Position numbers and translations under genes: made by a program | Notes under the pieces: model-generated | Told to the model about the DNA's origin: nothing | Seen by the model: only the letters and a program-made list of their open reading frames with translations | The model's database searches: none | Assembly: GCF_038500265.1 (NCBI RefSeq) | Contig: NZ_CP150637.1 | Coordinates: 1,389,501-1,453,500 of the forward strand | DNA: 64,000 nucleotides | Reading direction: 5' to 3' | Origin: Ignatzschineria larvae DSM 13226 | GTDB lineage: Bacteria > Pseudomonadota > Gammaproteobacteria > Cardiobacteriales > Wohlfahrtiimonadaceae | Shown here: piece by piece, positions 1 through 64,000 of the stretch | Layout: every line of letters begins with the position of its first letter | How positions within the stretch are numbered: the stretch's first letter is position 1

Positions 1-2718
1 CTGGTTTACCAGGTTTTGATGTATCGATATTTCCACCTTCATTATTGATGCCATTATCGCCATTGACATTACCGCCACCGGTTGTGATTTCACCACCTTT
101 ACCATTGTCGCCAATGCCATTATCGACTTTACCGCCAGCATTCACATCACCACCATCAGTGTTGATCTCTCCGCCTTTGTTATTGACATCATTCTTCGCG
201 GTGACGTCTCCACCTTCACCGGGTTTATTAGGCTTAGAGGTATCTATCTTACCGCCATTGTTATTGTTGATATCTTTACCTGATTCAACATTACCACCGC
301 CGGTATTGATCGACCCACCATTTTCACCATTGGCATCACCACCGTTATTGATAGAACCATTACCGCCGGTATTGACATTACCACCGTCAGTATTGATTTC
401 CCCATCTTTATTGTTGATGTCACCATCTTTGGTTGTTACATCTCCACCTTCACCTGGTTTACCAGGTTTTGATGTATCGATATTTCCACCTTCATTATTG
501 ATGCCATTATCGCCATTGACATTACCGCCACCGGTTGTGATTTCACCACCTTTACCATTGTCGCCAATGCCATTATCGACTTTACCGCCAGCATTCACAT
601 CACCACCATCAGTGTTGATCTCTCCGCCTTTGTTATTGACATCATTCTTCGCGGTGACGTCTCCACCTTCACCGGGTTTATTAGGCTTAGAGGTATCTAT
701 CTTACCGCCATTGTTATTGTTGATATCTTTACCTGATTCAACATTACCACCGCCGGTATTGATCGACCCACCATTTTTACCATTGGCATCACCACCGTTA
801 TTGATAGAACCATTACCGCCGGTATTGACATTACCGCCGTCAGTATTGATTTCCCCATCTTTATTGTTGATGTCACCATCTTTGGTTGTTACATCTCCAC
901 CTTCACCTGGTTTGCCAGGTTTTGATGTGTCGATATTTCCACCTTCATTATTGATGCCATTATCGCCATTAACATTACCGCCACCGGTTGTGATTTCACC
1001 ACCTTTACCATTGTCGCCAATGCCATTATCGACTTTACCGCCAGCATTCACATCACCACCATCAGTGTTGATCTCTCCGCCTTTGTTATTGACATCATTC
1101 TTCGCGGTGACGTCTCCACCTTCACCGGGTTTATTAGGCTTAGAGGTATCTATCTTACCGCCATTGTTATTGTTGATATCTTTACCTGATTCAACATTAC
1201 CACCGCCGGTATTGATCGACCCACCATTTTCACCATTGGCATCACCACCGTTATTGATAGAACCATTACCGCCGGTATTGACATTACCACCGTCAGTATT
1301 GATTTCCCCATCTTTATTGTTGATGTCACCATCTTTGGTTGTTACATCTCCACCTTCACCTGGTTTACCAGGTTTTGATGTATCGATATTTCCACCTTCA
1401 TTATTGATGCCATTATCGCCATTGACATTACCGCCACCGGTTGTGATTTCACCACCTTTACCATTGTCGCCAATGCCATTATCGACTTTACCGCCAGCAT
1501 TCACATCACCACCATCAGTGTTGATCTCTCCGCCTTTGTTATTGACATCATTCTTCGCGGTGACGTCTCCACCTTCACCGGGTTTATTAGGCTTAGAGGT
1601 ATCTATCTTACCGCCATTGTTATTGTTGATATCTTTACCTGATTCAACATTACCACCGCCGGTATTGATCGACCCACCATTTTCACCATTGGCATCACCA
1701 CCGTTATTGATAGAACCATTACCGCCGGTATTGACATTACCACCGTCAGTATTGATTTCCCCATCTTTATTGTTGATGTCACCATCTTTGGTTGTTACAT
1801 CTCCACCTTCACCTGGTTTACCAGGTTTTGATGTATCGATATTTCCACCTTCATTATTGATGCCATTATCGCCATTGACATTACCGCCACCGGTTGTGAT
1901 TTCACCACCTTTACCATTGTCGCCAATGCCATTATCGACTTTACCGCCAGCATTCACATCACCACCATCAGTGTTGATCTCTCCGCCTTTGTTATTGACA
2001 TCATTCTTCGCGGTGACGTCTCCACCTTCACCGGGTTTATTAGGCTTAGAGGTATCTATCTTACCGCCATTGTTATTGTTGATATCTTTACCTGATTCAA
2101 CATTACCACCGCCGGTATTGATCGACCCACCATTTTTACCATTGGCATCACCACCGTTATTGATAGAACCATTACCGCCGGTATTGACATTACCGCCGTC
2201 AGTATTGATTTCCCCATCTTTATTGTTGATGTCACCATCTTTGGTTGTTACATCTCCACCTTCACCTGGTTTGCCAGGTTTTGATGTGTCGATATTTCCA
2301 CCTTCATTATTGATGCCATTATCGCCATTAACATTACCGCCACCGGTTGTGATTTCACCACCTTTACCATTGTCGCCAATGCCATTATCGACTTTACCGC
2401 CAGCATTCACATCACCACCATCAGTGTTGATCTCTCCGCCTTTGTTATTGACATCATTCTTCGCGGTGACGTCTCCACCTTCACCGGGTTTATTAGGCTT
2501 AGAGGTATCTATCTTACCGCCATTGTTATTGTTGATATCTTTACCTGATTCAACATTACCACCGCCGGTATTGATCGACCCACCATTTTCACCATTGGCA
2601 TCACCACCGTTATTGATAGAACCATTACCGCCGGTATTGACATTACCACCGTCAGTATTGATTTCCCCATCTTTATTGTTGATGTCACCATCTTTGGTTG
2701 TTACATCTCCACCTTCAC
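1..2718 (-). repeat. Higher-order 1,359-bp unit (three 453-bp repeats) present twice
   Basis: Diagnostic differences recur with period three. Copies 2 and 5 carry 'tttttacc' where the others have 'ttttcacc'. Copies 3 and 6 both begin with 'tttgccagg', then 'gatgtgtcg' and 'gccattaacatt'. Units 1-3 therefore match units 4-6, which points to block duplication of a trimer rather than stepwise gain of single units. Confidence 0.85.
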
Positions 2719-2800
2719 CTGGTTTACCAGGTTTTGATGTATCGATATTTCCACCTTCATTATTGATGCCATTATCGCCATTGACATTACCGCCACCGGT
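1..2800 (-). repeat. 453-bp in-frame tandem repeat, about 6.2 copies
   Basis: The unit starts at about 1, 454, 907, 1360, 1813 and 2266, with a partial copy from 2719 that diverges near 2800. Each unit encodes 151 residues rich in Gly, Asn, Asp and Glu, made of shorter GGN(I/V)-type motifs separated by TSKP(G/N)KPGEGG hinges. Copies differ by only a few bases, so amplification is recent or homogenised. More copies may lie beyond the left edge. Confidence 0.97.
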
Positions 2801-5800
2801 TTCAAGGTTTCCATCTTTATTATTGACATCACCACCAGGTGCATTGACATCACCACCTTCAGTATTAGTATCTTTACCGGAATTATCATAGTCCGATCCT
2901 GATCCATTAGAGCCTGGCTTATCACCACCACTTTCACCGCCGTTTTCACCGCCAGTACCTGGTTTGTCGCCACCACTTTCACCGCCGTTTTCGCCGCCAG
3001 TACCTGGTTTGTCGCCACCACTTTCACCGCCGTTTTCGCCGCCAGTACCTGGTTTGTCGCCACCACTTTCACCGCCGTTCTCGCCGCCAGTACCTGGTTT
3101 GTCGCCACCACTTTCACCGCCGTTCTCGCCGCCAGTACCTGGTTTGTCGCCACCACTTTCACCGCCGTTTTCACCGCCAGTACCTGGTTTGTCGCCACCA
3201 CTTTCACCGCCGTTTTCGCCGCCAGTACCTGGTTTGTCGCCACCACTTTCACCGCCGTTTTCGCCGCCAGTACCTGGTTTGTCGCCACCACTTTCACCGC
3301 CGTTCTCGCCGCCAGTACCTGGTTTGTCGCCACCACTTTCACCGCCGTTCTCGCCGCCAGTACCTGGTTTGTCGCCACCACTTTCACCGCCGCTCTCGCC
3401 GCCAGTACCTGGTTTGTCGCCACCACTTTCACCGCCGTTTTCACCGCCAGTACCTGGTTTGTCGCCACCACTTTCACCGCCGTTTTCGCCGCCAGTGCCT
3501 GGTTTATCGCCACCACTTTCACCGCCGTTCTCGCCACCGTTGCCGTTTTCGCCACCAGTACCTGGTTGTTCTGTTGGTTCAAAATCAGTCGTCAAATACC
3601 AGTTGTCATTAGATAATACTAAGAACTGCTCGTATGAACCTTTTTTGACATCATTATATTTGAACGCATTTTCAGTTGACCCACCTGTTTTGATCATTGC
3701 TAAATCACCAACAACTAATTGACCAGCTACACCAGTTGTTGTAATAAAGACATTTGTTTGACCCGAAGCTTTTCCTTCAATAATTAGTTGATCGCCTGTA
3801 GCTGAATGGTTTCCCATAATATGGGCATTCATATGGAGCGCTGCATCATCACCAGCACCTTCATAATTACCTGTAATAGTTAATGTATTACCAATCTTTG
3901 GCCCACGAAGATCCAATGCTCCCTCATTGCGAAGTGCAGAATTAAACTTTAAATGATTAATTGTATCTTCATTACTTATCTTCTGCGCATCGGACATCCC
4001 TACTTGGATAGTACCGGCATTGTAAAAGATCCCACTATTTCCTTCCTTATGCTCTAGAACACCAGTTCCTTCAAAGCGTCCATCTTTACGTACAGTCAAT
4101 CCTCCAACGGTTTGTTCAGTACCATTAAGATCAAAAGTTGCTTTTTCAGAGACTATCAGCATAGAAGTCGTACCTAAGGCGCCAGTAATACCAGCAATCA
4201 AACTACCTGACACGACCGTTGTCGTTCCTGAATAGCTATTCTTGCTATTATTTAAGATAACAGCACTACCCTCGATATTACGAATCTCAAGATTTCCATT
4301 GCCTGATTTATCAGAAATTAACGCTGTAAACGCATTTGCTTTATCTTTACTGCCCTCAAGAATTACGGTTTTCCCATCAAGAATAGCAAGTCCGGTGAGC
4401 TGGTAATTTACGAAAAGACCTTTATCTTTGGACTTATCCTCTGACCTCAAATCATAAGCAAATATTCCTTCTGCTACTACTTCTGAATCATTTGGTGCAG
4501 TCGATTTATTAGTAATATTTACAGCCTTATCCTTTACTGACTGACCTTGTTGATCAGTTAATTCTAAATTCAGCTCGCTAATGTCTCCCTTAACCTCTTT
4601 TGTACTTGCTAATTGGAGATAGGCATTATCTGCAACGTTTAAATCAATTAAACTCAAACCTTGAGTAGATGGATCTAATGCTTCCGGCATTCCCTCAACA
4701 CGCACTGTACCACCATTTGAGAAATCAAGAGTATTCGTATTTAATACGTTCGTAGAACTCATTTGAGCCCACTCTTGAGAGATACCATTATTAAAGGTTA
4801 ATTGACCGCCACCAAAGCTCACATTATTGAGTTCTTGATTACCTTGAGCATCTTTCTCAAAACTCACATTAGAATCACTTCCAATATTAAGCGTACCTTT
4901 ACTGACTGCATTACTATTGTTGTCATTTAGAGTCAATTGGCCATTATTAATATTCACCGTTCCAGCGAAATCTGAACCAACATTACCCCCGAAGTTAAAC
5001 TCTCCTTGATTCGCATCAATAGTTAATTGACCATTACCAGTTAGGCCATGATTAAACCCATTATCTTTTACTTTTAAATTAGAATTTTGGTCTACATCAA
5101 AGTTTCCACCAAAGTCATTTGCTTTATCTTTTTGATAATCAAGATCAGTATTCACAAGACTGACTGTTCCATCGCCTTTAAGAGTACTATTTAAGTGGTT
5201 AAGATCTAACGAACCTCCCTCTGGTGACTTATTGAAGTGATCGAGTACCAAGGTACTACTAGCGCCGATATTGACAGTATTGCCCTCACCACCAAGATTG
5301 TCATTTTTCGAAACAGTGAGCGAACTGCCGCCATTTTCTGTCCCTGGTTTTGATCCTAACGTCCAGCTACCATTGAAATTTGAATTATCGCCCTTAACTA
5401 CAATCTCGCTATCATTAAGCGTAACATCCCCTTGACCTTTAATGGTTTGCTCTAAAGTGTTATTTGAATCACTCTCTTTAGGAATATTATTGAAAGTCAA
5501 GTGAGAATTGTCAGTTTCTAAATTAACTGTCGCACCTTCTCCACCTAAATGTTTAAGATCATCGTTAATGATGAGGTTTCCATTTTCATCAACCTTAATG
5601 GTGCCACCAAAACCGCTATTATCACCGGCAAGTTCAACATCCCCAGGATTCTCACCTTCAGTACCTGGCTTAATATTAATATGCCCTTGACCGCTAATGT
5701 TGTTTTTCACAGCATCATTACCGGTCTTTTCACCCACAAGCGTTAAAGTACCATCATTTTTGATACCCGCTTCACCAAGGCTTCCACCTTGATCAATAAC

Positions 5801-8800
5801 AATATGGCCGTTACCGTTATTCCCTTCACCTTTGCCAATATTGACATTCACGCCAGAACCTAAGCCGCTATTGTTACCGCTCACAGTAAAGGTATTATCC
5901 CCATTTGTTTTGCTACCAGGGACATTGATACTACCGCTATCCCCTTTGAGACCGCCATCTTTGGTTGATGAACCACCGCCATTGATATTGAGATTACCGC
6001 CATCTAAATCGATAACCCCATCATTTTTGAGCTCTCCGGTCACATCGACTTTGCCAGGTTTACCATCTTTGTTACCAATAATGATTTCGCCAGCTTCTTT
6101 CTTATTATCAAGCATTCCACCAACATTCATCTCACCACCGCCAAGATCAATCTTGCCGCTGTTAGTGACATTATTATCGATTGAAACATTACCGCCCTCA
6201 GTTGTGATCTGACCACCTTGGTTGGTTAAATTACCATTAGCTGTGATGTTGCCACCACCAGTCTTGATTTCACTTTCTGCTCCTTCGTTGGTAATATCCC
6301 CTTTAGCTGAGATATCTCCGCCTATTTCTCCTGGGCGAGAGGTATCGATCTTACCACCATTTTGGTTAGTAAGATCTTTACCTACTTCAATATTTCCACC
6401 GCCGGTTTTCGTTTCACCGCCGTTATTGGTGAAATCACCTTTACATTCAGTTTCACTTGACTCATCACACTCTGGTGTTGGGTAAACAATAATGTTTCCA
6501 CCTTTATCATCTTCTTTCGAGGTATCAATCACACCACCATTATTGGTGAGATTTCCACCATTGCCTGGTTTTGGCTTACCATTTTCATCGACTACAGGCT
6601 TACCAGTTTCAGGATCAATCTCACCACCGACAATAATATCTCCACCGCCAGTTATGACATCACCATCACCAGATTTTGCATTTTCTGATGGTTTTTTATT
6701 GGTGAGGTCGCCACCAGATGTGATATTTCCACCTTCACCATTCGGATTTGAGGAGTCTATCTTACCTTCATTATTGATACCGGCACCGCCAGAAACATTA
6801 CCGCCACCAGTTACAATATTACCTCCAGATTTATTATCCAAAGTGCCATCAATAATGACATTACCACCTGTATCACCCGGTTTTGCAGTATTTACATTAC
6901 CACTATTTTCAAGGTTCCCATTATCCTTAGTCGTAACATTACCACCATCAGTAATGATATTTCCACCTTGATTATCTTGATCGGGATTATTGCTAATGCC
7001 ACCATTTCCGGCATTAACATTACCACCTTTCCCTTCTTCTCCTTCTGGTTTTGAAGTATCAATATTTCCACCATCATTATTAATACCATTACCTGAGACA
7101 TTACCTCCTCCTGTCGTAATATCACCATTTTTATTATCAATATTCCCACCGGCATTAACATTACCACCATCTGTAATAATCGTACCATCGCCGTTATTAA
7201 TATTACCACCAGAGTTAAGATCACCACCTTCCCCTGGTTTTACTGGATTAGCGGTATTAATCTCACCCTTATTTTGATTATTAATATCCCCACATTTTTT
7301 CGGGTCAGTATTAGTACAATTGGTAGATAAGTCGCCACCTTCAGTTTCTAATTTTCCACCATCATTATTGATACTACCACCATTTTCAACAGTAACATCT
7401 GAGCCACCTGTATTAGCACCATTACTATTATTGGTATTATTATAATCGCCTTCAATAATCGTCACATTTTTGGCTTCATACTTGAGGTATAGCCCTTTAT
7501 CTGCGTTATCTGCGATCAGCATATCTCCTGTGCCAAAGATATACCCATAAGTTACCTTCACTTTGGTTTTATTATCAGCAAGAGTAAAAGTTTGCTCTAC
7601 AGTATCTCCCTCATTAATTGTTTTGCCATTTATTTTATAAACAACACTATCCCCAACCTCTAAACTGCCATTCCCTGAAACTTTAGCTAATTGATGAGTG
7701 TCACTTGAACCAAAAATATCATTGACGCTTTGTGGTGCATCTGATCTAGTTGCTCGTCCTTTCTCATCAGTTGCAATATTTACATTAATAATACCGCTTT
7801 TAATATAAAGATTATTAGCAACTAAAAGGCTATCCTGACTTCCTATACCAAAGTTGAAATTAAGCTGACTATCTGAACCATCCATAGTGAAATTATTAAA
7901 GGATGATTCACCCTTGATTGTTGCTGTAGAATTCTCACCGATTATAATACTACTCTGAGCAAATTTATCACCTGATAAATCTGTATTTTTGACATTTTTA
8001 AGAGAATAAGTACCTGTAAATTCTGGATTAATTTTATCACCAAATACAAGCTCTCTATCACTTGCATTAATATCGACTTTACCACTACCGCTTACTGAGG
8101 TGTTAAATGTATAAGTATCACCTTGTTTCAAGGCAATATCTAATACCCCATTCTCTGCTAGTACAACATTACTTGATCCTAAAGCTTGATCACTTTGAAC
8201 CGTCAAAACGCCATTTTGAACATCAAATTTCCCACCCCAATTATTATTATCAGCAGATAAAGTAAGGCCGGCATCAATACCAGAAACTACTAAAGTTCCT
8301 TGACCTTGTAAACCGTCTGATTTTGTACTGGTACCTTTCCCACTTACAGTAAGAGTACCATCTTGAGCTATCTTTAACGCACCTTCATTTTTCAGATTTG
8401 TGACAGATTGTGATTGATCATGAAGATTAACAATACCATTATCAGTAATGACTAAAGCGCCTAAACCAAAGCCATCTTTTTTAGTAAGATTAACTGTACC
8501 ATTTTTGACAGTTGTGCCACCAGTGTAGCTATTACTTGCATTACCATATTGCATACCCACTTGGTTTGCATCAAGTACAACTCCCCCAGCTCCAGTCAAA
8601 AGTAAAGCAAAACTTTTGTCTTTGTCACTGTCAGTTGCTTTAATATCTAATTCTCTTCCTTGAATGATTTGAACAGAATGGAGTCCTGAAGTAACAAATA
8701 GACCATTACGATCTCCATTTGTTGTGGTAACACCTTCACCATATTTTGCAAAACCAACAATTGCATTGTTTTGGCGAAGAGTACGCTCTAGTTCGATAAA

Positions 8801-11800
8801 ACTCTCTTCATCCTGCACTTTAACTTCTTCACCATTAACAGATACCTTGGTACTATCATTTAAAATAACAGACTGATTTCCAGAATCAACAAGCGTCAAA
8901 TTATGTTTTTTACCAACACCTGAAGCAAATACTTGCTCAGCAGTCAGTTCGGCTCCATCCTTAATTGGACTACCATTGCTTTCCGCTCCTTGACCATATC
9001 CATCTTCAATAGTGATATTAACTGTACCCCCATTGAGATTGAGTTGATTAACAGTCAATTTCCCATCTACTTTTGGCGTTCCAGCTAAACTTCCATTGAA
9101 ATTCAAGCTAGAATCTTTATTAAAGGTTGCATTTTTAGCGGTAAGATTGCCATCCATTACCAGCGTAGCACCCTCGTTTAAAACAAGATTACTTTTCCCA
9201 CTAATTGTTTGCTGATTGCTTCCTTCTTTAGCAGAAAGAGTCGCTGTTGTAAAATTATAGGTTCCTGCATATTGATTACCGACATTTGAACCAAATACAA
9301 AGTGATTCTGTGCATCTTTACCAACAATATCTACTTGCCCTTGACCTGATAAAGCTTGGTTAAATTCAGATTGATTTTGAATCTTAATACGACCATCTGA
9401 GCCAATATTTAAACGCCCTTGACCAAAACTTAAAATATCATTAAATAATAACGTACCATTAACATTAATATTGGCAGCAAGATCACTTTGCACACTCGTA
9501 ATCGTCGTGGTCGTACCTTTATTTAGTACAATAGTAGAATCTGCACCACCTTTTAATTGTGATGCATTGGTTATTGTATTATTACCAGCTAACGTTAATT
9601 GCCCGTTTCCTAAGACAATTGTCCCAAGAACATTATCATTTCCCTTAACAAGTAGAGAATTACCACGTAATTGGATCTCTCCCTTATTCTTAAGGCCAGC
9701 AAACTCTTGATTATTAATCGCTAACCGTAGTGTTCCACCTTCAACAATTAAGTTATTTTGACTAATATTTTTATTCAAAACAACGGTACCCGCACCAGTT
9801 ACCGTCGTCGATCCCTTATAGTTGTATACTCCATCTAATGTGATAATACCGCGTTTGGAATCTATTGCTAAATTAGCACTATTATCACCATTAATAACTG
9901 CTTTAGATACAGTTTCTGCGGTCTCTTTACCAATTGTGAGATTTAGGGTTTTCCCTGATTTAATATCATACCGATAGGCTCCTGAGCGAAGATACAGGTC
10001 TTGATCATTCTTACCTCCCCAGGCAAGCCCTGTTCCTACATAAATCTTAGCTACATCATCATCAATTATTTGTGAATTAGAATCATTATTTACAACAACC
10101 CCATTCTTTTCTCCCCCATTCCACCCTACATTCCCTGCCTTTTTATCGGGATCTTTGACAGAATAAACCTTTAACATATTAGGATTATTTTTAAAATTTT
10201 CACTAGGATTCAACACCGTAATCAGAGTATCAGAGGTGCCGTTTTCATCCAGATGTGTATAATTTGTAGAGCCAGCCAGTATATCTTGTGATGGTAACCA
10301 GTCTGAATCAACATACAGTCTATTGGGATCAGTAACTCCTGATGACCCTTCTTTCATATCCCAACGACCAAATACTTGCCCTGGGGCATTTTGATGTTCG
10401 AGATGGATATAGCTGTGAAGAGATGTTAATTCAATAGGTTTGCTTGTATGATCCCCTAAAAGAACAAAATGGGATCCTGTTATATCAAATCCTTGGAAAT
10501 CAGGGTTACGCTCATATAATCGATTGTATTGCTCTGGATTATCGAAATAAAACCCAACACCATCACCACTAATTTTTTTAGACTCAAAAGTATTTAAAAA
10601 GTTATTAGTGAATGATATAGTTTTATAATCTTGTACATTATTACGGTTATCAAAATGCAATGTCGCTTGATGATTACTGTCTTTGATAGTTTGATTAAAA
10701 TACATCATCTGTAAGGGTGAATTACTACCTAAAGCTGTTGAACCTGTTTTAGTCACATCTGCTTCAATAATAACAGGACCACCATTACCGACAACCTCAA
10801 TTTGTCTATCTATAAGATTGACAGGAGCCCTATATTGACCACCAGTCGCATTCAAAATAACTTTAGTAGTGTTACCTTTAGATTGCTGATGTTGATTCGT
10901 ATCAATAATCAATTTTTTAGTATCAATATTGCCCATTTGACGAAAGTCAATCTTTGAATCATACAGTACAACTAATGAATCTAATTCTCGAACCTTAAAC
11001 TGAGGGGCTGGAGATTTCTCATTACGATTAACATTCATCCCAAATACAACTTGTCCTCCCATCACTACAAAATTAGCGTCTAGATTTTGAGTATCCGCGA
11101 GATACAACGAGCCTGTACAATATATATATCCGTTGGCTCCTGGTCGTGCTCTATTGTCAATCGTTACGACTTTACCATCTGAATTAGACCCGCTATATGA
11201 TACATTCCATCGATCCGCACTAACAAATTGTAATCCATCTTTCCAACGAGCATTTTCCTCCTCATACATTACCCCTGTATTATTCAATATACTAATCTTA
11301 CTGGCATCTACAACTTTATCGAATTTAATACTACCGGCTTTCGATGTTTTAGGCGCTTTATTATTAGAACGATTATCAAATTCAATAGTAGCCTTTGCGG
11401 AACGTCCATAAAAATCAATCGTTGTCTTTTTAATATATGCCTGTCCAGGGTGATCTGCACCTTCCCAAGTCCAATTATGTATATCAATTGCACTACCTGT
11501 TGTACTGACTTTTAGCTCTTCAATGGAATTGTAGTTGTAAATATTTATAGGCTGATTATTTGTCTTCTGCCAAGCATCGACAGTTATAGTACCGGTAATC
11601 TTCCCCATCAATGCTAAGGCAGCATTTGCAGGCACTATTATATTCACGTTCTTCAGTACAGAATTTGCACTTGTTTTAAACATCTTGGCACCTGGATTAA
11701 ATGTCACATTCAATGTGTCATTATTGTTCCCTGTCCAAATATCATTATCACTAGTAATGGTAAGAGATCCACTTGTAACATTATTGCCTGTAAGATCTGC

Positions 11801-12142
11801 AAAAGGTGCAATTGCTACAATAGATTTAGGTACAACCACTGATCGCATAGATTGTTTATCATCATCCTCATCTTCTATAGTAGGAAGAACTTCAGGAGCA
11901 GATAAGTCATAAGCGCTTTCATTAGAAAATTCTTCACTTTCTTGCGCATATGAGGTTGTTATTAGACAACCAGCCATTATTAGTGATAGCCAAACTCTAT
12001 TATGGGGGTAACGAGTGCTTTCTATAGTTCTACTTGTAGATTTTGCAACTGAACTATTACCTGTATCACTCTGACCTAATTCACTTGTAACCACTTTACG
12101 TTGTAATTTATGATTCCAAATGACCTTAAAAATTCTATTCAT
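1..12142 (-). CDS. Giant autotransporter adhesin, N-terminal 4,047 codons (3' end beyond left edge)
   Basis: The minus strand is open from an ATG at 12142 to the window edge; I checked the frame at several points (12142, 8527, 5050, 3601, 3016, 52). AGGAG lies 7 nt before the ATG. The N-terminus (MNRIFKVIWN, then VVTSEL) is an extended signal peptide region, and the hydrophobic core ends at SYA|QE near residue 66. The passenger is Gly/Asn/Asp/Thr-rich, as expected of a beta-helix, with autotransporter-associated strand repeats near residues 770, 1206 and 2638 (for example NSYSGTTTVVSGSL). Residues about 1600-2100 are divergent GGNI-type repeats. Residues about 2680-2857 resemble the pertactin-type passenger end, closing in NDNWYLTTDF. 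Then come about fourteen 15-residue repeats and more than 930 residues of 151-residue repeats. The expected outer-membrane beta-barrel is not in the window. It is a secreted surface protein, probably an adhesin; the ligand is unknown. Confidence 0.9.
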   Translation of the reverse strand, partial: MNRIFKVIWNHKLQRKVVTSELGQSDTGNSSVAKSTSRTIESTRYPHNRVWLSLIMAGCLITTSYAQESEEFSNESAYDLSAPEVLPTIEDEDDDKQSMRSVVVPKSIVAIAPFADLTGNNVTSGSLTITSDNDIWTGNNNDTLNVTFNPGAKMFKTSANSVLKNVNIIVPANAALALMGKITGTITVDAWQKTNNQPINIYNYNSIEELKVSTTGSAIDIHNWTWEGADHPGQAYIKKTTIDFYGRSAKATIEFDNRSNNKAPKTSKAGSIKFDKVVDASKISILNNTGVMYEEENARWKDGLQFVSADRWNVSYSGSNSDGKVVTIDNRARPGANGYIYCTGSLYLADTQNLDANFVVMGGQVVFGMNVNRNEKSPAPQFKVRELDSLVVLYDSKIDFRQMGNIDTKKLIIDTNQHQQSKGNTTKVILNATGGQYRAPVNLIDRQIEVVGNGGPVIIEADVTKTGSTALGSNSPLQMMYFNQTIKDSNHQATLHFDNRNNVQDYKTISFTNNFLNTFESKKISGDGVGFYFDNPEQYNRLYERNPDFQGFDITGSHFVLLGDHTSKPIELTSLHSYIHLEHQNAPGQVFGRWDMKEGSSGVTDPNRLYVDSDWLPSQDILAGSTNYTHLDENGTSDTLITVLNPSENFKNNPNMLKVYSVKDPDKKAGNVGWNGGEKNGVVVNNDSNSQIIDDDVAKIYVGTGLAWGGKNDQDLYLRSGAYRYDIKSGKTLNLTIGKETAETVSKAVINGDNSANLAIDSKRGIITLDGVYNYKGSTTVTGAGTVVLNKNISQNNLIVEGGTLRLAINNQEFAGLKNKGEIQLRGNSLLVKGNDNVLGTIVLGNGQLTLAGNNTITNASQLKGGADSTIVLNKGTTTTITSVQSDLAANINVNGTLLFNDILSFGQGRLNIGSDGRIKIQNQSEFNQALSGQGQVDIVGKDAQNHFVFGSNVGNQYAGTYNFTTATLSAKEGSNQQTISGKSNLVLNEGATLVMDGNLTAKNATFNKDSSLNFNGSLAGTPKVDGKLTVNQLNLNGGTVNITIEDGYGQGAESNGSPIKDGAELTAEQVFASGVGKKHNLTLVDSGNQSVILNDSTKVSVNGEEVKVQDEESFIELERTLRQNNAIVGFAKYGEGVTTTNGDRNGLFVTSGLHSVQIIQGRELDIKATDSDKDKSFALLLTGAGGVVLDANQVGMQYGNASNSYTGGTTVKNGTVNLTKKDGFGLGALVITDNGIVNLHDQSQSVTNLKNEGALKIAQDGTLTVSGKGTSTKSDGLQGQGTLVVSGIDAGLTLSADNNNWGGKFDVQNGVLTVQSDQALGSSNVVLAENGVLDIALKQGDTYTFNTSVSGSGKVDINASDRELVFGDKINPEFTGTYSLKNVKNTDLSGDKFAQSSIIIGENSTATIKGESSFNNFTMDGSDSQLNFNFGIGSQDSLLVANNLYIKSGIINVNIATDEKGRATRSDAPQSVNDIFGSSDTHQLAKVSGNGSLEVGDSVVYKINGKTINEGDTVEQTFTLADNKTKVKVTYGYIFGTGDMLIADNADKGLYLKYEAKNVTIIEGDYNNTNNSNGANTGGSDVTVENGGSINNDGGKLETEGGDLSTNCTNTDPKKCGDINNQNKGEINTANPVKPGEGGDLNSGGNINNGDGTIITDGGNVNAGGNIDNKNGDITTGGGNVSGNGINNDGGNIDTSKPEGEEGKGGNVNAGNGGISNNPDQDNQGGNIITDGGNVTTKDNGNLENSGNVNTAKPGDTGGNVIIDGTLDNKSGGNIVTGGGNVSGGAGINNEGKIDSSNPNGEGGNITSGGDLTNKKPSENAKSGDGDVITGGGDIIVGGEIDPETGKPVVDENGKPKPGNGGNLTNNGGVIDTSKEDDKGGNIIVYPTPECDESSETECKGDFTNNGGETKTGGGNIEVGKDLTNQNGGKIDTSRPGEIGGDISAKGDITNEGAESEIKTGGGNITANGNLTNQGGQITTEGGNVSIDNNVTNSGKIDLGGGEMNVGGMLDNKKEAGEIIIGNKDGKPGKVDVTGELKNDGVIDLDGGNLNINGGGSSTKDGGLKGDSGSINVPGSKTNGDNTFTVSGNNSGLGSGVNVNIGKGEGNNGNGHIVIDQGGSLGEAGIKNDGTLTLVGEKTGNDAVKNNISGQGHINIKPGTEGENPGDVELAGDNSGFGGTIKVDENGNLIINDDLKHLGGEGATVNLETDNSHLTFNNIPKESDSNNTLEQTIKGQGDVTLNDSEIVVKGDNSNFNGSWTLGSKPGTENGGSSLTVSKNDNLGGEGNTVNIGASSTLVLDHFNKSPEGGSLDLNHLNSTLKGDGTVSLVNTDLDYQKDKANDFGGNFDVDQNSNLKVKDNGFNHGLTGNGQLTIDANQGEFNFGGNVGSDFAGTVNINNGQLTLNDNNSNAVSKGTLNIGSDSNVSFEKDAQGNQELNNVSFGGGQLTFNNGISQEWAQMSSTNVLNTNTLDFSNGGTVRVEGMPEALDPSTQGLSLIDLNVADNAYLQLASTKEVKGDISELNLELTDQQGQSVKDKAVNITNKSTAPNDSEVVAEGIFAYDLRSEDKSKDKGLFVNYQLTGLAILDGKTVILEGSKDKANAFTALISDKSGNGNLEIRNIEGSAVILNNSKNSYSGTTTVVSGSLIAGITGALGTTSMLIVSEKATFDLNGTEQTVGGLTVRKDGRFEGTGVLEHKEGNSGIFYNAGTIQVGMSDAQKISNEDTINHLKFNSALRNEGALDLRGPKIGNTLTITGNYEGAGDDAALHMNAHIMGNHSATGDQLIIEGKASGQTNVFITTTGVAGQLVVGDLAMIKTGGSTENAFKYNDVKKGSYEQFLVLSNDNWYLTTDFEPTEQPGTGGENGNGGENGGESGGDKPGTGGENGGESGGDKPGTGGENGGESGGDKPGTGGESGGESGGDKPGTGGENGGESGGDKPGTGGENGGESGGDKPGTGGENGGESGGDKPGTGGENGGESGGDKPGTGGENGGESGGDKPGTGGENGGESGGDKPGTGGENGGESGGDKPGTGGENGGESGGDKPGTGGENGGESGGDKPGTGGENGGESGGDKPGSNGSGSDYDNSGKDTNTEGGDVNAPGGDVNNKDGNLETGGGNVNGDNGINNEGGNIDTSKPGKPGEGGDVTTKDGDINNKDGEINTDGGNVNTGGNGSINNGGDANGENGGSINTGGGNVESGKDINNNNGGKIDTSKPNKPGEGGDVTAKNDVNNKGGEINTDGGDVNAGGKVDNGIGDNGKGGEITTGGGNVNGDNGINNEGGNIDTSKPGKPGEGGDVTTKDGDINNKDGEINTDGGNVNTGGNGSINNGGDANGKNGGSINTGGGNVESGKDINNNNGGKIDTSKPNKPGEGGDVTAKNDVNNKGGEINTDGGDVNAGGKVDNGIGDNGKGGEITTGGGNVNGDNGINNEGGNIDTSKPGKPGEGGDVTTKDGDINNKDGEINTDGGNVNTGGNGSINNGGDANGENGGSINTGGGNVESGKDINNNNGGKIDTSKPNKPGEGGDVTAKNDVNNKGGEINTDGGDVNAGGKVDNGIGDNGKGGEITTGGGNVNGDNGINNEGGNIDTSKPGKPGEGGDVTTKDGDINNKDGEINTDGGNVNTGGNGSINNGGDANGENGGSINTGGGNVESGKDINNNNGGKIDTSKPNKPGEGGDVTAKNDVNNKGGEINTDGGDVNAGGKVDNGIGDNGKGGEITTGGGNVNGDNGINNEGGNIDTSKPGKPGEGGDVTTKDGDINNKDGEINTDGGNVNTGGNGSINNGGDANGKNGGSINTGGGNVESGKDINNNNGGKIDTSKPNKPGEGGDVTAKNDVNNKGGEINTDGGDVNAGGKVDNGIGDNGKGGEITTGGGNVNGDNGINNEGGNIDTSKPGKPGEGGDVTTKDGDINNKDGEINTDGGNVNTGGNGSINNGGDANGENGGSINTGGGNVESGKDINNNNGGKIDTSKPNKPGEGGDVTAKNDVNNKGGEINTDGGDVNAGGKVDNGIGDNGKGGEITTGGGNVNGDNGINNEGGNIDTSKPGKP
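2911..3540 (-). repeat. 45-bp tandem repeat encoding a 15-residue Gly/Glu linker, about 14 copies
   Basis: Each unit encodes PGTGGENGGESGGDK with rare silent or single-base changes (ttc/ttt/ctc, tca/tcg). The array sits directly after the passenger-end motif NWYLTTDF and before the 151-residue repeats, in the same reading frame. Where many autotransporters have a short Pro-rich linker, this one has an acidic Gly-rich linker of about 210 residues. Confidence 0.95.
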
Positions 12143-12221
12143 TTATGTACTCCTTAATCTAATCTCAGATAATAACTAACGCTAATACAAAAACAAAAAT
12201 AAATCGTTGTAAACGTAGTGT

Positions 12222-12227
12222 ATTATA
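12222..12227 (-). promoter_or_regulatory. Possible -10 element (TATAAT) of the giant autotransporter gene
   Basis: Minus-strand TATAAT lies 80 nt before the ATG in an AT-rich stretch. The position of a -35 box (about 12245-12250) falls on the junction with the IS element at 12250 and reads CTAGTA, which is not a good -35. The IS may have removed the native -35. This is inference from one hexamer. Confidence 0.3.
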
Positions 12228-12249
12228 ATATATATATGTAAATATACTA

Positions 12250-13099
12250 GGGGCTGTTGAACATTCATAACTTCAGCCAAATATAGGCACAAGCTAAAGC
12301 AACGTTGTTTTCATAATGTTGTTTTAGCTTGTCATATCTTGTTGCTATACTTCTAAAATGTTTCAGCCTTGCAAATGCATTCTCCACTAAATGCCGAGTT
12401 TTATAAATATGCCAGTCCATATGATTATTATTCGTAAGAGTATTCCTCTTTTTAGGAATAATAGCTTTAGCTCCTTGATTTATAATATCTTCTCTAAAAC
12501 TCTCAGAATCATAACCTTTATCTGCACTAACGTAATCTGTCGTATTTAAATGAACCCTGCTAAGTAGCTCTGGAGCGACCTTGATATCGTGGGTCGTTCC
12601 ATCTGTTACGATAAATTCACAGGGATTACCGCAAGCATCTACGATCATATGAATTTTTGAACTATTTCCACCAACACTTTTAGATATTGCTTGAGGATTA
12701 TCTGCGGTTGCTCCTGTGCTATGCTGGTGAGCTCTAATGTGAGTTGCATCTATAAACAGCCATTCATAGTCAACATCTTGTGATAGTTTTTTAAATAATT
12801 TCAAGAGCTTGTTATTTTTAGACCAACGACTAAAAGTTTTAAAAATAGTATTAGGTCGCCCAAATTGCTCAGGAATATCCCTCCAAGGAACACCTGTTCT
12901 CATTCTAAATAGAATACCCTCAACGATATTTCTTAAATTTGGTTTGTCATAGATATTCAAATCTAGGAGAATAGGCTTCAGTTTCAGCCATAGTTTATCT
13001 GTAAGCATGGTTCGAGACATAGCGAGAGGTAGGTTTTTTTTGACGATAATATTCTACCGCTCGCTTTTTTTATTTTGAACTGCAATGTTCAACAGCCCC
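12250..13099 (-). mobile_element. Complete IS5-family insertion sequence, 850 bp
   Basis: Perfect 16-bp terminal inverted repeats (GGGGCTGTTGAACATT) lie at 12250-12265 and 13084-13099. They are flanked by TA on both sides (12248-12249 and 13100-13101), a target duplication typical of the IS427-type part of IS5. One intact transposase gene fills the element. It lies between the two adhesin genes, 107 nt upstream of the giant autotransporter start, with its transposase in the same direction as both adhesins. Confidence 0.93.
12265..13020 (-). CDS. IS5-family DDE transposase, single ORF
   Basis: This 251-residue protein begins MSRTMLTDKLWLKL, with the N-terminal domain of IS5 transposases (PNLRNIVEGILFRMRTG.PWRDIPEQFG). 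The DDE catalytic residues are visible in context: D in LFIDATHIRAH, D in YVSADKGYDS, and E in HLVENAFARLKHFR. The frame is uninterrupted with no programmed frameshift, unlike two-ORF relatives. The stop codon overlaps the left inverted repeat, so no terminator separates it from the giant autotransporter downstream, and read-through transcription into that gene is possible. Confidence 0.95.
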   Translation of the reverse strand: MSRTMLTDKLWLKLKPILLDLNIYDKPNLRNIVEGILFRMRTGVPWRDIPEQFGRPNTIFKTFSRWSKNNKLLKLFKKLSQDVDYEWLFIDATHIRAHQHSTGATADNPQAISKSVGGNSSKIHMIVDACGNPCEFIVTDGTTHDIKVAPELLSRVHLNTTDYVSADKGYDSESFREDIINQGAKAIIPKKRNTLTNNNHMDWHIYKTRHLVENAFARLKHFRSIATRYDKLKQHYENNVALACAYIWLKL

Positions 13100-13180
13100 T
13101 AAATTTATTTTTAGCAAGAATGATGTTTTTTAATGCTATCAATAAGTGACAACATTACGATAAGAGAAGTTTTAGAACAT

Positions 13181-13216
13181 AAAAAAGGTGGCTATGATAT
13201 TCATCAAAACCACCTT
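13181..13216 (-). terminator. Rho-independent terminator after the trimeric adhesin gene
   Basis: The minus strand reads AAGGTGG, an 18-nt loop, CCACCTT, then a T-run. It lies about 50 nt after the TAA of the adhesin gene at 13267. Confidence 0.75.
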
Positions 13217-13266
13217 ATTAGCATTAATAATATTTATACTTTTAAATAAACTTGCAAAATTATTAA

Positions 13267-16200
13267 TTAATCCCAACCAAACGCAACGCCAATACCAACA
13301 CCTGCTTTATTTTGAGTGTCGTATGAGGCATTAATACGTAACAAGCTTCTATCTCCAATTTTGAAAGTGAATCCCGCAGAAATAGCCGCTTCACCATCAT
13401 ATACTGCAGTCCCCATACCAAAAGAATATTTTGCTGTTTCAACATAAGGCATAGAACTCATTGCCATTGCGCCAGCAACACCAGCACTCGCAATCTTACG
13501 GTTTTGATGAACTGTTTTTTCAATATTATTAAGACGAGTATTATAGTGACTTAAAGTATTATTAATGCTAGTAACTTCACGATCCACTTTTTGATCAAGC
13601 GCCCATAACTGACCTCCATTCACAACCTCTTTGGAATTCTCAGCAATATTACCATCAGCAACACCTTTAATCACTCTGTTACTATCACCATTACTGAAAT
13701 TCACAGAGGTTGCACCTGTTGCGCCATTAACAACAATCTCCTCACCTTGCACCCTAAAGAGCGAGCCTTGATCAATCGCTTCAATCGCTTCAGCCACAGT
13801 TTTATATCCCTGTCCATTCACGGTTAATGCTGCACCATTTTCATCGTAATAAACATTACCATTACTATCTATCTTCGCTCCTCCACCGAGTAGCTTACCA
13901 ATAGCATCCTGCGTCTGATTTAATTGACCTCCTGTCACCGCATCTTTAGAGTTTTCGGCAATAGAACCATTTGCTAACCCCGTCAATTTACGACCATCTC
14001 CGTTGCCGTTATCTTGCGCAATGTTAAAATCACCATTTCCTGCAAGTCCATTATTAATAATAATTTGGCCATCTTTATTCCCTGTATTCTTTTCAGAACT
14101 AGCTGGGAAATTGCTATCCACTAAGGTATGATTTTGATCATTTTTTCCTAAAGGTTTATTGTTATCTTCTACTTGAATAATACCTGATTTACCAGTTTCT
14201 AAATCATCAACACGATTCACCACATTACTCATCTGCCCATCTAATGCCTTGATACGGCCATCTAAGTTTTCAAATCCTGCATAGACCGTTGTAATAGAGC
14301 CTTTCCCCTTACCGAAAGCACCTGAGAAATCAACGCCAGTTAACTGACCATTTCCATCAAGCTTAGCATCGCCACCTAAGGCGGTAGCTACATTTCGATT
14401 TGCACTGTAAAGCTGTGAGCCATTAATTGCATCTTTAGAAATATCAGTAATAGCCCCATCTGCTAAACCTGTAAGTGTGCGACCTTGATCTGCATTAGCA
14501 ATATTAAAAGTTTCAGCACCATTCGCTTCTGGGGCAATCACTAAGGATTGCTTATCTGTTGATAATTGCACTAAACCTAAAGTGCCCGCAGATACTTTAT
14601 TCTCGATATTCTCGATACTTTCACTATTTGAAACCACTCGACCATCTATATTTTCAAAAGCTGCTTTAACATCAGTGACTGTTGCTTTACTTCCTTCTTT
14701 ACCAAGCTTTAACTCCCAAGTTCCATTGGTTTCTAAACCGCCCAAGGCGTTTGTAACATCTGTCACATTTTTATTTGTCTTATCAAATTCGCCTTTAACA
14801 TGCGCAAAGCCAGCATTAACATCTTTAATAGTACCTTCTTTAGCACCTAAAGCACCTGAGAAATCAGGAGCAGTCCAAACTCCATTATCAAACTGAGCAC
14901 CGCCACCTAAGGCAGTTGTAACATCCTTAATCTGGGAAAAATTGACCGCATCATTATCTGCTTTACCTCGAGAAACACCAGTTAAAGTACGGCTAGATTC
15001 ATCTGATTTAGCAATATTGAAAGTCTTAGCACTATCCGCCTGTGACGATATTACTAAAGATTGTTGATCTGTTGATAATTGCACTAAACCTAAAGTGCCC
15101 GCAGATACTTTATTCTCGATACTCTCGATACTTTCACTATTTGAAACTACTCGACCATCTAAATTGGTTAAAGCTGAACCTACTGTTACATGCTTACTCT
15201 TATCTTTAAACTCATAACTCGGGGCAGTAACTACACCATTTGCACCTACAGAAGCACCGCCACCTAAAGCTTGCGTTAAATCCTCCGCTGACTTTTTATT
15301 AGCATCAGATGCAACTTTGTTACTCATTACTCGACCATCTATATTCTCAATAGCTGATTTCACTGTCGTAGTCTCACTATCTGATCCATTTAGCTTCACC
15401 GACCATTTACCATCATCTATACCTAAAGCAGTTGTAACATCTGTCACATTTTTATTTGTCTTATCAAATTCGCCTTTAACATGCGCAAAGCCAGCATTAA
15501 CATCTTTAATAGTACCTTCTTTAGCACCTAAAGCACCTGAGAAATCAGGAGCAGTCCAAACTCCATTATCAAACTGAGCACCGCCACCTAAGGCAGTTGT
15601 AACATCCTTAATCTGGGAAAAATTGACCGCATCATTATCTGCTTTACCTCGAGCAACACCAGTTAAGCTACGATTTTCATCTTTTTTAGCAATATTGAAA
15701 GTTTCAGCACTATTCGCTTCTGGGGCAATTACTAAGGATTTCTTATCTGTTGATAATTGCACTAAACCTAAAGTGCCCGCAGATACTTTATTCTCGATAC
15801 TCTCGATACTTTCACTATTTGAAACTACTCGACCATCTAAATTGGTTAAAGCTGAACCTACTGTTACATGCTTACTCTTATCTTTAAACTCATAACTCGG
15901 GGCAGTAACTACACCATTTGCACCTACAGAAGCACCGCCACCTAAAGCTTGCGTTAAATCCTCCGCTGACTTTTTATTAGCATCAGATGCAACTTTGTTA
16001 CTCATTACTCGACCATCTATATTCTCAATAGCTGATTTCACTGTCGTAGTCTCACTATCTGATCCATTTAGCTTCACCGACCATTTACCATCATCTATAC
16101 CTAAAGCAGTTGTAACATCTGTCACATTTTTATTTGTCTTATCAAATTCGCCTTTAACATGCGCAAAGCCAGCATTAACATCTTTAATAGTACCTTCTTT

Positions 16201-17658
16201 AGCACCTAAAGCACCTGAGAAATCAGGAGCAGTCCAAACTCCATTATCAAACTGAGCACCGCCACCTAAAACTGTAGCAACACCTGTACCAAGCACATAT
16301 AATTGACCACCTGTGACTGCTTCTTTAGAATCCTTTTTGACCGAACCATCTGCGACATTCACTAATTTACGTTGGAGCGTATCATTACCAAATGATACGG
16401 TATTTTCTAATGTTGCTTTAGATTTAGCCCCAATTGCTACAGATCCTTCTGCTTTAGATTCAGATCTTTCCCCTATCGATATAGCCCCTTTACCAGCTAT
16501 AGATGAAGCACCTATTGCAATTGCATCAGTCAATTGAGAGGTCGCCTTATGACCTATTGCAATACCCCAAGTAGCGCCGTCTTTTACTGTAGCTTCTACC
16601 CCTATTGCTACAGAATTTACAGCTTTTGTGTTAGATTTTATTCCAATCGCAATACTCCCATTACTTCTAGCAAAAGACTCAGCTCCTATAGCAATTGCAT
16701 TTGGGCCATATAGCATACCTGGAGTGTCCTCTCCCGATCTTGCTTGATAGCCTAGGGCAATACCTCGATCTGCTGCTGTAGTGGCGCCATTCCCTATTGC
16801 TACCGCAGACTCTCCATTAACAGATGCGGATGACCCTAATGCTATAGCAAACTTATGATTTGCTGTTGCAGAGGCTCCAATTGCTATACTCTTTAAATGA
16901 TGGGTTTCTTTACCAAGCCCTTTATTTGAACTTACTTTCGCTCCGTCACCAATAGCAATTGAACTGTCAAAATAGGCTTGGGCACCTTTGCCTATAGCAA
17001 TCGATGCTCTTCCATACGTAACATTATCGGAAGTTATTCCTGATTGAGCTTTATACCCTAGTGCAAGACCATCAGCTGTTGTAGCCTTAGCCTCCTGCCC
17101 AATCGCTATAGCTCTGCCATGCTGAGATATTGCATTATACCCTATTGCCATAGCCCCAACGATTGTATTAGGATAAAGCTCTGTATCAGAACTATTAGTT
17201 ATACTTGAAAAGTCTATTGTAGCCCCCTCTCCTATAGTGAAAGCATTATTTTTAGGCAATAACGATCCAATATTTTGGGAATTAGTATCATCAATTAATC
17301 TCCCACTTTTCAATAAAATGCTAGGCTGAGAATTAGCTAATCTAATTTTCTTAATTTGTTTTTCATCTTCCTCTTCTAAAGCATACTCTTCTTCAGTACT
17401 TTTATGCACAATTTCATTGATAGAGTTTTGTGGAAGCATCACGATAGAGTCTAATGCTATCCCCTTATCGCTGATATTATCAGCTTCCAGAGAAGTTTCT
17501 TGAGCAAGTGCAGGCCCCCCAAAGAGAGAAATTAATGTAAATGCCACAATAGTTGCATTGCCAACACTCGATGTCGCTCGTTTTTGAGCCACCAACTCAG
17601 ATGTAACAACATAATCCTTTTTAAGATAACTCCATACAACACTATATATTCTATTCAT
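13267..17658 (-). CDS. Trimeric autotransporter adhesin (YadA/Hia type)
   Basis: This 1,463-residue surface adhesin (type Vc secretion) has an ESPR start (MNRIYSVVWS, VVTSEL) and a signal peptide ending near GPALA|QE. The head (about residues 165-420) is built of 14-residue Hep_Hag repeats such as RAIAIGQEAKATTADGLALG. A neck follows (about 420-455: FGNDTLQRKLVNVADG, AVTGGQLY). The stalk has several GGGAQFDNG-, SNSESIE- and GRVVSN-type segments, including a near-perfect 226-residue duplication. The last 90 residues are a YadA-like anchor (ENSKEVVNGGQLWAL, a short coiled coil, four beta strands, final FGWD). Three chains should share one 12-strand barrel. SD is weak (GGTGA). The 5' flank (17659-17950) is AT-rich and shows no gene. 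Confidence 0.95.
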   Translation of the reverse strand: MNRIYSVVWSYLKKDYVVTSELVAQKRATSSVGNATIVAFTLISLFGGPALAQETSLEADNISDKGIALDSIVMLPQNSINEIVHKSTEEEYALEEEDEKQIKKIRLANSQPSILLKSGRLIDDTNSQNIGSLLPKNNAFTIGEGATIDFSSITNSSDTELYPNTIVGAMAIGYNAISQHGRAIAIGQEAKATTADGLALGYKAQSGITSDNVTYGRASIAIGKGAQAYFDSSIAIGDGAKVSSNKGLGKETHHLKSIAIGASATANHKFAIALGSSASVNGESAVAIGNGATTAADRGIALGYQARSGEDTPGMLYGPNAIAIGAESFARSNGSIAIGIKSNTKAVNSVAIGVEATVKDGATWGIAIGHKATSQLTDAIAIGASSIAGKGAISIGERSESKAEGSVAIGAKSKATLENTVSFGNDTLQRKLVNVADGSVKKDSKEAVTGGQLYVLGTGVATVLGGGAQFDNGVWTAPDFSGALGAKEGTIKDVNAGFAHVKGEFDKTNKNVTDVTTALGIDDGKWSVKLNGSDSETTTVKSAIENIDGRVMSNKVASDANKKSAEDLTQALGGGASVGANGVVTAPSYEFKDKSKHVTVGSALTNLDGRVVSNSESIESIENKVSAGTLGLVQLSTDKKSLVIAPEANSAETFNIAKKDENRSLTGVARGKADNDAVNFSQIKDVTTALGGGAQFDNGVWTAPDFSGALGAKEGTIKDVNAGFAHVKGEFDKTNKNVTDVTTALGIDDGKWSVKLNGSDSETTTVKSAIENIDGRVMSNKVASDANKKSAEDLTQALGGGASVGANGVVTAPSYEFKDKSKHVTVGSALTNLDGRVVSNSESIESIENKVSAGTLGLVQLSTDQQSLVISSQADSAKTFNIAKSDESSRTLTGVSRGKADNDAVNFSQIKDVTTALGGGAQFDNGVWTAPDFSGALGAKEGTIKDVNAGFAHVKGEFDKTNKNVTDVTNALGGLETNGTWELKLGKEGSKATVTDVKAAFENIDGRVVSNSESIENIENKVSAGTLGLVQLSTDKQSLVIAPEANGAETFNIANADQGRTLTGLADGAITDISKDAINGSQLYSANRNVATALGGDAKLDGNGQLTGVDFSGAFGKGKGSITTVYAGFENLDGRIKALDGQMSNVVNRVDDLETGKSGIIQVEDNNKPLGKNDQNHTLVDSNFPASSEKNTGNKDGQIIINNGLAGNGDFNIAQDNGNGDGRKLTGLANGSIAENSKDAVTGGQLNQTQDAIGKLLGGGAKIDSNGNVYYDENGAALTVNGQGYKTVAEAIEAIDQGSLFRVQGEEIVVNGATGATSVNFSNGDSNRVIKGVADGNIAENSKEVVNGGQLWALDQKVDREVTSINNTLSHYNTRLNNIEKTVHQNRKIASAGVAGAMAMSSMPYVETAKYSFGMGTAVYDGEAAISAGFTFKIGDRSLLRINASYDTQNKAGVGIGVAFGWD
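14906..16261 (-). repeat. 678-bp tandem duplication in the adhesin stalk (two copies plus partial third)
   Basis: The block encoding GGGAQFDNGVWTAPDFSG through the SNSESIESIENKVSAG and ISQ/IKDV region recurs at a 678-bp offset (about 15584-16261 and 14906-15583). A third partial copy is downstream. The DNA is almost identical apart from a few bases around the variable ENRSLTGVARG/SSRTLTGVSRG junctions. The stalk length can therefore change in steps of 226 residues. Confidence 0.9.
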
Positions 17659-17956
17659 AACGTCTTTTTCACCAATACATTCATTTTAAAGAATATTATT
17701 TTACTTATTTATTCTTTTTTTTACAAAAAAAATAGAGATGTTTTAGGAGGAAAACTTCAACTTACTGCTCTATCAATACTTTCAATTAATTTAATAGAGT
17801 TTTTTCGAAACAAAAATAAAAAATATAAACAAAAAATACCAGAAATAGTTTGTTTATTTGAAGCCTAAAAGTAAAAAAAGGAAAGGAATGTAAATAGATA
17901 TGACTTTTTTGATATTTTGATAGATTCACTCGATATTTGAACAAATATACAACAAT
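17659..17956. other. AT-rich intergenic region upstream of the trimeric adhesin gene
   Basis: About 300 nt, strongly AT-rich with A- and T-runs. It presumably contains the promoter of the adhesin gene. A 94-codon open frame on the plus strand here has adhesin-antisense sequence at its start and no SD, so I do not call it. I see no other feature. Confidence 0.5.
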
Positions 17957-17983
17957 AAAAAACCTAGGAATATTTCCTAGGCT
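17957..17983 (-). terminator. Rho-independent terminator of tpx
   Basis: On the minus strand CCTAGGAA, a short loop and TTCCTAGG are followed by TTTTTTATT, about 45 nt after the tpx stop codon. Confidence 0.8.
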
Positions 17984-18024
17984 CTATGTTGTCGTTTGAT
18001 TTTATCTTTAATTGATATTTGTAG

Positions 18025-18531
18025 CTAGAGTACCTTTACCACACTTAACGCCGCCTCATAATCAGGCTCAGTCGTCACTTCTTTGACATATTCCACATAG
18101 CGGATTACGTCATCTTGATCGATCACCACAACACCACGCGCTAAGAGTGCGAGATTCTCAATCTCAAAGCCATACTCGATTCCAAAATCGTGGGTTTGGT
18201 AGTCTGAGAGAAGTTGATTGTGTGTAAGATTATTTTCTGTCGCAAAGCGTTTTTGCGCAAAAGGAAGATCTACTGAAATTGTGATCATCGCCACATTCTC
18301 TAACTTCGCCACTTCTTCTTCAAAGCGCTTTGTTTGGATTGAGCAAACACCCGTGTCGATAGAGGGAACAACAGAGATCAATTTCACTTTACCGGCAAAA
18401 TTAGCCAATGTAACGGGGTTTAAACCATTATCCACTACGGTAAATTGCGGTGCTTTCTCCCCTACAACCGCTTCTGTTCCTAATAATGTAATAGGATTGC
18501 CACCCATTGTAATACCTGTTCTATTTGACAT
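18025..18531 (-). CDS. tpx: Thiol peroxidase Tpx lacking the resolving cysteine
   Basis: This 168-residue peroxiredoxin reduces H2O2 and alkyl hydroperoxides. The start is the ATG at 18531, preceded by AAGGAG; an upstream in-frame start would add a non-homologous leader. Hallmarks are GNPITLLG, the peroxidatic site PSIDTGVCSIQT with Thr60 and Cys63, and SVDLPFAQKRF. In Escherichia coli Tpx a resolving Cys95 follows the last motif (FCGAEG). Here the same place reads FATENN, and Cys63 is the only cysteine in the protein. It may act as a 1-Cys enzyme with an external thiol. It is monocistronic, with its own terminator. Confidence 0.95.
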   Translation of the reverse strand: MSNRTGITMGGNPITLLGTEAVVGEKAPQFTVVDNGLNPVTLANFAGKVKLISVVPSIDTGVCSIQTKRFEEEVAKLENVAMITISVDLPFAQKRFATENNLTHNQLLSDYQTHDFGIEYGFEIENLALLARGVVVIDQDDVIRYVEYVKEVTTEPDYEAALSVVKVL

Positions 18532-18742
18532 ATTGAAGCTCCTTAATAAATGATGGAAATTACAAAATAAAATTGTGAAAATGGAAGGCGGATAATGCAC
18601 TTCCTTGAGCACTCCCTTTAGCTATGATAACACCGCTTGAATGTACAAGTCTGATCTTCTTCATCCTATTCTGCTATCTTGATCATTATTGCATCAGGCT
18701 GATCCTACATCGGCACTTAATTGGGGAAAGTAAACAGAATAA

Positions 18743-19831
18743 TTACTGATAATTAAGCGCTAAATCACCATCTTGAATCCGCCTCATTTTTCTCAACAAA
18801 TAAGCGATACACCAAGCGAATAATGCAGGCAATACAATATGGCAAAGCAGTACCGCAAAACCAACAGACCAAGAAAAACCCATCGTCTCAAATGCCATAA
18901 ATTGCCCCACAAAACCACTCGTTCCCATTCCAGCGCCTGCGGGATTATTTTTCATCTCAAAAAGCAGAATACCGATAGGAGCGACAATCATACCGGCCAA
19001 TGTAGGAGGCAGTAAGATCCAAGGATTTTTGATGATATTTGCGATCTGGAGCATTGAAGTGCCAATCGCTTGGGCAATAACAGCCCCAAAACTATTATCA
19101 CGATAACTTATCGTGGCAAATCCAATCATCTGCGCACTACAACCAATCACCGCAGCGCCGGCAGCATAGCCCTCTAAGCCGAGCATAAAAGCAAGTGCCG
19201 CACTTGAGATCGGCGCAGTCAAAGCTAGCCCCATCAGAAGCGCTACAATAATACTCATACTGAAAGGCTCTTGGGTGGTTGCCCAATTAATCAACTGCCC
19301 TAAACGCTGCATGAGATGGCTGACCGGAATCCCCACTAAATGCGCTAAACCATAACCTACAAGCAGCATGATCAAGGGTATTAAAATAATATCGAGCTTG
19401 GTCACTTGATAGCATAATTTACTGATCTCTACGCTTAAAAGTACCGCGACATACGCGCCGGCAGGACCCCCTAATTGATTACCAATCGCCCCGACAAATA
19501 GTGCCGAGAAGAGAATCAGTGGCGGTGCTTGCAAACTACTAGCAATCGCAACCCCAATCGCACCACCGACAATTTTACTATCCATCGCAAATTGACCAAT
19601 ATCGCTCAAAGTCGTGATACCGAGCTTGTCGCCGATCGTTTTTAAGATCAAGCCGATCAATAACGATGAGAATAAGCCAAGTGCCATATAGCTCAATGCT
19701 TGAATAAAGTAGATTCGAGGCGAGAGGGAGATACCTTTCTTCGTTAAGTAAATCCTTATATCTTGAGCAAAACTTCCCTTCTCTTTTAAAGAATTCTGAC
19801 TTGATGTGATGACTGATTTATCTTTCCCCAT
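18743..19831 (-). CDS. PTS_EIIC_2-type multi-pass membrane protein
   Basis: This 362-residue inner-membrane protein has about ten hydrophobic segments and a hydrophilic N-terminal 35 residues. The SLSPRIYFIQALSYMALGLF start of the membrane part and later GGAIGVAIASSLQAPPLILFSA and FETMGFSW motifs match the family annotated as 'PTS sugar transporter subunit IIC' (PF13303). No PTS phosphoryl-transfer domains are fused or adjacent, so a real role in PTS sugar uptake is doubtful and the substrate is unknown. It stands alone, divergent from the M20 peptidase gene downstream on the plus strand. Confidence 0.7.
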   Translation of the reverse strand: MGKDKSVITSSQNSLKEKGSFAQDIRIYLTKKGISLSPRIYFIQALSYMALGLFSSLLIGLILKTIGDKLGITTLSDIGQFAMDSKIVGGAIGVAIASSLQAPPLILFSALFVGAIGNQLGGPAGAYVAVLLSVEISKLCYQVTKLDIILIPLIMLLVGYGLAHLVGIPVSHLMQRLGQLINWATTQEPFSMSIIVALLMGLALTAPISSAALAFMLGLEGYAAGAAVIGCSAQMIGFATISYRDNSFGAVIAQAIGTSMLQIANIIKNPWILLPPTLAGMIVAPIGILLFEMKNNPAGAGMGTSGFVGQFMAFETMGFSWSVGFAVLLCHIVLPALFAWCIAYLLRKMRRIQDGDLALNYQ

Positions 19832-20074
19832 CTCTCTATCTCCTCCTAATCAATGACATAATCATAAGCAACCCCTAATTAGATGCTATATATGACCATA
19901 TATAGCACATGGATCTAGTGATAATAATCGTGTCTTTAGCAGTACAAAAAATTATCACAACTATTTTCAATAAAAAAACAAGATATGCTATACACTCATT
20001 TACATTTTTTTTGCTATTACTAAAAAGTCACACAGATAAATCATAACAATAAAAAACCAAAGGAGTGAATGATC

Positions 20075-21244
20075 ATGTCGTTATTGCCGGGAATGCAGAC
20101 GATTGCTGAAGAGATGACCAAAATTCGTCATTATCTGCATCAACATCCAGAACTAGGATTTGAAGAAGTCGAAACAAGTAACCTTGTAGCCGAGAAGTTA
20201 ACTGCTTGGGGCTATAAAGTGACTAGAGGATTCGGTAAAACAGGGATGGTTGCTCAGCTCTCAACAGGCGATGGTCCGACTATTGGTTTACGTGCGGATA
20301 TGGATGCGCTCCCGATTACCGAAGAGAATAACTTTGCTCATAAAAGTCAAAATCCTGGCAAAATGCATGCTTGTGGTCATGATGGACATACTTCAACCTT
20401 ATTGGCTGCGGCACAATATCTTGCAGAGAATCCCCATTTTCAAGGTACGGTAAATCTCTATATCCAACCTGCTGAAGAGGGGCTTGGCGGTGCTAAAGCG
20501 ATGATTGCTGATGGTGCGCTACAGCAATTTCCATGTGATGCAATGTTTGGTTTTCATAATATGCCGGGATTCCCTGCCGGGCACTTTGGCTTTAAAGCAG
20601 GCTCCGCGATGGCTTCTTCTGATCGAGTTACTGTCACTATTACCGGTAAGGGTGGACATGGCGCAATGCCGCAGTTCTCTATTGATCCGATTGTTGTGGC
20701 CTCTTCTATCGTCATGAGCTTGCAAACAGTCGTATCCCGAAATGTTGATCCTCTGAAAATGACAGTTATTTCAGTGGGCTCTATTCATGCAGGACAGACC
20801 TTTAATGTCATTCCCGAAACTGCCACGATGCAGCTCTCTATTCGTAATCTCGATCCTTCAACACAAGATCAAGTAGAAGCACGGGTTAAAGAGATTATTA
20901 ATGGACAAGCCGCCAGTTTTGGTGCTTCGGCAACGATTGATTATATTCGTTCGTACCCTATTCTTTATAATCATGCCGCAGAAACAGAATTTGCGCAGAA
21001 TGTGGCTCGTCAGGTTTTAGGCGATGAAAAGATCATCGAAGATTTTCCGGCAATGACAGCAAGTGAAGACTTTGCATTTTTTGCAAATGAAGTGCCTGCG
21101 TGCTATCTCTTTGTGGGTAATGGCGATACAGGAACTTACAGCTGCTCTGTACACAATCCCAAATATGATTTTAATGATGCACTGATTCCTATTGTCGCTC
21201 ATTATTGGGTCAATTTAGTCTACGCTTTTTGCCCTAAACAGTAG
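20075..21244 (+). CDS. M20-family amidohydrolase (hippurate/N-acyl amino-acid hydrolase type)
   Basis: A 389-residue zinc-dependent amidase, probably cytoplasmic as no signal peptide is seen. Metal and catalytic motifs are present: ADMDALP, HACGHDGH, the Glu pair in QPAEEGLGGA, HNMPG, and a C-terminal His in CSVHNPKYDFND. The dimerisation domain GGHGAMPQFSIDP lies in the middle. This layout matches hippuricase/IAA-amino-acid hydrolase-like enzymes that release an amino acid from an N-acyl conjugate. I chose the ATG at 20075, 9 nt after AGGAG, over an ATG two codons upstream that is too close to it. The MHS-family transporter about 300 nt downstream on the same strand may import its substrate. 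The precise substrate cannot be read from sequence. Confidence 0.9.
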   Translation: MSLLPGMQTIAEEMTKIRHYLHQHPELGFEEVETSNLVAEKLTAWGYKVTRGFGKTGMVAQLSTGDGPTIGLRADMDALPITEENNFAHKSQNPGKMHACGHDGHTSTLLAAAQYLAENPHFQGTVNLYIQPAEEGLGGAKAMIADGALQQFPCDAMFGFHNMPGFPAGHFGFKAGSAMASSDRVTVTITGKGGHGAMPQFSIDPIVVASSIVMSLQTVVSRNVDPLKMTVISVGSIHAGQTFNVIPETATMQLSIRNLDPSTQDQVEARVKEIINGQAASFGASATIDYIRSYPILYNHAAETEFAQNVARQVLGDEKIIEDFPAMTASEDFAFFANEVPACYLFVGNGDTGTYSCSVHNPKYDFNDALIPIVAHYWVNLVYAFCPKQ

Positions 21245-21547
21245 CATTAATTAAGGCTGTGTTATCTTGAGCTCTTATAAAGAGCAATAATGATAAATGA
21301 TTCTCTATAAGAGCGATCTTGCAACTTCACTCTGCTTGATCGCCTCTACTTAACCCTTTTATACAATCTTTCTACAATCAATCTAATTGATATTTACATG
21401 GCTACATTATGTGGTCTTTTGTCGAGCCTGAAATAAGTAAATGACATAGTTATAATTTACGCAATATGCCTATGAATGTGACTTGTTAAAATCAGGCTCC
21501 TTTACTCACCATTTCATCAGCCCACTAGGGCTATGAGGAGATTTAAC
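21245..21547 (+). other. Intergenic region with inverted repeats between amidohydrolase and symporter genes
   Basis: The segment at about 21271-21313 contains GCTCTTATA and TATAAGAGC that can pair, plus a shorter GCTCTT/AAGAGC hairpin inside. This could end transcription of the amidohydrolase gene, though no clean T-run follows. The rest presumably holds the promoter of the symporter gene. Confidence 0.4.
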
Positions 21548-22831
21548 GTGATTACTGTTTCAAAAAATGACAGCCGCGGGGCTAGAATCAAGAATGTTGC
21601 CGGCATTACTATGGGGAATGCTATCGAGTTCTATGATTTTGGCATCTATACGGTATTTGCCGTCTTAATTGGTAAACTTTACTTCCCAGCAGATAATGAA
21701 TTTGCCAAATTACTACTCACCTTTGCAACGATTGGCGTTGGCTTTGTAACCCGCCCTTTAGGGGCTGTCTGTATCGGTCTTTATGCCGATAAATATGGCC
21801 GAAAACCGGCACTATTATTGACTCTCTTTTTAATGGGATTAGGAACGTTAATATTCGTCCTAACACCCACCTATGAAACGATAGGGATTGCAGCACCGAT
21901 TCTGATTATCTCGGCTCGCTTACTACAAGGCTTCTCATTAGGTGGAGAATTAGGCTCATCTACCGCTATGTTAATGGAATATGCGGACAACAATAATCGC
22001 GCCTTTTATGGCAGCTGGCAGATGTTTAGCCAAAACCTCAATAAACTCTTAGCTTCGCTCATTGGTGGTATCTTAGGATTAATTCTCTCAGAAGAAGCAC
22101 TCACACTTTGGGGCTGGCGTGCGGCATTTGCGGTAGGATTAATCATTATTCCGATTGCACTCTATATCCGTCGCAACTTACCGGAAACAAAAGAAGAGGA
22201 TAAAGATCCTTCCCAAGAGAAAGCTATTTTAAAAGAGTTATTTCAAGATTATTGGAAAACGCTTCTTGCTGGCGTATTGATCATTCTTGGAATTACTGCA
22301 TCCACCTATATCATCGCTTACTATATGGCGAACTACGCAGCAACACAGCTTAAAATGGACTTTAAATATACTGTTTGGGCAGTCACGGTTTCAGGTTTAG
22401 TCCAAGTTGTGCTCTCACCATTTATGGGGATTTTGACCGATAAAATTGGTCGTAAACAGATGATCTTCTGGACACGTATGGGGATTGTGCTCTTCATCTA
22501 CCCTGCCTTTGTCTTAATCAACAAGTATCCCGAGCCTTATATGCTCTTTATCGTTGTAGCAATTCTTGCTTTCTTCCTGATCGGTAATGGTATTGCCAGT
22601 ATCGTGCTCTGTGCTGAGATCTTCCCTAGCCGTATTCGCGCAACAGGGCTTTCGATCTCTTATAGCTTCACCGTCATGATCTTTGGTGGCTTTGCCCAAT
22701 TCTTTGTTACGCTTCTGATCGGCTGGACAGATAATCCGCTTTCACCAGCATTTTATGTCATTGTAACCGGGCTTGTGAGCTTGATTGCGCTACTCTTAGT
22801 CAAAGAGACTGCCGGTCAACCACTTGAGTAA
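21548..22831 (+). CDS. MHS-family (MFS) metabolite:H+ symporter
   Basis: This roughly 427-residue permease has about 12 membrane helices and belongs to the metabolite:H+ symporter group (citrate, alpha-ketoglutarate, proline/betaine, shikimate carriers). It shows GNAIEFYDFGIYT in helix 1, the MFS loop motif GLYADKYGRKPALL, LQGFSLGGELGSS, and a second loop motif GILTDKIGRKQ. GTG at 21548 lies 7 nt after AGGAG; an ATG five codons upstream overlaps that SD, so I prefer GTG. Its position after an M20 amidohydrolase suggests a two-step use of an N-acyl or carboxylate substrate, but the intergenic gap leaves co-transcription open. Confidence 0.9.
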   Translation: MITVSKNDSRGARIKNVAGITMGNAIEFYDFGIYTVFAVLIGKLYFPADNEFAKLLLTFATIGVGFVTRPLGAVCIGLYADKYGRKPALLLTLFLMGLGTLIFVLTPTYETIGIAAPILIISARLLQGFSLGGELGSSTAMLMEYADNNNRAFYGSWQMFSQNLNKLLASLIGGILGLILSEEALTLWGWRAAFAVGLIIIPIALYIRRNLPETKEEDKDPSQEKAILKELFQDYWKTLLAGVLIILGITASTYIIAYYMANYAATQLKMDFKYTVWAVTVSGLVQVVLSPFMGILTDKIGRKQMIFWTRMGIVLFIYPAFVLINKYPEPYMLFIVVAILAFFLIGNGIASIVLCAEIFPSRIRATGLSISYSFTVMIFGGFAQFFVTLLIGWTDNPLSPAFYVIVTGLVSLIALLLVKETAGQPLE

Positions 22832-22849
22832 TCCATAGATTCTAAGAGA

Positions 22850-23509
22850 CTAAAAGGGAGGCTCACAACTAAACGTGAGCCTTTCTTTTGTTATGGGGTG
22901 TGAAAATTGTAACTGATAAGCATGAAGTGCTAATCGATCCCGGCAATAGTAAGCTTCACCGGTGGCATAAAAGCGATCCCCTAAAATCACATGACCAATA
23001 CTTAACAGATGAACTCGCAATTGATGAGAGCGCCCGGTAATGGGAACAAGAGAGACGCGCGTATAGTTATGCGCAATATCTCGATGAATCACCTGATAAA
23101 GCGTTTTTGCTGATTTCCCTCGCTCAAAGCAGACCATCTGTTTCGGTCTTTCCGGCCAATTACAAATGAGTGGCAGATCAATCAAACCTCCATCTTCTTC
23201 TATAATGCCCCAAACATCGGCAATATAGGCTTTCTCCGTTTCTCGCTCTCGAAATTGCCGTTTTAATTCCCGCTCGGCTTCTTTTGTGAGCGCAATCACT
23301 AATATCCCACTCGTTGACATATCTAATCTATGAACCGTTTCCGCATAGGGATATTGCCATTGCACGCGGGAAATAACACTATCATGTAACTCGGCTCCTT
23401 TACCCGGCACCGAGAGAAACTCTGCCGGCTTATTGACCACCATAATATCATCATCTTGATAGAGAATATCGAGCCAAGGTTCAATCGGGGGATTATAGTA
23501 AAACTCCAT
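22850..23509 (-). CDS. rluA: Dual-specificity rRNA/tRNA pseudouridine synthase RluA
   Basis: The 219-residue enzyme makes pseudouridine at 23S rRNA U746 and tRNA U32 in E. coli. It lines up end to end with that enzyme: YNPPIEPWLDILYQDDDIMVVNKP, the catalytic Asp in HRLDMSTSGI, LKRQFRERE, LPLICNWPERPKQ, and PITGRSHQLRVHLLSIGHVILGDRFYA. There is no S4 domain, as expected for RluA rather than RluC/D. It starts 11 nt after the stop of the lipoprotein gene, so the two are likely one operon. Its end is only 18 nt from the convergent symporter gene. Confidence 0.95.
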   Translation of the reverse strand: MEFYYNPPIEPWLDILYQDDDIMVVNKPAEFLSVPGKGAELHDSVISRVQWQYPYAETVHRLDMSTSGILVIALTKEAERELKRQFRERETEKAYIADVWGIIEEDGGLIDLPLICNWPERPKQMVCFERGKSAKTLYQVIHRDIAHNYTRVSLVPITGRSHQLRVHLLSIGHVILGDRFYATGEAYYCRDRLALHAYQLQFSHPITKERLTFSCEPPF

Positions 23510-23520
23510 AGCCGCCCCTA

Positions 23521-23964
23521 TTAAGACCGGCGAGGCGCAACATTATAGTGATGCGTTTTCGGTAAATGATGAGATTCTCCGGCGACTTTCGAAATAACTT
23601 TAATCAGCTGATAGCGAATAGAGGATCGATCTGCCACATCATTTTGATCGAAAGATTCCGGCACAACCTGCACTGAGAGCCGGTACTCATAACCCGGCTG
23701 ATATTCAAAACCTTCTATTGTTTGATAGAAATAGTGCCAATCAGGCCGATCCCCACTCGAATTAACGAAGCTGTTTTCTTTTGATCCATTCCCCTCGGAA
23801 ATTGTTTCAACCAATAGACACTTTTGAGGCACAACGCCGACACAATCCACCATTTGAGAAGCAATGCGTAACTCGACCCTCTTCCCCGGCATTGATGTTG
23901 TACTACAAGCCGAAAGTAGACTCAATGTGGCAAGCAGTAGTATGCTATTTCTGAATGGGTGCAT
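23521..23964 (-). CDS. DUF4377-domain lipoprotein
   Basis: This 147-residue protein has a type II signal peptide with lipobox LLSAC (Cys20), so it should be membrane-anchored in the periplasm or outer membrane. The body matches the DUF4377 pattern: VDCVGVVPQKCLLV, a WHYFYQTIEGFEYQPGYEYRL core, and SSIRYQLIKVISK at the end. The two core Cys in VDCVGVVPQKC could form a disulfide. The domain often accompanies META/HslJ-type lipoproteins; its function is unknown. It is the first gene of a likely operon with rluA. Confidence 0.75.
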   Translation of the reverse strand: MHPFRNSILLLATLSLLSACSTTSMPGKRVELRIASQMVDCVGVVPQKCLLVETISEGNGSKENSFVNSSGDRPDWHYFYQTIEGFEYQPGYEYRLSVQVVPESFDQNDVADRSSIRYQLIKVISKVAGESHHLPKTHHYNVAPRRS

Positions 23965-24051
23965 CTGATATTGATCTCTATTATAAAAAGTGTGATATTG
24001 ATGAAAGCGGGCTATGATTTGTGGCTCATCTTACCAAAAAATAGAGATCAA

Positions 24052-24230
24052 TGTAGATGATATCGGTTCAAAATAAGCATTATTTAAATGCCGGCGCATC
24101 GGTTGATCGAGGTAAGAAAGCTTGTTCTATCTGGCATCTTGCAAGTGTTGGTGAGTCAGCTTTTATGCTCTTTTAAAACCCCGTAATAGCTGTTTAAAAA
24201 ACATTTTTCTTAAACCCAATTTACTATATA
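24052..24230 (+). repeat. MITE-like repeat family B, copy 1
   Basis: It contains the family core GGTTCAAAATAAGCATTATT, a GCCGGCGCATCGG segment and GGCATCTTGCAAGTG, and it ends in AAACCCAATTTACTATATA. The right end matches copy 2; the left end (TGATATCGGTT) has drifted from TATAGTAA..GGTT. It fills most of the 296-nt gap between the lipoprotein and YqfO-like genes. Confidence 0.75.
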
Positions 24231-24260
24231 ACCTTTCACAGACAGAAGGTATTTCTGATT

Positions 24261-24572
24261 ATGTATAAACTCATCTTTTTCGTCCCGGAATCTCATCTTG
24301 AATCTGTCAAAGAGGCAATTTTTGCTGCCGGTGGCGGTCAAATCGGTCATTATAGTCATTGCGCTTGGCAAACATTAGGTCAAGGACAATTTAAACCACT
24401 TCCCGGCAGTCATCCGTACTCTGGTACTATTGATACACTAAAAATTGTCCCTGAATGGCGGGTGGAATTAGTCGTTGCTAAGCCACTGATTGAAGAAGCT
24501 ATTAAAGCTATGAAAGAAGCCCATCCCTATGAAGTTCCGGCGTATGATGTATTAGCATTATTGCCTTTTTAA
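24261..24572 (+). CDS. NIF3/YqfO C-terminal-like small protein
   Basis: A 103-residue soluble protein that consists only of the CutA-like ferredoxin-fold insert domain found in NIF3-family proteins such as YqfO. Telling segments are MYKLIFFVPESHLESVKEAI, AAGGGQIGHYSHC, GTGQF-like GQGQFKPLPGSHPY, WRVELVV and AHPYEVPAYDV. Stand-alone versions are common in gammaproteobacteria and have no settled function. SD (AGAAGGT) is about 11 nt from the ATG. It is a single gene with repeat elements on both sides. Confidence 0.85.
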   Translation: MYKLIFFVPESHLESVKEAIFAAGGGQIGHYSHCAWQTLGQGQFKPLPGSHPYSGTIDTLKIVPEWRVELVVAKPLIEEAIKAMKEAHPYEVPAYDVLALLPF

Positions 24573-24600
24573 AGATATGAAATGACTCAGACAATTTCTC

Positions 24601-24937
24601 CCATCGCCGGAGCGAATGATCCCGTTCTTCCCTAAATCCCGCGCCGGCAATTGTGGCACTTTTTCAATATCGAGAGATTAAAATCGCTTATCTGCGGGCG
24701 TTCACTTTATCTGGACTTGCAAGCATTCCCTCCCGCCGAGAATGAACTTTTATTTGAAATCACCAAGGCAGTTTATCCTATCGCCTGAGTGAATAATCCC
24801 GTTCTTCCCTAAATCCCGCGCCGGCAATTGTGGCATTTCTCAATACCGAGAGATTAAGAATCACTTATCTGCGGGCGCTTGCTTTATCTGGACTTGCAAG
24901 CATTCCCTCCCGCCGAGAATGAACTTTTATTTGAAAG
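24601..24937 (-). repeat. Intergenic repeat family A, two tandem copies
   Basis: Two direct copies at a 177-bp offset (about 24601-24758 and 24780-24937) share 'gttcttccctaaatcccg', 'cgccggcaattgtggca', 'cgagagatta', 'cttatctgcgggcg', 'tctggacttgcaag' and 'cattccctcccgccgaga'. The reverse complement shows the same modules as the three copies at 29.1-29.7 kb. The elements are richer in G+C than their surroundings and I see no coding frame in them. Confidence 0.85.
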
Positions 24938-24946
24938 ATGAAATGC

Positions 24947-25004
24947 AAAATGCCTTTAAATCCTCTGATACGCGCAAGGCATCTTAAAGGTTATTAAAGG
25001 CATT
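24947..25004 (-). terminator. Likely terminator of the siderophore-binding protein gene
   Basis: On the minus strand AATGCCTTTAA and TTAAAGGCATT pair across a long loop, followed by TTTTGC, about 50 nt after the stop of the binding-protein gene. Confidence 0.55.
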
Positions 25005-25056
25005 TTCTATCGTTTCGATTACTAACGATTATTGCTAACGATTACTAATCGATAAC

Positions 25057-26037
25057 TTATTTTTTGATGGCATTTTGTACATCATCAATCATTGTTTCTG
25101 TGGATTTAAATCCGCCACCTGAGAGATACCATACGTTTGGATCAAGGTAGATAATTTTGCCATTTTTATAAGCATTGGTGTTTTTCACAAGATCATTTTC
25201 CACCACTTGTTTCGCCGAACTATCGCTATTGCCTACAACAGCACTACGATCTACGACAAAGATATAATCCGGATTTAAGTCCATCACATATTCAAATGAA
25301 ACAGTTTGTCCATGAGTTGATTCCGCCTTGATAGAGGGATCTGCAGGTTTCATACCTAACACATCATGGATTAACCCAAAACGGGAACCAGGACCATAAG
25401 CACTAATTTTGCCATCATTTACTAGTAAAATAAGAGCGTTTTCATCCATATTCGCAGTTTGCGCACGAACATCTGCAACTTTCTGCTCAATAGCCTTAAT
25501 CTCTTTCTCTGCTTCCCCTTCTTTACCGAAAATTTGACCTAACGTTTTCATATTACCAGTTACAGAATCAAGATAATGCTTATTATCAATCGCTAAATTA
25601 ATTGTAGGTGCAATCTCAGAAAACTGCTCATAAAGCGGCGCTTGACGATGCGAAATCACAATAAAATCAGGCTTTGCCCCATGAATGGCTTCAAAATTTG
25701 GCTCTTTTAAAGTACCAAAATCGAGATATTTACCATTATCGTAGCTTGAGAGATACGCCGGCATATTCGCTCTAGGAAGACCAATAACATCAATATCGAG
25801 CGCTTCTAGCGTATCTAAAGTCCCAAAATCAAAGACCACAACGCGCTCTGGATTAAGAGGAACCACAGTTTCGCCTGAAGCGTGTTTGATGGTTACAGTT
25901 TTCGCAGGTGCTGTTGTCGCTGCCGCTGTAGTTGAAGCAGTTGCATTACTCTCTGTTTGTGGTGCTTTATCATCACCGCAAGCCACTAATAGTAGCGCTA
26001 AAGTGGATGCGATAATCGCCTTATTCAATTTTTTCAT
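25057..26037 (-). CDS. ceuE: Siderophore-binding lipoprotein of an ABC importer (CeuE/FatB type)
   Basis: The 326-residue lipoprotein (lipobox LLVAC, Cys20) with an Ala/Thr-rich tether to about residue 45 delivers a ferric siderophore to the permease. The fold signature of class III binding proteins is clear: ERVVVFDFGTLDTLEALD, KPDFIVISHRQ, NPDYIFVVDRSAVVG, and KIIYLDPNVWYLSGGG. His242 (in STHGQ) and Tyr304 (in NVWYL) sit where Campylobacter CeuE has its iron-ligating His and Tyr, so binding of tetradentate catecholates is plausible. The SD is AAGGAG. A 204-nt gap separates it from the ATPase gene, so it may have its own promoter as well. The gene symbol is by family and gene order. Confidence 0.88.
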   Translation of the reverse strand: MKKLNKAIIASTLALLLVACGDDKAPQTESNATASTTAAATTAPAKTVTIKHASGETVVPLNPERVVVFDFGTLDTLEALDIDVIGLPRANMPAYLSSYDNGKYLDFGTLKEPNFEAIHGAKPDFIVISHRQAPLYEQFSEIAPTINLAIDNKHYLDSVTGNMKTLGQIFGKEGEAEKEIKAIEQKVADVRAQTANMDENALILLVNDGKISAYGPGSRFGLIHDVLGMKPADPSIKAESTHGQTVSFEYVMDLNPDYIFVVDRSAVVGNSDSSAKQVVENDLVKNTNAYKNGKIIYLDPNVWYLSGGGFKSTETMIDDVQNAIKK

Positions 26038-26241
26038 GGGTGTTACTCCTTGTTATTAATCATTAAAATGAACTAAAATTGGTACTAAAGTTTTTAATTT
26101 GAATATCTTAAATCTCTATTTTGAATCTCTATTGGGAATCAATAGTGTGACTTTATAATTTTGAATTATTGTTGATCTATTGTTGCTTTAAAAGTCACTT
26201 CTCTGCTCTTGTTTTAACAAAATTATTTTCACAAGCGCTAT

Positions 26242-27000
26242 TTAAGAAAAATAGACACAGATTCGGCGGTTATCCACCATCTGAATAGGAATCTCCATAT
26301 CATAAATATCCCGTAAAATTTTACTATCGATCATCGAAGCGGTATCCCCTTCATGCACTAATGCACCTTGTTTGAGCGAGATAATATGATCGGAATAGCA
26401 AGAGGCGAAGTTAATATCATGAATCACGATCACGACTGTTTTGCCCTTTTCATCAACGAGCTTACGAAGTACTTGCATAATCTCTACTGAGTGCTTCATA
26501 TCAAGGTTATTAAGGGGCTCATCTAGGAAAATAATCTCTGTATTTTGGGCTACCACCATTGCAATGAAAGCACATTGACGCTGACCGCCACTAAGCTCGG
26601 CAATATATTTATGTTGTAGATCCACAAGCCCCATATATTCGATGGCTTCATCAATATAGCGCTGATCTTCTGCTGTGGGACGACCTTTGCAATAAGGGAA
26701 ACGCCCAAAAGTGACGAGTTCCCGTACCGTAATCCGCAAATTAAGATGATTTGCCTGTTTTAGAATCGAGATCTTTTTCGCAAGATCTTCCTCTTTCCAG
26801 GCGGTAATCGGTACATCATCAATCACCACCTGACCACTGTCTGGAGTTAAAATTCTGCTCATAATGCCAAGTAATGTACTTTTGCCTGCACCATTAGGAC
26901 CAATGAGAGAAGTAATCTTATTCGCAGGAATTGTTAAAGAGACATCATCTACGACCTTTTTATGACCAAAAGATTTAGAAATATGTTCGACTGTAATCAT
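26242..27000 (-). CDS. ceuD: Siderophore ABC importer ATPase (CeuD/FatE type)
   Basis: A 252-residue cytoplasmic ATPase that powers the import system. Walker A is GPNGAGKST near residue 35, the signature is LSGGQRQ near residue 138, Walker B is IIFLDEP, and the switch His is in VIVIHDINFA. It is of FecE/FepC size with no fused domains. Its ATG directly follows the TAA of the upstream permease gene (TTAAATG junction), which implies translational coupling. Confidence 0.92.
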   Translation of the reverse strand: MITVEHISKSFGHKKVVDDVSLTIPANKITSLIGPNGAGKSTLLGIMSRILTPDSGQVVIDDVPITAWKEEDLAKKISILKQANHLNLRITVRELVTFGRFPYCKGRPTAEDQRYIDEAIEYMGLVDLQHKYIAELSGGQRQCAFIAMVVAQNTEIIFLDEPLNNLDMKHSVEIMQVLRKLVDEKGKTVVIVIHDINFASCYSDHIISLKQGALVHEGDTASMIDSKILRDIYDMEIPIQMVDNRRICVYFS

Positions 27001-27978
27001 TTAACGACTCCCTCTTAACAATAGATACATAAAGTAGATTCCCCCAATAAAGTTGATAATCACACTCAATGTCGTTGAAAAACTAAAGACACGTTCTACT
27101 AATAACTGTCCAAATGCCAATGCAATAATACTGATCAATACCGTACCCATTAACAAAATCGTATGGCGATAGGTCTTGAGTACTTCATACCCTAGATTGG
27201 CCACTAATAATCCCAAAAAGGTAATGGGACCAATGAGTGCAGTAGACACCGCAGTGAAGATCGCCACTACAATTAGCGAAACCATCACTATTTTTTGGTA
27301 AGGCACACCTAAATTGAGCGATTGATCTCGCCCAAGTGTTAACACATCAAGATATTTAATCATCGGTAGATAGGCTAAAAATACAACGCCTAAAATCCCC
27401 AAAGCCCACCAAATTAATTTCACCTGCACATTGTTAAAACTTGCAAACATCTTATCTTGAACAATCAGAAACTCATTCGGATCAATCAATACCTGCATAA
27501 AGGTTGAAAGGCTCTGAAAGAGTGCGCCAAAAATGATCCCGACTAATAGCAAGAAGTAAACCGATCGACCTTCTTTCCCTAAAACGCCTCTAAACAGGAT
27601 TAATGAGAAGAAGACTAATACTCCAACAGAGATGAAAAAGAGCGGTACGCTCCCCATCATCGCAAAGCTCTTGCCACCTAAGAAAAAGACTAAAATGGTT
27701 TGCACCAACAGATAGAGTGAATCGAGCCCCATAATACTAGGTGTTAAAATGCGATTATGTGTCACCGTCTGGAAAATAACCGTCGAAAATGCAATAGCAC
27801 TGCCGGCAATCACCATTGCGCCCACTTTATAACCTCTACGCGGTAAGACGTAATCCCAATTACTCCCTAACTGATAAAAGAGATAGAGCGCAACGGAAGC
27901 CATCGCTAGAATCGCTAAAATAATCAATTTGGTGCGATGACTTAGGCCTCGTTGTAAGCCATTTTGTGTCTGAATCAT
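27001..27978 (-). CDS. ceuC: Siderophore ABC importer permease 2 (CeuC/FatC type)
   Basis: A 325-residue FecCD-family inner-membrane permease with about nine to ten helices after a basic N-terminus. Typical segments are GAMVIAGSAIAFSTVIFQTVTHNRILTPSIMGLDSLY and ALIGPITFLGLLVANLGYEVLKTYRHT, where the second contains the ATPase-coupling loop. It overlaps the upstream permease by 4 nt (ATGA) and abuts the ATPase gene, so all three should be made together. Confidence 0.92.
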   Translation of the reverse strand: MIQTQNGLQRGLSHRTKLIILAILAMASVALYLFYQLGSNWDYVLPRRGYKVGAMVIAGSAIAFSTVIFQTVTHNRILTPSIMGLDSLYLLVQTILVFFLGGKSFAMMGSVPLFFISVGVLVFFSLILFRGVLGKEGRSVYFLLLVGIIFGALFQSLSTFMQVLIDPNEFLIVQDKMFASFNNVQVKLIWWALGILGVVFLAYLPMIKYLDVLTLGRDQSLNLGVPYQKIVMVSLIVVAIFTAVSTALIGPITFLGLLVANLGYEVLKTYRHTILLMGTVLISIIALAFGQLLVERVFSFSTTLSVIINFIGGIYFMYLLLRGSR

Positions 27979-28931
27979 GCCGAACCTACCTTCTTAAAGA
28001 GAAGCCAGATAAAAGCAATACTCCCGACAATACCAATCATAACACTAATAGGAATTTCATAAGGATAGATAATTAAGCGTCCAGCAATGTCACATATTAA
28101 AACGATAATTGCGCCTAAAATAGCGGTAAATGGCAAGGTAGCCCGAATATTATCGCCCCGATAGAGTGACACAATATTCGGCACAATTAGCCCTAAAAAT
28201 GGAATCATACCAACCGTTAAAATCACCGAAGCACTCACCATTGCCACAATAGCAAGACCGATATTGACCACTTGTTGATATTTAAGCCCTAAGTTTTTAG
28301 CAAAATCTTGTCCCATACCGGCAATAGAGAATTGATGTGCGTAGAGATAAGCAATCACCATCAAGGGAACGGCAATATAGATCAACTCATAGCGCCCTGC
28401 CATTACCATAGAAAAATCGCCGATGAGCCAAGAAGCTAGATTTTGAATGAGATCATATTTATAAGCAATAAAGGTGGAAATAGAACCGATAATACCGCCA
28501 AACATCAGGCCAATCAGCGGAATAAATATCGCATCTTTATAGCGAATACGATTGAGAATTTGAACAAATATATAGGTTCCACCCAATGCAAAGATAAAAG
28601 CCAGAGCCATTTTCAAAAGTGGCGAAGCGCCAGGGACAAAAAGGATAGCTACTAAAATCCCCAATCGTGCAGATTCCATTGTTCCTGCCGTTGTCGGCGA
28701 GACAAAAGGATTTTGACTCAACTTTTGCATAATGAGGCCACTAATCGAGAGGCTAGCGCCGGCAATCAGAATCGCAATCAATCTCGGCAAGCGACTAATT
28801 AAGATCGTCTGTTTTTGCGCATCTGTCAGATGAAAGAGGTCATTCACAGAAATATTGATGACTCCTACAAAGAGAGAGATCACAGATAATACAATGAGAA
28901 TGAGAACCCAAAAATGTATTCTCATGAACAA
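27975..28931 (-). CDS. ceuB: Siderophore ABC importer permease 1 (CeuB/FatD type)
   Basis: A 318-residue FecCD-family permease, first gene of the operon. It shows RLPRLIAILIAGASLSISGLIMQ and NPFVSPTTAGTMESARLG, then GMIPFLGLIVPNIVSLYRG, a coupling loop like that in its partner. The order permease-permease-ATPase-binding protein is that of Campylobacter ceuBCDE. A Fur-type site lies about 35-55 nt before its ATG. No siderophore biosynthesis gene or TonB receptor is seen in the window, so the system may use xenosiderophores. Confidence 0.92.
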   Translation of the reverse strand: MFMRIHFWVLILIVLSVISLFVGVINISVNDLFHLTDAQKQTILISRLPRLIAILIAGASLSISGLIMQKLSQNPFVSPTTAGTMESARLGILVAILFVPGASPLLKMALAFIFALGGTYIFVQILNRIRYKDAIFIPLIGLMFGGIIGSISTFIAYKYDLIQNLASWLIGDFSMVMAGRYELIYIAVPLMVIAYLYAHQFSIAGMGQDFAKNLGLKYQQVVNIGLAIVAMVSASVILTVGMIPFLGLIVPNIVSLYRGDNIRATLPFTAILGAIIVLICDIAGRLIIYPYEIPISVMIGIVGSIAFIWLLFKKVGSA

Positions 28932-28965
28932 AAGCCTTTTCCTTTTACAAATGAAACGTTAACAC

Positions 28966-28988
28966 GAATGATAATGATTGCTATTTTA
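28966..28988 (-). promoter_or_regulatory. Candidate Fur box upstream of the siderophore importer operon
   Basis: The site GAATGATAATGATTGCTATT contains the half-site GATAATGAT intact and matches about 13 of 19 positions of the classical Fur consensus. It is 35-57 nt upstream of the first permease start, suitable to block its promoter when iron is plentiful. Confidence 0.65.
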
Positions 28989-29138
28989 CATTATATTTAA
29001 CTTTTGCATAGGCTAATTAAAGATTTTAAATAGAATTTGTGCAGAGATGATGCTTTTTTGTGAAAAACAAATAATAGTGAATAATCCTTAGTATTGATAA
29101 CCGTCACATCTACCAGCATAAATTATTACTATCACAAC

Positions 29139-29738
29139 ATCTTTCAGCATTAAGAAGTATCCTACTTGCCGGCGCAAGATTGTGGCAAGAGCGCGATCAT
29201 TCCCCCGGCGATGAGATTAATCTTCTAGTCATTGCAAATTCAATCTGATTCCCGGCGGGAAAGAATACTTGCAAATCCAGACAAATCACGCGCCCGCAGA
29301 TGAGCGATTCTTAATCTCTCGGCAATCATCTCTATCAGAATAATCCAAGTAATTTACTGAAATCAAAATATCTTTCGGCATTCAGAAATGCCCTACTTGC
29401 CGGCGCAAGATTGTGGCAAGAGCGCGATCATTCCTCCCGGCGATGAGATTAATCTTCTTAATCATTACTAGTCAAATCTGATTCTCGGTGGGAGAGAATG
29501 CGTGTAAATCCAGATAAACCTCGCGCCCGCAGATGAGCGATTCTTAATCTCTCGGCAATCATCTCTATCTTTTGGCATTAAGGAATCACCCTACTTGCCG
29601 GCGCAAGATTGTGGCAATCGCACGATCGTTCCCTCCCGGCGATGAGATGAATCTTCTAGTCATTGCAAATTCAATCTGATTCCCGGCGGGAAAGAATACT
29701 TGCAAATCCAGACAAACCTCGCGCCCGCAAATAAAAAA
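29139..29738 (+). repeat. Intergenic repeat family A, three copies
   Basis: Copies start at about 29139, 29369 and 29566. Each has a leader 'atctttcggcattcagaaat', then 'tacttgccggcgcaag', 'attgtggca', 'ccggcgatgagatt', 'cccggcgggaaagaata', 'cttgcaaatccaga' and 'gcgcccgcagatgagcga', and two end in 'ttcttaatctctcggcaatc'. The third copy is cut off after 'gcgcccgcaaat'. They are in reverse orientation to the pair at 24.6-24.9 kb. Confidence 0.85.
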
Positions 29739-29764
29739 CTCAAAGTCTTTAACTTTTAGACAAC

Positions 29765-29789
29765 AAAAAGCACCTCAGCATGAAGTGCT
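29765..29789 (-). terminator. Rho-independent terminator of nhaC
   Basis: Minus strand: AGCACTTCA, loop, TGAGGTGCT, then TTTTTG, about 33 nt after the nhaC stop. Confidence 0.8.
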
Positions 29790-29821
29790 CTATTTGCTTA
29801 ATCTGAATAATAGAGATTATT

Positions 29822-31279
29822 TTAGATTCGTTTCGCCATTCTAAAACGTCGAACTTTTTTCGGTGCTTCCCCATCTTCATAATACTCAATGGTAAAACCA
29901 CTCACCGCATAGATAATTGCAATCACAGGGCTTAATAGACATAAAAAGGTATAAGGAAGATAACTAAAGGTCGCAACCCCTAACGTTGTTGCCATAAAGG
30001 CACCACAAGTATTCCAAGGAATCAGTGGCGAGGTCATTGTGCCGGCATCTTCTAACGTCCGAGAGAGCACTTTGCCCTTAATACCCCGTTTGCGATACTC
30101 TTCGGCATACATTCTGCCCGGAATAATAATCGACATATATTGATCACACCCAACAATATTGCCGGTAATACAAGTCACCACCGTTGTGATAATAAGACTT
30201 CTCGTTGTTTTCGCTAATTTAACAATACTAAATACAATTGTTTGGAATATGCCGGTAAACTCTAAAATACCGCCGAAACACATCGCAATAATCACAAGTG
30301 ATACAGTGGCAAAGACAGAGACAATTCCGCCATTATTCAAAAGCTCATTCAAGGTTTCATTCGCCACTTGAATCGAGTAACCATCATAAAGTGCTGTTAA
30401 AACCATACTTGGCTCTGCACCCTGTACAAAAATCGCACAAAGAACGCCGAGAATAGAGCCCATCATTAAGCCCGGGAATGCCGGAATACGGAAGATCATT
30501 ACAATAATGATCGATGCCGGTACCAATAATAGCCAAGGACTGATGACAAAAATATCTTTAAGATCTTGCTGTAACGTAAAGTTCGTTGCGGCAGTGTTAC
30601 TGAAATCCGCCGAGATCGTAAACCCTAAAATGGTAAAAAGAATTAGAGAGATTACCAATGCCGGAATCGTGGTATAGAGCATATAACGAATATGCTCAAA
30701 GAGATCTACGCCGACAATCCCCGGCGCAAGGTTCGTTGATTCAGAGAGCGGTGAGATTTTATCACCAAAATATGCACCAGAAATCACAGCGCCCGCCACC
30801 ATTTCAGCAGGAATTCCAAGGCCGAAGCCGATTCCCATAATAGCAATCCCAATAGTTCCCGCCGCGGTCCAAGCATTACCCGAAGCAATGGAAATAATAC
30901 AACAGATCGCACAAGCGGCCACTAAGAAGTATTCAGGTGCTAAAAGATTGAGTCCATAATAGATCAAGGTTGGTACAATACCGCCGGCAATCCACGAAGC
31001 AATAATCGTGCCGATCACGATTAGAATGACGATCGCTTGCAGTGCTAAACGCACCGCATCTAACATCCCGGTTTCAATCGCTTTCCATTTAAAACCTAGG
31101 CGCATCGCGACTAAAATCGCCACACAAACACTCAGTAATAGGGGAATATGAGGGCTTACCCCCCAAAAGAATATGCCAATAACTAAGGCAAACATCATAA
31201 AAACAATGGGAATTAATGCCTCGATTAAAGTAGGCATTCTAGTAGGTACAGCTTCAACAGGGGATACTTCAATAGTCAT
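29822..31279 (-). CDS. nhaC: NhaC-family Na+/H+ antiporter
   Basis: A 485-residue inner-membrane protein with about 11-12 helices. Family hallmarks are GDKISPLSESTNLAPGIVGVDLFEHIRYMLYTTIPAL, SGNAWTAAGTIG, NNGGIVSV, TGNIVGCDQYMSIIIPGRMY and SRTLEDAGTMTSPLIPWNTCGAF. NhaC proteins exchange cytoplasmic Na+ for external H+, but some relatives carry organic substrates, so the ion is inferred. The ATG at 31279 follows GAGGAAAA. It is monocistronic with its own terminator. Confidence 0.92.
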   Translation of the reverse strand: MTIEVSPVEAVPTRMPTLIEALIPIVFMMFALVIGIFFWGVSPHIPLLLSVCVAILVAMRLGFKWKAIETGMLDAVRLALQAIVILIVIGTIIASWIAGGIVPTLIYYGLNLLAPEYFLVAACAICCIISIASGNAWTAAGTIGIAIMGIGFGLGIPAEMVAGAVISGAYFGDKISPLSESTNLAPGIVGVDLFEHIRYMLYTTIPALVISLILFTILGFTISADFSNTAATNFTLQQDLKDIFVISPWLLLVPASIIIVMIFRIPAFPGLMMGSILGVLCAIFVQGAEPSMVLTALYDGYSIQVANETLNELLNNGGIVSVFATVSLVIIAMCFGGILEFTGIFQTIVFSIVKLAKTTRSLIITTVVTCITGNIVGCDQYMSIIIPGRMYAEEYRKRGIKGKVLSRTLEDAGTMTSPLIPWNTCGAFMATTLGVATFSYLPYTFLCLLSPVIAIIYAVSGFTIEYYEDGEAPKKVRRFRMAKRI

Positions 31280-31820
31280 ATGATTATTTTCCTCACAAAG
31301 TCGAAAAAAGAGGAGAAAATTCTATCTATCCATCCCTTCAATAAAAGCTCAGCCTAAGGCAGATGATGAAAAGCTCAATAAGCTCAAGGATCCATCAACT
31401 AAAAAAATTAATAGGAATCAACTTGTTAGGAAAAAGTGAATAGATAGCCCGTGACGTTAATCTTGCAAGAAATCCCTAAAGAGAAATCTAACCAAGGCGG
31501 TGATGAATGGTGAAATGGTCTACTTACGCAAGAAGAAAAAATATACCGAAAACTCAAAATGTGCTGTAAGTTAATATGAAGAATAGGACTTTTATCCCAC
31601 CGCAAACGTTTCGCAAGTCTATCACAAAAACTACAAATGTATAGCCTTTATCTGCCTAAAAATAATACGATACAAGGGGATACCTTTAAATCTATCCCCT
31701 TTGATCTAACAGAGTCGACAACATATTTCATTGTTGCTTGATGTCATTAACCCCCACTAATACCGAATATATCGGTATTCATAACTGTATAGATAAAGCA
31801 AGCCTTCTGCCTAGATGTCA
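31280..31820. other. 541-nt intergenic region with hairpins and a 10-bp direct repeat
   Basis: No gene seen. GGGGATA (31677-31683) and TATCCCC (31693-31699) form a small hairpin that could end transcription of the phage remnant. AATACCGA/TCGGTATT (31759-31779) is a perfect 8-bp inverted repeat. The 10-mer GATGTCATTA occurs at 31740-31749 and again at 31814-31823, bracketing that hairpin. Confidence 0.5.
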
Positions 31821-32099
31821 TTACGATTTTTCTAAACTGCGAATAACTACGGTGCTATCGCTATTAGACGCTGAACTGATACTCCCGGCGAGATGTTCAG
31901 TTAATGTAAGAGGCAAACCACCTCGGCGAACCGGAGCCCACTTTGGCCGACTGCCGGCACGAAAGTTATCTTGTACACCAGCTTCCATCATTCCGGCAAT
32001 CTGTCTCATCAGTGGTTGGCGCTGAGTACATCGCTCAGCTAATTGATCTCACTGATTTTGTAACTCTTTAGAATCAATGATGAATTGAATATCAATCAT
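31821..32099 (-). pseudogene. Broken Mu-like phage virion-morphogenesis (gpG/tail completion) gene
   Basis: From an ATG at 32099 with SD AAGGTGAC, the minus strand encodes MIDIQFIIDSKELQNQ, then an in-frame TGA (32049-32051), then continues in the same frame: DQLAERCTQRQPLMRQIAGM..., NFRAGSRPKWAPVRRGG.PL.LTEHLAGSISS, ending at TAA 31821. The second part resembles the phage virion morphogenesis family (PF05069; MRQIAGMMEAGVQDNF, W.P, PL..T..L..SI). It is about 60 residues shorter at the C-terminus than usual members. No other phage gene is adjacent, so it is a relic. Family assignment is from motif memory. Confidence 0.6.
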
Positions 32100-32137
32100 A
32101 TTGTCACCTTCTTAGATATTCGTTATTATAAAGATGG

Positions 32138-32236
32138 ACCTTAGAAGAAACACGGTGAATCTCCCTGCCGTAGGCCTTGTCACAAGACATGATCCATGTG
32201 TAGATGAGTGGGAGCTCTACCTTCTAAGGTTTTTTA
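32138..32236 (+). ncRNA. Candidate folded small RNA with a pseudoknot, unknown class
   Basis: A perfect 10-bp outer stem (32138-32147 ACCTTAGAAG with 32221-32230) is followed by six T. Inside are hairpins CTTG/CAAG (32176-32186) and ACATG/CATGT (32187-32199), and GTAGA/TCTAC (32200-32204 with 32216-32220). The last hairpin's loop contains GGGAG (32210-32214), complementary to CTCCC at 32161-32165, giving a possible pseudoknot. Orientation is chosen from the T-run. On the opposite strand it would sit just upstream of the phage relic. I do not recognise the class; a phage C4-type antisense RNA is one idea. Confidence 0.4.
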
Positions 32237-32437
32237 TCGTCTATCGTTTTTAAATGAGTCTATCTCTCTAGTTCTTTTTGAACTTCCCGATCTCTTGTAA
32301 AGAACACCGTATCTAAATAGAGCTCATTTTTATTCGTGAGTTTTACGATGCCTCATAACCATTTATTGTCATGTCTTTTGATCAAGATCTTTTTGTTCTG
32401 ATTCTTCAAAATATGATCTAGTTTACGTCATAGTAAG

Positions 32438-32765
32438 TTTCTAAGCTGCCTATGCGGCAGTGAACTTATGTTGGTCAGTCCACTTGCGTTTGGAGAATTT
32501 CTAAGCTGCCTATGCGGCAGTGAACTTTTGACAATATTAAAGAGATACAAGAAAGGGTTTCTAAGCTGCCTATGCGGCAGTGAACTCAGTTTCTATATCT
32601 GTAGTAATTCTTGTACTTTTCTAAGCTGCCTATGCGGCAGTGAACTTTTAAAAGATCTACCTAGAACAACACAAATATTTCTAAGCTGCCTATGCGGCAG
32701 TGAACTGTTGCAAAGGTGGCAATCGCTCATTATTGTTTTTCTAAGCTGCCTATGCGGCAGTGAAC
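32438..32765 (-). CRISPR. Type I-F CRISPR array, 6 repeats and 5 spacers, no cas genes
   Basis: Six identical 28-bp repeats start at 32438, 32498, 32558, 32618, 32678 and 32738, separated by five 32-bp spacers that differ from one another. Read on the minus strand the repeat begins GTTCACTGCCGCATAGGC and ends CTTAGAAA, the type I-F repeat with its internal CTGCC/GGCAG stem. The 28/32 spacing also fits I-F. By that orientation the leader is the AT-rich DNA right of 32765, and the oldest spacer is at 32466. No cas gene lies anywhere in the window. Confidence 0.97.
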
Positions 32766-33701
32766 AATAGATTAAAATCCAAAAAGAAAGGAAAAATCTA
32801 GTTCAAGGATCATTTTACCCTAAAATACCAATGATTTTTCCTTTTTTTATAACCTATTGAATTATATTCAAATTTTTAAAGAGCAAAAAATAATGGTTAA
32901 AACTCGGGAACAATTCTCCCAGCAGATAAACCATAAGTTGTAAAGCGTGTTTGATGAATATCTTATCTCATTACTGATAACTTCCTTTTTTAATAAAGCG
33001 CTTATGTAACTCTCTCCTTTTTAATATTAACTAAAAGTAATATCATCTTCCCCCTTATTTAATTCCATTTAAAAATAGAGGATTTTTAAGGCATAGATAA
33101 AAATAGCCCGTCATCATCAAATAACTCAATATGGCCCTTCGCTACTATAATCCTACAACCATTTTATGGGGTTCATTTGTGCATCATTTATGGTTTTACA
33201 CAGATAATTCGATAGTAATTTCTCTCTTTATGGTTCGAGTAAATTATTCAATATAAACATTTCCTATAGGATTTCCAAGCTAAGTTAAATGAAGGTAGAT
33301 AAGAATCATAGTAAATGTACTGTATAAACTTTTAAATCCTTTGTTGAACTTTCATTGATCTGTCTTCTGTTTTATTGATTGCAGCCCATTTTGAACGTGC
33401 TACTATTTACGATAGTTTGCTTCTTTATTGGAAAAGCAAGCAATATTAGTCCCATAAAACATTCTGTTTACTGATTGATTCTTATGCGAATATCTTATTT
33501 TTCTTGAGAATCTATTATAGTAAATCAACTATGATCGACCTATTTAGATCAGAAAAGACTTTTAGATAATGAAAGACAAATTCAAATACAATAGATCTCG
33601 ATAGATCAGCATAGACCGATACATCTCTCATTAAAGAGTAGCAGTAATTAAAAAGACCCTCGCTATTGAATAGTAGCGCAATAAACAGTAGAAGAAAGAT
33701 T
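32766..33701. other. CRISPR leader side and long AT-rich gene-free region
   Basis: The first about 120 nt, AT-rich, is the likely CRISPR leader. It includes AAAAAGAAAGGAAAAATC (from 32780) and GATTTTTCCTTTTTTT (from 32831), which can pair. From about 32900 to 33650 I see no coding frame with an SD. The last part (33515-33660) has several GATC-containing short repeats and presumably the promoter of the permease gene. Confidence 0.5.
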
Positions 33702-34937
33702 ATGATAAAAGTAGATAAATCCCCCACCGTCCTTGGTGGTGCTATGATTGCCGCCGGCACAATGATCGGTGCAGGTATGCTCAGTTTACCGATTGCCTCA
33801 GCAGGTATGTGGTATGGTTGGACAGTGCTCATTATGATTATGACTGTCTTTTTTATGTATGTGACTGCCGAACAGATCCTCGAAGTCAATCTCAACTATA
33901 ATCCCGGCGCAAGCTTCGATACCTTAGTCAAAGATAATCTCGGTAATGTTTGGCGCTTAATTAATGGCTTTTCTGTCGCCTTTGTACTCTATATTCTGCT
34001 TTATGCTTATGTAGTTGGTTCTGGATCAGTGATTAGCGATACCCTAATGAATAACTTCAATATTCCGCTTCCTCGCTACCAATCATCCTTTATCTTTGCC
34101 CTACTCTTTACCGCGATTGTTTGGTGGAGTACCAAAGCGGTGGATCGCCTTTCAACTATCTTAATGATCGGGATGTTTATCACGCTTTTTGCGGCGGTCA
34201 CAGGATTATTAGGGCAGATAGAGATCCCTTATCTGTTAGAACCTACCGGCGAAAGTAAATTTGCACTCTATGCATTTGCAAGCCTTCCTTTCTTCCTTAC
34301 TTCATTCTGCTTTCACGCAAGTGTTCCAAGCTTTGTGAAATATTATGGAATTGAGGGTAGCAAAATTCGCAAAGCGATTCTTTGGGGAATGATTATTACC
34401 TTCGTATTCTATCTCTGTTGGATGACGGCCATTATGGGAAGCATCGATCGTGCTAGTTTCTTAACAGTGGGCAGTGATGAAGTTGCTTGGCTATTGAATC
34501 AAGTCAATGCCTCTGAATTTGCAGATCTCTCTCTTCGCTTCTTTGCCTTTTTCGCAGTTGTAACCTCATTCTTAGGTGCAGGATTAGGATTATTTGACTA
34601 TATTGCCGATCTTTTCAAAATCGATGATACGCCGAAAGGTCGCTTAATTACCGCCTTAATCACATTCCTTCCCCCAACTATTTTGGGGATGATCTTCCCA
34701 AATGGTTTTGTCTTAGCCATCGGTTTTGCCGGCCTTTTTGCGGCAATCTGGTCTGTGATTGTCCCGGCCGCAATGGTCATCAGCTATCGTAAACGCAATC
34801 CGAATACGCCTCTAAAATTCCAAGCTTTTGGTGGAAAAGTAATGCCTTATATCATTATCATTTATGGTTTGGTCGCAATTGTTTCTCATCTATTAGTGGA
34901 AGTCTTCCAAATTGGAACACTTAACTTCTTCAAATAG
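33702..34937 (+). CDS. Aromatic amino-acid permease (TyrP/Mtr/TnaB type)
   Basis: A 411-residue H+-coupled importer of the HAAAP family with 11 predicted helices. It opens with the family signature VLGGAMIAAGTMIGAGMLSLPIASAGMWYGW and has FCFHASVPSFVKYYG and FLGAGLGLFDYIADL further on. Length and motifs fit tyrosine or tryptophan permeases; I cannot tell which. I prefer the ATG at 33702 (after AGAAAG) to an upstream in-frame start that lacks an SD. No leader peptide or tryptophanase gene is visible. A terminator follows. Confidence 0.88.
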   Translation: MIKVDKSPTVLGGAMIAAGTMIGAGMLSLPIASAGMWYGWTVLIMIMTVFFMYVTAEQILEVNLNYNPGASFDTLVKDNLGNVWRLINGFSVAFVLYILLYAYVVGSGSVISDTLMNNFNIPLPRYQSSFIFALLFTAIVWWSTKAVDRLSTILMIGMFITLFAAVTGLLGQIEIPYLLEPTGESKFALYAFASLPFFLTSFCFHASVPSFVKYYGIEGSKIRKAILWGMIITFVFYLCWMTAIMGSIDRASFLTVGSDEVAWLLNQVNASEFADLSLRFFAFFAVVTSFLGAGLGLFDYIADLFKIDDTPKGRLITALITFLPPTILGMIFPNGFVLAIGFAGLFAAIWSVIVPAAMVISYRKRNPNTPLKFQAFGGKVMPYIIIIYGLVAIVSHLLVEVFQIGTLNFFK

Positions 34938-34977
34938 TAAGATCAATATAAAATAAGCATTATTGAAATGTAACAAA

Positions 34978-35010
34978 ACCCTTTTAGTTCAACTAAAAGG
35001 GTCTCTTTTT
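34978..35010 (+). terminator. Rho-independent terminator of the aromatic amino-acid permease gene
   Basis: ACCCTTTTAGTT and AACTAAAAGGGT form a 12-bp near-perfect stem, followed by CTCTTTTTATA on the plus strand. Confidence 0.85.
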
Positions 35011-35108
35011 ATAATCGATAGAATCGATCTTGAACGATCATCCAATCATTTAAATGATTGAGCGACTATGCCAGAATCAATGATGATCGAATCAATGATT
35101 CGAGCGCA

Positions 35109-35573
35109 TTAAAGCGGTGATACGTTAATATTACGACCACTGCCTGTCATACGAACACGTTGACCCGGAGAGAAAATCACATTGGCATCTTGTTTTTGAA
35201 CCACAGCAATGGTTTGACCACTGTCTGTTTTGATATCTAACTGTACACCATTGACTTTACTCGCTTCTTGACCAATTTTATCACCAGCAAGACCACCGGC
35301 AATCGCACCTACAGCTGTTGTAATATTACGTCCACGTCCGCCACCAAAAGCATTACCGACAACGCCACCTAATACAGCACCCGAAATCGTGCCTAATGGC
35401 GATGAATCATCTGCTTGGATCGTTACAGGACGGACTCCTACTACCGTACCATACGAGACTGCTTGTACCGTTTTTGCTTGATTGCCGGTATATACATCGC
35501 CTGAATAGAGGCTTGAGTTAGTACAACCTGCTAATGTCAAGAGCGCAAGGCTCACCACTGCTAATTTTTTCAT
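35109..35573 (-). CDS. slyB: SlyB/Pcp-type outer-membrane lipoprotein with glycine zipper
   Basis: The 154-residue protein has a lipobox LTLAGC (Cys17) and then a 17kDa-antigen/glycine-zipper segment (GTISGAVLGGVVGNAFGGGRGRNITTAVGAIAGGLAGDKIG) at about residues 62-103. It ends in a small beta domain with PGQRVRM. SlyB in enterobacteria is a PhoPQ-controlled envelope protein that surrounds outer-membrane proteins under stress. Here regulation is unknown. SD AAGGA is 7 nt from the ATG. Assignment rests on domain order and length. Confidence 0.85.
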   Translation of the reverse strand: MKKLAVVSLALLTLAGCTNSSLYSGDVYTGNQAKTVQAVSYGTVVGVRPVTIQADDSSPLGTISGAVLGGVVGNAFGGGRGRNITTAVGAIAGGLAGDKIGQEASKVNGVQLDIKTDSGQTIAVVQKQDANVIFSPGQRVRMTGSGRNINVSPL

Positions 35574-35719
35574 ATTGAAATCCTTTTATCAGATTATTGT
35601 TACAATAAATCCTGATTATTATAGCAACAACCCTCTCACAATGCATTAATGAACAGTAGGTTGATCCATTCATTAGTAAGCAGATTTATATCATAGAAAG
35701 CTAAATCAGGCTATAGATC

Positions 35720-36730
35720 CTAGCTGTTCTCAGTCATTAATCCATCAATACCCTCTTTTGCCCAATAACCATCGCAATTCTCCTCTACGTGAACCGTTTT
35801 AAAACGAGGGAAACGGGGAATGCCATTTTTCGTAAAATCATTATGGCGATAGATAATTGCCTGCCCTATTTCAGGTGGATCTTTTCGCATCAGATCCGTT
35901 AATCCTGAACCTACTTTAAAGTAACGCTTTTCGCCATCAATGATGGTTTCTACCCGTAATGAACCCACCATTCCCTGATATTTCCCTTTCCCCGGAGAGT
36001 AACCCCGAACCAACGCACAACCTTCATCAATGACTTTGAGTTTAATCAATGCATTCGTGCGATTATACGGTTGGTAATAAGCATCTTGATGATGCAACAT
36101 TAACCCTTCGCCACCGGTTTTTGCTATGGCCTGTAGATGGGTCTCAAGCGCTTCCTTTGAACTGAATTTCTCTTGTGGAATCATTTTCAGATGAGGATTT
36201 TGAGGTTGTAGGGAGGCAATATGTGCTTTCATCACTGATACCCGCTCTTTAAAGGTGCCTTTCTCCGCCGGCATATCAAAGATCTGATAAGTGACTGACT
36301 GCCATAAAGGATCTGCCACATCTTCACGCGCAATTAATCCTGACAGCGTTTCAAAAGTCTCTCTTCCAAGCCAAATTTCCCCATCTAAAGGTTTGTCTCC
36401 TAAATTCTGGGTAAACCACTCAGGTACAGTAATCGGATATCCTTGCCTTGAAAGCATCTCTTTCCCCGTCCAATAACCTCTAACGCCATCGAGCTTTTCA
36501 CTGACATAGTAAGATTCTATCGGTAGTGTCGACCATTTAGCATCATTCAATGCAACGCCGTGTTGTAGTGGCATTAAAGTATCTGAAAATGCCGACAATA
36601 TGCCGATAATCGATAATATTACGCTATAGATTAGCGCCACTAATAACCGTCTAAATTCCACAGTTATTGCTGAAAAATGTGGTGCTCTGTTCCCTAATAA
36701 TTCAAATTTTTTAATTTTATCTCTGATCAT
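35720..36730 (-). CDS. ATP-dependent DNA ligase, LigE-like, with N-terminal membrane/signal segment
   Basis: A 336-residue minimal ATP ligase of nucleotidyltransferase plus OB domain. Motif I is SEKLDGVRGYW with nucleophile Lys79; motif III is in LDGEIWLGRETFE; motif IV is GGEGLMLHH; motif V is ALIKLK. A hydrophobic stretch at about residues 29-48 (LLVALIYSVILSIIGILSAF) precedes the catalytic part, as in proteobacterial LigE enzymes proposed to act in the periplasm, for instance on incoming DNA in competent bacteria. The leader before it is longer and more basic than a simple signal peptide, so it could instead be an anchor. ATG follows AGGGG. It is a single gene. Confidence 0.88.
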   Translation of the reverse strand: MIRDKIKKFELLGNRAPHFSAITVEFRRLLVALIYSVILSIIGILSAFSDTLMPLQHGVALNDAKWSTLPIESYYVSEKLDGVRGYWTGKEMLSRQGYPITVPEWFTQNLGDKPLDGEIWLGRETFETLSGLIAREDVADPLWQSVTYQIFDMPAEKGTFKERVSVMKAHIASLQPQNPHLKMIPQEKFSSKEALETHLQAIAKTGGEGLMLHHQDAYYQPYNRTNALIKLKVIDEGCALVRGYSPGKGKYQGMVGSLRVETIIDGEKRYFKVGSGLTDLMRKDPPEIGQAIIYRHNDFTKNGIPRFPRFKTVHVEENCDGYWAKEGIDGLMTENS

Positions 36731-36818
36731 CGCTTTCCCCTCTCACGACTATGATGCGCTTCTAAACTTCAGTTATCTAAAGCTTAGGTCAAGAGGGAAC
36801 TTTGTGGGAATTGACCAT

Positions 36819-36848
36819 AAAAAACGCCCGACCCAAAGATCGAGCGCT
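36819..36848 (-). terminator. Rho-independent terminator of the POT transporter gene
   Basis: Minus strand: GCGCTCGATC, short loop, GTCGGGCG, then TTTTTTATGG, about 50 nt after the transporter stop. Confidence 0.75.
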
Positions 36849-36895
36849 TAATAAGGTATTATCTTTGAAAATCTATAATAATAGCCTATTCAATT

Positions 36896-38410
36896 CTAAA
36901 CATTTTTCACATAACGGCGAACGACTAAATTAATGAAGAGCAGTAAAACACCAACAACGGCTAACGCAATAATGATCGTCATAAAGATGTTAGGTAAATC
37001 GCCAATAGTTTCTGCTTGCACATTCCCCCCGACTTTTGAGGCTACTAGATTTCCCAGGGAAACAGAGGCGAACCATAATCCCATAATCTGCCCACGAATC
37101 ATTTTGGGGGCAATTTTCGTCATAATCGAGAGTCCGACAGGACTTAAGCAGAGCTCACCAAAGGTTAAAAAGAGCATACAAGCAACCATCCACATTGGGG
37201 ATGCTAATCTAGAACCCTCACCTACAACGATATTACTTGCAAGATAGAGGCAGATAAAAGCAACCGCCGCAAAGAAGAGCCCAAATGCAAACTTCGTCAT
37301 ACTACTTGGTTCAATATTACGTTTACTCATCGCCATCCAAAGTGCAGCAAAAAGCGGTGCGAAGATAATAATAAAGATTGAGTTAATCGATTGGAACCAA
37401 GCCGTTGGAATTTGAAAACCCCAAACGGTACGATCTGTATAGCTATCTACAAAGAGATTCATTGAGGTGGGTTGCTGTTCAAAGGCTGACCAGAAGAATG
37501 CGGCTGCCACAAAGAGAATCAAACAGATAATCAATTGAAAACGCTCTTGCTTATTGAGTTTCGCAAAGAAAAAGAGTCCTAAGAAATAAGCCCCTACCGT
37601 AATCGCAATAATAATTGTCGTATAGTTCACTACAGCAACCGGTGAGAAGGGAATAACGCCGACACTAATCAAGATAAAGAGCACTGCAATAAGCGCAATT
37701 GAGCCTAATCCAATTCGTTTAGTCAATGGCGAAATTGTGCTCGGTGTTTGCCACGTGGGTTCAATCCCCTCAATCTTCGCAAAGCGACGCATATCTGGCA
37801 TCGCCTTTAAGCGGAAGATCAGTAAGGCAATTAACATCCCAATACCGCCCACTGCAAAGCCGGCATGCCAGCCATAAGATTCATTCAAAATCCCGCCAAT
37901 AATCGGCGAAATAAAAGCGCCTAAATTAATTCCCATATAGAAGATTGAGAAACCACTATCTCGACGTGGATCTCCCTCTTTATAGAGCATTCCGACTATG
38001 ACGGAAATACAGGTTTTAAAGAGTCCTGAGCCGATGACGATAAAGATCAGACCAAGATAAAAAAAGTGCACCGATAACCAAGCGGATAGTGCAATAGAGA
38101 GATGACCGAGTGCGATAATTAAGGAACCATACCAAACGCTTCGCTCCTGCCCCAACCAATTATCAGCAACCCAGCCACCGGGAAGCGCTGCAAGATAGAT
38201 TGCACCACCAAAAATTCCGACAATCGCAGAAGCGGTAACCGCATCAATGCCTAAACCATTTTGATTCACCGTCGCCACCATAAAGAGAATCAGTAGCGGT
38301 CGAATACCATAGAATGAGAAGCGCTCCCACATCTCGGTGAAAAAGAGCGAACTTAATGGTCGCGGATGGCCAAAAAAGGCCTTATCTTCAGTTGTTATTT
38401 TATTCATCAT
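36896..38410 (-). CDS. Proton-dependent oligopeptide (POT/PTR2) transporter
   Basis: A roughly 504-residue permease with about 14 helices that imports di- and tripeptides with H+. The POT helix-1 motif E-x2-E-R-F appears as FFTEMWERFSFYG, and a second POT signature is GINLGAFISPIIGGIL. FGELCLSPVGLS is the helix-10 signature. This is closest in layout to DtpA/YdgR-type proteins. I chose the ATG at 38410 (AGGG 5 nt upstream; another ATG follows directly) over a GTG six codons upstream. It is monocistronic. Confidence 0.92.
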   Translation of the reverse strand: MMNKITTEDKAFFGHPRPLSSLFFTEMWERFSFYGIRPLLILFMVATVNQNGLGIDAVTASAIVGIFGGAIYLAALPGGWVADNWLGQERSVWYGSLIIALGHLSIALSAWLSVHFFYLGLIFIVIGSGLFKTCISVIVGMLYKEGDPRRDSGFSIFYMGINLGAFISPIIGGILNESYGWHAGFAVGGIGMLIALLIFRLKAMPDMRRFAKIEGIEPTWQTPSTISPLTKRIGLGSIALIAVLFILISVGVIPFSPVAVVNYTTIIIAITVGAYFLGLFFFAKLNKQERFQLIICLILFVAAAFFWSAFEQQPTSMNLFVDSYTDRTVWGFQIPTAWFQSINSIFIIIFAPLFAALWMAMSKRNIEPSSMTKFAFGLFFAAVAFICLYLASNIVVGEGSRLASPMWMVACMLFLTFGELCLSPVGLSIMTKIAPKMIRGQIMGLWFASVSLGNLVASKVGGNVQAETIGDLPNIFMTIIIALAVVGVLLLFINLVVRRYVKNV

Positions 38411-38642
38411 ATTTGCCCTAACATTCACTCAAGTAATCTCTTATCCATTTTCTGTATATCGATTACTTGAGCTACATTCTCCTTTAAAAACAGATATCAG
38501 ACAGATTATCACGATCTTAAATGAGATAACGTACGATTATGCGCAAATATTAACCATATTTATCTATTTGATAAGATTTACATCAAATGTCTAACGAGTT
38601 CTATGACTATTCAGCTTTGCTATTAAATTTGTTATTCAGATT

Positions 38643-38774
38643 TATAGTAACAACGGTTCAAAATAAGCTTATTTCAATGCCGGCGCATCGGCTGTAATCA
38701 GTAAGGAAGCTATTCTATCCGGCATCTTGCAAGTGCTGTTTAAAATCAGTTTTCTTAAACCCAATTTACTATAT
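38643..38774 (+). repeat. MITE-like repeat family B, copy 2 (about 130 bp, both ends clear)
   Basis: Left end TATAGTAACAACGGTT and right end AAACCCAATTTACTATA are imperfect inverted repeats sharing TATAGTAA....GGTT. The inside carries CAAAATAAGCTTATTTCAAT, a GCCGG...CCGGC inverted pair and GGCATCTTGCAAGTG. It lies in the gap between recJ and the POT transporter gene. Confidence 0.8.
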
Positions 38775-38803
38775 ATGACATTCATAAAAAGAATCAGCAA
38801 CAA

Positions 38804-40534
38804 TTATACAGCTTCAAAATAATCGATTAACAACTGCAATTTACGCTCTCCGCGCCATTCATTAATATCTAACTTAAAGGCGCAGTGAATTTCTGTCACA
38901 TTATCAACAATCTGATGTGCTTGAAAGAAAGCAAGCGCCTCAAAGAGCGTGTGAGTGCCGGGTTTTCGTAAGGTAAACTTCAGATGCAGATCTTTTAAAA
39001 TACGGTAATCCACCACTTCAAAACGATCATCAAATAGTGGCTCAGGAAATTGTTGCCCCCAAGGATAAGCAAGCTTCATCTCATCCACCAGATCTAATCG
39101 ATACTCTTCTAGCGCAAGTGCTCCATCTGTATAGATCTTTTGACTTAAGATCTCATCGGCGGATTCTAAAGCCTCTAAAGATTTCGCCATCTCAACATTA
39201 ATAGCTTCGGTAAATTGTGGCAGATACTCCTCATAAATCGAGAGCCCGGCTGCCATTGCATGCCCACCAAAGGTATTGATAATACCGGGATTATCACGTG
39301 CAACATTACTAATCACATCCCGAAGATGAATGCCCTGAATCGAGCGACCAGAGCCTTTGAGCAGCCCTTCATTATCATAAGCAAAGATAAAGGTGGGGCG
39401 GTAATATTGCTCTTTGATTCGAGAAGCGACAATACCAGTAATCCCTTGATGCCATAACTCGTTATAAAGGCAGATTGCGAGCGGCACTTCATCCCGTTTT
39501 AACTGCACTTTTTCAAGGGCATCATTCGCTTCCGCGCGCATCCCCCGCTCGATCATTTTCCGCTCTTCATTGAGCGCATAGAGCTGCTGTGCAATCGCAA
39601 AAGCTTCTTCATATTGATCGGTCAATAGCAGCTCTATTCCCACTTGCATATCATCTAAGCGACCTGCGGCATTGAGTAAGGGGGCAATACTAAATCCAAT
39701 GTCGCTCGTCGAAAGCTTCTCTCGATTACGCTGTGACACTTCAATTAAGGCCGCAATGCCGGGAATCATCATTCCTTGCCGCATTCGCAGTAAACCCTGT
39801 TGCGCCATCCTGCGATTATTGCCATCTAATGGCACCAAATCGGCAACAGTACCAAGCGCCACAATATCAAGATAGCGCCCAAGATTTGGAATGGTTCCTT
39901 GTGCTTGCCCTTTGAAGTACCCCACCTCAATCAGTTTGGCCCGTACACTTAACAGTAGATAAAAGATAACGCCAACGCCGGCTAGTGCTTTACTTGGAAA
40001 CTGATCACCCGGCAAATTCGGATTCACAATCGCATTGGCATTCGGCAATGTTTCTGGCGGTAAATGATGATCTGTGACGACAACATCAATTCCATTTTCA
40101 CGAGCTAAGGCGACACCATCAATGTTAGAGATTCCATTATCCACTGTAATGAGTAGATCGGGGGGATTGATGAGGATCTTTTGTACTAGAGAGCGAGAAA
40201 GTCCATAACCATCGAGAATACGATGCGGAACGATATACCGGATATTATAAACACCAAAATCCCGTAAAATACGCATTGCAAGGGCGATACTTGTGGCACC
40301 ATCGACATCATAATCCCCCACAATAAGGATATCTTTCTCCGTTAAAATGGCCTCTACCACTAATTGTGTTGCTGGTTCAATATTACTTAGCGAATGATAA
40401 GGATAGAGCCCTTTCAGCGAAAGATCTAATTCTGAATCCTCTGTAATCGCACGATTCGCTAGCACGCGCTGTAGCAGTGTCGAATGCTCGGGACGTTGAT
40501 AAGAGTGATGCGCCGTTCTACGGATAATTTTCAT
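38804..40534 (-). CDS. recJ: Single-stranded-DNA-specific 5'-3' exonuclease RecJ
   Basis: A 576-residue DHH-superfamily nuclease acting in recombination repair and mismatch repair. The DHH motifs are intact: DYDVDGATS (Asp74, Asp76, Asp78), VDNGIS (Asp132), DHHLP (Asp155-His156-His157) and PLLNAAGRLDD. The DHHA1 part (GIVASRIKEQYYRPTF, GSGRSI, FGGHAMAAG) and a C-terminal OB-like domain follow. The length is normal for gammaproteobacteria. There is no obvious SD at the ATG. Confidence 0.97.
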   Translation of the reverse strand: MKIIRRTAHHSYQRPEHSTLLQRVLANRAITEDSELDLSLKGLYPYHSLSNIEPATQLVVEAILTEKDILIVGDYDVDGATSIALAMRILRDFGVYNIRYIVPHRILDGYGLSRSLVQKILINPPDLLITVDNGISNIDGVALARENGIDVVVTDHHLPPETLPNANAIVNPNLPGDQFPSKALAGVGVIFYLLLSVRAKLIEVGYFKGQAQGTIPNLGRYLDIVALGTVADLVPLDGNNRRMAQQGLLRMRQGMMIPGIAALIEVSQRNREKLSTSDIGFSIAPLLNAAGRLDDMQVGIELLLTDQYEEAFAIAQQLYALNEERKMIERGMRAEANDALEKVQLKRDEVPLAICLYNELWHQGITGIVASRIKEQYYRPTFIFAYDNEGLLKGSGRSIQGIHLRDVISNVARDNPGIINTFGGHAMAAGLSIYEEYLPQFTEAINVEMAKSLEALESADEILSQKIYTDGALALEEYRLDLVDEMKLAYPWGQQFPEPLFDDRFEVVDYRILKDLHLKFTLRKPGTHTLFEALAFFQAHQIVDNVTEIHCAFKLDINEWRGERKLQLLIDYFEAV

Positions 40535-40641
40535 AAAATAAACAGTATAGGTTGTAAGCAGTATCAGTTATTGTATTGCCAAGAGATTATTAGTTTTACA
40601 TCGATAAAAATAGTGAGATAGAAAGGAATAAACAGTACTAT

Positions 40642-40860
40642 CTAAGCTTTCTCAATTAGAAACGTAAAGACACCATCAGCCTCGAAACATTCGAGTAAAT
40701 GATCCCCGGTACGCGCCAAATACGCTTTAAAATCGATTTCTGAATGAGGATCTGTCGCCAATACTCGTAATTGATCCCCTTTGACCATATTCTTCATTGC
40801 CTGTTTCGTTTTTAGAATCGGCATCGGACAATTGAGTCCTTTTAAATCTAGTTCTATCAT
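40642..40860 (-). CDS. TusA/SirA-family sulfur carrier protein
   Basis: A 72-residue two-layer alpha/beta protein beginning MIELDLKGLNCPMPILKTKQA. The CPxP motif has the persulfide-carrying Cys at position 11. The middle LRVLATDPHSEIDFKAY is typical of the family. TusA relays sulfur for tRNA 2-thiouridine; YedF-type relatives have other or unknown partners, so the exact role is open. I use the ATG at 40860 with AGGA upstream. It lies between rimI and recJ on the same strand. Confidence 0.88.
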   Translation of the reverse strand: MIELDLKGLNCPMPILKTKQAMKNMVKGDQLRVLATDPHSEIDFKAYLARTGDHLLECFEADGVFTFLIEKA

Positions 40861-41070
40861 TATTTCAATCCTAATATGACTCACATCGTGAAGTAAGATA
40901 AGCGAATCAATCCGTTAAAAATCTACCTTCACGCCAAAAATGACGCTTGGCAATCTCTACGATTCGTTGTTGATCTGTTATTGATGTGCCATTGATACAG
41001 TATTATAAAAGTAGTCTATTATAGCGATTTTCGGGGATGATTTCAGAGTCTCCTGAAACCTATGTCAAAT

Positions 41071-41541
41071 CTACTTAAAATCAAAAGCAGTTGCTAAGGT
41101 ATAGGCCATCACAATAGCATCTTCCCGGCCATTAATTAGGCAAGGATAATATCCTTTACGCAAACCGATCTGATTGAAGCCTCGCTTTTCATACAGCGCT
41201 CTTGCCGGCGTATTCCCTGCTCTTACTTCCAAAAAAATCGTCGCTAATTGATGTGTTTCCCCCAATGCAAGCACTGAATCGAGCAACACATGCCCAAGCC
41301 CTTTACCTTGATACTTAGGATCAACGGTAATATGCAGTAGATGCCCCTCATCTAAAATGATCGAAACAAAGGTATAACCGATTAAAACACCATCATAGAG
41401 TAGTTTTTGACGAATCACCTTTTGATGAAAGACATCTTCCATCTGCGCTCGATTCCAAGGAACCGGATATGCGCGCGCCTCAATCTCTAAAATGGCGTCT
41501 AAATCCGCTAATGTTGCCGGCACAATCTCAATCTTTGCCAT
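41071..41541 (-). CDS. rimI: Ribosomal-protein-alanine N-acetyltransferase RimI
   Basis: A 156-residue GNAT acetyltransferase, which in E. coli acetylates the N-terminal alanine of ribosomal protein S18. The order of motifs fits: ILEIEARAYPVPWNRAQMEDVF at the N-terminus, the acetyl-CoA loop VDPKYQGKGLGHVLL (Q/RxxGxG/A), FLEVRAGNTPARALYEKRGFNQIGLRKGYYP, then EDAIVMAY. It is 74 nt after the UDG-fold gene in the same direction, an association often seen in gammaproteobacteria. Confidence 0.92.
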   Translation of the reverse strand: MAKIEIVPATLADLDAILEIEARAYPVPWNRAQMEDVFHQKVIRQKLLYDGVLIGYTFVSIILDEGHLLHITVDPKYQGKGLGHVLLDSVLALGETHQLATIFLEVRAGNTPARALYEKRGFNQIGLRKGYYPCLINGREDAIVMAYTLATAFDFK

Positions 41542-41615
41542 ACTACTCTATGCCCCTTTATCCCTAATCTGCTCGTCGCTTATTATTATCTATTTCCGAT
41601 ATCCACTGCTATTGA

Positions 41616-42707
41616 TCAATCCGATAAAGATCGTCGTAGCAATTTAACATCTTTCCAAAAGTTTGCTTTTAATCTTGCATTATGCGCATAGACTTTCGGC
41701 GAATGAGAGATGATCGCCGGGAACTGTCGCCCGGCCATATTCACCTGATGAATCTCTCCTCGAAGCTGATCAAAAGGCAACTCTTGCCCTAACAGAAACT
41801 TCACCGATGTCCGCCCTAATATAAAGAGGAAATCAGGATTTAAACCGATTATTTCCTGTTGCAAAATCGGTACGCAGGCTTGCCACTCTTGTGCCGTCAC
41901 ATCTCGCAGCTCCGGCGGACGACATTTAATAAAAGGGGTAATATAGAGCGATTCCGGTGGTAATCCCACCGCCGACAATGCCTTAAAGAAGAATGATTCA
42001 TCTTGCCGATCAAGCACAACGCCTTGATACATCTCCTCTTTGAGAGGGATATCGGTAATGACCATTACTTTTGCATTTTGATTCTGTCTTGGAAGCGTGG
42101 CTTTTTGCCGGCTTTGCGAGAATTCACAAGCGGTACATTGTCGAATCGATTGTAGAAAATCAGATGTAAAGATTGAAGTCGCTTTATTACTACTAAATGG
42201 CTTAGATTCAAATGGTTTAGCTTCGAATGACTTAGTATCAGATGACTTGCCCTGAAATGACGTGGCCTCGAATGGCTCGGCTTTAAAAGCTTTCGCCGAT
42301 TGATGATTCTGTGGAATATTGTGTACGTTTGATTCTAATATTCTTGTCGTGGTGCCTTGATCGTTAGTTTCCACTTCATTGATCACTTGCCGGCGAGGTT
42401 GGCCTTTTTCCCCATCAATAATGGACGATAGCTGATCACTAAAAAATCCTTGCTTCCGCTGACTTGTTGCGGTTTCAGCACTATTCATTACATGATTGGA
42501 GGAATGATCAGCTTGCGGTGGAATGGGCGTACTCTGATCCGCAATCGCCGAGTGTTCCCTAACCGATGTGACACTGACAGATGCGCTAACAGATTGCCCT
42601 GCTTGCGCTTTTTGATATTCTCGAATACGAGGCAAATCCTCCTGTTTACACCAAGCTTGTATGCCTAAGAGTTTTAGGTAAGTGGCCTGCCTTGTATCCA
42701 TTCCCAT
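41616..42707 (-). CDS. UDG-fold (family 4/5-like) protein with degenerate catalytic motifs and long N-terminal region
   Basis: A 363-residue protein. About 180 residues of low-complexity N-terminal region (KSFEAKPFESKPF-like repeats) precede a uracil-DNA-glycosylase domain. All four Fe-S cysteines of families 4/5 appear present: CTAC (Cys191, Cys194), KCRPPE and ACVPIL. However the motif A GExPG is replaced by ITDIPLKEE and motif B HPS/HPA by SHSPKVY, so glycosylase activity is doubtful. In related bacteria the gene next to rimI is a UDG-superfamily member. It may be a structural or DNA-binding relative. The basis is alignment from memory. Confidence 0.75.
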   Translation of the reverse strand: MGMDTRQATYLKLLGIQAWCKQEDLPRIREYQKAQAGQSVSASVSVTSVREHSAIADQSTPIPPQADHSSNHVMNSAETATSQRKQGFFSDQLSSIIDGEKGQPRRQVINEVETNDQGTTTRILESNVHNIPQNHQSAKAFKAEPFEATSFQGKSSDTKSFEAKPFESKPFSSNKATSIFTSDFLQSIRQCTACEFSQSRQKATLPRQNQNAKVMVITDIPLKEEMYQGVVLDRQDESFFFKALSAVGLPPESLYITPFIKCRPPELRDVTAQEWQACVPILQQEIIGLNPDFLFILGRTSVKFLLGQELPFDQLRGEIHQVNMAGRQFPAIISHSPKVYAHNARLKANFWKDVKLLRRSLSD

Positions 42708-42770
42708 ATCCTTTCATTGATCTCTTTCATTGATCTCACTACTGAGCCTCAATATTATATTTAAAGGGAT

Positions 42771-42815
42771 AAAATAACAAATCGGTAATTCTATTTTATC
42801 AACAGAATTACCGAT
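42771..42815 (-). terminator. Terminator of pssA
   Basis: On the minus strand ATCGGTAATTCT and AGAATTACCGAT make a 12-bp perfect stem, followed by TTGTTATTTT, just after the pssA stop. Confidence 0.75.
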
Positions 42816-42843
42816 CTTCCGAGTCTGAGTGATTCAGGCTACT

Positions 42844-43824
42844 TTATTTATCTTGTGAAGTTGTCTCTGAGTGTGAGGCTATCTCTTCTTGAGTTGAACG
42901 CTCATCAGTAGCGGTCAACTCCACCGCGGTTTCTTTAATCTCAGCACTATCAGTAGCTGTAGCCGATTTTGCTGTTCGATGAGCTCTTCTAGTTGCTCGA
43001 TCTTTAACGCGACTCTGTAATTCTCGGCGTTTACGGAAACGCATTACAGCATAGATAGGCCCTGAAAGACCGTACGCCAATAGAATTAAGAAGATTGCTT
43101 GGCCGGGGAAACGCACAATACACACCGCTAAAATTCCTAATAGGATCACAAGCAGTACCCAATAAAAGAAAGGCACCGGATTTTGGAAACGAATATCTTT
43201 AAAGCTGAAGAATTTAATATTCGTTACCATCATCAAACCACTATAGAGCGTCAATACTAGCGCAATATAATCTTTCCAAGGTGAATCAAGGCCGATATTC
43301 TCACCAAACCAAACGAACCCCACCACAATCGCGGCGGCTGTTGGGCTTGGCATACCGACAAAGAAACGTTTATCCACTTTGCCAATTTGGACATTAAAGC
43401 GTGCTAATCGAAGCGCAGCACAAGCTAAATAGATATAAGCCACCACCCAAGATAAGCCCCCAATCATATTAAAATGGCTCTCTTTAAGCGCCCAAAGATA
43501 GATAATCAGCGCCGGTGCAATCCCAAAAGAGATAAGATCTGAGAGTGAATCATACTGCTCTCCAAAAGCGCTCGCACTATTGGTCATACGTGCAACACGA
43601 CCATCTAAACCATCAAAGATCATGGCAATAAAGACTAAAATAGCGGCTTTAGTAAAGCTTTGTGGCATATCCGCACCACCATAAGCACCATAGTAAGCAT
43701 CTAATGCCATTAAGATCGCAGAAAATCCACAGAGCATCGACGCTGTAGTAATGAGATTCGGTAAGGCATAAATCGCATTATTTTTTCTTTGTACCGGTTT
43801 GTTGGAATCTTTTTGATTACTCAT
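42844..43824 (-). CDS. pssA: CDP-diacylglycerol-serine O-phosphatidyltransferase (phosphatidylserine synthase)
   Basis: A 326-residue inner-membrane enzyme making phosphatidylserine from CDP-diacylglycerol and serine, the precursor of phosphatidylethanolamine. The CDP-alcohol phosphotransferase motif D-x2-D-G-x2-A-R-x8-G-x3-D-x3-D is complete (Asp71, Asp74, Gly75, Ala78, Arg79, Gly88, Asp92, Asp96). About eight helices follow LPNLITTASMLCGFSAI. The N-terminus is basic. The C-terminal about 55 residues are a charged Thr/Ser/Glu tail not needed by the family. Confidence 0.95.
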   Translation of the reverse strand: MSNQKDSNKPVQRKNNAIYALPNLITTASMLCGFSAILMALDAYYGAYGGADMPQSFTKAAILVFIAMIFDGLDGRVARMTNSASAFGEQYDSLSDLISFGIAPALIIYLWALKESHFNMIGGLSWVVAYIYLACAALRLARFNVQIGKVDKRFFVGMPSPTAAAIVVGFVWFGENIGLDSPWKDYIALVLTLYSGLMMVTNIKFFSFKDIRFQNPVPFFYWVLLVILLGILAVCIVRFPGQAIFLILLAYGLSGPIYAVMRFRKRRELQSRVKDRATRRAHRTAKSATATDSAEIKETAVELTATDERSTQEEIASHSETTSQDK

Positions 43825-44100
43825 TGTTTATCCATCATATTCATAAAAGTAGGAGGTCATTATAACACTCTCCCCTATTTTATTAAGGGAGAAGTTTTAA
43901 TGATCCATAATCTGATATCCTTTTTACACTCAACCTTTCATCTAATATTATCACGAGTCCTAGGCTGATAGATTCAGTTTAAAGTCAATCAACTCACTCG
44001 CGACATAGAACATTCCGCTATGTATTCATGATAAACTATTCTCAAAGTAAACAATTAATTTATAATCTTCAGCTCTTTACAATCTAAATTGAATTCAAAT

Positions 44101-44607
44101 ATGTCAAAACCTATTATCTCTCTCATCCTTGCTATGGCCGATAACGGCACTATTGGCAATAACAATAGCCTTCCATGGCATCTCCCTAAAGATTTGCAGT
44201 TTTTTAAACAGAGTACGCTCGGAAAGCCCATTATTATGGGTCGCAAAACTTACGAATCGATTGGAAAGCCACTACCGGGTAGAGAGAACTTAGTAGTTTC
44301 AAGAACGGTCACTGAGATTGCCGGTTGTCATACCTTTACCTCATTAGAAACAGCTATTGAGTATGCTGAAGAGATTTTAGATGCAAAAGAGATCATGATT
44401 ATGGGGGGGGCAAAACTCTATCAAAGCGCACTCCCCTTAATGAATCGCCTCTATCTCACCCATGTTCACGCTGACATTGAGGGTGATACTCAAATGCCAC
44501 CGTTTGATTTTACCGGCGCTACTGAGATTTTTAAGGAAGCACATCATAAAGATGAGAGAAATCAATATGATTATACCTTTGAAATTTGGGATTTCCCGGC
44601 TAAATAG
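44101..44607 (+). CDS. folA: Dihydrofolate reductase
   Basis: A 168-residue enzyme reducing dihydrofolate to tetrahydrofolate with NADPH. Motifs are ISLILAMADNGTIGNNNSLPWHLPKDLQFFK with the catalytic acidic residue in PKDLQ, then GRKTYESIGKPLPGRENLVVSR and IMIMGGAKLYQSALP. I use the ATG at 44101; an in-frame TTG four codons upstream is less likely. The SD is poor. It is a single gene with no visible operon partner. Confidence 0.97.
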   Translation: MSKPIISLILAMADNGTIGNNNSLPWHLPKDLQFFKQSTLGKPIIMGRKTYESIGKPLPGRENLVVSRTVTEIAGCHTFTSLETAIEYAEEILDAKEIMIMGGAKLYQSALPLMNRLYLTHVHADIEGDTQMPPFDFTGATEIFKEAHHKDERNQYDYTFEIWDFPAK

Positions 44608-44750
44608 ATTATTTGAATCGCGTACTATAGCGCGGTCGTTAATATTGTTCGCGCTGAATATTTCAAGCAATAACTTATGATTACTTGAAATATCCATTCT
44701 TTAGCACTATATAATGGCAATAATGTTGTTTATATTATTGTGTAATTTAA

Positions 44751-44789
44751 TTGCTTAATCTAGTTGCTTAATCTAGTTGCTTAATCTGA
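44751..44789 (+). repeat. Three tandem 13-bp repeats upstream of cysZ
   Basis: TTGCTTAATCTAG occurs twice and then TTGCTTAATCTGA, head to tail, about 75 nt before the cysZ start. It may be a slippage product or a regulator-binding array. Confidence 0.8.
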
Positions 44790-44864
44790 TTTAACTTTAA
44801 TCGTAATTCAGCTTAGTGTAGTTCAATCTGATTGAGCATCATTAAAATATGAGGATCTCTTACC

Positions 44865-45623
44865 ATGCGTGCCAATGCATCTCAACGCAGTAACCAAAAT
44901 GGCTTACAATATTTTCTCGAAGGTTTTCGCTTAATGATACGCCCCGGAATGAAGCGCTTTGTCTTTATGCCAATATTAGTGAATATTATTATTTTAGGGG
45001 GCGCATTTTCTTGGCTCTACTTACAAGTGGACGGCTGGATTGAATATCTTTTAACCCACCTTCCCTCATGGTTGCAGTGGCTTAAATATCTCATGTGGCC
45101 TATGGTATTAGCCTCTATTCTTCTAATATTTGGTTATTTCTTTAGTGCGCTTGCCAATATAATCGCAGCCCCCTTCAATAGCTTTTTAGCAGAAAAAGTA
45201 GAAGCTGAACTTCGTGGTATACTGGCAGAATCAATGCCTTGGTCTGATGTGATTAAAGATATTCCAAGAACACTTCAGCGGGAATGGACACGTATCAAAT
45301 ATTATATCCCCCGCGCCTTACTCATCCTTATTATCTCTTTTGTGCCGGTGATCAACGTGGTAGCGCCATTTCTCTGGTTTATCTTTGGTGCTTGGATGTT
45401 AACCTTACAATATTGTGATTATGCCTTTGATAATCATAAGATCTCTTTTCCGGTAATGTTAACGAGCCTCAAGCAAGATCGTATTACGAATATACCTTTT
45501 GGTGGCTTAGTCTATCTTGCTACTATGGTGCCGATCTTAAATCTCTTTATTATGCCGGCTTCCGTCTGTGCAGGCACTGCGCTTTGGGTAGATCGTTACC
45601 GACAAAAACATCTTCCCCAATAA
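44865..45623 (+). CDS. cysZ: Sulfate transporter CysZ (EI24 family)
   Basis: A 252-residue inner-membrane protein that lets sulfate into the cell for cysteine synthesis. It matches CysZ over its length: GLQYFLEGFRLMIRPGMKRFVFMPILVNIII, ALANIIAAPFNSFLAEKVE, SFVPVINVVAPFLWFIFGAWMLTLQYCDYAFDNHK and VPILNLFIMPASVCAGTALWV. The SD GAGGATCTC lies near the ATG. A 13-bp tandem repeat sits upstream. No other cys genes are adjacent. Confidence 0.95.
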   Translation: MRANASQRSNQNGLQYFLEGFRLMIRPGMKRFVFMPILVNIIILGGAFSWLYLQVDGWIEYLLTHLPSWLQWLKYLMWPMVLASILLIFGYFFSALANIIAAPFNSFLAEKVEAELRGILAESMPWSDVIKDIPRTLQREWTRIKYYIPRALLILIISFVPVINVVAPFLWFIFGAWMLTLQYCDYAFDNHKISFPVMLTSLKQDRITNIPFGGLVYLATMVPILNLFIMPASVCAGTALWVDRYRQKHLPQ

Positions 45624-45725
45624 TCACTTTAGTATTTGCATTGAATACTCAAATACTTGAATATCCCAAACAGGCTGATTGATAGAGGAACCTTTCACTA
45701 GATTCTCCCCTAAAAAGGACGCGTA

Positions 45726-46607
45726 ATGAAGAAATACCCACAAGACACATTAACTACTGCTGAAATAACAGAGATTGTAGAGAAACTCAAAAAGCAACCC
45801 GAAAACCACCATTTTGGCAAAAAATTAGGGGAGCTCTTTTTAGGGGATTATTTTGCAAAAGATCAACATTTCGATCTATTAAAGCTTGAAAAAGCCCCTA
45901 AAGTAGATGATGATTCTCCTGCTCAGAAAGTGATTCTTATTAATGGTTTTTTAAATAATAAAACCAAAATCTTTGAAGATTGGTTAGAGGCCTACAATGA
46001 TATTCCGGATAATGTTGAACTCTATGGCTTAACGTGGGATTCAAAAGAGATCAATGATTTTATCAAAAGCTTTGTAGCACCCTCCGCTGCTGCAACGACA
46101 CTTCTTCGACGAACACCATGGACGATGGTTGCTTATGGCCTTGCGACTAATCCTTGGCATGTTTCTATGAAAAAAGCAGAAGATGCCGGCGAAATGCTCG
46201 GGGAAATTTTACAACAGACTCAAGATTCCTACTCACTTGTCGGGCACTCCCTAGGTTGCCGAGTAATCTACTATACCGCAGAATCGCTTCTACAACAGCC
46301 CGAAAAGAAACTCCACAACCTCTATCTACTGGGCGGTGCGGTCGGAAATCAGACAGAAGATTGGGAAAAAATTGCCGATCATATTACCGGCAATATCTAC
46401 AATTGCTACTCTAAAAATGATGATACATTGCGCTATGGCTACAAAATCGCAAATGCGGGATTGAGTAAAGCAATAGGCTACTACCGTATTGACAGTAAAC
46501 ATCCTCGCATTCATAACATCGATTGCACTGAGATTATTGCAGGTCATGATAAATGGAAAGAGAATTACCCTGACGTGTATCGCTTGATAACCCAACAATT
46601 GTCCTAA
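45726..46607 (+). CDS. DUF726-type alpha/beta-hydrolase
   Basis: A 293-residue soluble protein. After a helical N-terminus, an alpha/beta-hydrolase core starts with KVILINGFLNNK and has the nucleophile elbow GHSLG (Ser175) in YSLVGHSLGCRVIYYTAESLL. LYLLGGAV and YNCYSKNDDTLRYGYK follow, and a His near the end (PRIHNIDCTE) could serve in the triad. This matches DUF726/TMCO4-like hydrolases, whose substrate is unknown. It follows cysZ by 102 nt on the same strand. SD AAAAGGA is near the ATG. Confidence 0.8.
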   Translation: MKKYPQDTLTTAEITEIVEKLKKQPENHHFGKKLGELFLGDYFAKDQHFDLLKLEKAPKVDDDSPAQKVILINGFLNNKTKIFEDWLEAYNDIPDNVELYGLTWDSKEINDFIKSFVAPSAAATTLLRRTPWTMVAYGLATNPWHVSMKKAEDAGEMLGEILQQTQDSYSLVGHSLGCRVIYYTAESLLQQPEKKLHNLYLLGGAVGNQTEDWEKIADHITGNIYNCYSKNDDTLRYGYKIANAGLSKAIGYYRIDSKHPRIHNIDCTEIIAGHDKWKENYPDVYRLITQQLS

Positions 46608-46908
46608 AAATTGGCTCTTTTCTACCCAAACACCCCCTATTTGTGAAATATCTTTTCATATTCCCACCATTGATTTTAAGTTTTCAATTTTGATTCTATA
46701 GATCTTTTCAAAGAATAATGTCCTCTGTGATTATTTTTTGCAAAATGATATTTAACCGCTAGAATCAATAGAGCTAACTATAATAAATATAAAATACAAT
46801 ATAAAAATAGAGTACGAAGATTACTGACTCAATAGCCTAGCCAATTAACCTAGCAAATAGACTATCCAACTGAGTAATCATAGAGTGCCAATAGGGAAAT
46901 AAAAAATA
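46608..46908. other. AT-rich intergenic region
   Basis: About 300 nt between the DUF726 gene and the flavin reductase gene. It has short repeats such as 'atataaaatacaatataaa' and 'ctagccaattaacctagcaa', but I see no gene or clear terminator. Confidence 0.5.
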
Positions 46909-47421
46909 ATGGGTATGGATTCACAACATCAAGATGTCAAAAAATTTTTTCGAGATGCGATGGCAACACTTGGTGCCGGCGTTAATGTGATCACGACAGA
47001 TGGATCTGCTGGTCGCGCAGGATTAACGGCAACCGCAGTGGTTTCTATTACCGATACACCGCCTACGATGATGATCTCAGTGAATCGCAACAGTGCGGTG
47101 AATGCGATCTTTAAAGAAAATGGCACAATGGCTGTCAATATTTTAAGCGCTAAACAACAACTCGTAGCTGAATATTTTGGTGGCTTGCATCCTGTCTCTA
47201 TGGAAGCCCGCTTTGCCCGTTTCTCATTTGAAAAAGGGGAATTAGGGTTACCTTTGCTAACAGGCGCTCTCGCACAACTTGAGGGTCATATTATTGAAAC
47301 TTATGAGGTTGGTACTCATACACTCTTCATCCTAGAACTCTTTGAAATTCGCGCATCAGAAGAGAAAGAGGCGCTGATCTATTTCAACCGCGCCTTCTAT
47401 ACTCTAAAGCATCCTTCTTAA
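46909..47421 (+). CDS. Flavin reductase-like protein (HpaC/RutF type)
   Basis: A 170-residue FMN-binding split-barrel protein that reduces free flavin with NAD(P)H, usually for a partner monooxygenase. Family motifs are FRDAMATLGAGVNVITTDG, GRAGLTATAVVSITDTPPTMMISVNRNSAVN, NGTMAVNILS, and the C-terminal YFNRAFYTL. In other bacteria the partner is HpaB (4-hydroxyphenylacetate) or RutA (pyrimidine), but neither is in this window. There are two possible ATGs (46909, 46915); the SD AGGGAAAT precedes both. Confidence 0.88.
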   Translation: MGMDSQHQDVKKFFRDAMATLGAGVNVITTDGSAGRAGLTATAVVSITDTPPTMMISVNRNSAVNAIFKENGTMAVNILSAKQQLVAEYFGGLHPVSMEARFARFSFEKGELGLPLLTGALAQLEGHIIETYEVGTHTLFILELFEIRASEEKEALIYFNRAFYTLKHPS

Positions 47422-47499
47422 TCCTAGAGTCAATCAAGGGTCAAGACTGCGACTTTGTTAAATTACGTTACATTTTATGACATTGCGCCGGGTAATCAG

Positions 47500-48498
47500 T
47501 TAAGCAATTTTTACTACAAAGCGCCCTTTAATCGTCCCTGAAATCATCGCTTCTGCTACTGAAGTCACTTCAGAAAGCGGGATCTCTATTACTTTATCCT
47601 GAAGATCTGTTGAGGTCAGTAATCGACTCAATAACGCCCAAGCTTCTACCCGCTTCTCCTTTGGAGCCATGACACTATCAACACCTGCAAGCGTTACGTC
47701 TCGTAAAATAAACGGTGCAACAGTTGTAGGAAGCGCCATATCACTAGCTAAACCACACGCTGCGACAATCCCACTATATTGAGTCTGCGCTAAAATATTC
47801 GCAAGAGGATGGCCACCTAATACATCAACCGCGGCTTGATATTGCTCTTTCTGTAATACCTTTCCCTTCTCATAAAAAGCCGGATTTTGCTCAATTCTAC
47901 TGACACCTAAAGCCTCAAAAAAATGCTCAGCATCTGCTTTACGAGTTAAAGCGACCGTTTTAAACCCTAATTTACCGAGTAACATTAATGCTACCATGCC
48001 AACACCACCTGTGGCACCTGAAACTAATACTTCCCCATTATCAGCTTTGATTCCATGCTCAAGTAAACGATTTATACAGAGTCCTGCTGTATAACCCGCC
48101 GTCCCTAAAGCCATCACATCAAATGCGGTAAAGGATTCAGGAACCTGTAATAGATCTCTGCCCGGCACAAAAGCATATTCAGATAATCCGCCAAAATGAT
48201 TTTCACTTAATCCAAGCCCATTCATAAAGACAAGATCACCTACTTTGAGCTCTGTATGAGTGGTTTCGACCACTTCTCCAACAAAATCAATTCCAGGGAT
48301 CATCGGAAAACGCCGCGCAATTCGGCCTTTATTGGTGACCGCTAACGCATCTTTATAATTGAGCGTTGAGTAATAAATTTTCACAAGCGTATCGCCATCA
48401 CCTTTTTCACGCGCATTCGCCTTTAAGGTATCTAATGATAATGCTTCAATTTGACAGCTAAATTCAGGATTCTGATCTAAGTAGAGGGCTTGAAACAT
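47500..48498 (-). CDS. acuI: Acrylyl-CoA reductase/quinone oxidoreductase (AcuI/YhdH family)
   Basis: A 332-residue zinc-free medium-chain dehydrogenase. STLNYKDALAVTNKGRIARRFPMIPGIDFVGEV and GGLSEYAFVP in the GroES-like half and the NADPH loop VSGATGGVGMVAL in the Rossmann half match YhdH/AcuI, which reduces acryloyl-CoA to propionyl-CoA. The end IKGRFVVKI is typical. Assignment is to the family; acrylate may not be the natural load here. It is convergent with the flavin reductase gene. The SD AGGAG is near the ATG. Confidence 0.9.
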   Translation of the reverse strand: MFQALYLDQNPEFSCQIEALSLDTLKANAREKGDGDTLVKIYYSTLNYKDALAVTNKGRIARRFPMIPGIDFVGEVVETTHTELKVGDLVFMNGLGLSENHFGGLSEYAFVPGRDLLQVPESFTAFDVMALGTAGYTAGLCINRLLEHGIKADNGEVLVSGATGGVGMVALMLLGKLGFKTVALTRKADAEHFFEALGVSRIEQNPAFYEKGKVLQKEQYQAAVDVLGGHPLANILAQTQYSGIVAACGLASDMALPTTVAPFILRDVTLAGVDSVMAPKEKRVEAWALLSRLLTSTDLQDKVIEIPLSEVTSVAEAMISGTIKGRFVVKIA

Positions 48499-49234
48499 AG
48501 TATTCTCCTAGTTGTTTTATCGATATAAAAACACTCGTTCATCATAACAGATATCATTCCGACTTGGCTCTTCCCACAATAGAAAACCGTCATCAGATAA
48601 GACAAATATCAATTTTCAATTAAACACTAGATTAAACTCTAGTAAATTAAACTCTCGCAAAATATATTAATTCCACTTTTTTATGAATTAGATACGTATC
48701 TTTCAATGCAATAGAATGCCATTCTATTTTTAATAATATTTTTTGTTATCAATATATTGTTATCAAAATATTATAGAAACATTGTTTGATTGAGTATAAA
48801 AATGTTGCATCTCCTGTAAGATAGCGCTACACTAATTCAATGCAAATATGCATGCCTTATTGTAGATGATCATTTTATTTCTTTAATTTTATATAACACT
48901 AACAACAATCGTAACGATCTCTACAATAAATCCGTTTAAAATTTTTTCTAACATTTGAACTGTAATTTGACTTTTATTAAGTCGCAATGTTTGCGCTAGA
49001 TTGCATATATTGTTCAGGATCAATTTACCTGAATCCTTTAGTTCATAAAGTTATCTAGCCCTCTAGTTAAATTGTCGAAAAGACACTAAGTTATATAACA
49101 TATTAAAAATTTAAAACTCTATTAAAATACGATTGTGTTCATTCGTAGCATCATCATAATTTTAATAAGCCATAACTCAAAAATATGAGTTATTCCTATC
49201 ACCATATTAATAATAAAAATTTAGGAGATTTAAT
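48499..49234. other. 736-nt AT-rich region with hairpins upstream of a small gene
   Basis: No protein gene seen on either strand. It contains ATAACTCA/TGAGTTAT (49173-49194), a palindromic 'tgcatgc' near 48852 and several A/T runs. It should carry the promoters of the divergent acuI-like gene (near 48500) and of the 61-residue gene. A small RNA cannot be ruled out. Confidence 0.4.
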
Positions 49235-49420
49235 ATGAAACAACCTATTGATAAAAATGGAAATGCAGTATCTGTTGGTAACTGCCTTATGAGAGATCAA
49301 GAGTGGGATACCATTATTCGTATTGACGATAATACTGAACAAGTTTGGTACAAAAATGGTGGCTTCAATTGGTTTGAAGAGATCAAATATTTTATCCAAC
49401 GAAATAGTAATGCATGCTAA
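49235..49420 (+). CDS. Small hypothetical protein, 61 residues
   Basis: ATG at 49235 is 8 nt after TTTAGGAG, a strong SD in AT-rich DNA, which supports a real gene. The product starts MKQPIDKNGNAVSVGNCLMR and ends YFIQRNSNAC. It is acidic with several aromatic residues (W at DQEWD, VWYK, FNWFEE), no signal peptide and no membrane segment. It could be one small beta-barrel domain (DKNGNAVSVGNCL-x-VWYKNGG resembles a short SH3-like strand pattern), but I do not recognise a family. It lies alone between long gene-free DNA and ampG. Confidence 0.6.
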   Translation: MKQPIDKNGNAVSVGNCLMRDQEWDTIIRIDDNTEQVWYKNGGFNWFEEIKYFIQRNSNAC

Positions 49421-49504
49421 ACTATGGATAGTTCACTGCCCTGTTGTAGGTGCGCTTCCCATTGCTCAATAAACAGAAGAATATCCTTAGAGATATCGAT
49501 CATA

Positions 49505-49530
49505 TAAAAAGCCTGCATTCATTGCAGGCT
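49505..49530 (-). terminator. Rho-independent terminator of ampG (possibly bidirectional)
   Basis: AGCCTGCA, 5-nt loop, TGCAGGCT. On the minus strand TTTTTATA follows; on the plus strand TTGTCTATTT follows, so it may also serve the small gene. Confidence 0.85.
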
Positions 49531-49547
49531 TTGTCTATTTCAGTGCT

Positions 49548-50843
49548 CTATTCTGGCGCTTTCAATCTCTGAATTTGAGATCGGAGCATGATAATCAAAA
49601 TTAAACTAGGGATAAATAATACTGCCGTCATAATAAAGAAATCAGTCCATCCAAGTCCTTCCACCATAAACCCTGAAGCACCACCTAAAATTCGGAGCCC
49701 GAAAGCCGCTAAAGCACTTAATAGCGCATATTGTGTTGCTGAAGCATTTCGATCACAAAGTAGCCCTAAAAACATAATAAAGAGCGCACTTGAGAATCCT
49801 GAAATGAAATTCTCCGCACTAATGGCAACCGTCAGCATTGTCGTACTACCGGGATAAATAATAATCAGAAGATAGCCTAAATTGGTGATGCCAATCAGAA
49901 TAGCCGAAATAATAAGGCTCTTATAGAGGCCTAATTGATTGATAATCGTACCTGCTAAAAATGCGCCCACCAATGTAGCGATTAAGCCATATACTTTTGT
50001 GACTAATCCAATTTGAGTGCCGGTAAATCCTGATTCATAGTAAAAGTTGGTGACCATAACTCCAGAAACAGCATCCGGCAATTTGTAACATACCACCAAT
50101 AATAGAAACCAAGGTGCTCTTTCCCGCTGAAAAAAGTGGACAAACCCTTCGATAAATCGATTTAAAACTCGCAGCAAGGCTTCCGAAGCAGTCTCATTGT
50201 CTATTGCAACGATTTCTGTTGCCTTTTCTGATTTTGGTTCTGGGATCATCAACGTTAATACAATAATAATCCCCACTAAAATAGCAATCATCTGAAAAAT
50301 AAAAGACCAACTATAACTGTCAGATAGCATCAGAACGCCGGCCCCCATAAAGAGCATCGCAATACGATACATAAAGAGATAACCACTTGCTCCATACGCT
50401 TGATTCTCTTTATCAAGATAATCGATACGGTAAGCATCTACAACAATATCTTGGCTTGCCGAAGCAAACGCTAACAGAAAGATCATAAACCCTAAAAGAT
50501 AAGGGCTTTCCAAAGGATCAATCCAAGCTAGTACTACAAAGATCAACGCAATGAGAATCTGAAAAAAGATAATCCAGCCTTTTCTTCTGCCTAATTTTCC
50601 TAATATAGGCAGATGAAAAATATCCAATAAAGGTGCCCATAGGAACTTCAGAAGATAAGGTAAACCCAAAAGAGAAGCAAGCCCAATAGTCCCCTTCTCA
50701 ATATTGAGTGTTGAGAGCCAATAGGTGAGCGTTGAAAGTGTCATTAAAATCGGCAATCCCGATGAGAAACCTAACAGTGCTACGGATAGATTCTGTTTTG
50801 AGAAATAACGCATAAAACAACTCACCCAATTTTGATACTTCAT
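49548..50843 (-). CDS. ampG: AmpG-family muropeptide permease
   Basis: A 431-residue MFS-type inner-membrane protein with about 12 helices that brings GlcNAc-anhydroMurNAc peptides back from the periplasm for cell-wall recycling. Typical segments are GFSSGLPILMTLSTLTYWL, GLPYLLKFLWAPLLD, GRRKGW, ASASQDIVVDAYRIDYL, and FISGFSSALFIMFLGLLCDRNASATQYALLSALAAFGL. ATG at 50843 is 6 nt after AGGAAG. It follows mgtE by 23 nt on the same strand. Confidence 0.92.
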   Translation of the reverse strand: MKYQNWVSCFMRYFSKQNLSVALLGFSSGLPILMTLSTLTYWLSTLNIEKGTIGLASLLGLPYLLKFLWAPLLDIFHLPILGKLGRRKGWIIFFQILIALIFVVLAWIDPLESPYLLGFMIFLLAFASASQDIVVDAYRIDYLDKENQAYGASGYLFMYRIAMLFMGAGVLMLSDSYSWSFIFQMIAILVGIIIVLTLMIPEPKSEKATEIVAIDNETASEALLRVLNRFIEGFVHFFQRERAPWFLLLVVCYKLPDAVSGVMVTNFYYESGFTGTQIGLVTKVYGLIATLVGAFLAGTIINQLGLYKSLIISAILIGITNLGYLLIIIYPGSTTMLTVAISAENFISGFSSALFIMFLGLLCDRNASATQYALLSALAAFGLRILGGASGFMVEGLGWTDFFIMTAVLFIPSLILIIMLRSQIQRLKAPE

Positions 50844-50866
50844 AGGTACTTCCTATCTATTATTGA

Positions 50867-51898
50867 CTAATCAAACACTAAAAAAAGGCTTGCAGTACCG
50901 AGATAGATAAAGACACCTGCAATATCACAAATTGAAGTAATCAATGGAGTACTCGCAGTTGCAGGATCGAGTTTGAAGAGACGGAAAACAAAAGGAAGAA
51001 TTGCACCTAGTAAACTTCCAAACATCACAACCACCACCATCGCAATCGCAACAATCATCGCTGTTTCTGCACCGACATGATAAGCATTTCCTCGATAATA
51101 ACCAATTAAAGAGATCGCCACTGCCATCGTTAAACCTAATGCAAAAGAGACCAGCGCTTCTTTACTAATTACCTTAAACCAATCTTTGACCGTCACATCA
51201 CCGACAGCCATTGCCCGAATCACGAGCGTTGTCGATTGCGATCCTGCATTTCCACCACTTGCAATGAGAAGTGGTAGGAAGAAGACGATATGTAGATATT
51301 TTCCTAAAAGATCTTCATAACTTGCAATTCCGGCACCGGATAAGAGATTCACAAACACAAGAATTACGAGCCAACCAATACGTTTTTTATAGAGCCAACC
51401 AAAAGAAGATTCTAATAATCCCTTATCCTCTTCATCGTCATCTACCGAGATTGAAGCCATTTTATGAATATCTTCAGTAGCTTCTTGCTGCATAACATCC
51501 ATCATCTCATCAACATGGAGCACCCCAATCATTCGGCCATTACTATCAACCACAGGAAGTGTGACAAGATCACTATCTTGAAAGATTTTCGCTGCTTGCT
51601 CTTGGTCTAATTCATAATCAAGACGTAAAGTTGCCGGTGACATAATGTCTTGTAAAACCTGATCTTCTTCCGCCCCTAATAATTGACGCAAAGAGAGCAC
51701 GCCCACTAAGACACCCAATGGATCAATCACATAACTATAGTGAATATTGGCCTTACCATGAACATTCTTCCTCAGATATTTGAAAGTTTCTCCTACGGTA
51801 TAGCTCTCTGGAACGCAGATAAAATCAAAGTCCATCAAAGAACCAACGGTTTCTTCGGCAAAGTGTTGTGGGCGTTTTGCAACATGTTGTGGCGCCAT
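50867..51898 (-). CDS. mgtE: Short MgtE-type magnesium transporter lacking the N domain
   Basis: A 343-residue protein with two CBS domains (about residues 24-145) and then the MgtE membrane domain with five helices (about 175-343). The selectivity region is LLIASGGNAGSQSTTLVIRAMAVG, with GSLLGAILPFVFRLFKLDPATASTPLITSICDIAGV in the last helices. Typical MgtE is about 450 residues with a superhelical N domain; here it is absent, so Mg2+ sensing would rest on the CBS part. I use the ATG at 51898 (AGGAG 7 nt upstream) rather than the ATG two codons before. ampG follows. Confidence 0.93.
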   Translation of the reverse strand: MAPQHVAKRPQHFAEETVGSLMDFDFICVPESYTVGETFKYLRKNVHGKANIHYSYVIDPLGVLVGVLSLRQLLGAEEDQVLQDIMSPATLRLDYELDQEQAAKIFQDSDLVTLPVVDSNGRMIGVLHVDEMMDVMQQEATEDIHKMASISVDDDEEDKGLLESSFGWLYKKRIGWLVILVFVNLLSGAGIASYEDLLGKYLHIVFFLPLLIASGGNAGSQSTTLVIRAMAVGDVTVKDWFKVISKEALVSFALGLTMAVAISLIGYYRGNAYHVGAETAMIVAIAMVVVVMFGSLLGAILPFVFRLFKLDPATASTPLITSICDIAGVFIYLGTASLFLVFD

Positions 51899-52414
51899 AA
51901 ACATACTCCTGTAAGTAATTGTGACCGAAAAACGAGGTGAGAAACGTCTGCATCTAGTAATTAGCTCATATCGAAGCTATAGTGGTTAATGCTAACATCA
52001 GACGAAAATCGTAGCAGGGACATCTAACCGATCTGAATAATCCCTATTTAAAGCATTCTAGCTAACTTAAATCATCGCAACAGTGCTAAATCTAGCGAAA
52101 AAGAATCATAGGAATGATCAGGTTTGAAAGGCCGACATTGTAGCTTTTATTACCAATAAATTCAATATTACTCTTTTCGCCAATAAAAGATGGCTATAAA
52201 GATAACTATAAAGGTGATGACAATAGTACCCATAAAGATAGATGCCTATCATATTGTTAGCGATATGGAATAATAAAAAAGGAATTGTATTCTTTTTCTC
52301 TACAATCCCTTTCTCTCTCAGTGGGATAATTTATCCCACCATTCACTCATAACGATATAGCATTAATGCTCTATTTAGTACTCTACAAATTTAAAGTCAC
52401 TAGCTCATCAGCAA
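51899..52414. other. Intergenic region between mgtE and the 5'-nucleotidase gene
   Basis: No gene seen. Near the nucleotidase end are a terminator (52275-52308) and a very strong hairpin GTGGGATAA-T-TTATCCCAC (52321-52339). The mgtE-proximal side must hold that gene's promoter; I do not recognise a magnesium riboswitch. Confidence 0.5.
52275..52308 (-). terminator. Rho-independent terminator of the 5'-nucleotidase gene
   Basis: Minus strand: GGGATTGTA, A-rich loop, TACAATTCC, then TTTTTTATT, about 110 nt after the stop codon. Confidence 0.75.
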
Positions 52415-54052
52415 CTACTCTACAAGGATTAATCTGGGTGCTTCCATTTGAAATTGAAATTCACCCTGCTCATTCATCAATTGTGTTTTGATATAATCAA
52501 TCAAAATATCCACCATTAAACCTTGAAGTAATAATTGTGGCTTCCCTTTAAACATCTCATAACCATCTCCACCAATGGCCATAAAATCATTGGTTGCTAA
52601 ACGATAAGTCGCATTAAGATCAAGTGGCTTTCCTTGAATCATGATATTGGTAACATGCGCTTTTTCAAGTTGATCCCCGTTAGGTGCGATAAGTTGATAA
52701 GTTAAACCTGCCACTTGCGGGAATTTACCGGCAACTGCCGGATAGGCATCCACACCATGATTTAAGGCATCCTGAATATCTTGACCACTCACCTCAATGA
52801 CAGTCACTAAACCGCCAAATGGGAACACCGTTAAGAAATCACCATAAGTCACCTTACCCGCCGGAATAGAGGCTCGAATCCCCCCGCCGTTAGTCAATGC
52901 AATATCGGCATCTGTTGCCCAAAGCATTGAATCTGCTAATAACTGCCCCAAGTCTGTCTCTTTACCTCGAACATTTTCCCGTTCGCCATTCAGATCATTG
53001 AGTAATGTGCCTACCTCAACTGCAGTCACACGCGCATTCTCTTGATTAATGGCGTCAATTGCATTACTAATTTCCTCATCTACCGGGTACTGCATTGCAT
53101 GCACAAAATCGATTGTTTCTGCCGTGAGATCAGTTAATTGATCATTGGTAAATGTCAAAGTTACAAGCCCAATATTTTCAAGGTAATTCCCTGTTGAGGC
53201 AATCATTGTATCTTTATAACGCTCTCCTTTCGGTAGCAGCGTATGGCTATGACCATCAATTAAAAGATCGATATCCGCTACCTGATCAAGCACTGAATAA
53301 GAGGTAATTTCTGATTCATCATCCATTCCTAAATGACTTAATACAACGATCACATCAACATTTTGCCCTTTCAATTCCTCAACTTCTTTTGCAGCAATCA
53401 TTGCAGGATTAACAAAATCTAAACCCTCGGTATTTTTAGGGGATGATTTCACCTTAGTTTCAGGTGTCGCTAAACCGATCACCCCAATTTTTAAACCATT
53501 GACTTCTAAAATTGTGCTACTTTCAAATACCGGCTGTTGATCTTCACTATTAAGGACATTCGCCGCTAATACAGGGAATTGTGCTTCTGCAATAGCTGCT
53601 TTTAAAGCCTCTTGCCCATAATTAAACTCATGATTGCCAAGCGTCATCGCATCTAAACCTATCTCATTTAAAAGACGAATCACACTCTGCCCCTTCGATA
53701 AAGTGGCAAAATTAGTTCCATGAATGGTATCACCGGCATCCAAAATTAATACTTGCTCAGGATAACGCTCTTTAAAAGCATTAATCGCGCCTTTGTAACG
53801 AGCATAACCGATTAAGCCATGATCAAGCGGTTTCCCATCTTTAGCAGGAACGTCATCACCAATCACTCGCGCATGGGTATCATTAGTATGTAAGATATAA
53901 ACCTTTTTAATCTGACCTTCTGTTTCTTCAGCAAAAGAAGCGATAGGAATTAACATCACAATCAGCAATAACCATAATATTGCCTTTAGTAATATTGCTT
54001 GCCTCGATACCGAACGTCGTGCACGCCCCATATTGATAAGAGGTAATATCAT
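52415..54052 (-). CDS. Secreted 5'-nucleotidase/UDP-sugar hydrolase-type metallophosphatase
   Basis: A 545-residue protein with an N-terminal hydrophobic segment (ILLKAILWLLLIVMLIPIASFAEE) as signal peptide, so probably periplasmic. The metallophosphatase half shows HTNDTHARV, LDAGDTIHGT, TLGNHEFNYG, VVLSHLG and DGHSHT. The 5'-nucleotidase C-domain shows TNGGGIRASIP, FPFGG and AIGGDGYEMF. It salvages nucleosides and phosphate from nucleotides. I chose the ATG at 54052 (6 nt after AAGGAG); a neighbour ATG one codon earlier is possible. Divergent from trkA. Confidence 0.92.
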   Translation of the reverse strand: MILPLINMGRARRSVSRQAILLKAILWLLLIVMLIPIASFAEETEGQIKKVYILHTNDTHARVIGDDVPAKDGKPLDHGLIGYARYKGAINAFKERYPEQVLILDAGDTIHGTNFATLSKGQSVIRLLNEIGLDAMTLGNHEFNYGQEALKAAIAEAQFPVLAANVLNSEDQQPVFESSTILEVNGLKIGVIGLATPETKVKSSPKNTEGLDFVNPAMIAAKEVEELKGQNVDVIVVLSHLGMDDESEITSYSVLDQVADIDLLIDGHSHTLLPKGERYKDTMIASTGNYLENIGLVTLTFTNDQLTDLTAETIDFVHAMQYPVDEEISNAIDAINQENARVTAVEVGTLLNDLNGERENVRGKETDLGQLLADSMLWATDADIALTNGGGIRASIPAGKVTYGDFLTVFPFGGLVTVIEVSGQDIQDALNHGVDAYPAVAGKFPQVAGLTYQLIAPNGDQLEKAHVTNIMIQGKPLDLNATYRLATNDFMAIGGDGYEMFKGKPQLLLQGLMVDILIDYIKTQLMNEQGEFQFQMEAPRLILVE

Positions 54053-54258
54053 CATCCACTCCTTTTGCACACTCAAAATATGAATTAAAAACATGAATAA
54101 TATCGATCACATTAATTGTCTAAATACAATTTGACTCTAAATATAGCTCAAATAGACAATAAATGCTGTTTTAATCATAGAGAATCATTAAATTGATATG
54201 CACAACGCCTTTTATTTGCGGTATGATTGCACTATCTAAAATTCAAGTAAAAGATCTC

Positions 54259-55638
54259 ATGAAAATTCTAATTTTAGGCGCAGGTCAAGTGGGTTCAACT
54301 GTTGCGCATGTACTCTCAAAAGAGGCACAAAATGATATCACTATCATTGATAATCAATATGCACCATTAGCAGCTCTCAAAGAACGCTATGATATTCGCA
54401 CTATCCGTGGCAATGCCGCTTCCCCTCTTCTTCTTAAAGAAGCGGGCGCCGAGAGTATGGATGTTTTGATCGCAGTGACCTCAAGTGATGAGGTGAATAT
54501 TGTCGCCTCACAAATTGCGCACACGGTATTTGGTATCAAGCTCAAAGTTGCCCGTGTCCGCTCACAAGATTACTTACGCGCGGGCGATCTTTTTGGCAAT
54601 AAACTTGACTCTACATTCCATATCGATGTGGTCATTAGCCCCGAAACGCTCATCACCAACTATATTAAAAATATCATTGAACTCCCCGGCGCACTCGATG
54701 TCCTTCGTTTTGCTAAAGGGGAAGCCTTAATTGTCTCAATGGGAGTGGAGAAAGATTCACAGCTCTTTGGGCGTCGTTTCTCTAAGATTAAACGCCGAAC
54801 ACGTCATCTTAATATCAACTATGTTGCGATCTACCGCGAGGGTTGTGAATTTATTCCTGAAGAAGATACTGTTCTAGAGGAAGATGATGAGGTCTATTTC
54901 CTCTGTGCTCGCTCTGATGCTCGGGAAGTGATTGAACTCTTCCAATCAAAGCAGCGGATCGCTAAACGGGTCACGATTGCCGGCGGTGGCAATATTGGCG
55001 CAGCACTCGCAGAAGCGCTAGAATCATTTGCCCATGTTAAGCTCATTGAAGCGAGCGCTGAACGTGCCAATGCACTCGCCTCTAAACTGAATCGAAGCTT
55101 AATTTTGCATGGCGATTGTACTGATGAGGCACTTCTCTTTGAAGAGAATATTGAAAATACTGATCTCTTCTGCGCACTGACTAATGATGATCAAACCAAT
55201 ATTATGGCGGCAATGCTTGCTAAGCGATTAGGGGCTAAATTCACCATGTCGCTCATCAATCGCTCCTCTTACCTTGAGATGATTGAAGATGAGTCTAATA
55301 TTGATCTTGCATTTTCCCCACAACAGGTAACATTAAGCACCCTACTTACCTATATTAGAAAAGGGGATATCGTTCAGGTATACTCTTTAAGATCGGGTGA
55401 ATCAGAAGCTATGGAAATTATTGCCCATGGTAATGCAGAGACTTCTAAAATCGTCGGCAAATCCTTAGAAGGCATTCGCTGGCCCGAAGATGTGGTTGTC
55501 GCCGGCCTTATCCGTCGTGGTAAAGTGATGAAGATTGAACCGTCTATGTTTATTGAACAGAACGATCATCTGATTTTATTTATCACCGATAAAGAGAGTA
55601 TTCCTGAAGTGGAAGATCTTTTTGAGCTTAGAAAATAA
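54259..55638 (+). CDS. trkA: Trk potassium-uptake regulatory subunit TrkA
   Basis: A 459-residue peripheral membrane protein that gates the TrkH/TrkG potassium channel. It has two RCK units, each with a Rossmann NAD-binding loop: MKILILGAGQVGSTVAHVL and VTIAGGGNIGAALAEAL. Each is followed by a C-terminal RCK_C domain (SKIVGKSLEGIRWPEDVVVAGLIRRGKVM at the end). Length equals that of E. coli TrkA (458). The start is the ATG at 54259; in-frame codons upstream have no SD. trkH is not in the window. argG follows by 93 nt. Confidence 0.96.
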   Translation: MKILILGAGQVGSTVAHVLSKEAQNDITIIDNQYAPLAALKERYDIRTIRGNAASPLLLKEAGAESMDVLIAVTSSDEVNIVASQIAHTVFGIKLKVARVRSQDYLRAGDLFGNKLDSTFHIDVVISPETLITNYIKNIIELPGALDVLRFAKGEALIVSMGVEKDSQLFGRRFSKIKRRTRHLNINYVAIYREGCEFIPEEDTVLEEDDEVYFLCARSDAREVIELFQSKQRIAKRVTIAGGGNIGAALAEALESFAHVKLIEASAERANALASKLNRSLILHGDCTDEALLFEENIENTDLFCALTNDDQTNIMAAMLAKRLGAKFTMSLINRSSYLEMIEDESNIDLAFSPQQVTLSTLLTYIRKGDIVQVYSLRSGESEAMEIIAHGNAETSKIVGKSLEGIRWPEDVVVAGLIRRGKVMKIEPSMFIEQNDHLILFITDKESIPEVEDLFELRK

Positions 55639-55731
55639 GCCCATTATTGATTTCAAATATGAAATCAATTACTTATTATAAAATTACTTATCATAAATTA
55701 TGATCAATACCAAAGTCGTTAGGAGACTAGA

Positions 55732-56943
55732 ATGGACAAAATCAATAAAGTCGTGCTCGCCTACTCAGGCGGATTAGATACCTCTGTGATCCTTAAATGG
55801 TTACAAGATGAGTATAACTGTGAAGTGGTCACCTTTACCGCAGATATCGGCCAAGGTGAAGAAGTTGAGCCTGCACGTGAAAAAGCTAAAGCTTTAGGTG
55901 TAAAAGAGATCTATATTGATGATTTACGTGAAGAATTTGCCCGCGACTTTATTTTCCCAATGTTTCGTGCAAATGCGATCTATGAAGGTGAATATCTTCT
56001 TGGTACCTCTATTGCGCGCCCATTAATTGCAAAACGCCTTGTTGAAATCGCCAATGAAACCAATGCAGATGCGATCTCTCATGGCGCAACAGGTAAAGGA
56101 AATGACCAAGTCCGTTTTGAGCTGGGTGCTTATGCACTTAAACCAGGCATTAAAGTTATTGCTCCTTGGCGTGAATGGGACTTAATGTCTCGTGAAAAAC
56201 TCCTCGATTATGCGGAGAAAAATAATATCCAAATCGATCGCGGTGGTAAAAAATCTCCTTACTCAATGGATGCAAACTTACTCCATATCTCTTATGAAGG
56301 TTTAGTATTAGAAGATCCTTGGACAGAGCCTGAAGCTGATATGTGGCGTTGGACTGTCTCCCCTGAAGCGGCACCTGATAAACCCACCTATGTTGAATTA
56401 ACTTATCGTCATGGGGATATTGTTGCTATTGATGGCGTTGAAACCTCTCCTGCGAATGTGATGGCAAAACTCAATAAACTCGCAGGCGAAAATGGTGTAG
56501 GTCGTGTGGATATCGTTGAAAACCGTTATGTGGGCATGAAAGCACGCGGTTGTTACGAAACACCTGCCGGTACTGTAATGTTAAAAGCGCACCGTGCTAT
56601 TGAATCAATTACACTTGATCGGGAAGTCGCTCATCTTAAAGATGAATTAATGCCCAAATATGCAAGCTTGATCTATAACGGTTATTGGTGGTCACCTGAG
56701 CGTAAAATGCTTCAAACGATGATCGATGAATCACAAAAATTCGTCAATGGTGTTGTCCGTGTAAAACTCTATAAAGGTAATGTGATCATTGTAGGCCGTA
56801 AATCAGATGATTCCCTCTTCGACGAAAATATCGCAACCTTCGAAGATGATGGTGGCGCATACGATCAAAAAGATGCTGGCGGCTTTATCAAATTAAATGC
56901 TCTTCGCTTACGTATTGCCGCAAGTAAAAATAGACATTTTTAA
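55732..56943 (+). CDS. argG: Argininosuccinate synthase
   Basis: A 403-residue enzyme joining citrulline and aspartate with ATP in arginine synthesis. The ATP pyrophosphatase loop is [34 protein letters not shown] and GYWWSPER are typical of the standard (about 400-residue) form. The SD TTAGGAG is 7 nt upstream. No other arg genes are adjacent. A terminator follows about 115 nt after the stop. Confidence 0.98.
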
Positions 56944-57057
56944 TGATCTTTTAAGATTGGGTAAAAACTTTCAACTAAAATTAGTAGGATTACCCGTGCA
57001 ACTTTAAATTAAAATTGCTATACTTAAATTCTTAAAATTCTATTCATAATTAAACCG

Positions 57058-57098
57058 AATCCCGCACTATCGAGAGATAATGCGGGATTTATTTATTT
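57058..57098 (+). terminator. Rho-independent terminator of argG
   Basis: AATCCCGCA and TGCGGGATT flank an inner TATC-GAGA-GATA stem; TTATTTATTT follows on the plus strand. Confidence 0.85.
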
Positions 57099-57106
57099 CG
57101 TCGTTT

Positions 57107-57283
57107 TATAGTCAATTTGGTTTAAGAAAAATGATTTTTTATGTAGCGAGTGTGAAACTTTAAAAGAATATCAAACCGTACTAAACAACACTTGCAAGAT
57201 GCCGGATAGAATAGCTTCCTTGTCTCTTACAGCCGATTCGCCGGCATTTAAATAATGCTTTTTTTGAACCGATCTTACTATAA
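57107..57283 (-). repeat. MITE-like repeat family B, copy 3 (about 177 bp)
   Basis: It begins TATAGTCAATTTGGTTTAAG, the inverted match to the right end of copies 1 and 2, and ends GAACCGATCTTACTATA, the inverted match to their left end. The middle has 'cttgcaagatgccggata' and 'cgccggcatttaaataatgc'. It is in reverse orientation to copies 1 and 2. Confidence 0.8.
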
Positions 57284-57293
57284 AAAACATAAG

Positions 57294-57400
57294 ATCTTAC
57301 TAAACAATATTTTCAAGATGCCAAATAGAACGACTTCCTCGCCTCGATCAGCCTATGTGCCGGCATTTAAACAATGCCTATTTTGAACCGATCTTACTAT
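57294..57400 (-). repeat. MITE-like repeat family B, copy 4 (partial, tandem to copy 3)
   Basis: It shares 'tactaaacaa', 'caagatgcc', 'gtgccggcatttaaacaatg' and TTTTGAACCGATCTTACTAT with copy 3 but lacks its left end. It is adjacent to copy 3 and in the same orientation. Confidence 0.75.
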
Positions 57401-57442
57401 CTCATTAACTATCTACCCCCGTTACCTTAACTCCTCAATACT

Positions 57443-57468
57443 AAAAAGCCCCTTCTGACGAAGAGGCT
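57443..57468 (-). terminator. Rho-independent terminator of the fused oxidoreductase gene
   Basis: Minus strand: AGCCTCTTC, loop GTCA, GAAGGGGCT, then TTTTTAG, about 55 nt after the stop. Confidence 0.8.
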
Positions 57469-57521
57469 TTCAACAGTTTAAACTTTATATAACGTCAATT
57501 TATACAGCATTAAGGAATAAA

Positions 57522-60500
57522 CTATGATTCTTGCTGTTTCGACTTCTCTGCTAATACATAGCTAAGCCAATGAGAAGAGATAATATCAGGCAAACGATTT
57601 TGACTGGTTCTGGCAGTCAAGTTATCAAGGTCCACATTTTTAAGGGGTTGATCTTGTTGTGAACAGGTAAATACAGCTTGGGTACGCTCTTTCGTCACAG
57701 GATCGATCTGCCACTGTAGACATTGCCCGCAAACCCCTTTCATCATACATTGCATTGGGCTACCGATAGTACCGGTAATATGTAGATCCTCTTTGAAACG
57801 ATCATAGAGAGATCCGCCTTCAGAGAGCTCTTTTTGGAAACCTTTTAACATTCCTGTTGAACCCATTGCCATTAAACGATCAACAGCTTTCATCTCGACA
57901 ATACCTTGATCATCTAGCTCTTTGATCAGTTTAATCACATCCCACTCGACAACTGAATGATCTTGGGGTCTTCTTGCTTCAATCGGCTCACCTTTACCGA
58001 CAGCCCAGATAATTTGATCTGCGCCCTCTTCTAAAGCATCCATTTGATCCACATCATCTTTTGAGCCCATTGCCGCAAGGTAAATGACCTTATTGCCGGC
58101 ATTACGAAGTGCAGATCCAATATCAAGCATAACAGCAGCGCCCCATTTACCGGCAACCACCAAGATTGTTTTACCTGATGGAAGATCCGTTGGTGCGCCT
58201 GTAGGACCCGCTAAGATGACTTGATCACCAGGTTTTAAAGAGGGGATTAATCGTTGACCTGTTCCCCATTGGAATACTAAAAGACGAATTGCATCCTCTG
58301 TAGATCCTGTCCCGGAAACTGTCAGAAGTGGAATTTGTAAACGTGTTCCAGCAACAATCTCACTGCCTGTTTCAAAGGTCTGCATTCTAAAGAATTGCCC
58401 TGGCTTGAAGTTTTTGGCCGCCATTGGCGCTTTGACCCACACTTCACATACAGTGGGATTGCTACTATCTATCGATTCAATGGTGGCTACTAACCCTCCA
58501 TTCATTGTCGTGGCTAATGATTCATTGCCTAAGGTATTCTCCGGCAATCTTGCCAATGCTTCCATCACAAATTTCGAGGTCTTTTTCGCACTTGCAATCG
58601 CTTTAACCACATTACCATTAAAAACAGGATGGGTATCACCGATATAAGAGACACGTTTCTCACCTCGTCTAAAAGAGGTAAAGGGCGCAAATGCCTCTTT
58701 ATTATTTGTCCCCCACTCAAAAGGTACTAAATTTCCATCTAAATCATATCCTTGGAAATGATGCTTCTCTTCAATTTCAAGAGAGCCTGGATACTCTGTG
58801 CCATAAATAGTATTCGGCGATGTACCTGCCGCCACTAAGACCGCTCGTGCCGGAACTGTTACTTCCGTCTCTCCCGATTTCATAAAGCGAATGGCTTTCA
58901 CATGGCCATATTGATCAAGTTCTACCCCTAGAGGATTGAGCTCCTCACCGAAATGAATACCTTCTTCAAAGGCTTTCGTAATCTCTTCATGATTCAGCGT
59001 ATAAGCGGGTGATTCTTGCATCTTCCGGCGATAAGCCACCATAACACCACCCCATTTTGCTAGAAGTGGATTGAAATCAGGTGTTTCACCGACTTCTGCT
59101 GCACGAGTCCTCTCGGCGCGCACTTCTCGACCATGGGTTAAAAATTCCGTTAAAGTCTCATTATCTTCCGGCGATAGATTCTCCCGAACTTTCTCTTCCC
59201 CTAAGATCTCAACGCGATGAAGGGCTTTTTCTACCTGTTTAATATAGTAAGCCTGTACTTCCGTTGCGGTATCAATTGCAGTTAATCCGCCGCCAATCAC
59301 AACGGCTGGCAATCTTACTTGAAGATTCGCAATGGAGCTATCTTTTGCGGCACCTGTTAACTGCATCGCCATTAAAAAGTCTGAGGCTTGCTTCATCCCT
59401 TTTGCTAAGGAATTTTCAATTTTAAGAACACGAGGTAAACCTGCGCCGACAGCTAATGAAACATGATCAAACCCTAAGTCAAAAGCATCATCGAGTGTTA
59501 AAGTCCCACCTAGACGGACACCGCCATAGATATCGACATTTTCTCGGCGTGCTAAGGTCAAATAGATCAATTTAAGGAAATTTTTGTCCCAACGAACGGT
59601 AATGCCATATTCTGCAACACCACCAAATCCTGCTAATATCCGATCGCCAAGATTCTCTTCTAACTCCGCCCAAGACTTGATAGGTGCAGTGAGTAATGCT
59701 TGTGGGAGCGGCTCAATTTTAAGGCCATCAATCCCTACAACATAACAACCTTGTTGCGATAGATAATGCGCCATCGTAAAGCCCGCAGGCCCCATTCCGG
59801 CCACTAATACTTTCCGATTATTCTCTTTTGCAGGGAGATAATCTGTTGGTTTAAGAGGATTCCAACGCGCAAGCAGATTATAGATCTCAACACCATATGG
59901 CAGATCTAAAACTGTTGAAAGTACACTGGTCTCAATTTGAGGGATATTGACCGGCTCTTGACGCTGATAAATACAGGATTTCATGCAATCATTACAGATC
60001 CGATGGCCTGTTGCCGGTACCATAGGATTTTCAACCATAGTAATTGCCAAAGAACCAATTGAAAGCCCCTCTTTTTCAAGACGCTGCATCTCTGAGATCA
60101 TCTCATCAAGCGGGCAACCCGTCAGTGCAGCACCAAAAGGATTTTTACGGAAACCTTGGGCGGGATCCCCTTTTTTCACGGGAAAACCGGTACTACAAAA
60201 ATCCCCATCATGATCATGGCAATACTTACAATATTCAATTTCACTAGCCACTTCATAACGATTCATGCGTTGATCTGTAAGCGCAAAGCCATCCCGTTTA
60301 CGAAGTGGATGCGTCCCCACTTTCACAGGAATCCCTTGGAATGACTCCTCCTTGGTAGAGACAAGATGATCATAATCTAAACGCGCGGGGAATTTAAAAG
60401 TCATCCAATCCGCAACCCGTGCCGCACCGACAGGATCAGATTCTGCTAAAGAACCCCATTGATAGAGCGCCTCGATCTCTGAAGCATTTTTTTCTGCATC

Positions 60501-60947
60501 AAGAGAGAGCGCATACTCTGCAATCTTCGCCTCTAAATTCGGGTCCTCATCACTCACACCCATTTTTGCTAATAATGCAGCATGATGTGTGGCAAAATCC
60601 CCTTCAATCGTTTGCCGATAGCGCTTAGCACCTCGCTGAATAAATTGCTCTTTAAAGCGCATCAAACGATTATATTGTGCTGCCCGATCTACTAATTTTT
60701 GACTCTCTTTCTCAATTCCAAAGAGCTTCGCTATAAAGCCATTGATATATTGCCCTAAGAGAATTTGAAATTCTGACTCTTCAATTGCGGTAAAATTGAG
60801 CTCGCCTCGACGCCATTGAAGTAGTGATTGCAATGTTTCATCCGGTAGAAACTGTTGGAATAATGTATCAACTTCCGTTAAGCCCTGATGATTTTGCAAA
60901 TCCTGAAAGCTCAAGCCATACTTCTGCAATTGTTCCTCTAATGCCAT
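57522..60947 (-). CDS. Large GltD-like/PyrK-like fused flavin oxidoreductase
   Basis: A 1,141-residue multidomain protein. The first about 370 residues include two Cys groups (CKYCHDHDGDFC near 240, CNDCMKSC near 321) that may hold Fe-S clusters. Residues about 380-800 form a GltD-like dinucleotide oxidoreductase (VAGMGPAGFTMAHYL, VIGGGLTAIDTATE). Residues about 815-1060 resemble a ferredoxin-NADP reductase/PyrK unit (FKPGQFFRMQTF, LAGPTGAPTDLP). The end has the PyrK-type Cys set CMMKGVCGQC with a later Cys. It likely passes electrons between NAD(P)H, flavins and a partner. It lies near an FMN-binding glutamate-synthase-family gene (62796), which may be that partner. The substrate is unknown. 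Confidence 0.8.
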   Translation of the reverse strand: MALEEQLQKYGLSFQDLQNHQGLTEVDTLFQQFLPDETLQSLLQWRRGELNFTAIEESEFQILLGQYINGFIAKLFGIEKESQKLVDRAAQYNRLMRFKEQFIQRGAKRYRQTIEGDFATHHAALLAKMGVSDEDPNLEAKIAEYALSLDAEKNASEIEALYQWGSLAESDPVGAARVADWMTFKFPARLDYDHLVSTKEESFQGIPVKVGTHPLRKRDGFALTDQRMNRYEVASEIEYCKYCHDHDGDFCSTGFPVKKGDPAQGFRKNPFGAALTGCPLDEMISEMQRLEKEGLSIGSLAITMVENPMVPATGHRICNDCMKSCIYQRQEPVNIPQIETSVLSTVLDLPYGVEIYNLLARWNPLKPTDYLPAKENNRKVLVAGMGPAGFTMAHYLSQQGCYVVGIDGLKIEPLPQALLTAPIKSWAELEENLGDRILAGFGGVAEYGITVRWDKNFLKLIYLTLARRENVDIYGGVRLGGTLTLDDAFDLGFDHVSLAVGAGLPRVLKIENSLAKGMKQASDFLMAMQLTGAAKDSSIANLQVRLPAVVIGGGLTAIDTATEVQAYYIKQVEKALHRVEILGEEKVRENLSPEDNETLTEFLTHGREVRAERTRAAEVGETPDFNPLLAKWGGVMVAYRRKMQESPAYTLNHEEITKAFEEGIHFGEELNPLGVELDQYGHVKAIRFMKSGETEVTVPARAVLVAAGTSPNTIYGTEYPGSLEIEEKHHFQGYDLDGNLVPFEWGTNNKEAFAPFTSFRRGEKRVSYIGDTHPVFNGNVVKAIASAKKTSKFVMEALARLPENTLGNESLATTMNGGLVATIESIDSSNPTVCEVWVKAPMAAKNFKPGQFFRMQTFETGSEIVAGTRLQIPLLTVSGTGSTEDAIRLLVFQWGTGQRLIPSLKPGDQVILAGPTGAPTDLPSGKTILVVAGKWGAAVMLDIGSALRNAGNKVIYLAAMGSKDDVDQMDALEEGADQIIWAVGKGEPIEARRPQDHSVVEWDVIKLIKELDDQGIVEMKAVDRLMAMGSTGMLKGFQKELSEGGSLYDRFKEDLHITGTIGSPMQCMMKGVCGQCLQWQIDPVTKERTQAVFTCSQQDQPLKNVDLDNLTARTSQNRLPDIISSHWLSYVLAEKSKQQES

Positions 60948-61184
60948 ATCTCATCCTCTTATGCATTACTCAAATCTAAATAAGTTAAAAACTGAAAATC
61001 CGCTTCAATAAAATGACGCCTCAATCAAATAAACATAAACTAACACAACATTATACCTTGATTTTGTTCGAATGGCGGAAGTTAGATCAAAAGCAGGCAA
61101 ATTCATTTATCATACCCCCCTTCTTTTACAGTCCCTTTCTTTTACAAATCCTATATCCTATTGATCACATAAATTGTATAGAAT

Positions 61185-61898
61185 TCAAAAATCATCCTCG
61201 ACTATCATTTCCCCACTAAACCCTCGGCGGTAGAGTGCAGCATAATATTTAGCCCCCTCTTTTTTACCCACCTTACGTTCAGCGATCGCACGCGCATTGC
61301 GCCAATTAATCTCTTTGAAAGCGGCTTTAATATCTTTCTCAGATATCCGATGAATTTGCGCTAACTCATAACGAACTCGAATGGGCCCATAACCTAAGTC
61401 CGCGCGGTTTTTACTATAACTATAAGCAAATCGTTCAAGACTCAAATAGCGCTCCCCATAAAGCCAATCAATAATCGGATCAATCAGCGCCGGCGGACAT
61501 TGTCTCTGTTGCAGTTTTTGCCGAAGTTCCACTTCGCTATGTTCTCGACGAATCAAGAAATTCATCGCCCGCTCTCGCCAATAGTGCCATTCTCGCGCCT
61601 TCTCTTCTTCTCTTTGCGCCTCTGCTAGCAGTTGTGTAGTTAAAGCTTCTTGCGATAGCCCCTCTTTCTCTTCTAAAACACAATCTTTCAGTGCTTGATC
61701 TCTATATTCAATACATTCAACATCTTGGGAATCCATAGCGTTATCTGCTTTTATGAAAGAATGATCCTTTCGGGAGCTATGGCTTTGTTGTTGCCCACTT
61801 CGGGATTGCTTTCTGTGAGAATCTCGCTGTTTGATCTCTTCTACAAGTGCTGCAAATTTCTCGCTATTCATTGCACCATTCATATTTGATTCACTCAT
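61185..61898 (-). CDS. recX: RecX-like regulator of RecA, with charged N-terminal extension
   Basis: A 237-residue protein. The last about 135 residues match RecX three-helix repeats: RAMNFLIRREHSEVELRQKLQQR, IIDWLYGERYLSLERFAYSYSKNRADLGYGPIRVRYELAQ, and INWRNARAIAERKVGKKEGAKYYAALYRRGFSGEMI. RecX inhibits RecA filament growth. The N-terminal about 95 residues are a polar, Lys/Gln/Ser/Glu-rich extension absent from most RecX (about 150 residues). I use the ATG at 61898 with AGAGGTG upstream; it starts 10 nt after the previous gene, so the two are probably co-transcribed. recA is not in the window. Confidence 0.82.
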   Translation of the reverse strand: MSESNMNGAMNSEKFAALVEEIKQRDSHRKQSRSGQQQSHSSRKDHSFIKADNAMDSQDVECIEYRDQALKDCVLEEKEGLSQEALTTQLLAEAQREEEKAREWHYWRERAMNFLIRREHSEVELRQKLQQRQCPPALIDPIIDWLYGERYLSLERFAYSYSKNRADLGYGPIRVRYELAQIHRISEKDIKAAFKEINWRNARAIAERKVGKKEGAKYYAALYRRGFSGEMIVEDDF

Positions 61899-61908
61899 CA
61901 CATCACCT

Positions 61909-62613
61909 CTACTGCCGAGTCCGCCGACGAACTTCATATTGTAGAACTTCCGCAAACAGATCGGAAATAATATGCTGTGCTTCTTGTGATTCTTCTGGTT
62001 TGTCCGACTCCGCTGGATCTATCTGCTGATTATTCGTTGTGCCAATATCCGCTGATTTTTCATTGAATGCTTGTTTTGCTAATCGCTCCCGACGTTCTTT
62101 AGCAAGCATTGCTCGTCTCTCTTCTTGAGATTTCATCGGCACTGATTTAATCTGCATCAATGCAGCAATCTCTTCATCAAAGGCGCGAGTATTAGGGTTC
62201 TCTGGCATAATTGAGATCCGAAATGGCGGAATTTTCCAACGCTTTTTAGAGATCTTATTTAGGTGAGTTTCTAATGATTTACGAATCTCTTTCTGATAGA
62301 AATTAAATGCAGCCCCAAACTCGCCTCGTGGCGTTCCAATCACCCAATAGTACTTGCCAATCGTCGCAATAAAAAGTCGCCCTTTTAATCTCGGCGGTAA
62401 AAAAAACTGAAACCAAGGCTCTATGTAGGAGAGTTGTAGTGATCTTTTAAGGTAGATTGTGAGCATCTTGTAAGTCTCTTCAGGTGAGCGTTTACGGGAC
62501 ATCTTACCAATTTCACGTTGCACATTACGAAGCCTACCTTTGACCTCTATCTCATCTAATTTTTTACGAGGAACGATCTCATCATCCCAAGGATTCAATT
62601 CTTCTCTCTTCAT
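61909..62613 (-). CDS. DUF721/DciA-like protein (tentative)
   Basis: A 234-residue soluble protein with a basic N-terminus (KREELNPWDDEIVPRKK...). The middle (about residues 55-115: SLQLSYIEPWFQFFLPPRLKGRLFIATIGKYYWVIGTP) resembles the KH-like DUF721 domain of DciA, the helicase-loading protein of bacteria that lack DnaC. The rest is polar and highly charged, with a low-complexity C-terminal tail. It directly precedes recX. The DciA match is weak, so I give no gene symbol. Another small DNA-related protein is possible. Confidence 0.45.
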   Translation of the reverse strand: MKREELNPWDDEIVPRKKLDEIEVKGRLRNVQREIGKMSRKRSPEETYKMLTIYLKRSLQLSYIEPWFQFFLPPRLKGRLFIATIGKYYWVIGTPRGEFGAAFNFYQKEIRKSLETHLNKISKKRWKIPPFRISIMPENPNTRAFDEEIAALMQIKSVPMKSQEERRAMLAKERRERLAKQAFNEKSADIGTTNNQQIDPAESDKPEESQEAQHIISDLFAEVLQYEVRRRTRQ

Positions 62614-62795
62614 AGGCTCTTTAAAAATTATAGAAAAAGCGATTCCGCATATACAAATATTGATAATAAATATAAATTCCCTACATTCATTCTTTAGAAT
62701 AAATCTTAAAAATTTTTAAAATTTAATTAAGGAATGCGTTATGATAGAGGCAATTTACAATAACCATTCAACGATCATGACAGGAGCTTCCTAAC

Positions 62796-64000
62796 ATGCA
62801 TACGCTTGCTCGCTTTGGGCGTTATCTACCCCTTATTTTGTCGATTCTCTTTACAATTTATGGATTATTCTTCGCTCATCATACCACAACTATATGGGTT
62901 CTGACGGGCATTACTGCGATTCTTTCAGTGATCGGAATCATCGATATCTCACAAAATAGTTACGCTGTCCGAAAAAATTACCCTATTGTCGGGAATCTGC
63001 GCTATCTACTCAAACATTTCCGCTCAGAAATCCGCCAATACTTTATCGAGTCAGATAACGATGCCGTTCCCTTTACCCATGCTGAACGCAAGCTTGTCTA
63101 CGCACGCGCTAAGAATATTGCGCAGGATTCTGTACAAGCATTTGGAACACTACAAAACACCTACGAACCAGGTTATCAATTTATTACCCATTCGATGGCA
63201 ACAGTCCCTGCAAGTGACCCTGCAACTTTCAGGGTGACCATCGGTGGTGATGATTGTCTTCACCCTTATTCTGCCTCTATTCTCAATATTTCCGCAATGA
63301 GTTTTGGTGCACTGAGCGCTCATGCAATCGAGGCACTCAATGGAGGTGCAAAAATGGGCAACTTTGCCCATGATACAGGGGAAGGCGGCATTAGCCCTTA
63401 TCACCGGAAACATGGTGGTGATCTGATTTGGGAATTAGGAAGCGGTTACTTTGGTTGCCGCACCGAAGATGGCTTCTTTGATCCTGTAAAATTTGAGCAA
63501 CAAGCGGCTGATCCTCAAATTAAGATGATTGAAATTAAGCTAAGCCAAGGCGCAAAACCAGGACATGGTGGCGTATTACCCAAAGATAAAATTAGTGAAG
63601 AGATCGCAGCAACTCGCGGAGTACCTCGAGATCGAGATTGTATCTCTCCCTCTAATCACAGTGCTTTCTCAACACCGATTCAGCTTCTTGAATTTATTAA
63701 GAAGCTCCGTGAATTAAGTGGTGGAAAACCTGTTGGCTTCAAGCTTTGTATCGGCCATCCCTGGGAGTTTATGGGGATTGCTAAAGCGATGCTTCTTACC
63801 AATATTCTCCCTGACTTTATTGTCGTAGATGGAAAAGAAGGTGGGACAGGTTCAGCCCCTATTGAATTTGCCGACCATATTGGAACGCCACTACAAGAAG
63901 GGCTACTCTTCGTACACAATGTTTTAGTGGGAACAGGCTTACGTAAAAAAATCCGAATTGGGGCTAGCGGTAAAATCATTACTGCATTTGATATCACTCG
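62796..64000 (+). CDS. FMN-binding glutamate synthase family protein (5' part, runs off right edge)
   Basis: The first about 401 codons of a protein that continues past the window. The ATG at 62796 follows AGGAG. After two N-terminal membrane segments (LPLILSILFTIYGLFF, TTIWVLTGITAILSVIGII) comes the GltS-type TIM barrel: SFGALSAHAIEALNGGAKMGNFAHDTGEGGISPYHRKHGGD, then KPGHGGVLPK, and VVDGKEGGTGSAPIEFADHIGTP. This matches the stand-alone family near 530 residues (PF01645) often called glutamate synthase subunit, which lacks the amidotransferase domain. Its true reaction is uncertain. The GltD/PyrK-like fusion at 57.5-60.9 kb is a possible electron donor. Confidence 0.85.
   Translation, partial: MHTLARFGRYLPLILSILFTIYGLFFAHHTTTIWVLTGITAILSVIGIIDISQNSYAVRKNYPIVGNLRYLLKHFRSEIRQYFIESDNDAVPFTHAERKLVYARAKNIAQDSVQAFGTLQNTYEPGYQFITHSMATVPASDPATFRVTIGGDDCLHPYSASILNISAMSFGALSAHAIEALNGGAKMGNFAHDTGEGGISPYHRKHGGDLIWELGSGYFGCRTEDGFFDPVKFEQQAADPQIKMIEIKLSQGAKPGHGGVLPKDKISEEIAATRGVPRDRDCISPSNHSAFSTPIQLLEFIKKLRELSGGKPVGFKLCIGHPWEFMGIAKAMLLTNILPDFIVVDGKEGGTGSAPIEFADHIGTPLQEGLLFVHNVLVGTGLRKKIRIGASGKIITAFDIT

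Follow-up and report, generated by a model that had tools for sequence, protein, structure and literature searches.

The window analyzed here is a 64,000-nucleotide stretch of the Ignatzschineria larvae DSM 13226 genome (G000:C1:1389501-1453500); the genome is a single contig of 2.56 Mb, and the genus lives with fly larvae. The left end of the window contains a gene on the minus strand that the original prediction had described as a giant autotransporter with long repeats after its passenger end. This is confirmed: positions 2-12142 are one uninterrupted reading frame, 4047 codons long and still open at the left edge. Read into the contig, the ORF spans G000:C1:1385635-1401642 and encodes a 5335-residue protein of ~546 kDa. 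The frame is unbroken over 16 kb of assembly and stops at position 1635 of locus L009, 1288 residues past the window edge. A terminator-like hairpin (L009 1590-1559) lies ~45 bases 3' of the stop. The features of the locus are collected in Table 1.

Table 1. Features of the autotransporter locus, in window positions and protein residues (AC, autochaperone).
Feature	Window position	Strand	Basis
Autotransporter gene, in-window part	1..12142	-	ORF read into the contig; continues 1288 residues past the left edge
ESPR, type V secretion extended signal peptide, residues 1-38	12029..12142	-	PF13018, 5.5e-09
N-terminal orphan region, residues 61-700, which would leave the cell last	10043..11962	-	Genome and PDB sequence searches
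Presumed β-helix modules, residues ~701-1640	7223..10042	-	Homology to the W. chitiniclastica passenger
Copy A Gly/Asn-rich rungs, residues ~1641-2060; diverged kin of the 151-residue repeat	5963..7222	-	
Copy A helix, residues ~2061-2716, paralogue of residues ~4231-4830	3995..5962	-	Alignment of halves
AC1, internal autochaperone, residues ~2717-2854, NWYL end	3581..3994	-	PF18883, PF03212, 3ml3
Gly/Glu/Ser/Asp linker, residues 2856-3085	2888..3577	-	45-bp tandem repeat at window 2913-3535
151-residue repeats, in-window part, start of copy B	1..2801	-	Array continues 487 bases past the edge
Past the left edge: end of repeats, copy B helix, AC2 (~4831-4968), Pro/Asp/Lys linker, barrel (~5063-5306), stop		-	
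IS element, DDE_Tnp_1 transposase of 251 aa	12248..13101	-	Transposase domain match

With its end ~105 bp upstream of the start codon of the autotransporter, the IS element could influence the promoter of this gene. The genome contains no fewer than 14 near-identical copies, this one included (40 of 52 candidates scored). Window positions 13267-17658 on the minus strand encode a 1463-aa trimeric autotransporter with an ESPR, YadA head and stalk repeats, and a YadA anchor. Two type V surface-protein genes therefore adjoin, with the YadA-type gene upstream of the giant autotransporter and the IS copy between them.

By its predicted domains the 5335-residue protein is a classical type Va autotransporter. 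Pfam and NCBIfam scans, for which the protein was cut into five pieces, located a PF03797 barrel at residues ~5063-5306 (1.4e-28, 100.8 bits, cut-off 26) and matched the C-terminal part to TIGR01414 (1.1e-61). The original prediction had found no barrel before the window edge and had proposed to look for PF03797 at the extreme C-terminus, which is where the domain lies on the same chain. A missing barrel or broken frame is ruled out, as the barrel falls inside the 1288 residues past the edge; the assembled repeat array contains no frameshift or stop, and the stop beyond the edge is preceded by this export domain. The N-terminus carries the ESPR (PF13018), and the passenger is predicted to be β-helical from good models confined to the 151-residue units (two units, pLDDT 92) and the AC1 end of the passenger. 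The YadA_anchor domain of type Vc proteins (PF03895) is absent from the five pieces at Pfam E ≤ 0.1, with PF03797 found instead. No TPS-domain match, as would be expected of type Vb, occurs in the pieces at E ≤ 0.1, and the protein has its own barrel.

Models for ShdA and MisL also match the C-terminal part (6e-29 and 3.6e-22), far under their curated cut-offs. Autotransporters of the ShdA/MisL/IcsA type have a single AC immediately ahead of the barrel, whereas the protein described here has an extra AC ~2210 residues upstream, in a chain of 5335 residues. Its likeness to the ShdA/MisL-type adhesins makes a role as a long adhesin or spacer the most likely one for the whole protein, which is predicted to show its N-terminal orphan region. 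Searches of 56 other genomes gave no relative of this region (residues 61-700), and its comparison with PDB sequences returned one match only, at E 0.4. The passenger is ~5000 residues long; according to a review, passengers in its largest adhesin group range from 280 to 3333 residues (PMC9289746).

When the halves of the protein were aligned, residues 2104-2860 and 4253-4973 proved collinear through helix and AC to the NWYL end, with 324 of 687 positions identical. The protein contains two paralogous passenger segments, residues ~1641-2860 (copy A) and ~3086-4973 (copy B). In the homologue from Wohlfahrtiimonas chitiniclastica, residues 2602-3889 correspond to 1641-2850 of copy A and residues 2259-3889 to 3256-4964 of copy B; that homologue has one passenger segment of this kind and the window gene has two. 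The paralogy identifies the presumed stalk as a second passenger segment. By alignment, the extra 1,180 residues after AC1 are the linker and the first part of this segment. A stalk, a second passenger and a new architecture had all been envisaged originally. A second passenger fits best, because residues ~3086-4973 repeat ~1641-2860 in diverged form and have an AC of their own before the barrel; the rod shape implied by a stalk also holds as a prediction, and the architecture is new only in part, given the f172 ORFs described below. We are highly confident in the architecture as read from the sequence, namely two passenger segments, two ACs, a linker and one barrel. In a tree of 11 passenger ends the grouping of copies A and B was not rejected (p-AU 0.54); copy A grouped with Wohlfahrtiimonas with support of 60/32, and the grouping of copy B with Wohlfahrtiimonas gave a p-AU of 0.19.

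Both ACs score above the Pfam cut-offs of two families: 44.3 bits (AC1) and 55.6 bits (AC2) for AC_1 (PF18883, cut-off 27.1), and 35.6 and 57.3 bits for Pertactin (PF03212, cut-off 22). In Pfam, AC1 was located at ~2751-2851 (PF18883 1.1e-09, 38.7 bits in a 1000-aa piece; PF03212 5.2e-07) and AC2 at ~4849-4965 (Pertactin, 6.4e-14). A local AC profile gave 188.7 bits at 2717-2854 and 174.2 bits at 4831-4968; it was built from five autochaperones including AC1 and AC2, and its scores for these two are not independent, while those of Pfam are. The NWYLTTDF motif that had been placed near residue 2857 is present, with NWYL starting at residue 2847. It does not mark the end of the passenger as had been supposed, but belongs to the internal autochaperone AC1, and AC2 lies nearer the barrel. 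The gap to the barrel is ~96 residues for AC2 and ~2210 for AC1. In a published survey, ACs average ~100 residues ahead of the translocator (PMC5767081), and AC1 lacks this usual, although not required, position.

A profile of the AC1 region searched against PDB sequences matched 5ke1 (2.4e-27), 3ml3 (2.9e-24), 4mee (5.6e-19) and pertactin (1.1e-05). Of these, 3ml3 is the IcsA autochaperone, 5ke1 the IcsA passenger end and 4mee the autochaperone of a diffuse adherence adhesin. The AC1 model aligned with 5ke1 (Foldseek 7.6e-10; Z 22.9, rmsd 4.9) and with 3ml3 (Z 14.7, rmsd 2.6, 143 of 156 residues aligned), and AC1 is predicted to have the IcsA autochaperone fold. The model is good over its residues ~361-550 (ten-residue blocks of 81-92, with dips to 45 and 61) and poor in the preceding helix, with a mean pLDDT of 63.2 overall. 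Copies A and B are identical at 50 of 107 positions in the AC and 205 of 422 in the helix, and copy A is 39-40% identical to Wohlfahrtiimonas in AC and helix alike. AC1 is not more decayed than its helix, which fits a kept function. Its scores over both Pfam cut-offs, together with a divergence no faster than that of the helix, suggest retention.

The linker that follows AC1 was correctly recognized at the outset as acidic and Gly-rich, although it measures 230 residues rather than 210. It is 45% Gly, with 45 Asp and Glu and 14 Lys and Arg residues, and contains no V, I, L, F, M, Y, W or C in its entire length. Fourteen GGDKPG motifs are spaced by exactly 15 residues, and TRF reports the DNA as a 45-bp repeat of 13.8 copies with 97% matches. 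The 151-residue repeats that had been placed after the linker are likewise found there, as a 453-bp DNA repeat of 7.3 copies with 99% matches (TRF). Neither the linker DNA nor the 453-bp unit has a further match in the genome. Since 453 and 45 bp are both divisible by three, the lengths of the two arrays can vary in frame. The repeat array comprises seven full units and a diverged eighth. The seven units differ by 0-5 nucleotides, with at most four synonymous and at most one non-synonymous codon, and near-identity of this kind rules out chance. Units 1 and 4, 2 and 5, and 3 and 6 are identical at the DNA level, suggesting that a block of three units was copied.

Each of the seven units contains six G-x-I-[NDT]-T motifs, corresponding to six rungs of ~25 residues. 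An AlphaFold2 model of two units, made with three further rows, showed strands throughout (mean pLDDT 92.0, pTM 0.91), and the repeat is predicted to form a regular right-handed β-helix rod, the β-solenoid that the original prediction had suggested looking for. A Foldseek search with this model found nothing at E ≤ 0.001, the best match being the antifreeze β-helix 3p4g (3.3e-03), and the repeat profile found nothing among PDB sequences at E ≤ 0.1. VIA-align, which re-examined matches chosen by Foldseek, gave Z-scores of 21.0 for EtpA (rmsd 3.0, 249 residues aligned), 20.6 for HMW1, 20.0 for pertactin and 12.5 for FHA. The secretion domains of the TPS exoproteins EtpA, HMW1 and FHA share the predicted β-helix fold of the repeat; unlike in these proteins, the repeat here is in one chain with its own barrel.

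The nearest homologues are those of W. chitiniclastica DSM 18708 (L031/L025, 4216 aa) and Wohlfahrtiimonas sp. G9077 (L032/L026, 4462 aa); Wohlfahrtiimonas and Ignatzschineria belong to one family according to NCBI. Both homologues share with the window gene the type of start, the helix modules, Gly/Asn-rich rungs, the passenger end, the AC and the barrel. They differ from it in having one clear AC and one Gly/Asn-rich block, without a hydrophobe-poor linker. Relative to the W. chitiniclastica protein, the barrel is 52% identical, copy A is collinear at 36%, and residues 730-1638 are 27.9% identical to the passenger over 983 columns. Four proteins encoded next to the window gene (solute-binding protein, transposase, PTS and YadA-type) were searched by tblastn at 1e-8 in 11 loci, four of them from Wohlfahrtiimonas, without a match. 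In eight congeneric genomes there was no close relative of the C-terminal part, the best match being a 1356-aa ORF (8.2e-27, 35%); among these congeners the gene is confined to the window genome. The Gly/Asn-rich block of the G9077 homologue contains a tandem repeat that also has a 453-bp period (L026 11228-12081, 1.9 copies, 84%), with another unit sequence.

A contig scan for relatives gave five loci: the two Wohlfahrtiimonas homologues, a distant autotransporter from an Enterobacter MAG (L033) that served as outgroup, and two loci from Verrucomicrobiales (L034 and L035), which were set aside since the local AC profile found nothing in them. Among 16 other ORFs scored with this profile, from family members and the three distant loci of the scan, 13 have one clear AC, the weakest at 20.4 bits (L025-L030, L033, L037, L038, both ORFs of L039, L040 and L041), and three have none (L034, L035 and L036, the last of which is cut by a contig end). 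Outside this set of 16, each of five ORFs from a different family, 3873-5563 aa in length, likewise carries a single clear AC. ORFs of 5563, 5292, 4606, 4536 and 4039 aa have a single clear AC and no hydrophobe-poor segment; the two largest are L045 (G1150:C156) and L046 (G1067:C12). With giants of this kind carrying one AC, length or internal repetition alone is not tied to a second AC.

The same genome encodes a second giant autotransporter of 4163 aa on the minus strand (L037, G000:C1:1474001-1493000). Its order is AC, NWWL, a 758-bp array encoding ~250 Gly/Asn/Ser-rich residues, and barrel; among its relatives, the stretch between AC and barrel holds a 244-bp array in G006 and a short Gly-rich stretch in G002 and G004. 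Single-AC proteins such as L037 and L038 can thus also have a long hydrophobe-poor linker, which in these two sits after the only AC. The junction of AC1 and linker in the window gene resembles the AC-linker junction of L037, as if a passenger end minus its barrel had been joined to a second passenger. L039 carries a head-to-tail pair of large autotransporter ORFs whose stop-to-stop frames are ~150 bp apart, the second being cut by undetermined bases.

The occurrence of two ACs in one ORF was surveyed in seven genome sets, which overlap, so that the counts are not additive; pairs were judged by eye from contig, strand and open-frame length. The window gene was the only two-AC ORF in the AC_1 surveys of 18 genomes (14 with a match, 41 rows) and 369 genomes (9 with a match, 21 rows). 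It was also alone in having paired Pertactin matches among 398 genomes (43 with a match, 81 rows), a survey in which 10 of 20 candidates were scored for G1039 and 10 of 11 for G820. No two-AC ORF was present among 297 genomes searched with AC_1 (54 with a match, 117 rows) or 247 searched with Pertactin (46 with a match). For 198 genomes searched with AC_1 (91 with a match), there were no pairs among the matches listed, 21 of up to 48 candidates having been scored in some genomes. A set of 140 genomes (AC_1, 69 with a match, 96 rows) yielded three ORFs with two matches.

These three ORFs belong to family f172, and their existence led us to reject the window gene as a unique two-AC ORF. They measure 1173 aa (G1523:C40), 1404 aa (G1523:C16) and at least 1072 aa (G1522:C44; loci L042, L043 and L044), and consist of an AC with an NDWYLRS end, a Gly/Asp-rich stretch and a second AC, followed by a barrel in both ORFs not cut by a contig end. 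The G1523:C16 ORF scored 59.4 and 29.4 bits for AC_1 in the survey and 38.8 and 23.7 bits with the local profile, and AC_1 was absent from a Pfam scan of this protein at E ≤ 0.01. The f172 ORFs resemble the window gene in having two AC_1 matches per frame and the barrel last, and by sequence the two-AC layout would not be wholly new. Unlike the window gene, they are short, the stretch between their ACs is not hydrophobe-poor, and no 151-residue repeat was seen. By eye the Gly/Asp-rich stretch is RTX-like and unlike the preceding helix; judged from sequence, it interrupts the helix in another way than the window-gene linker does. The f172 cases fit the addition of an AC after a break in the helix, and the two-AC layout seems to be rare and to have more than one origin. 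A search of full-text literature, with subscription papers mostly outside its reach, gave among the papers listed no description of a protein with two ACs, an internal AC or a duplicated passenger. A text search of the AC survey (PMC5767081) found no wording on several, duplicated or tandem ACs. In the literature on the two genera, the term autotransporter was absent among the matches listed.

According to one source, classical passengers are exported from C- to N-terminus, the C-terminal rungs are proposed to be a stable core that seeds the remainder of the passenger, and barrel loop L5 is given a nucleating role (PMC5895577). The chain order of the window protein is ESPR, N-terminal orphan region and helix, AC1, linker, repeat helix, AC2, Pro/Asp/Lys linker and barrel. 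On export, AC2 would be out first, fold and seed the repeat rod. The linker would emerge next and, being incapable of helix folding, would break the templating. AC1, emerging after it, would cap the distal helix and nucleate it anew, and this helix would display the N-terminal region at its tip. Such a chain may have arisen when a passenger end was copied along with its AC, or by fusion of two neighbouring autotransporter genes, the first of which would have lost its barrel after the AC and linker. Taken jointly, the architecture and a role of AC1 in restarting folding, which we infer, seem to us moderately probable. Against the restart role, AC1 could be an inherited cap without a present role, and it would be far from the barrel, whose loop L5 has been given a nucleating role, when it folds.

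It is also conceivable, though in our judgement unlikely, that AC1 is a fossil of the gene fusion or internal duplication, which folds and caps the distal helix while AC2 and the barrel drive export. The order of AC, Gly-rich linker and barrel in L037 and its G006 relative would make AC1 and its linker the end of an autotransporter whose barrel has been displaced, and the head-to-tail ORFs of L039, from a related genome, offer a possible precursor arrangement. Against a fossil, however, AC1 exceeds both Pfam cut-offs and has diverged no faster than its helix despite an A-B identity of 47-49%.

Cleavage offers another use for the same layout: the Gly/Glu/Ser linker may be a processing site or shedding hinge from which the distal passenger is released with AC1 as its C-terminal cap, while the rod stays behind. 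A segment of 230 residues without hydrophobes would be accessible to proteases, and AC1 is a complete passenger end right before it. However, the Pfam scan of the pieces revealed no protease domain and the relatives also have long Gly-rich linkers ahead of the barrel, and we regard cleavage as quite improbable. Least credible is an assembly artefact in which neighbouring autotransporter genes or the repeat array were joined or miscounted. With units that are 99% alike, the copy number would be uncertain if short reads had been used. Yet no stop interrupts the frame over 16 kb of one 2.56 Mb contig, the two segments are diverged paralogues and thus not derived from duplicated reads, and a false join would lack a template, since the rest of the genome matches neither the 453-bp unit nor the linker DNA.

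To our knowledge, it is open in the field how very long passengers manage to fold in the ATP-free space outside the cell, and whether the AC acts as nucleus, cap or anchor. With one AC near the barrel, another ~2,200 residues away and a flexible linker between them, the window gene would be a natural protein in which these roles are separable by removing each AC, and would offer a ready-made layout in which a single barrel displays two modules that fold independently. A broader reading, that autochaperones are repeatable cassettes and that an internal AC is needed to restart folding after each stretch that is not β-helix, is a tentative one that we are inclined to doubt. If it were true, one barrel would export several independently folding passengers in series, and the window gene and the three f172 ORFs would be separate multi-passenger cases.

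Long frames on the plus strand run antisense to the repeats and linker (window 3-2891 and 2964-3722), and neither has a Pfam match at E ≤ 0.01; a further antisense frame of up to 1157 aa occupies L009 4918-8391 (+). These frames are probably by-products of the repeated codons. Elsewhere in the window, the minus strand at 57522-60947 contains a 1141-aa ORF whose sole Pfam match at E ≤ 0.001 is Pyr_redox_2, at residues 379-572.
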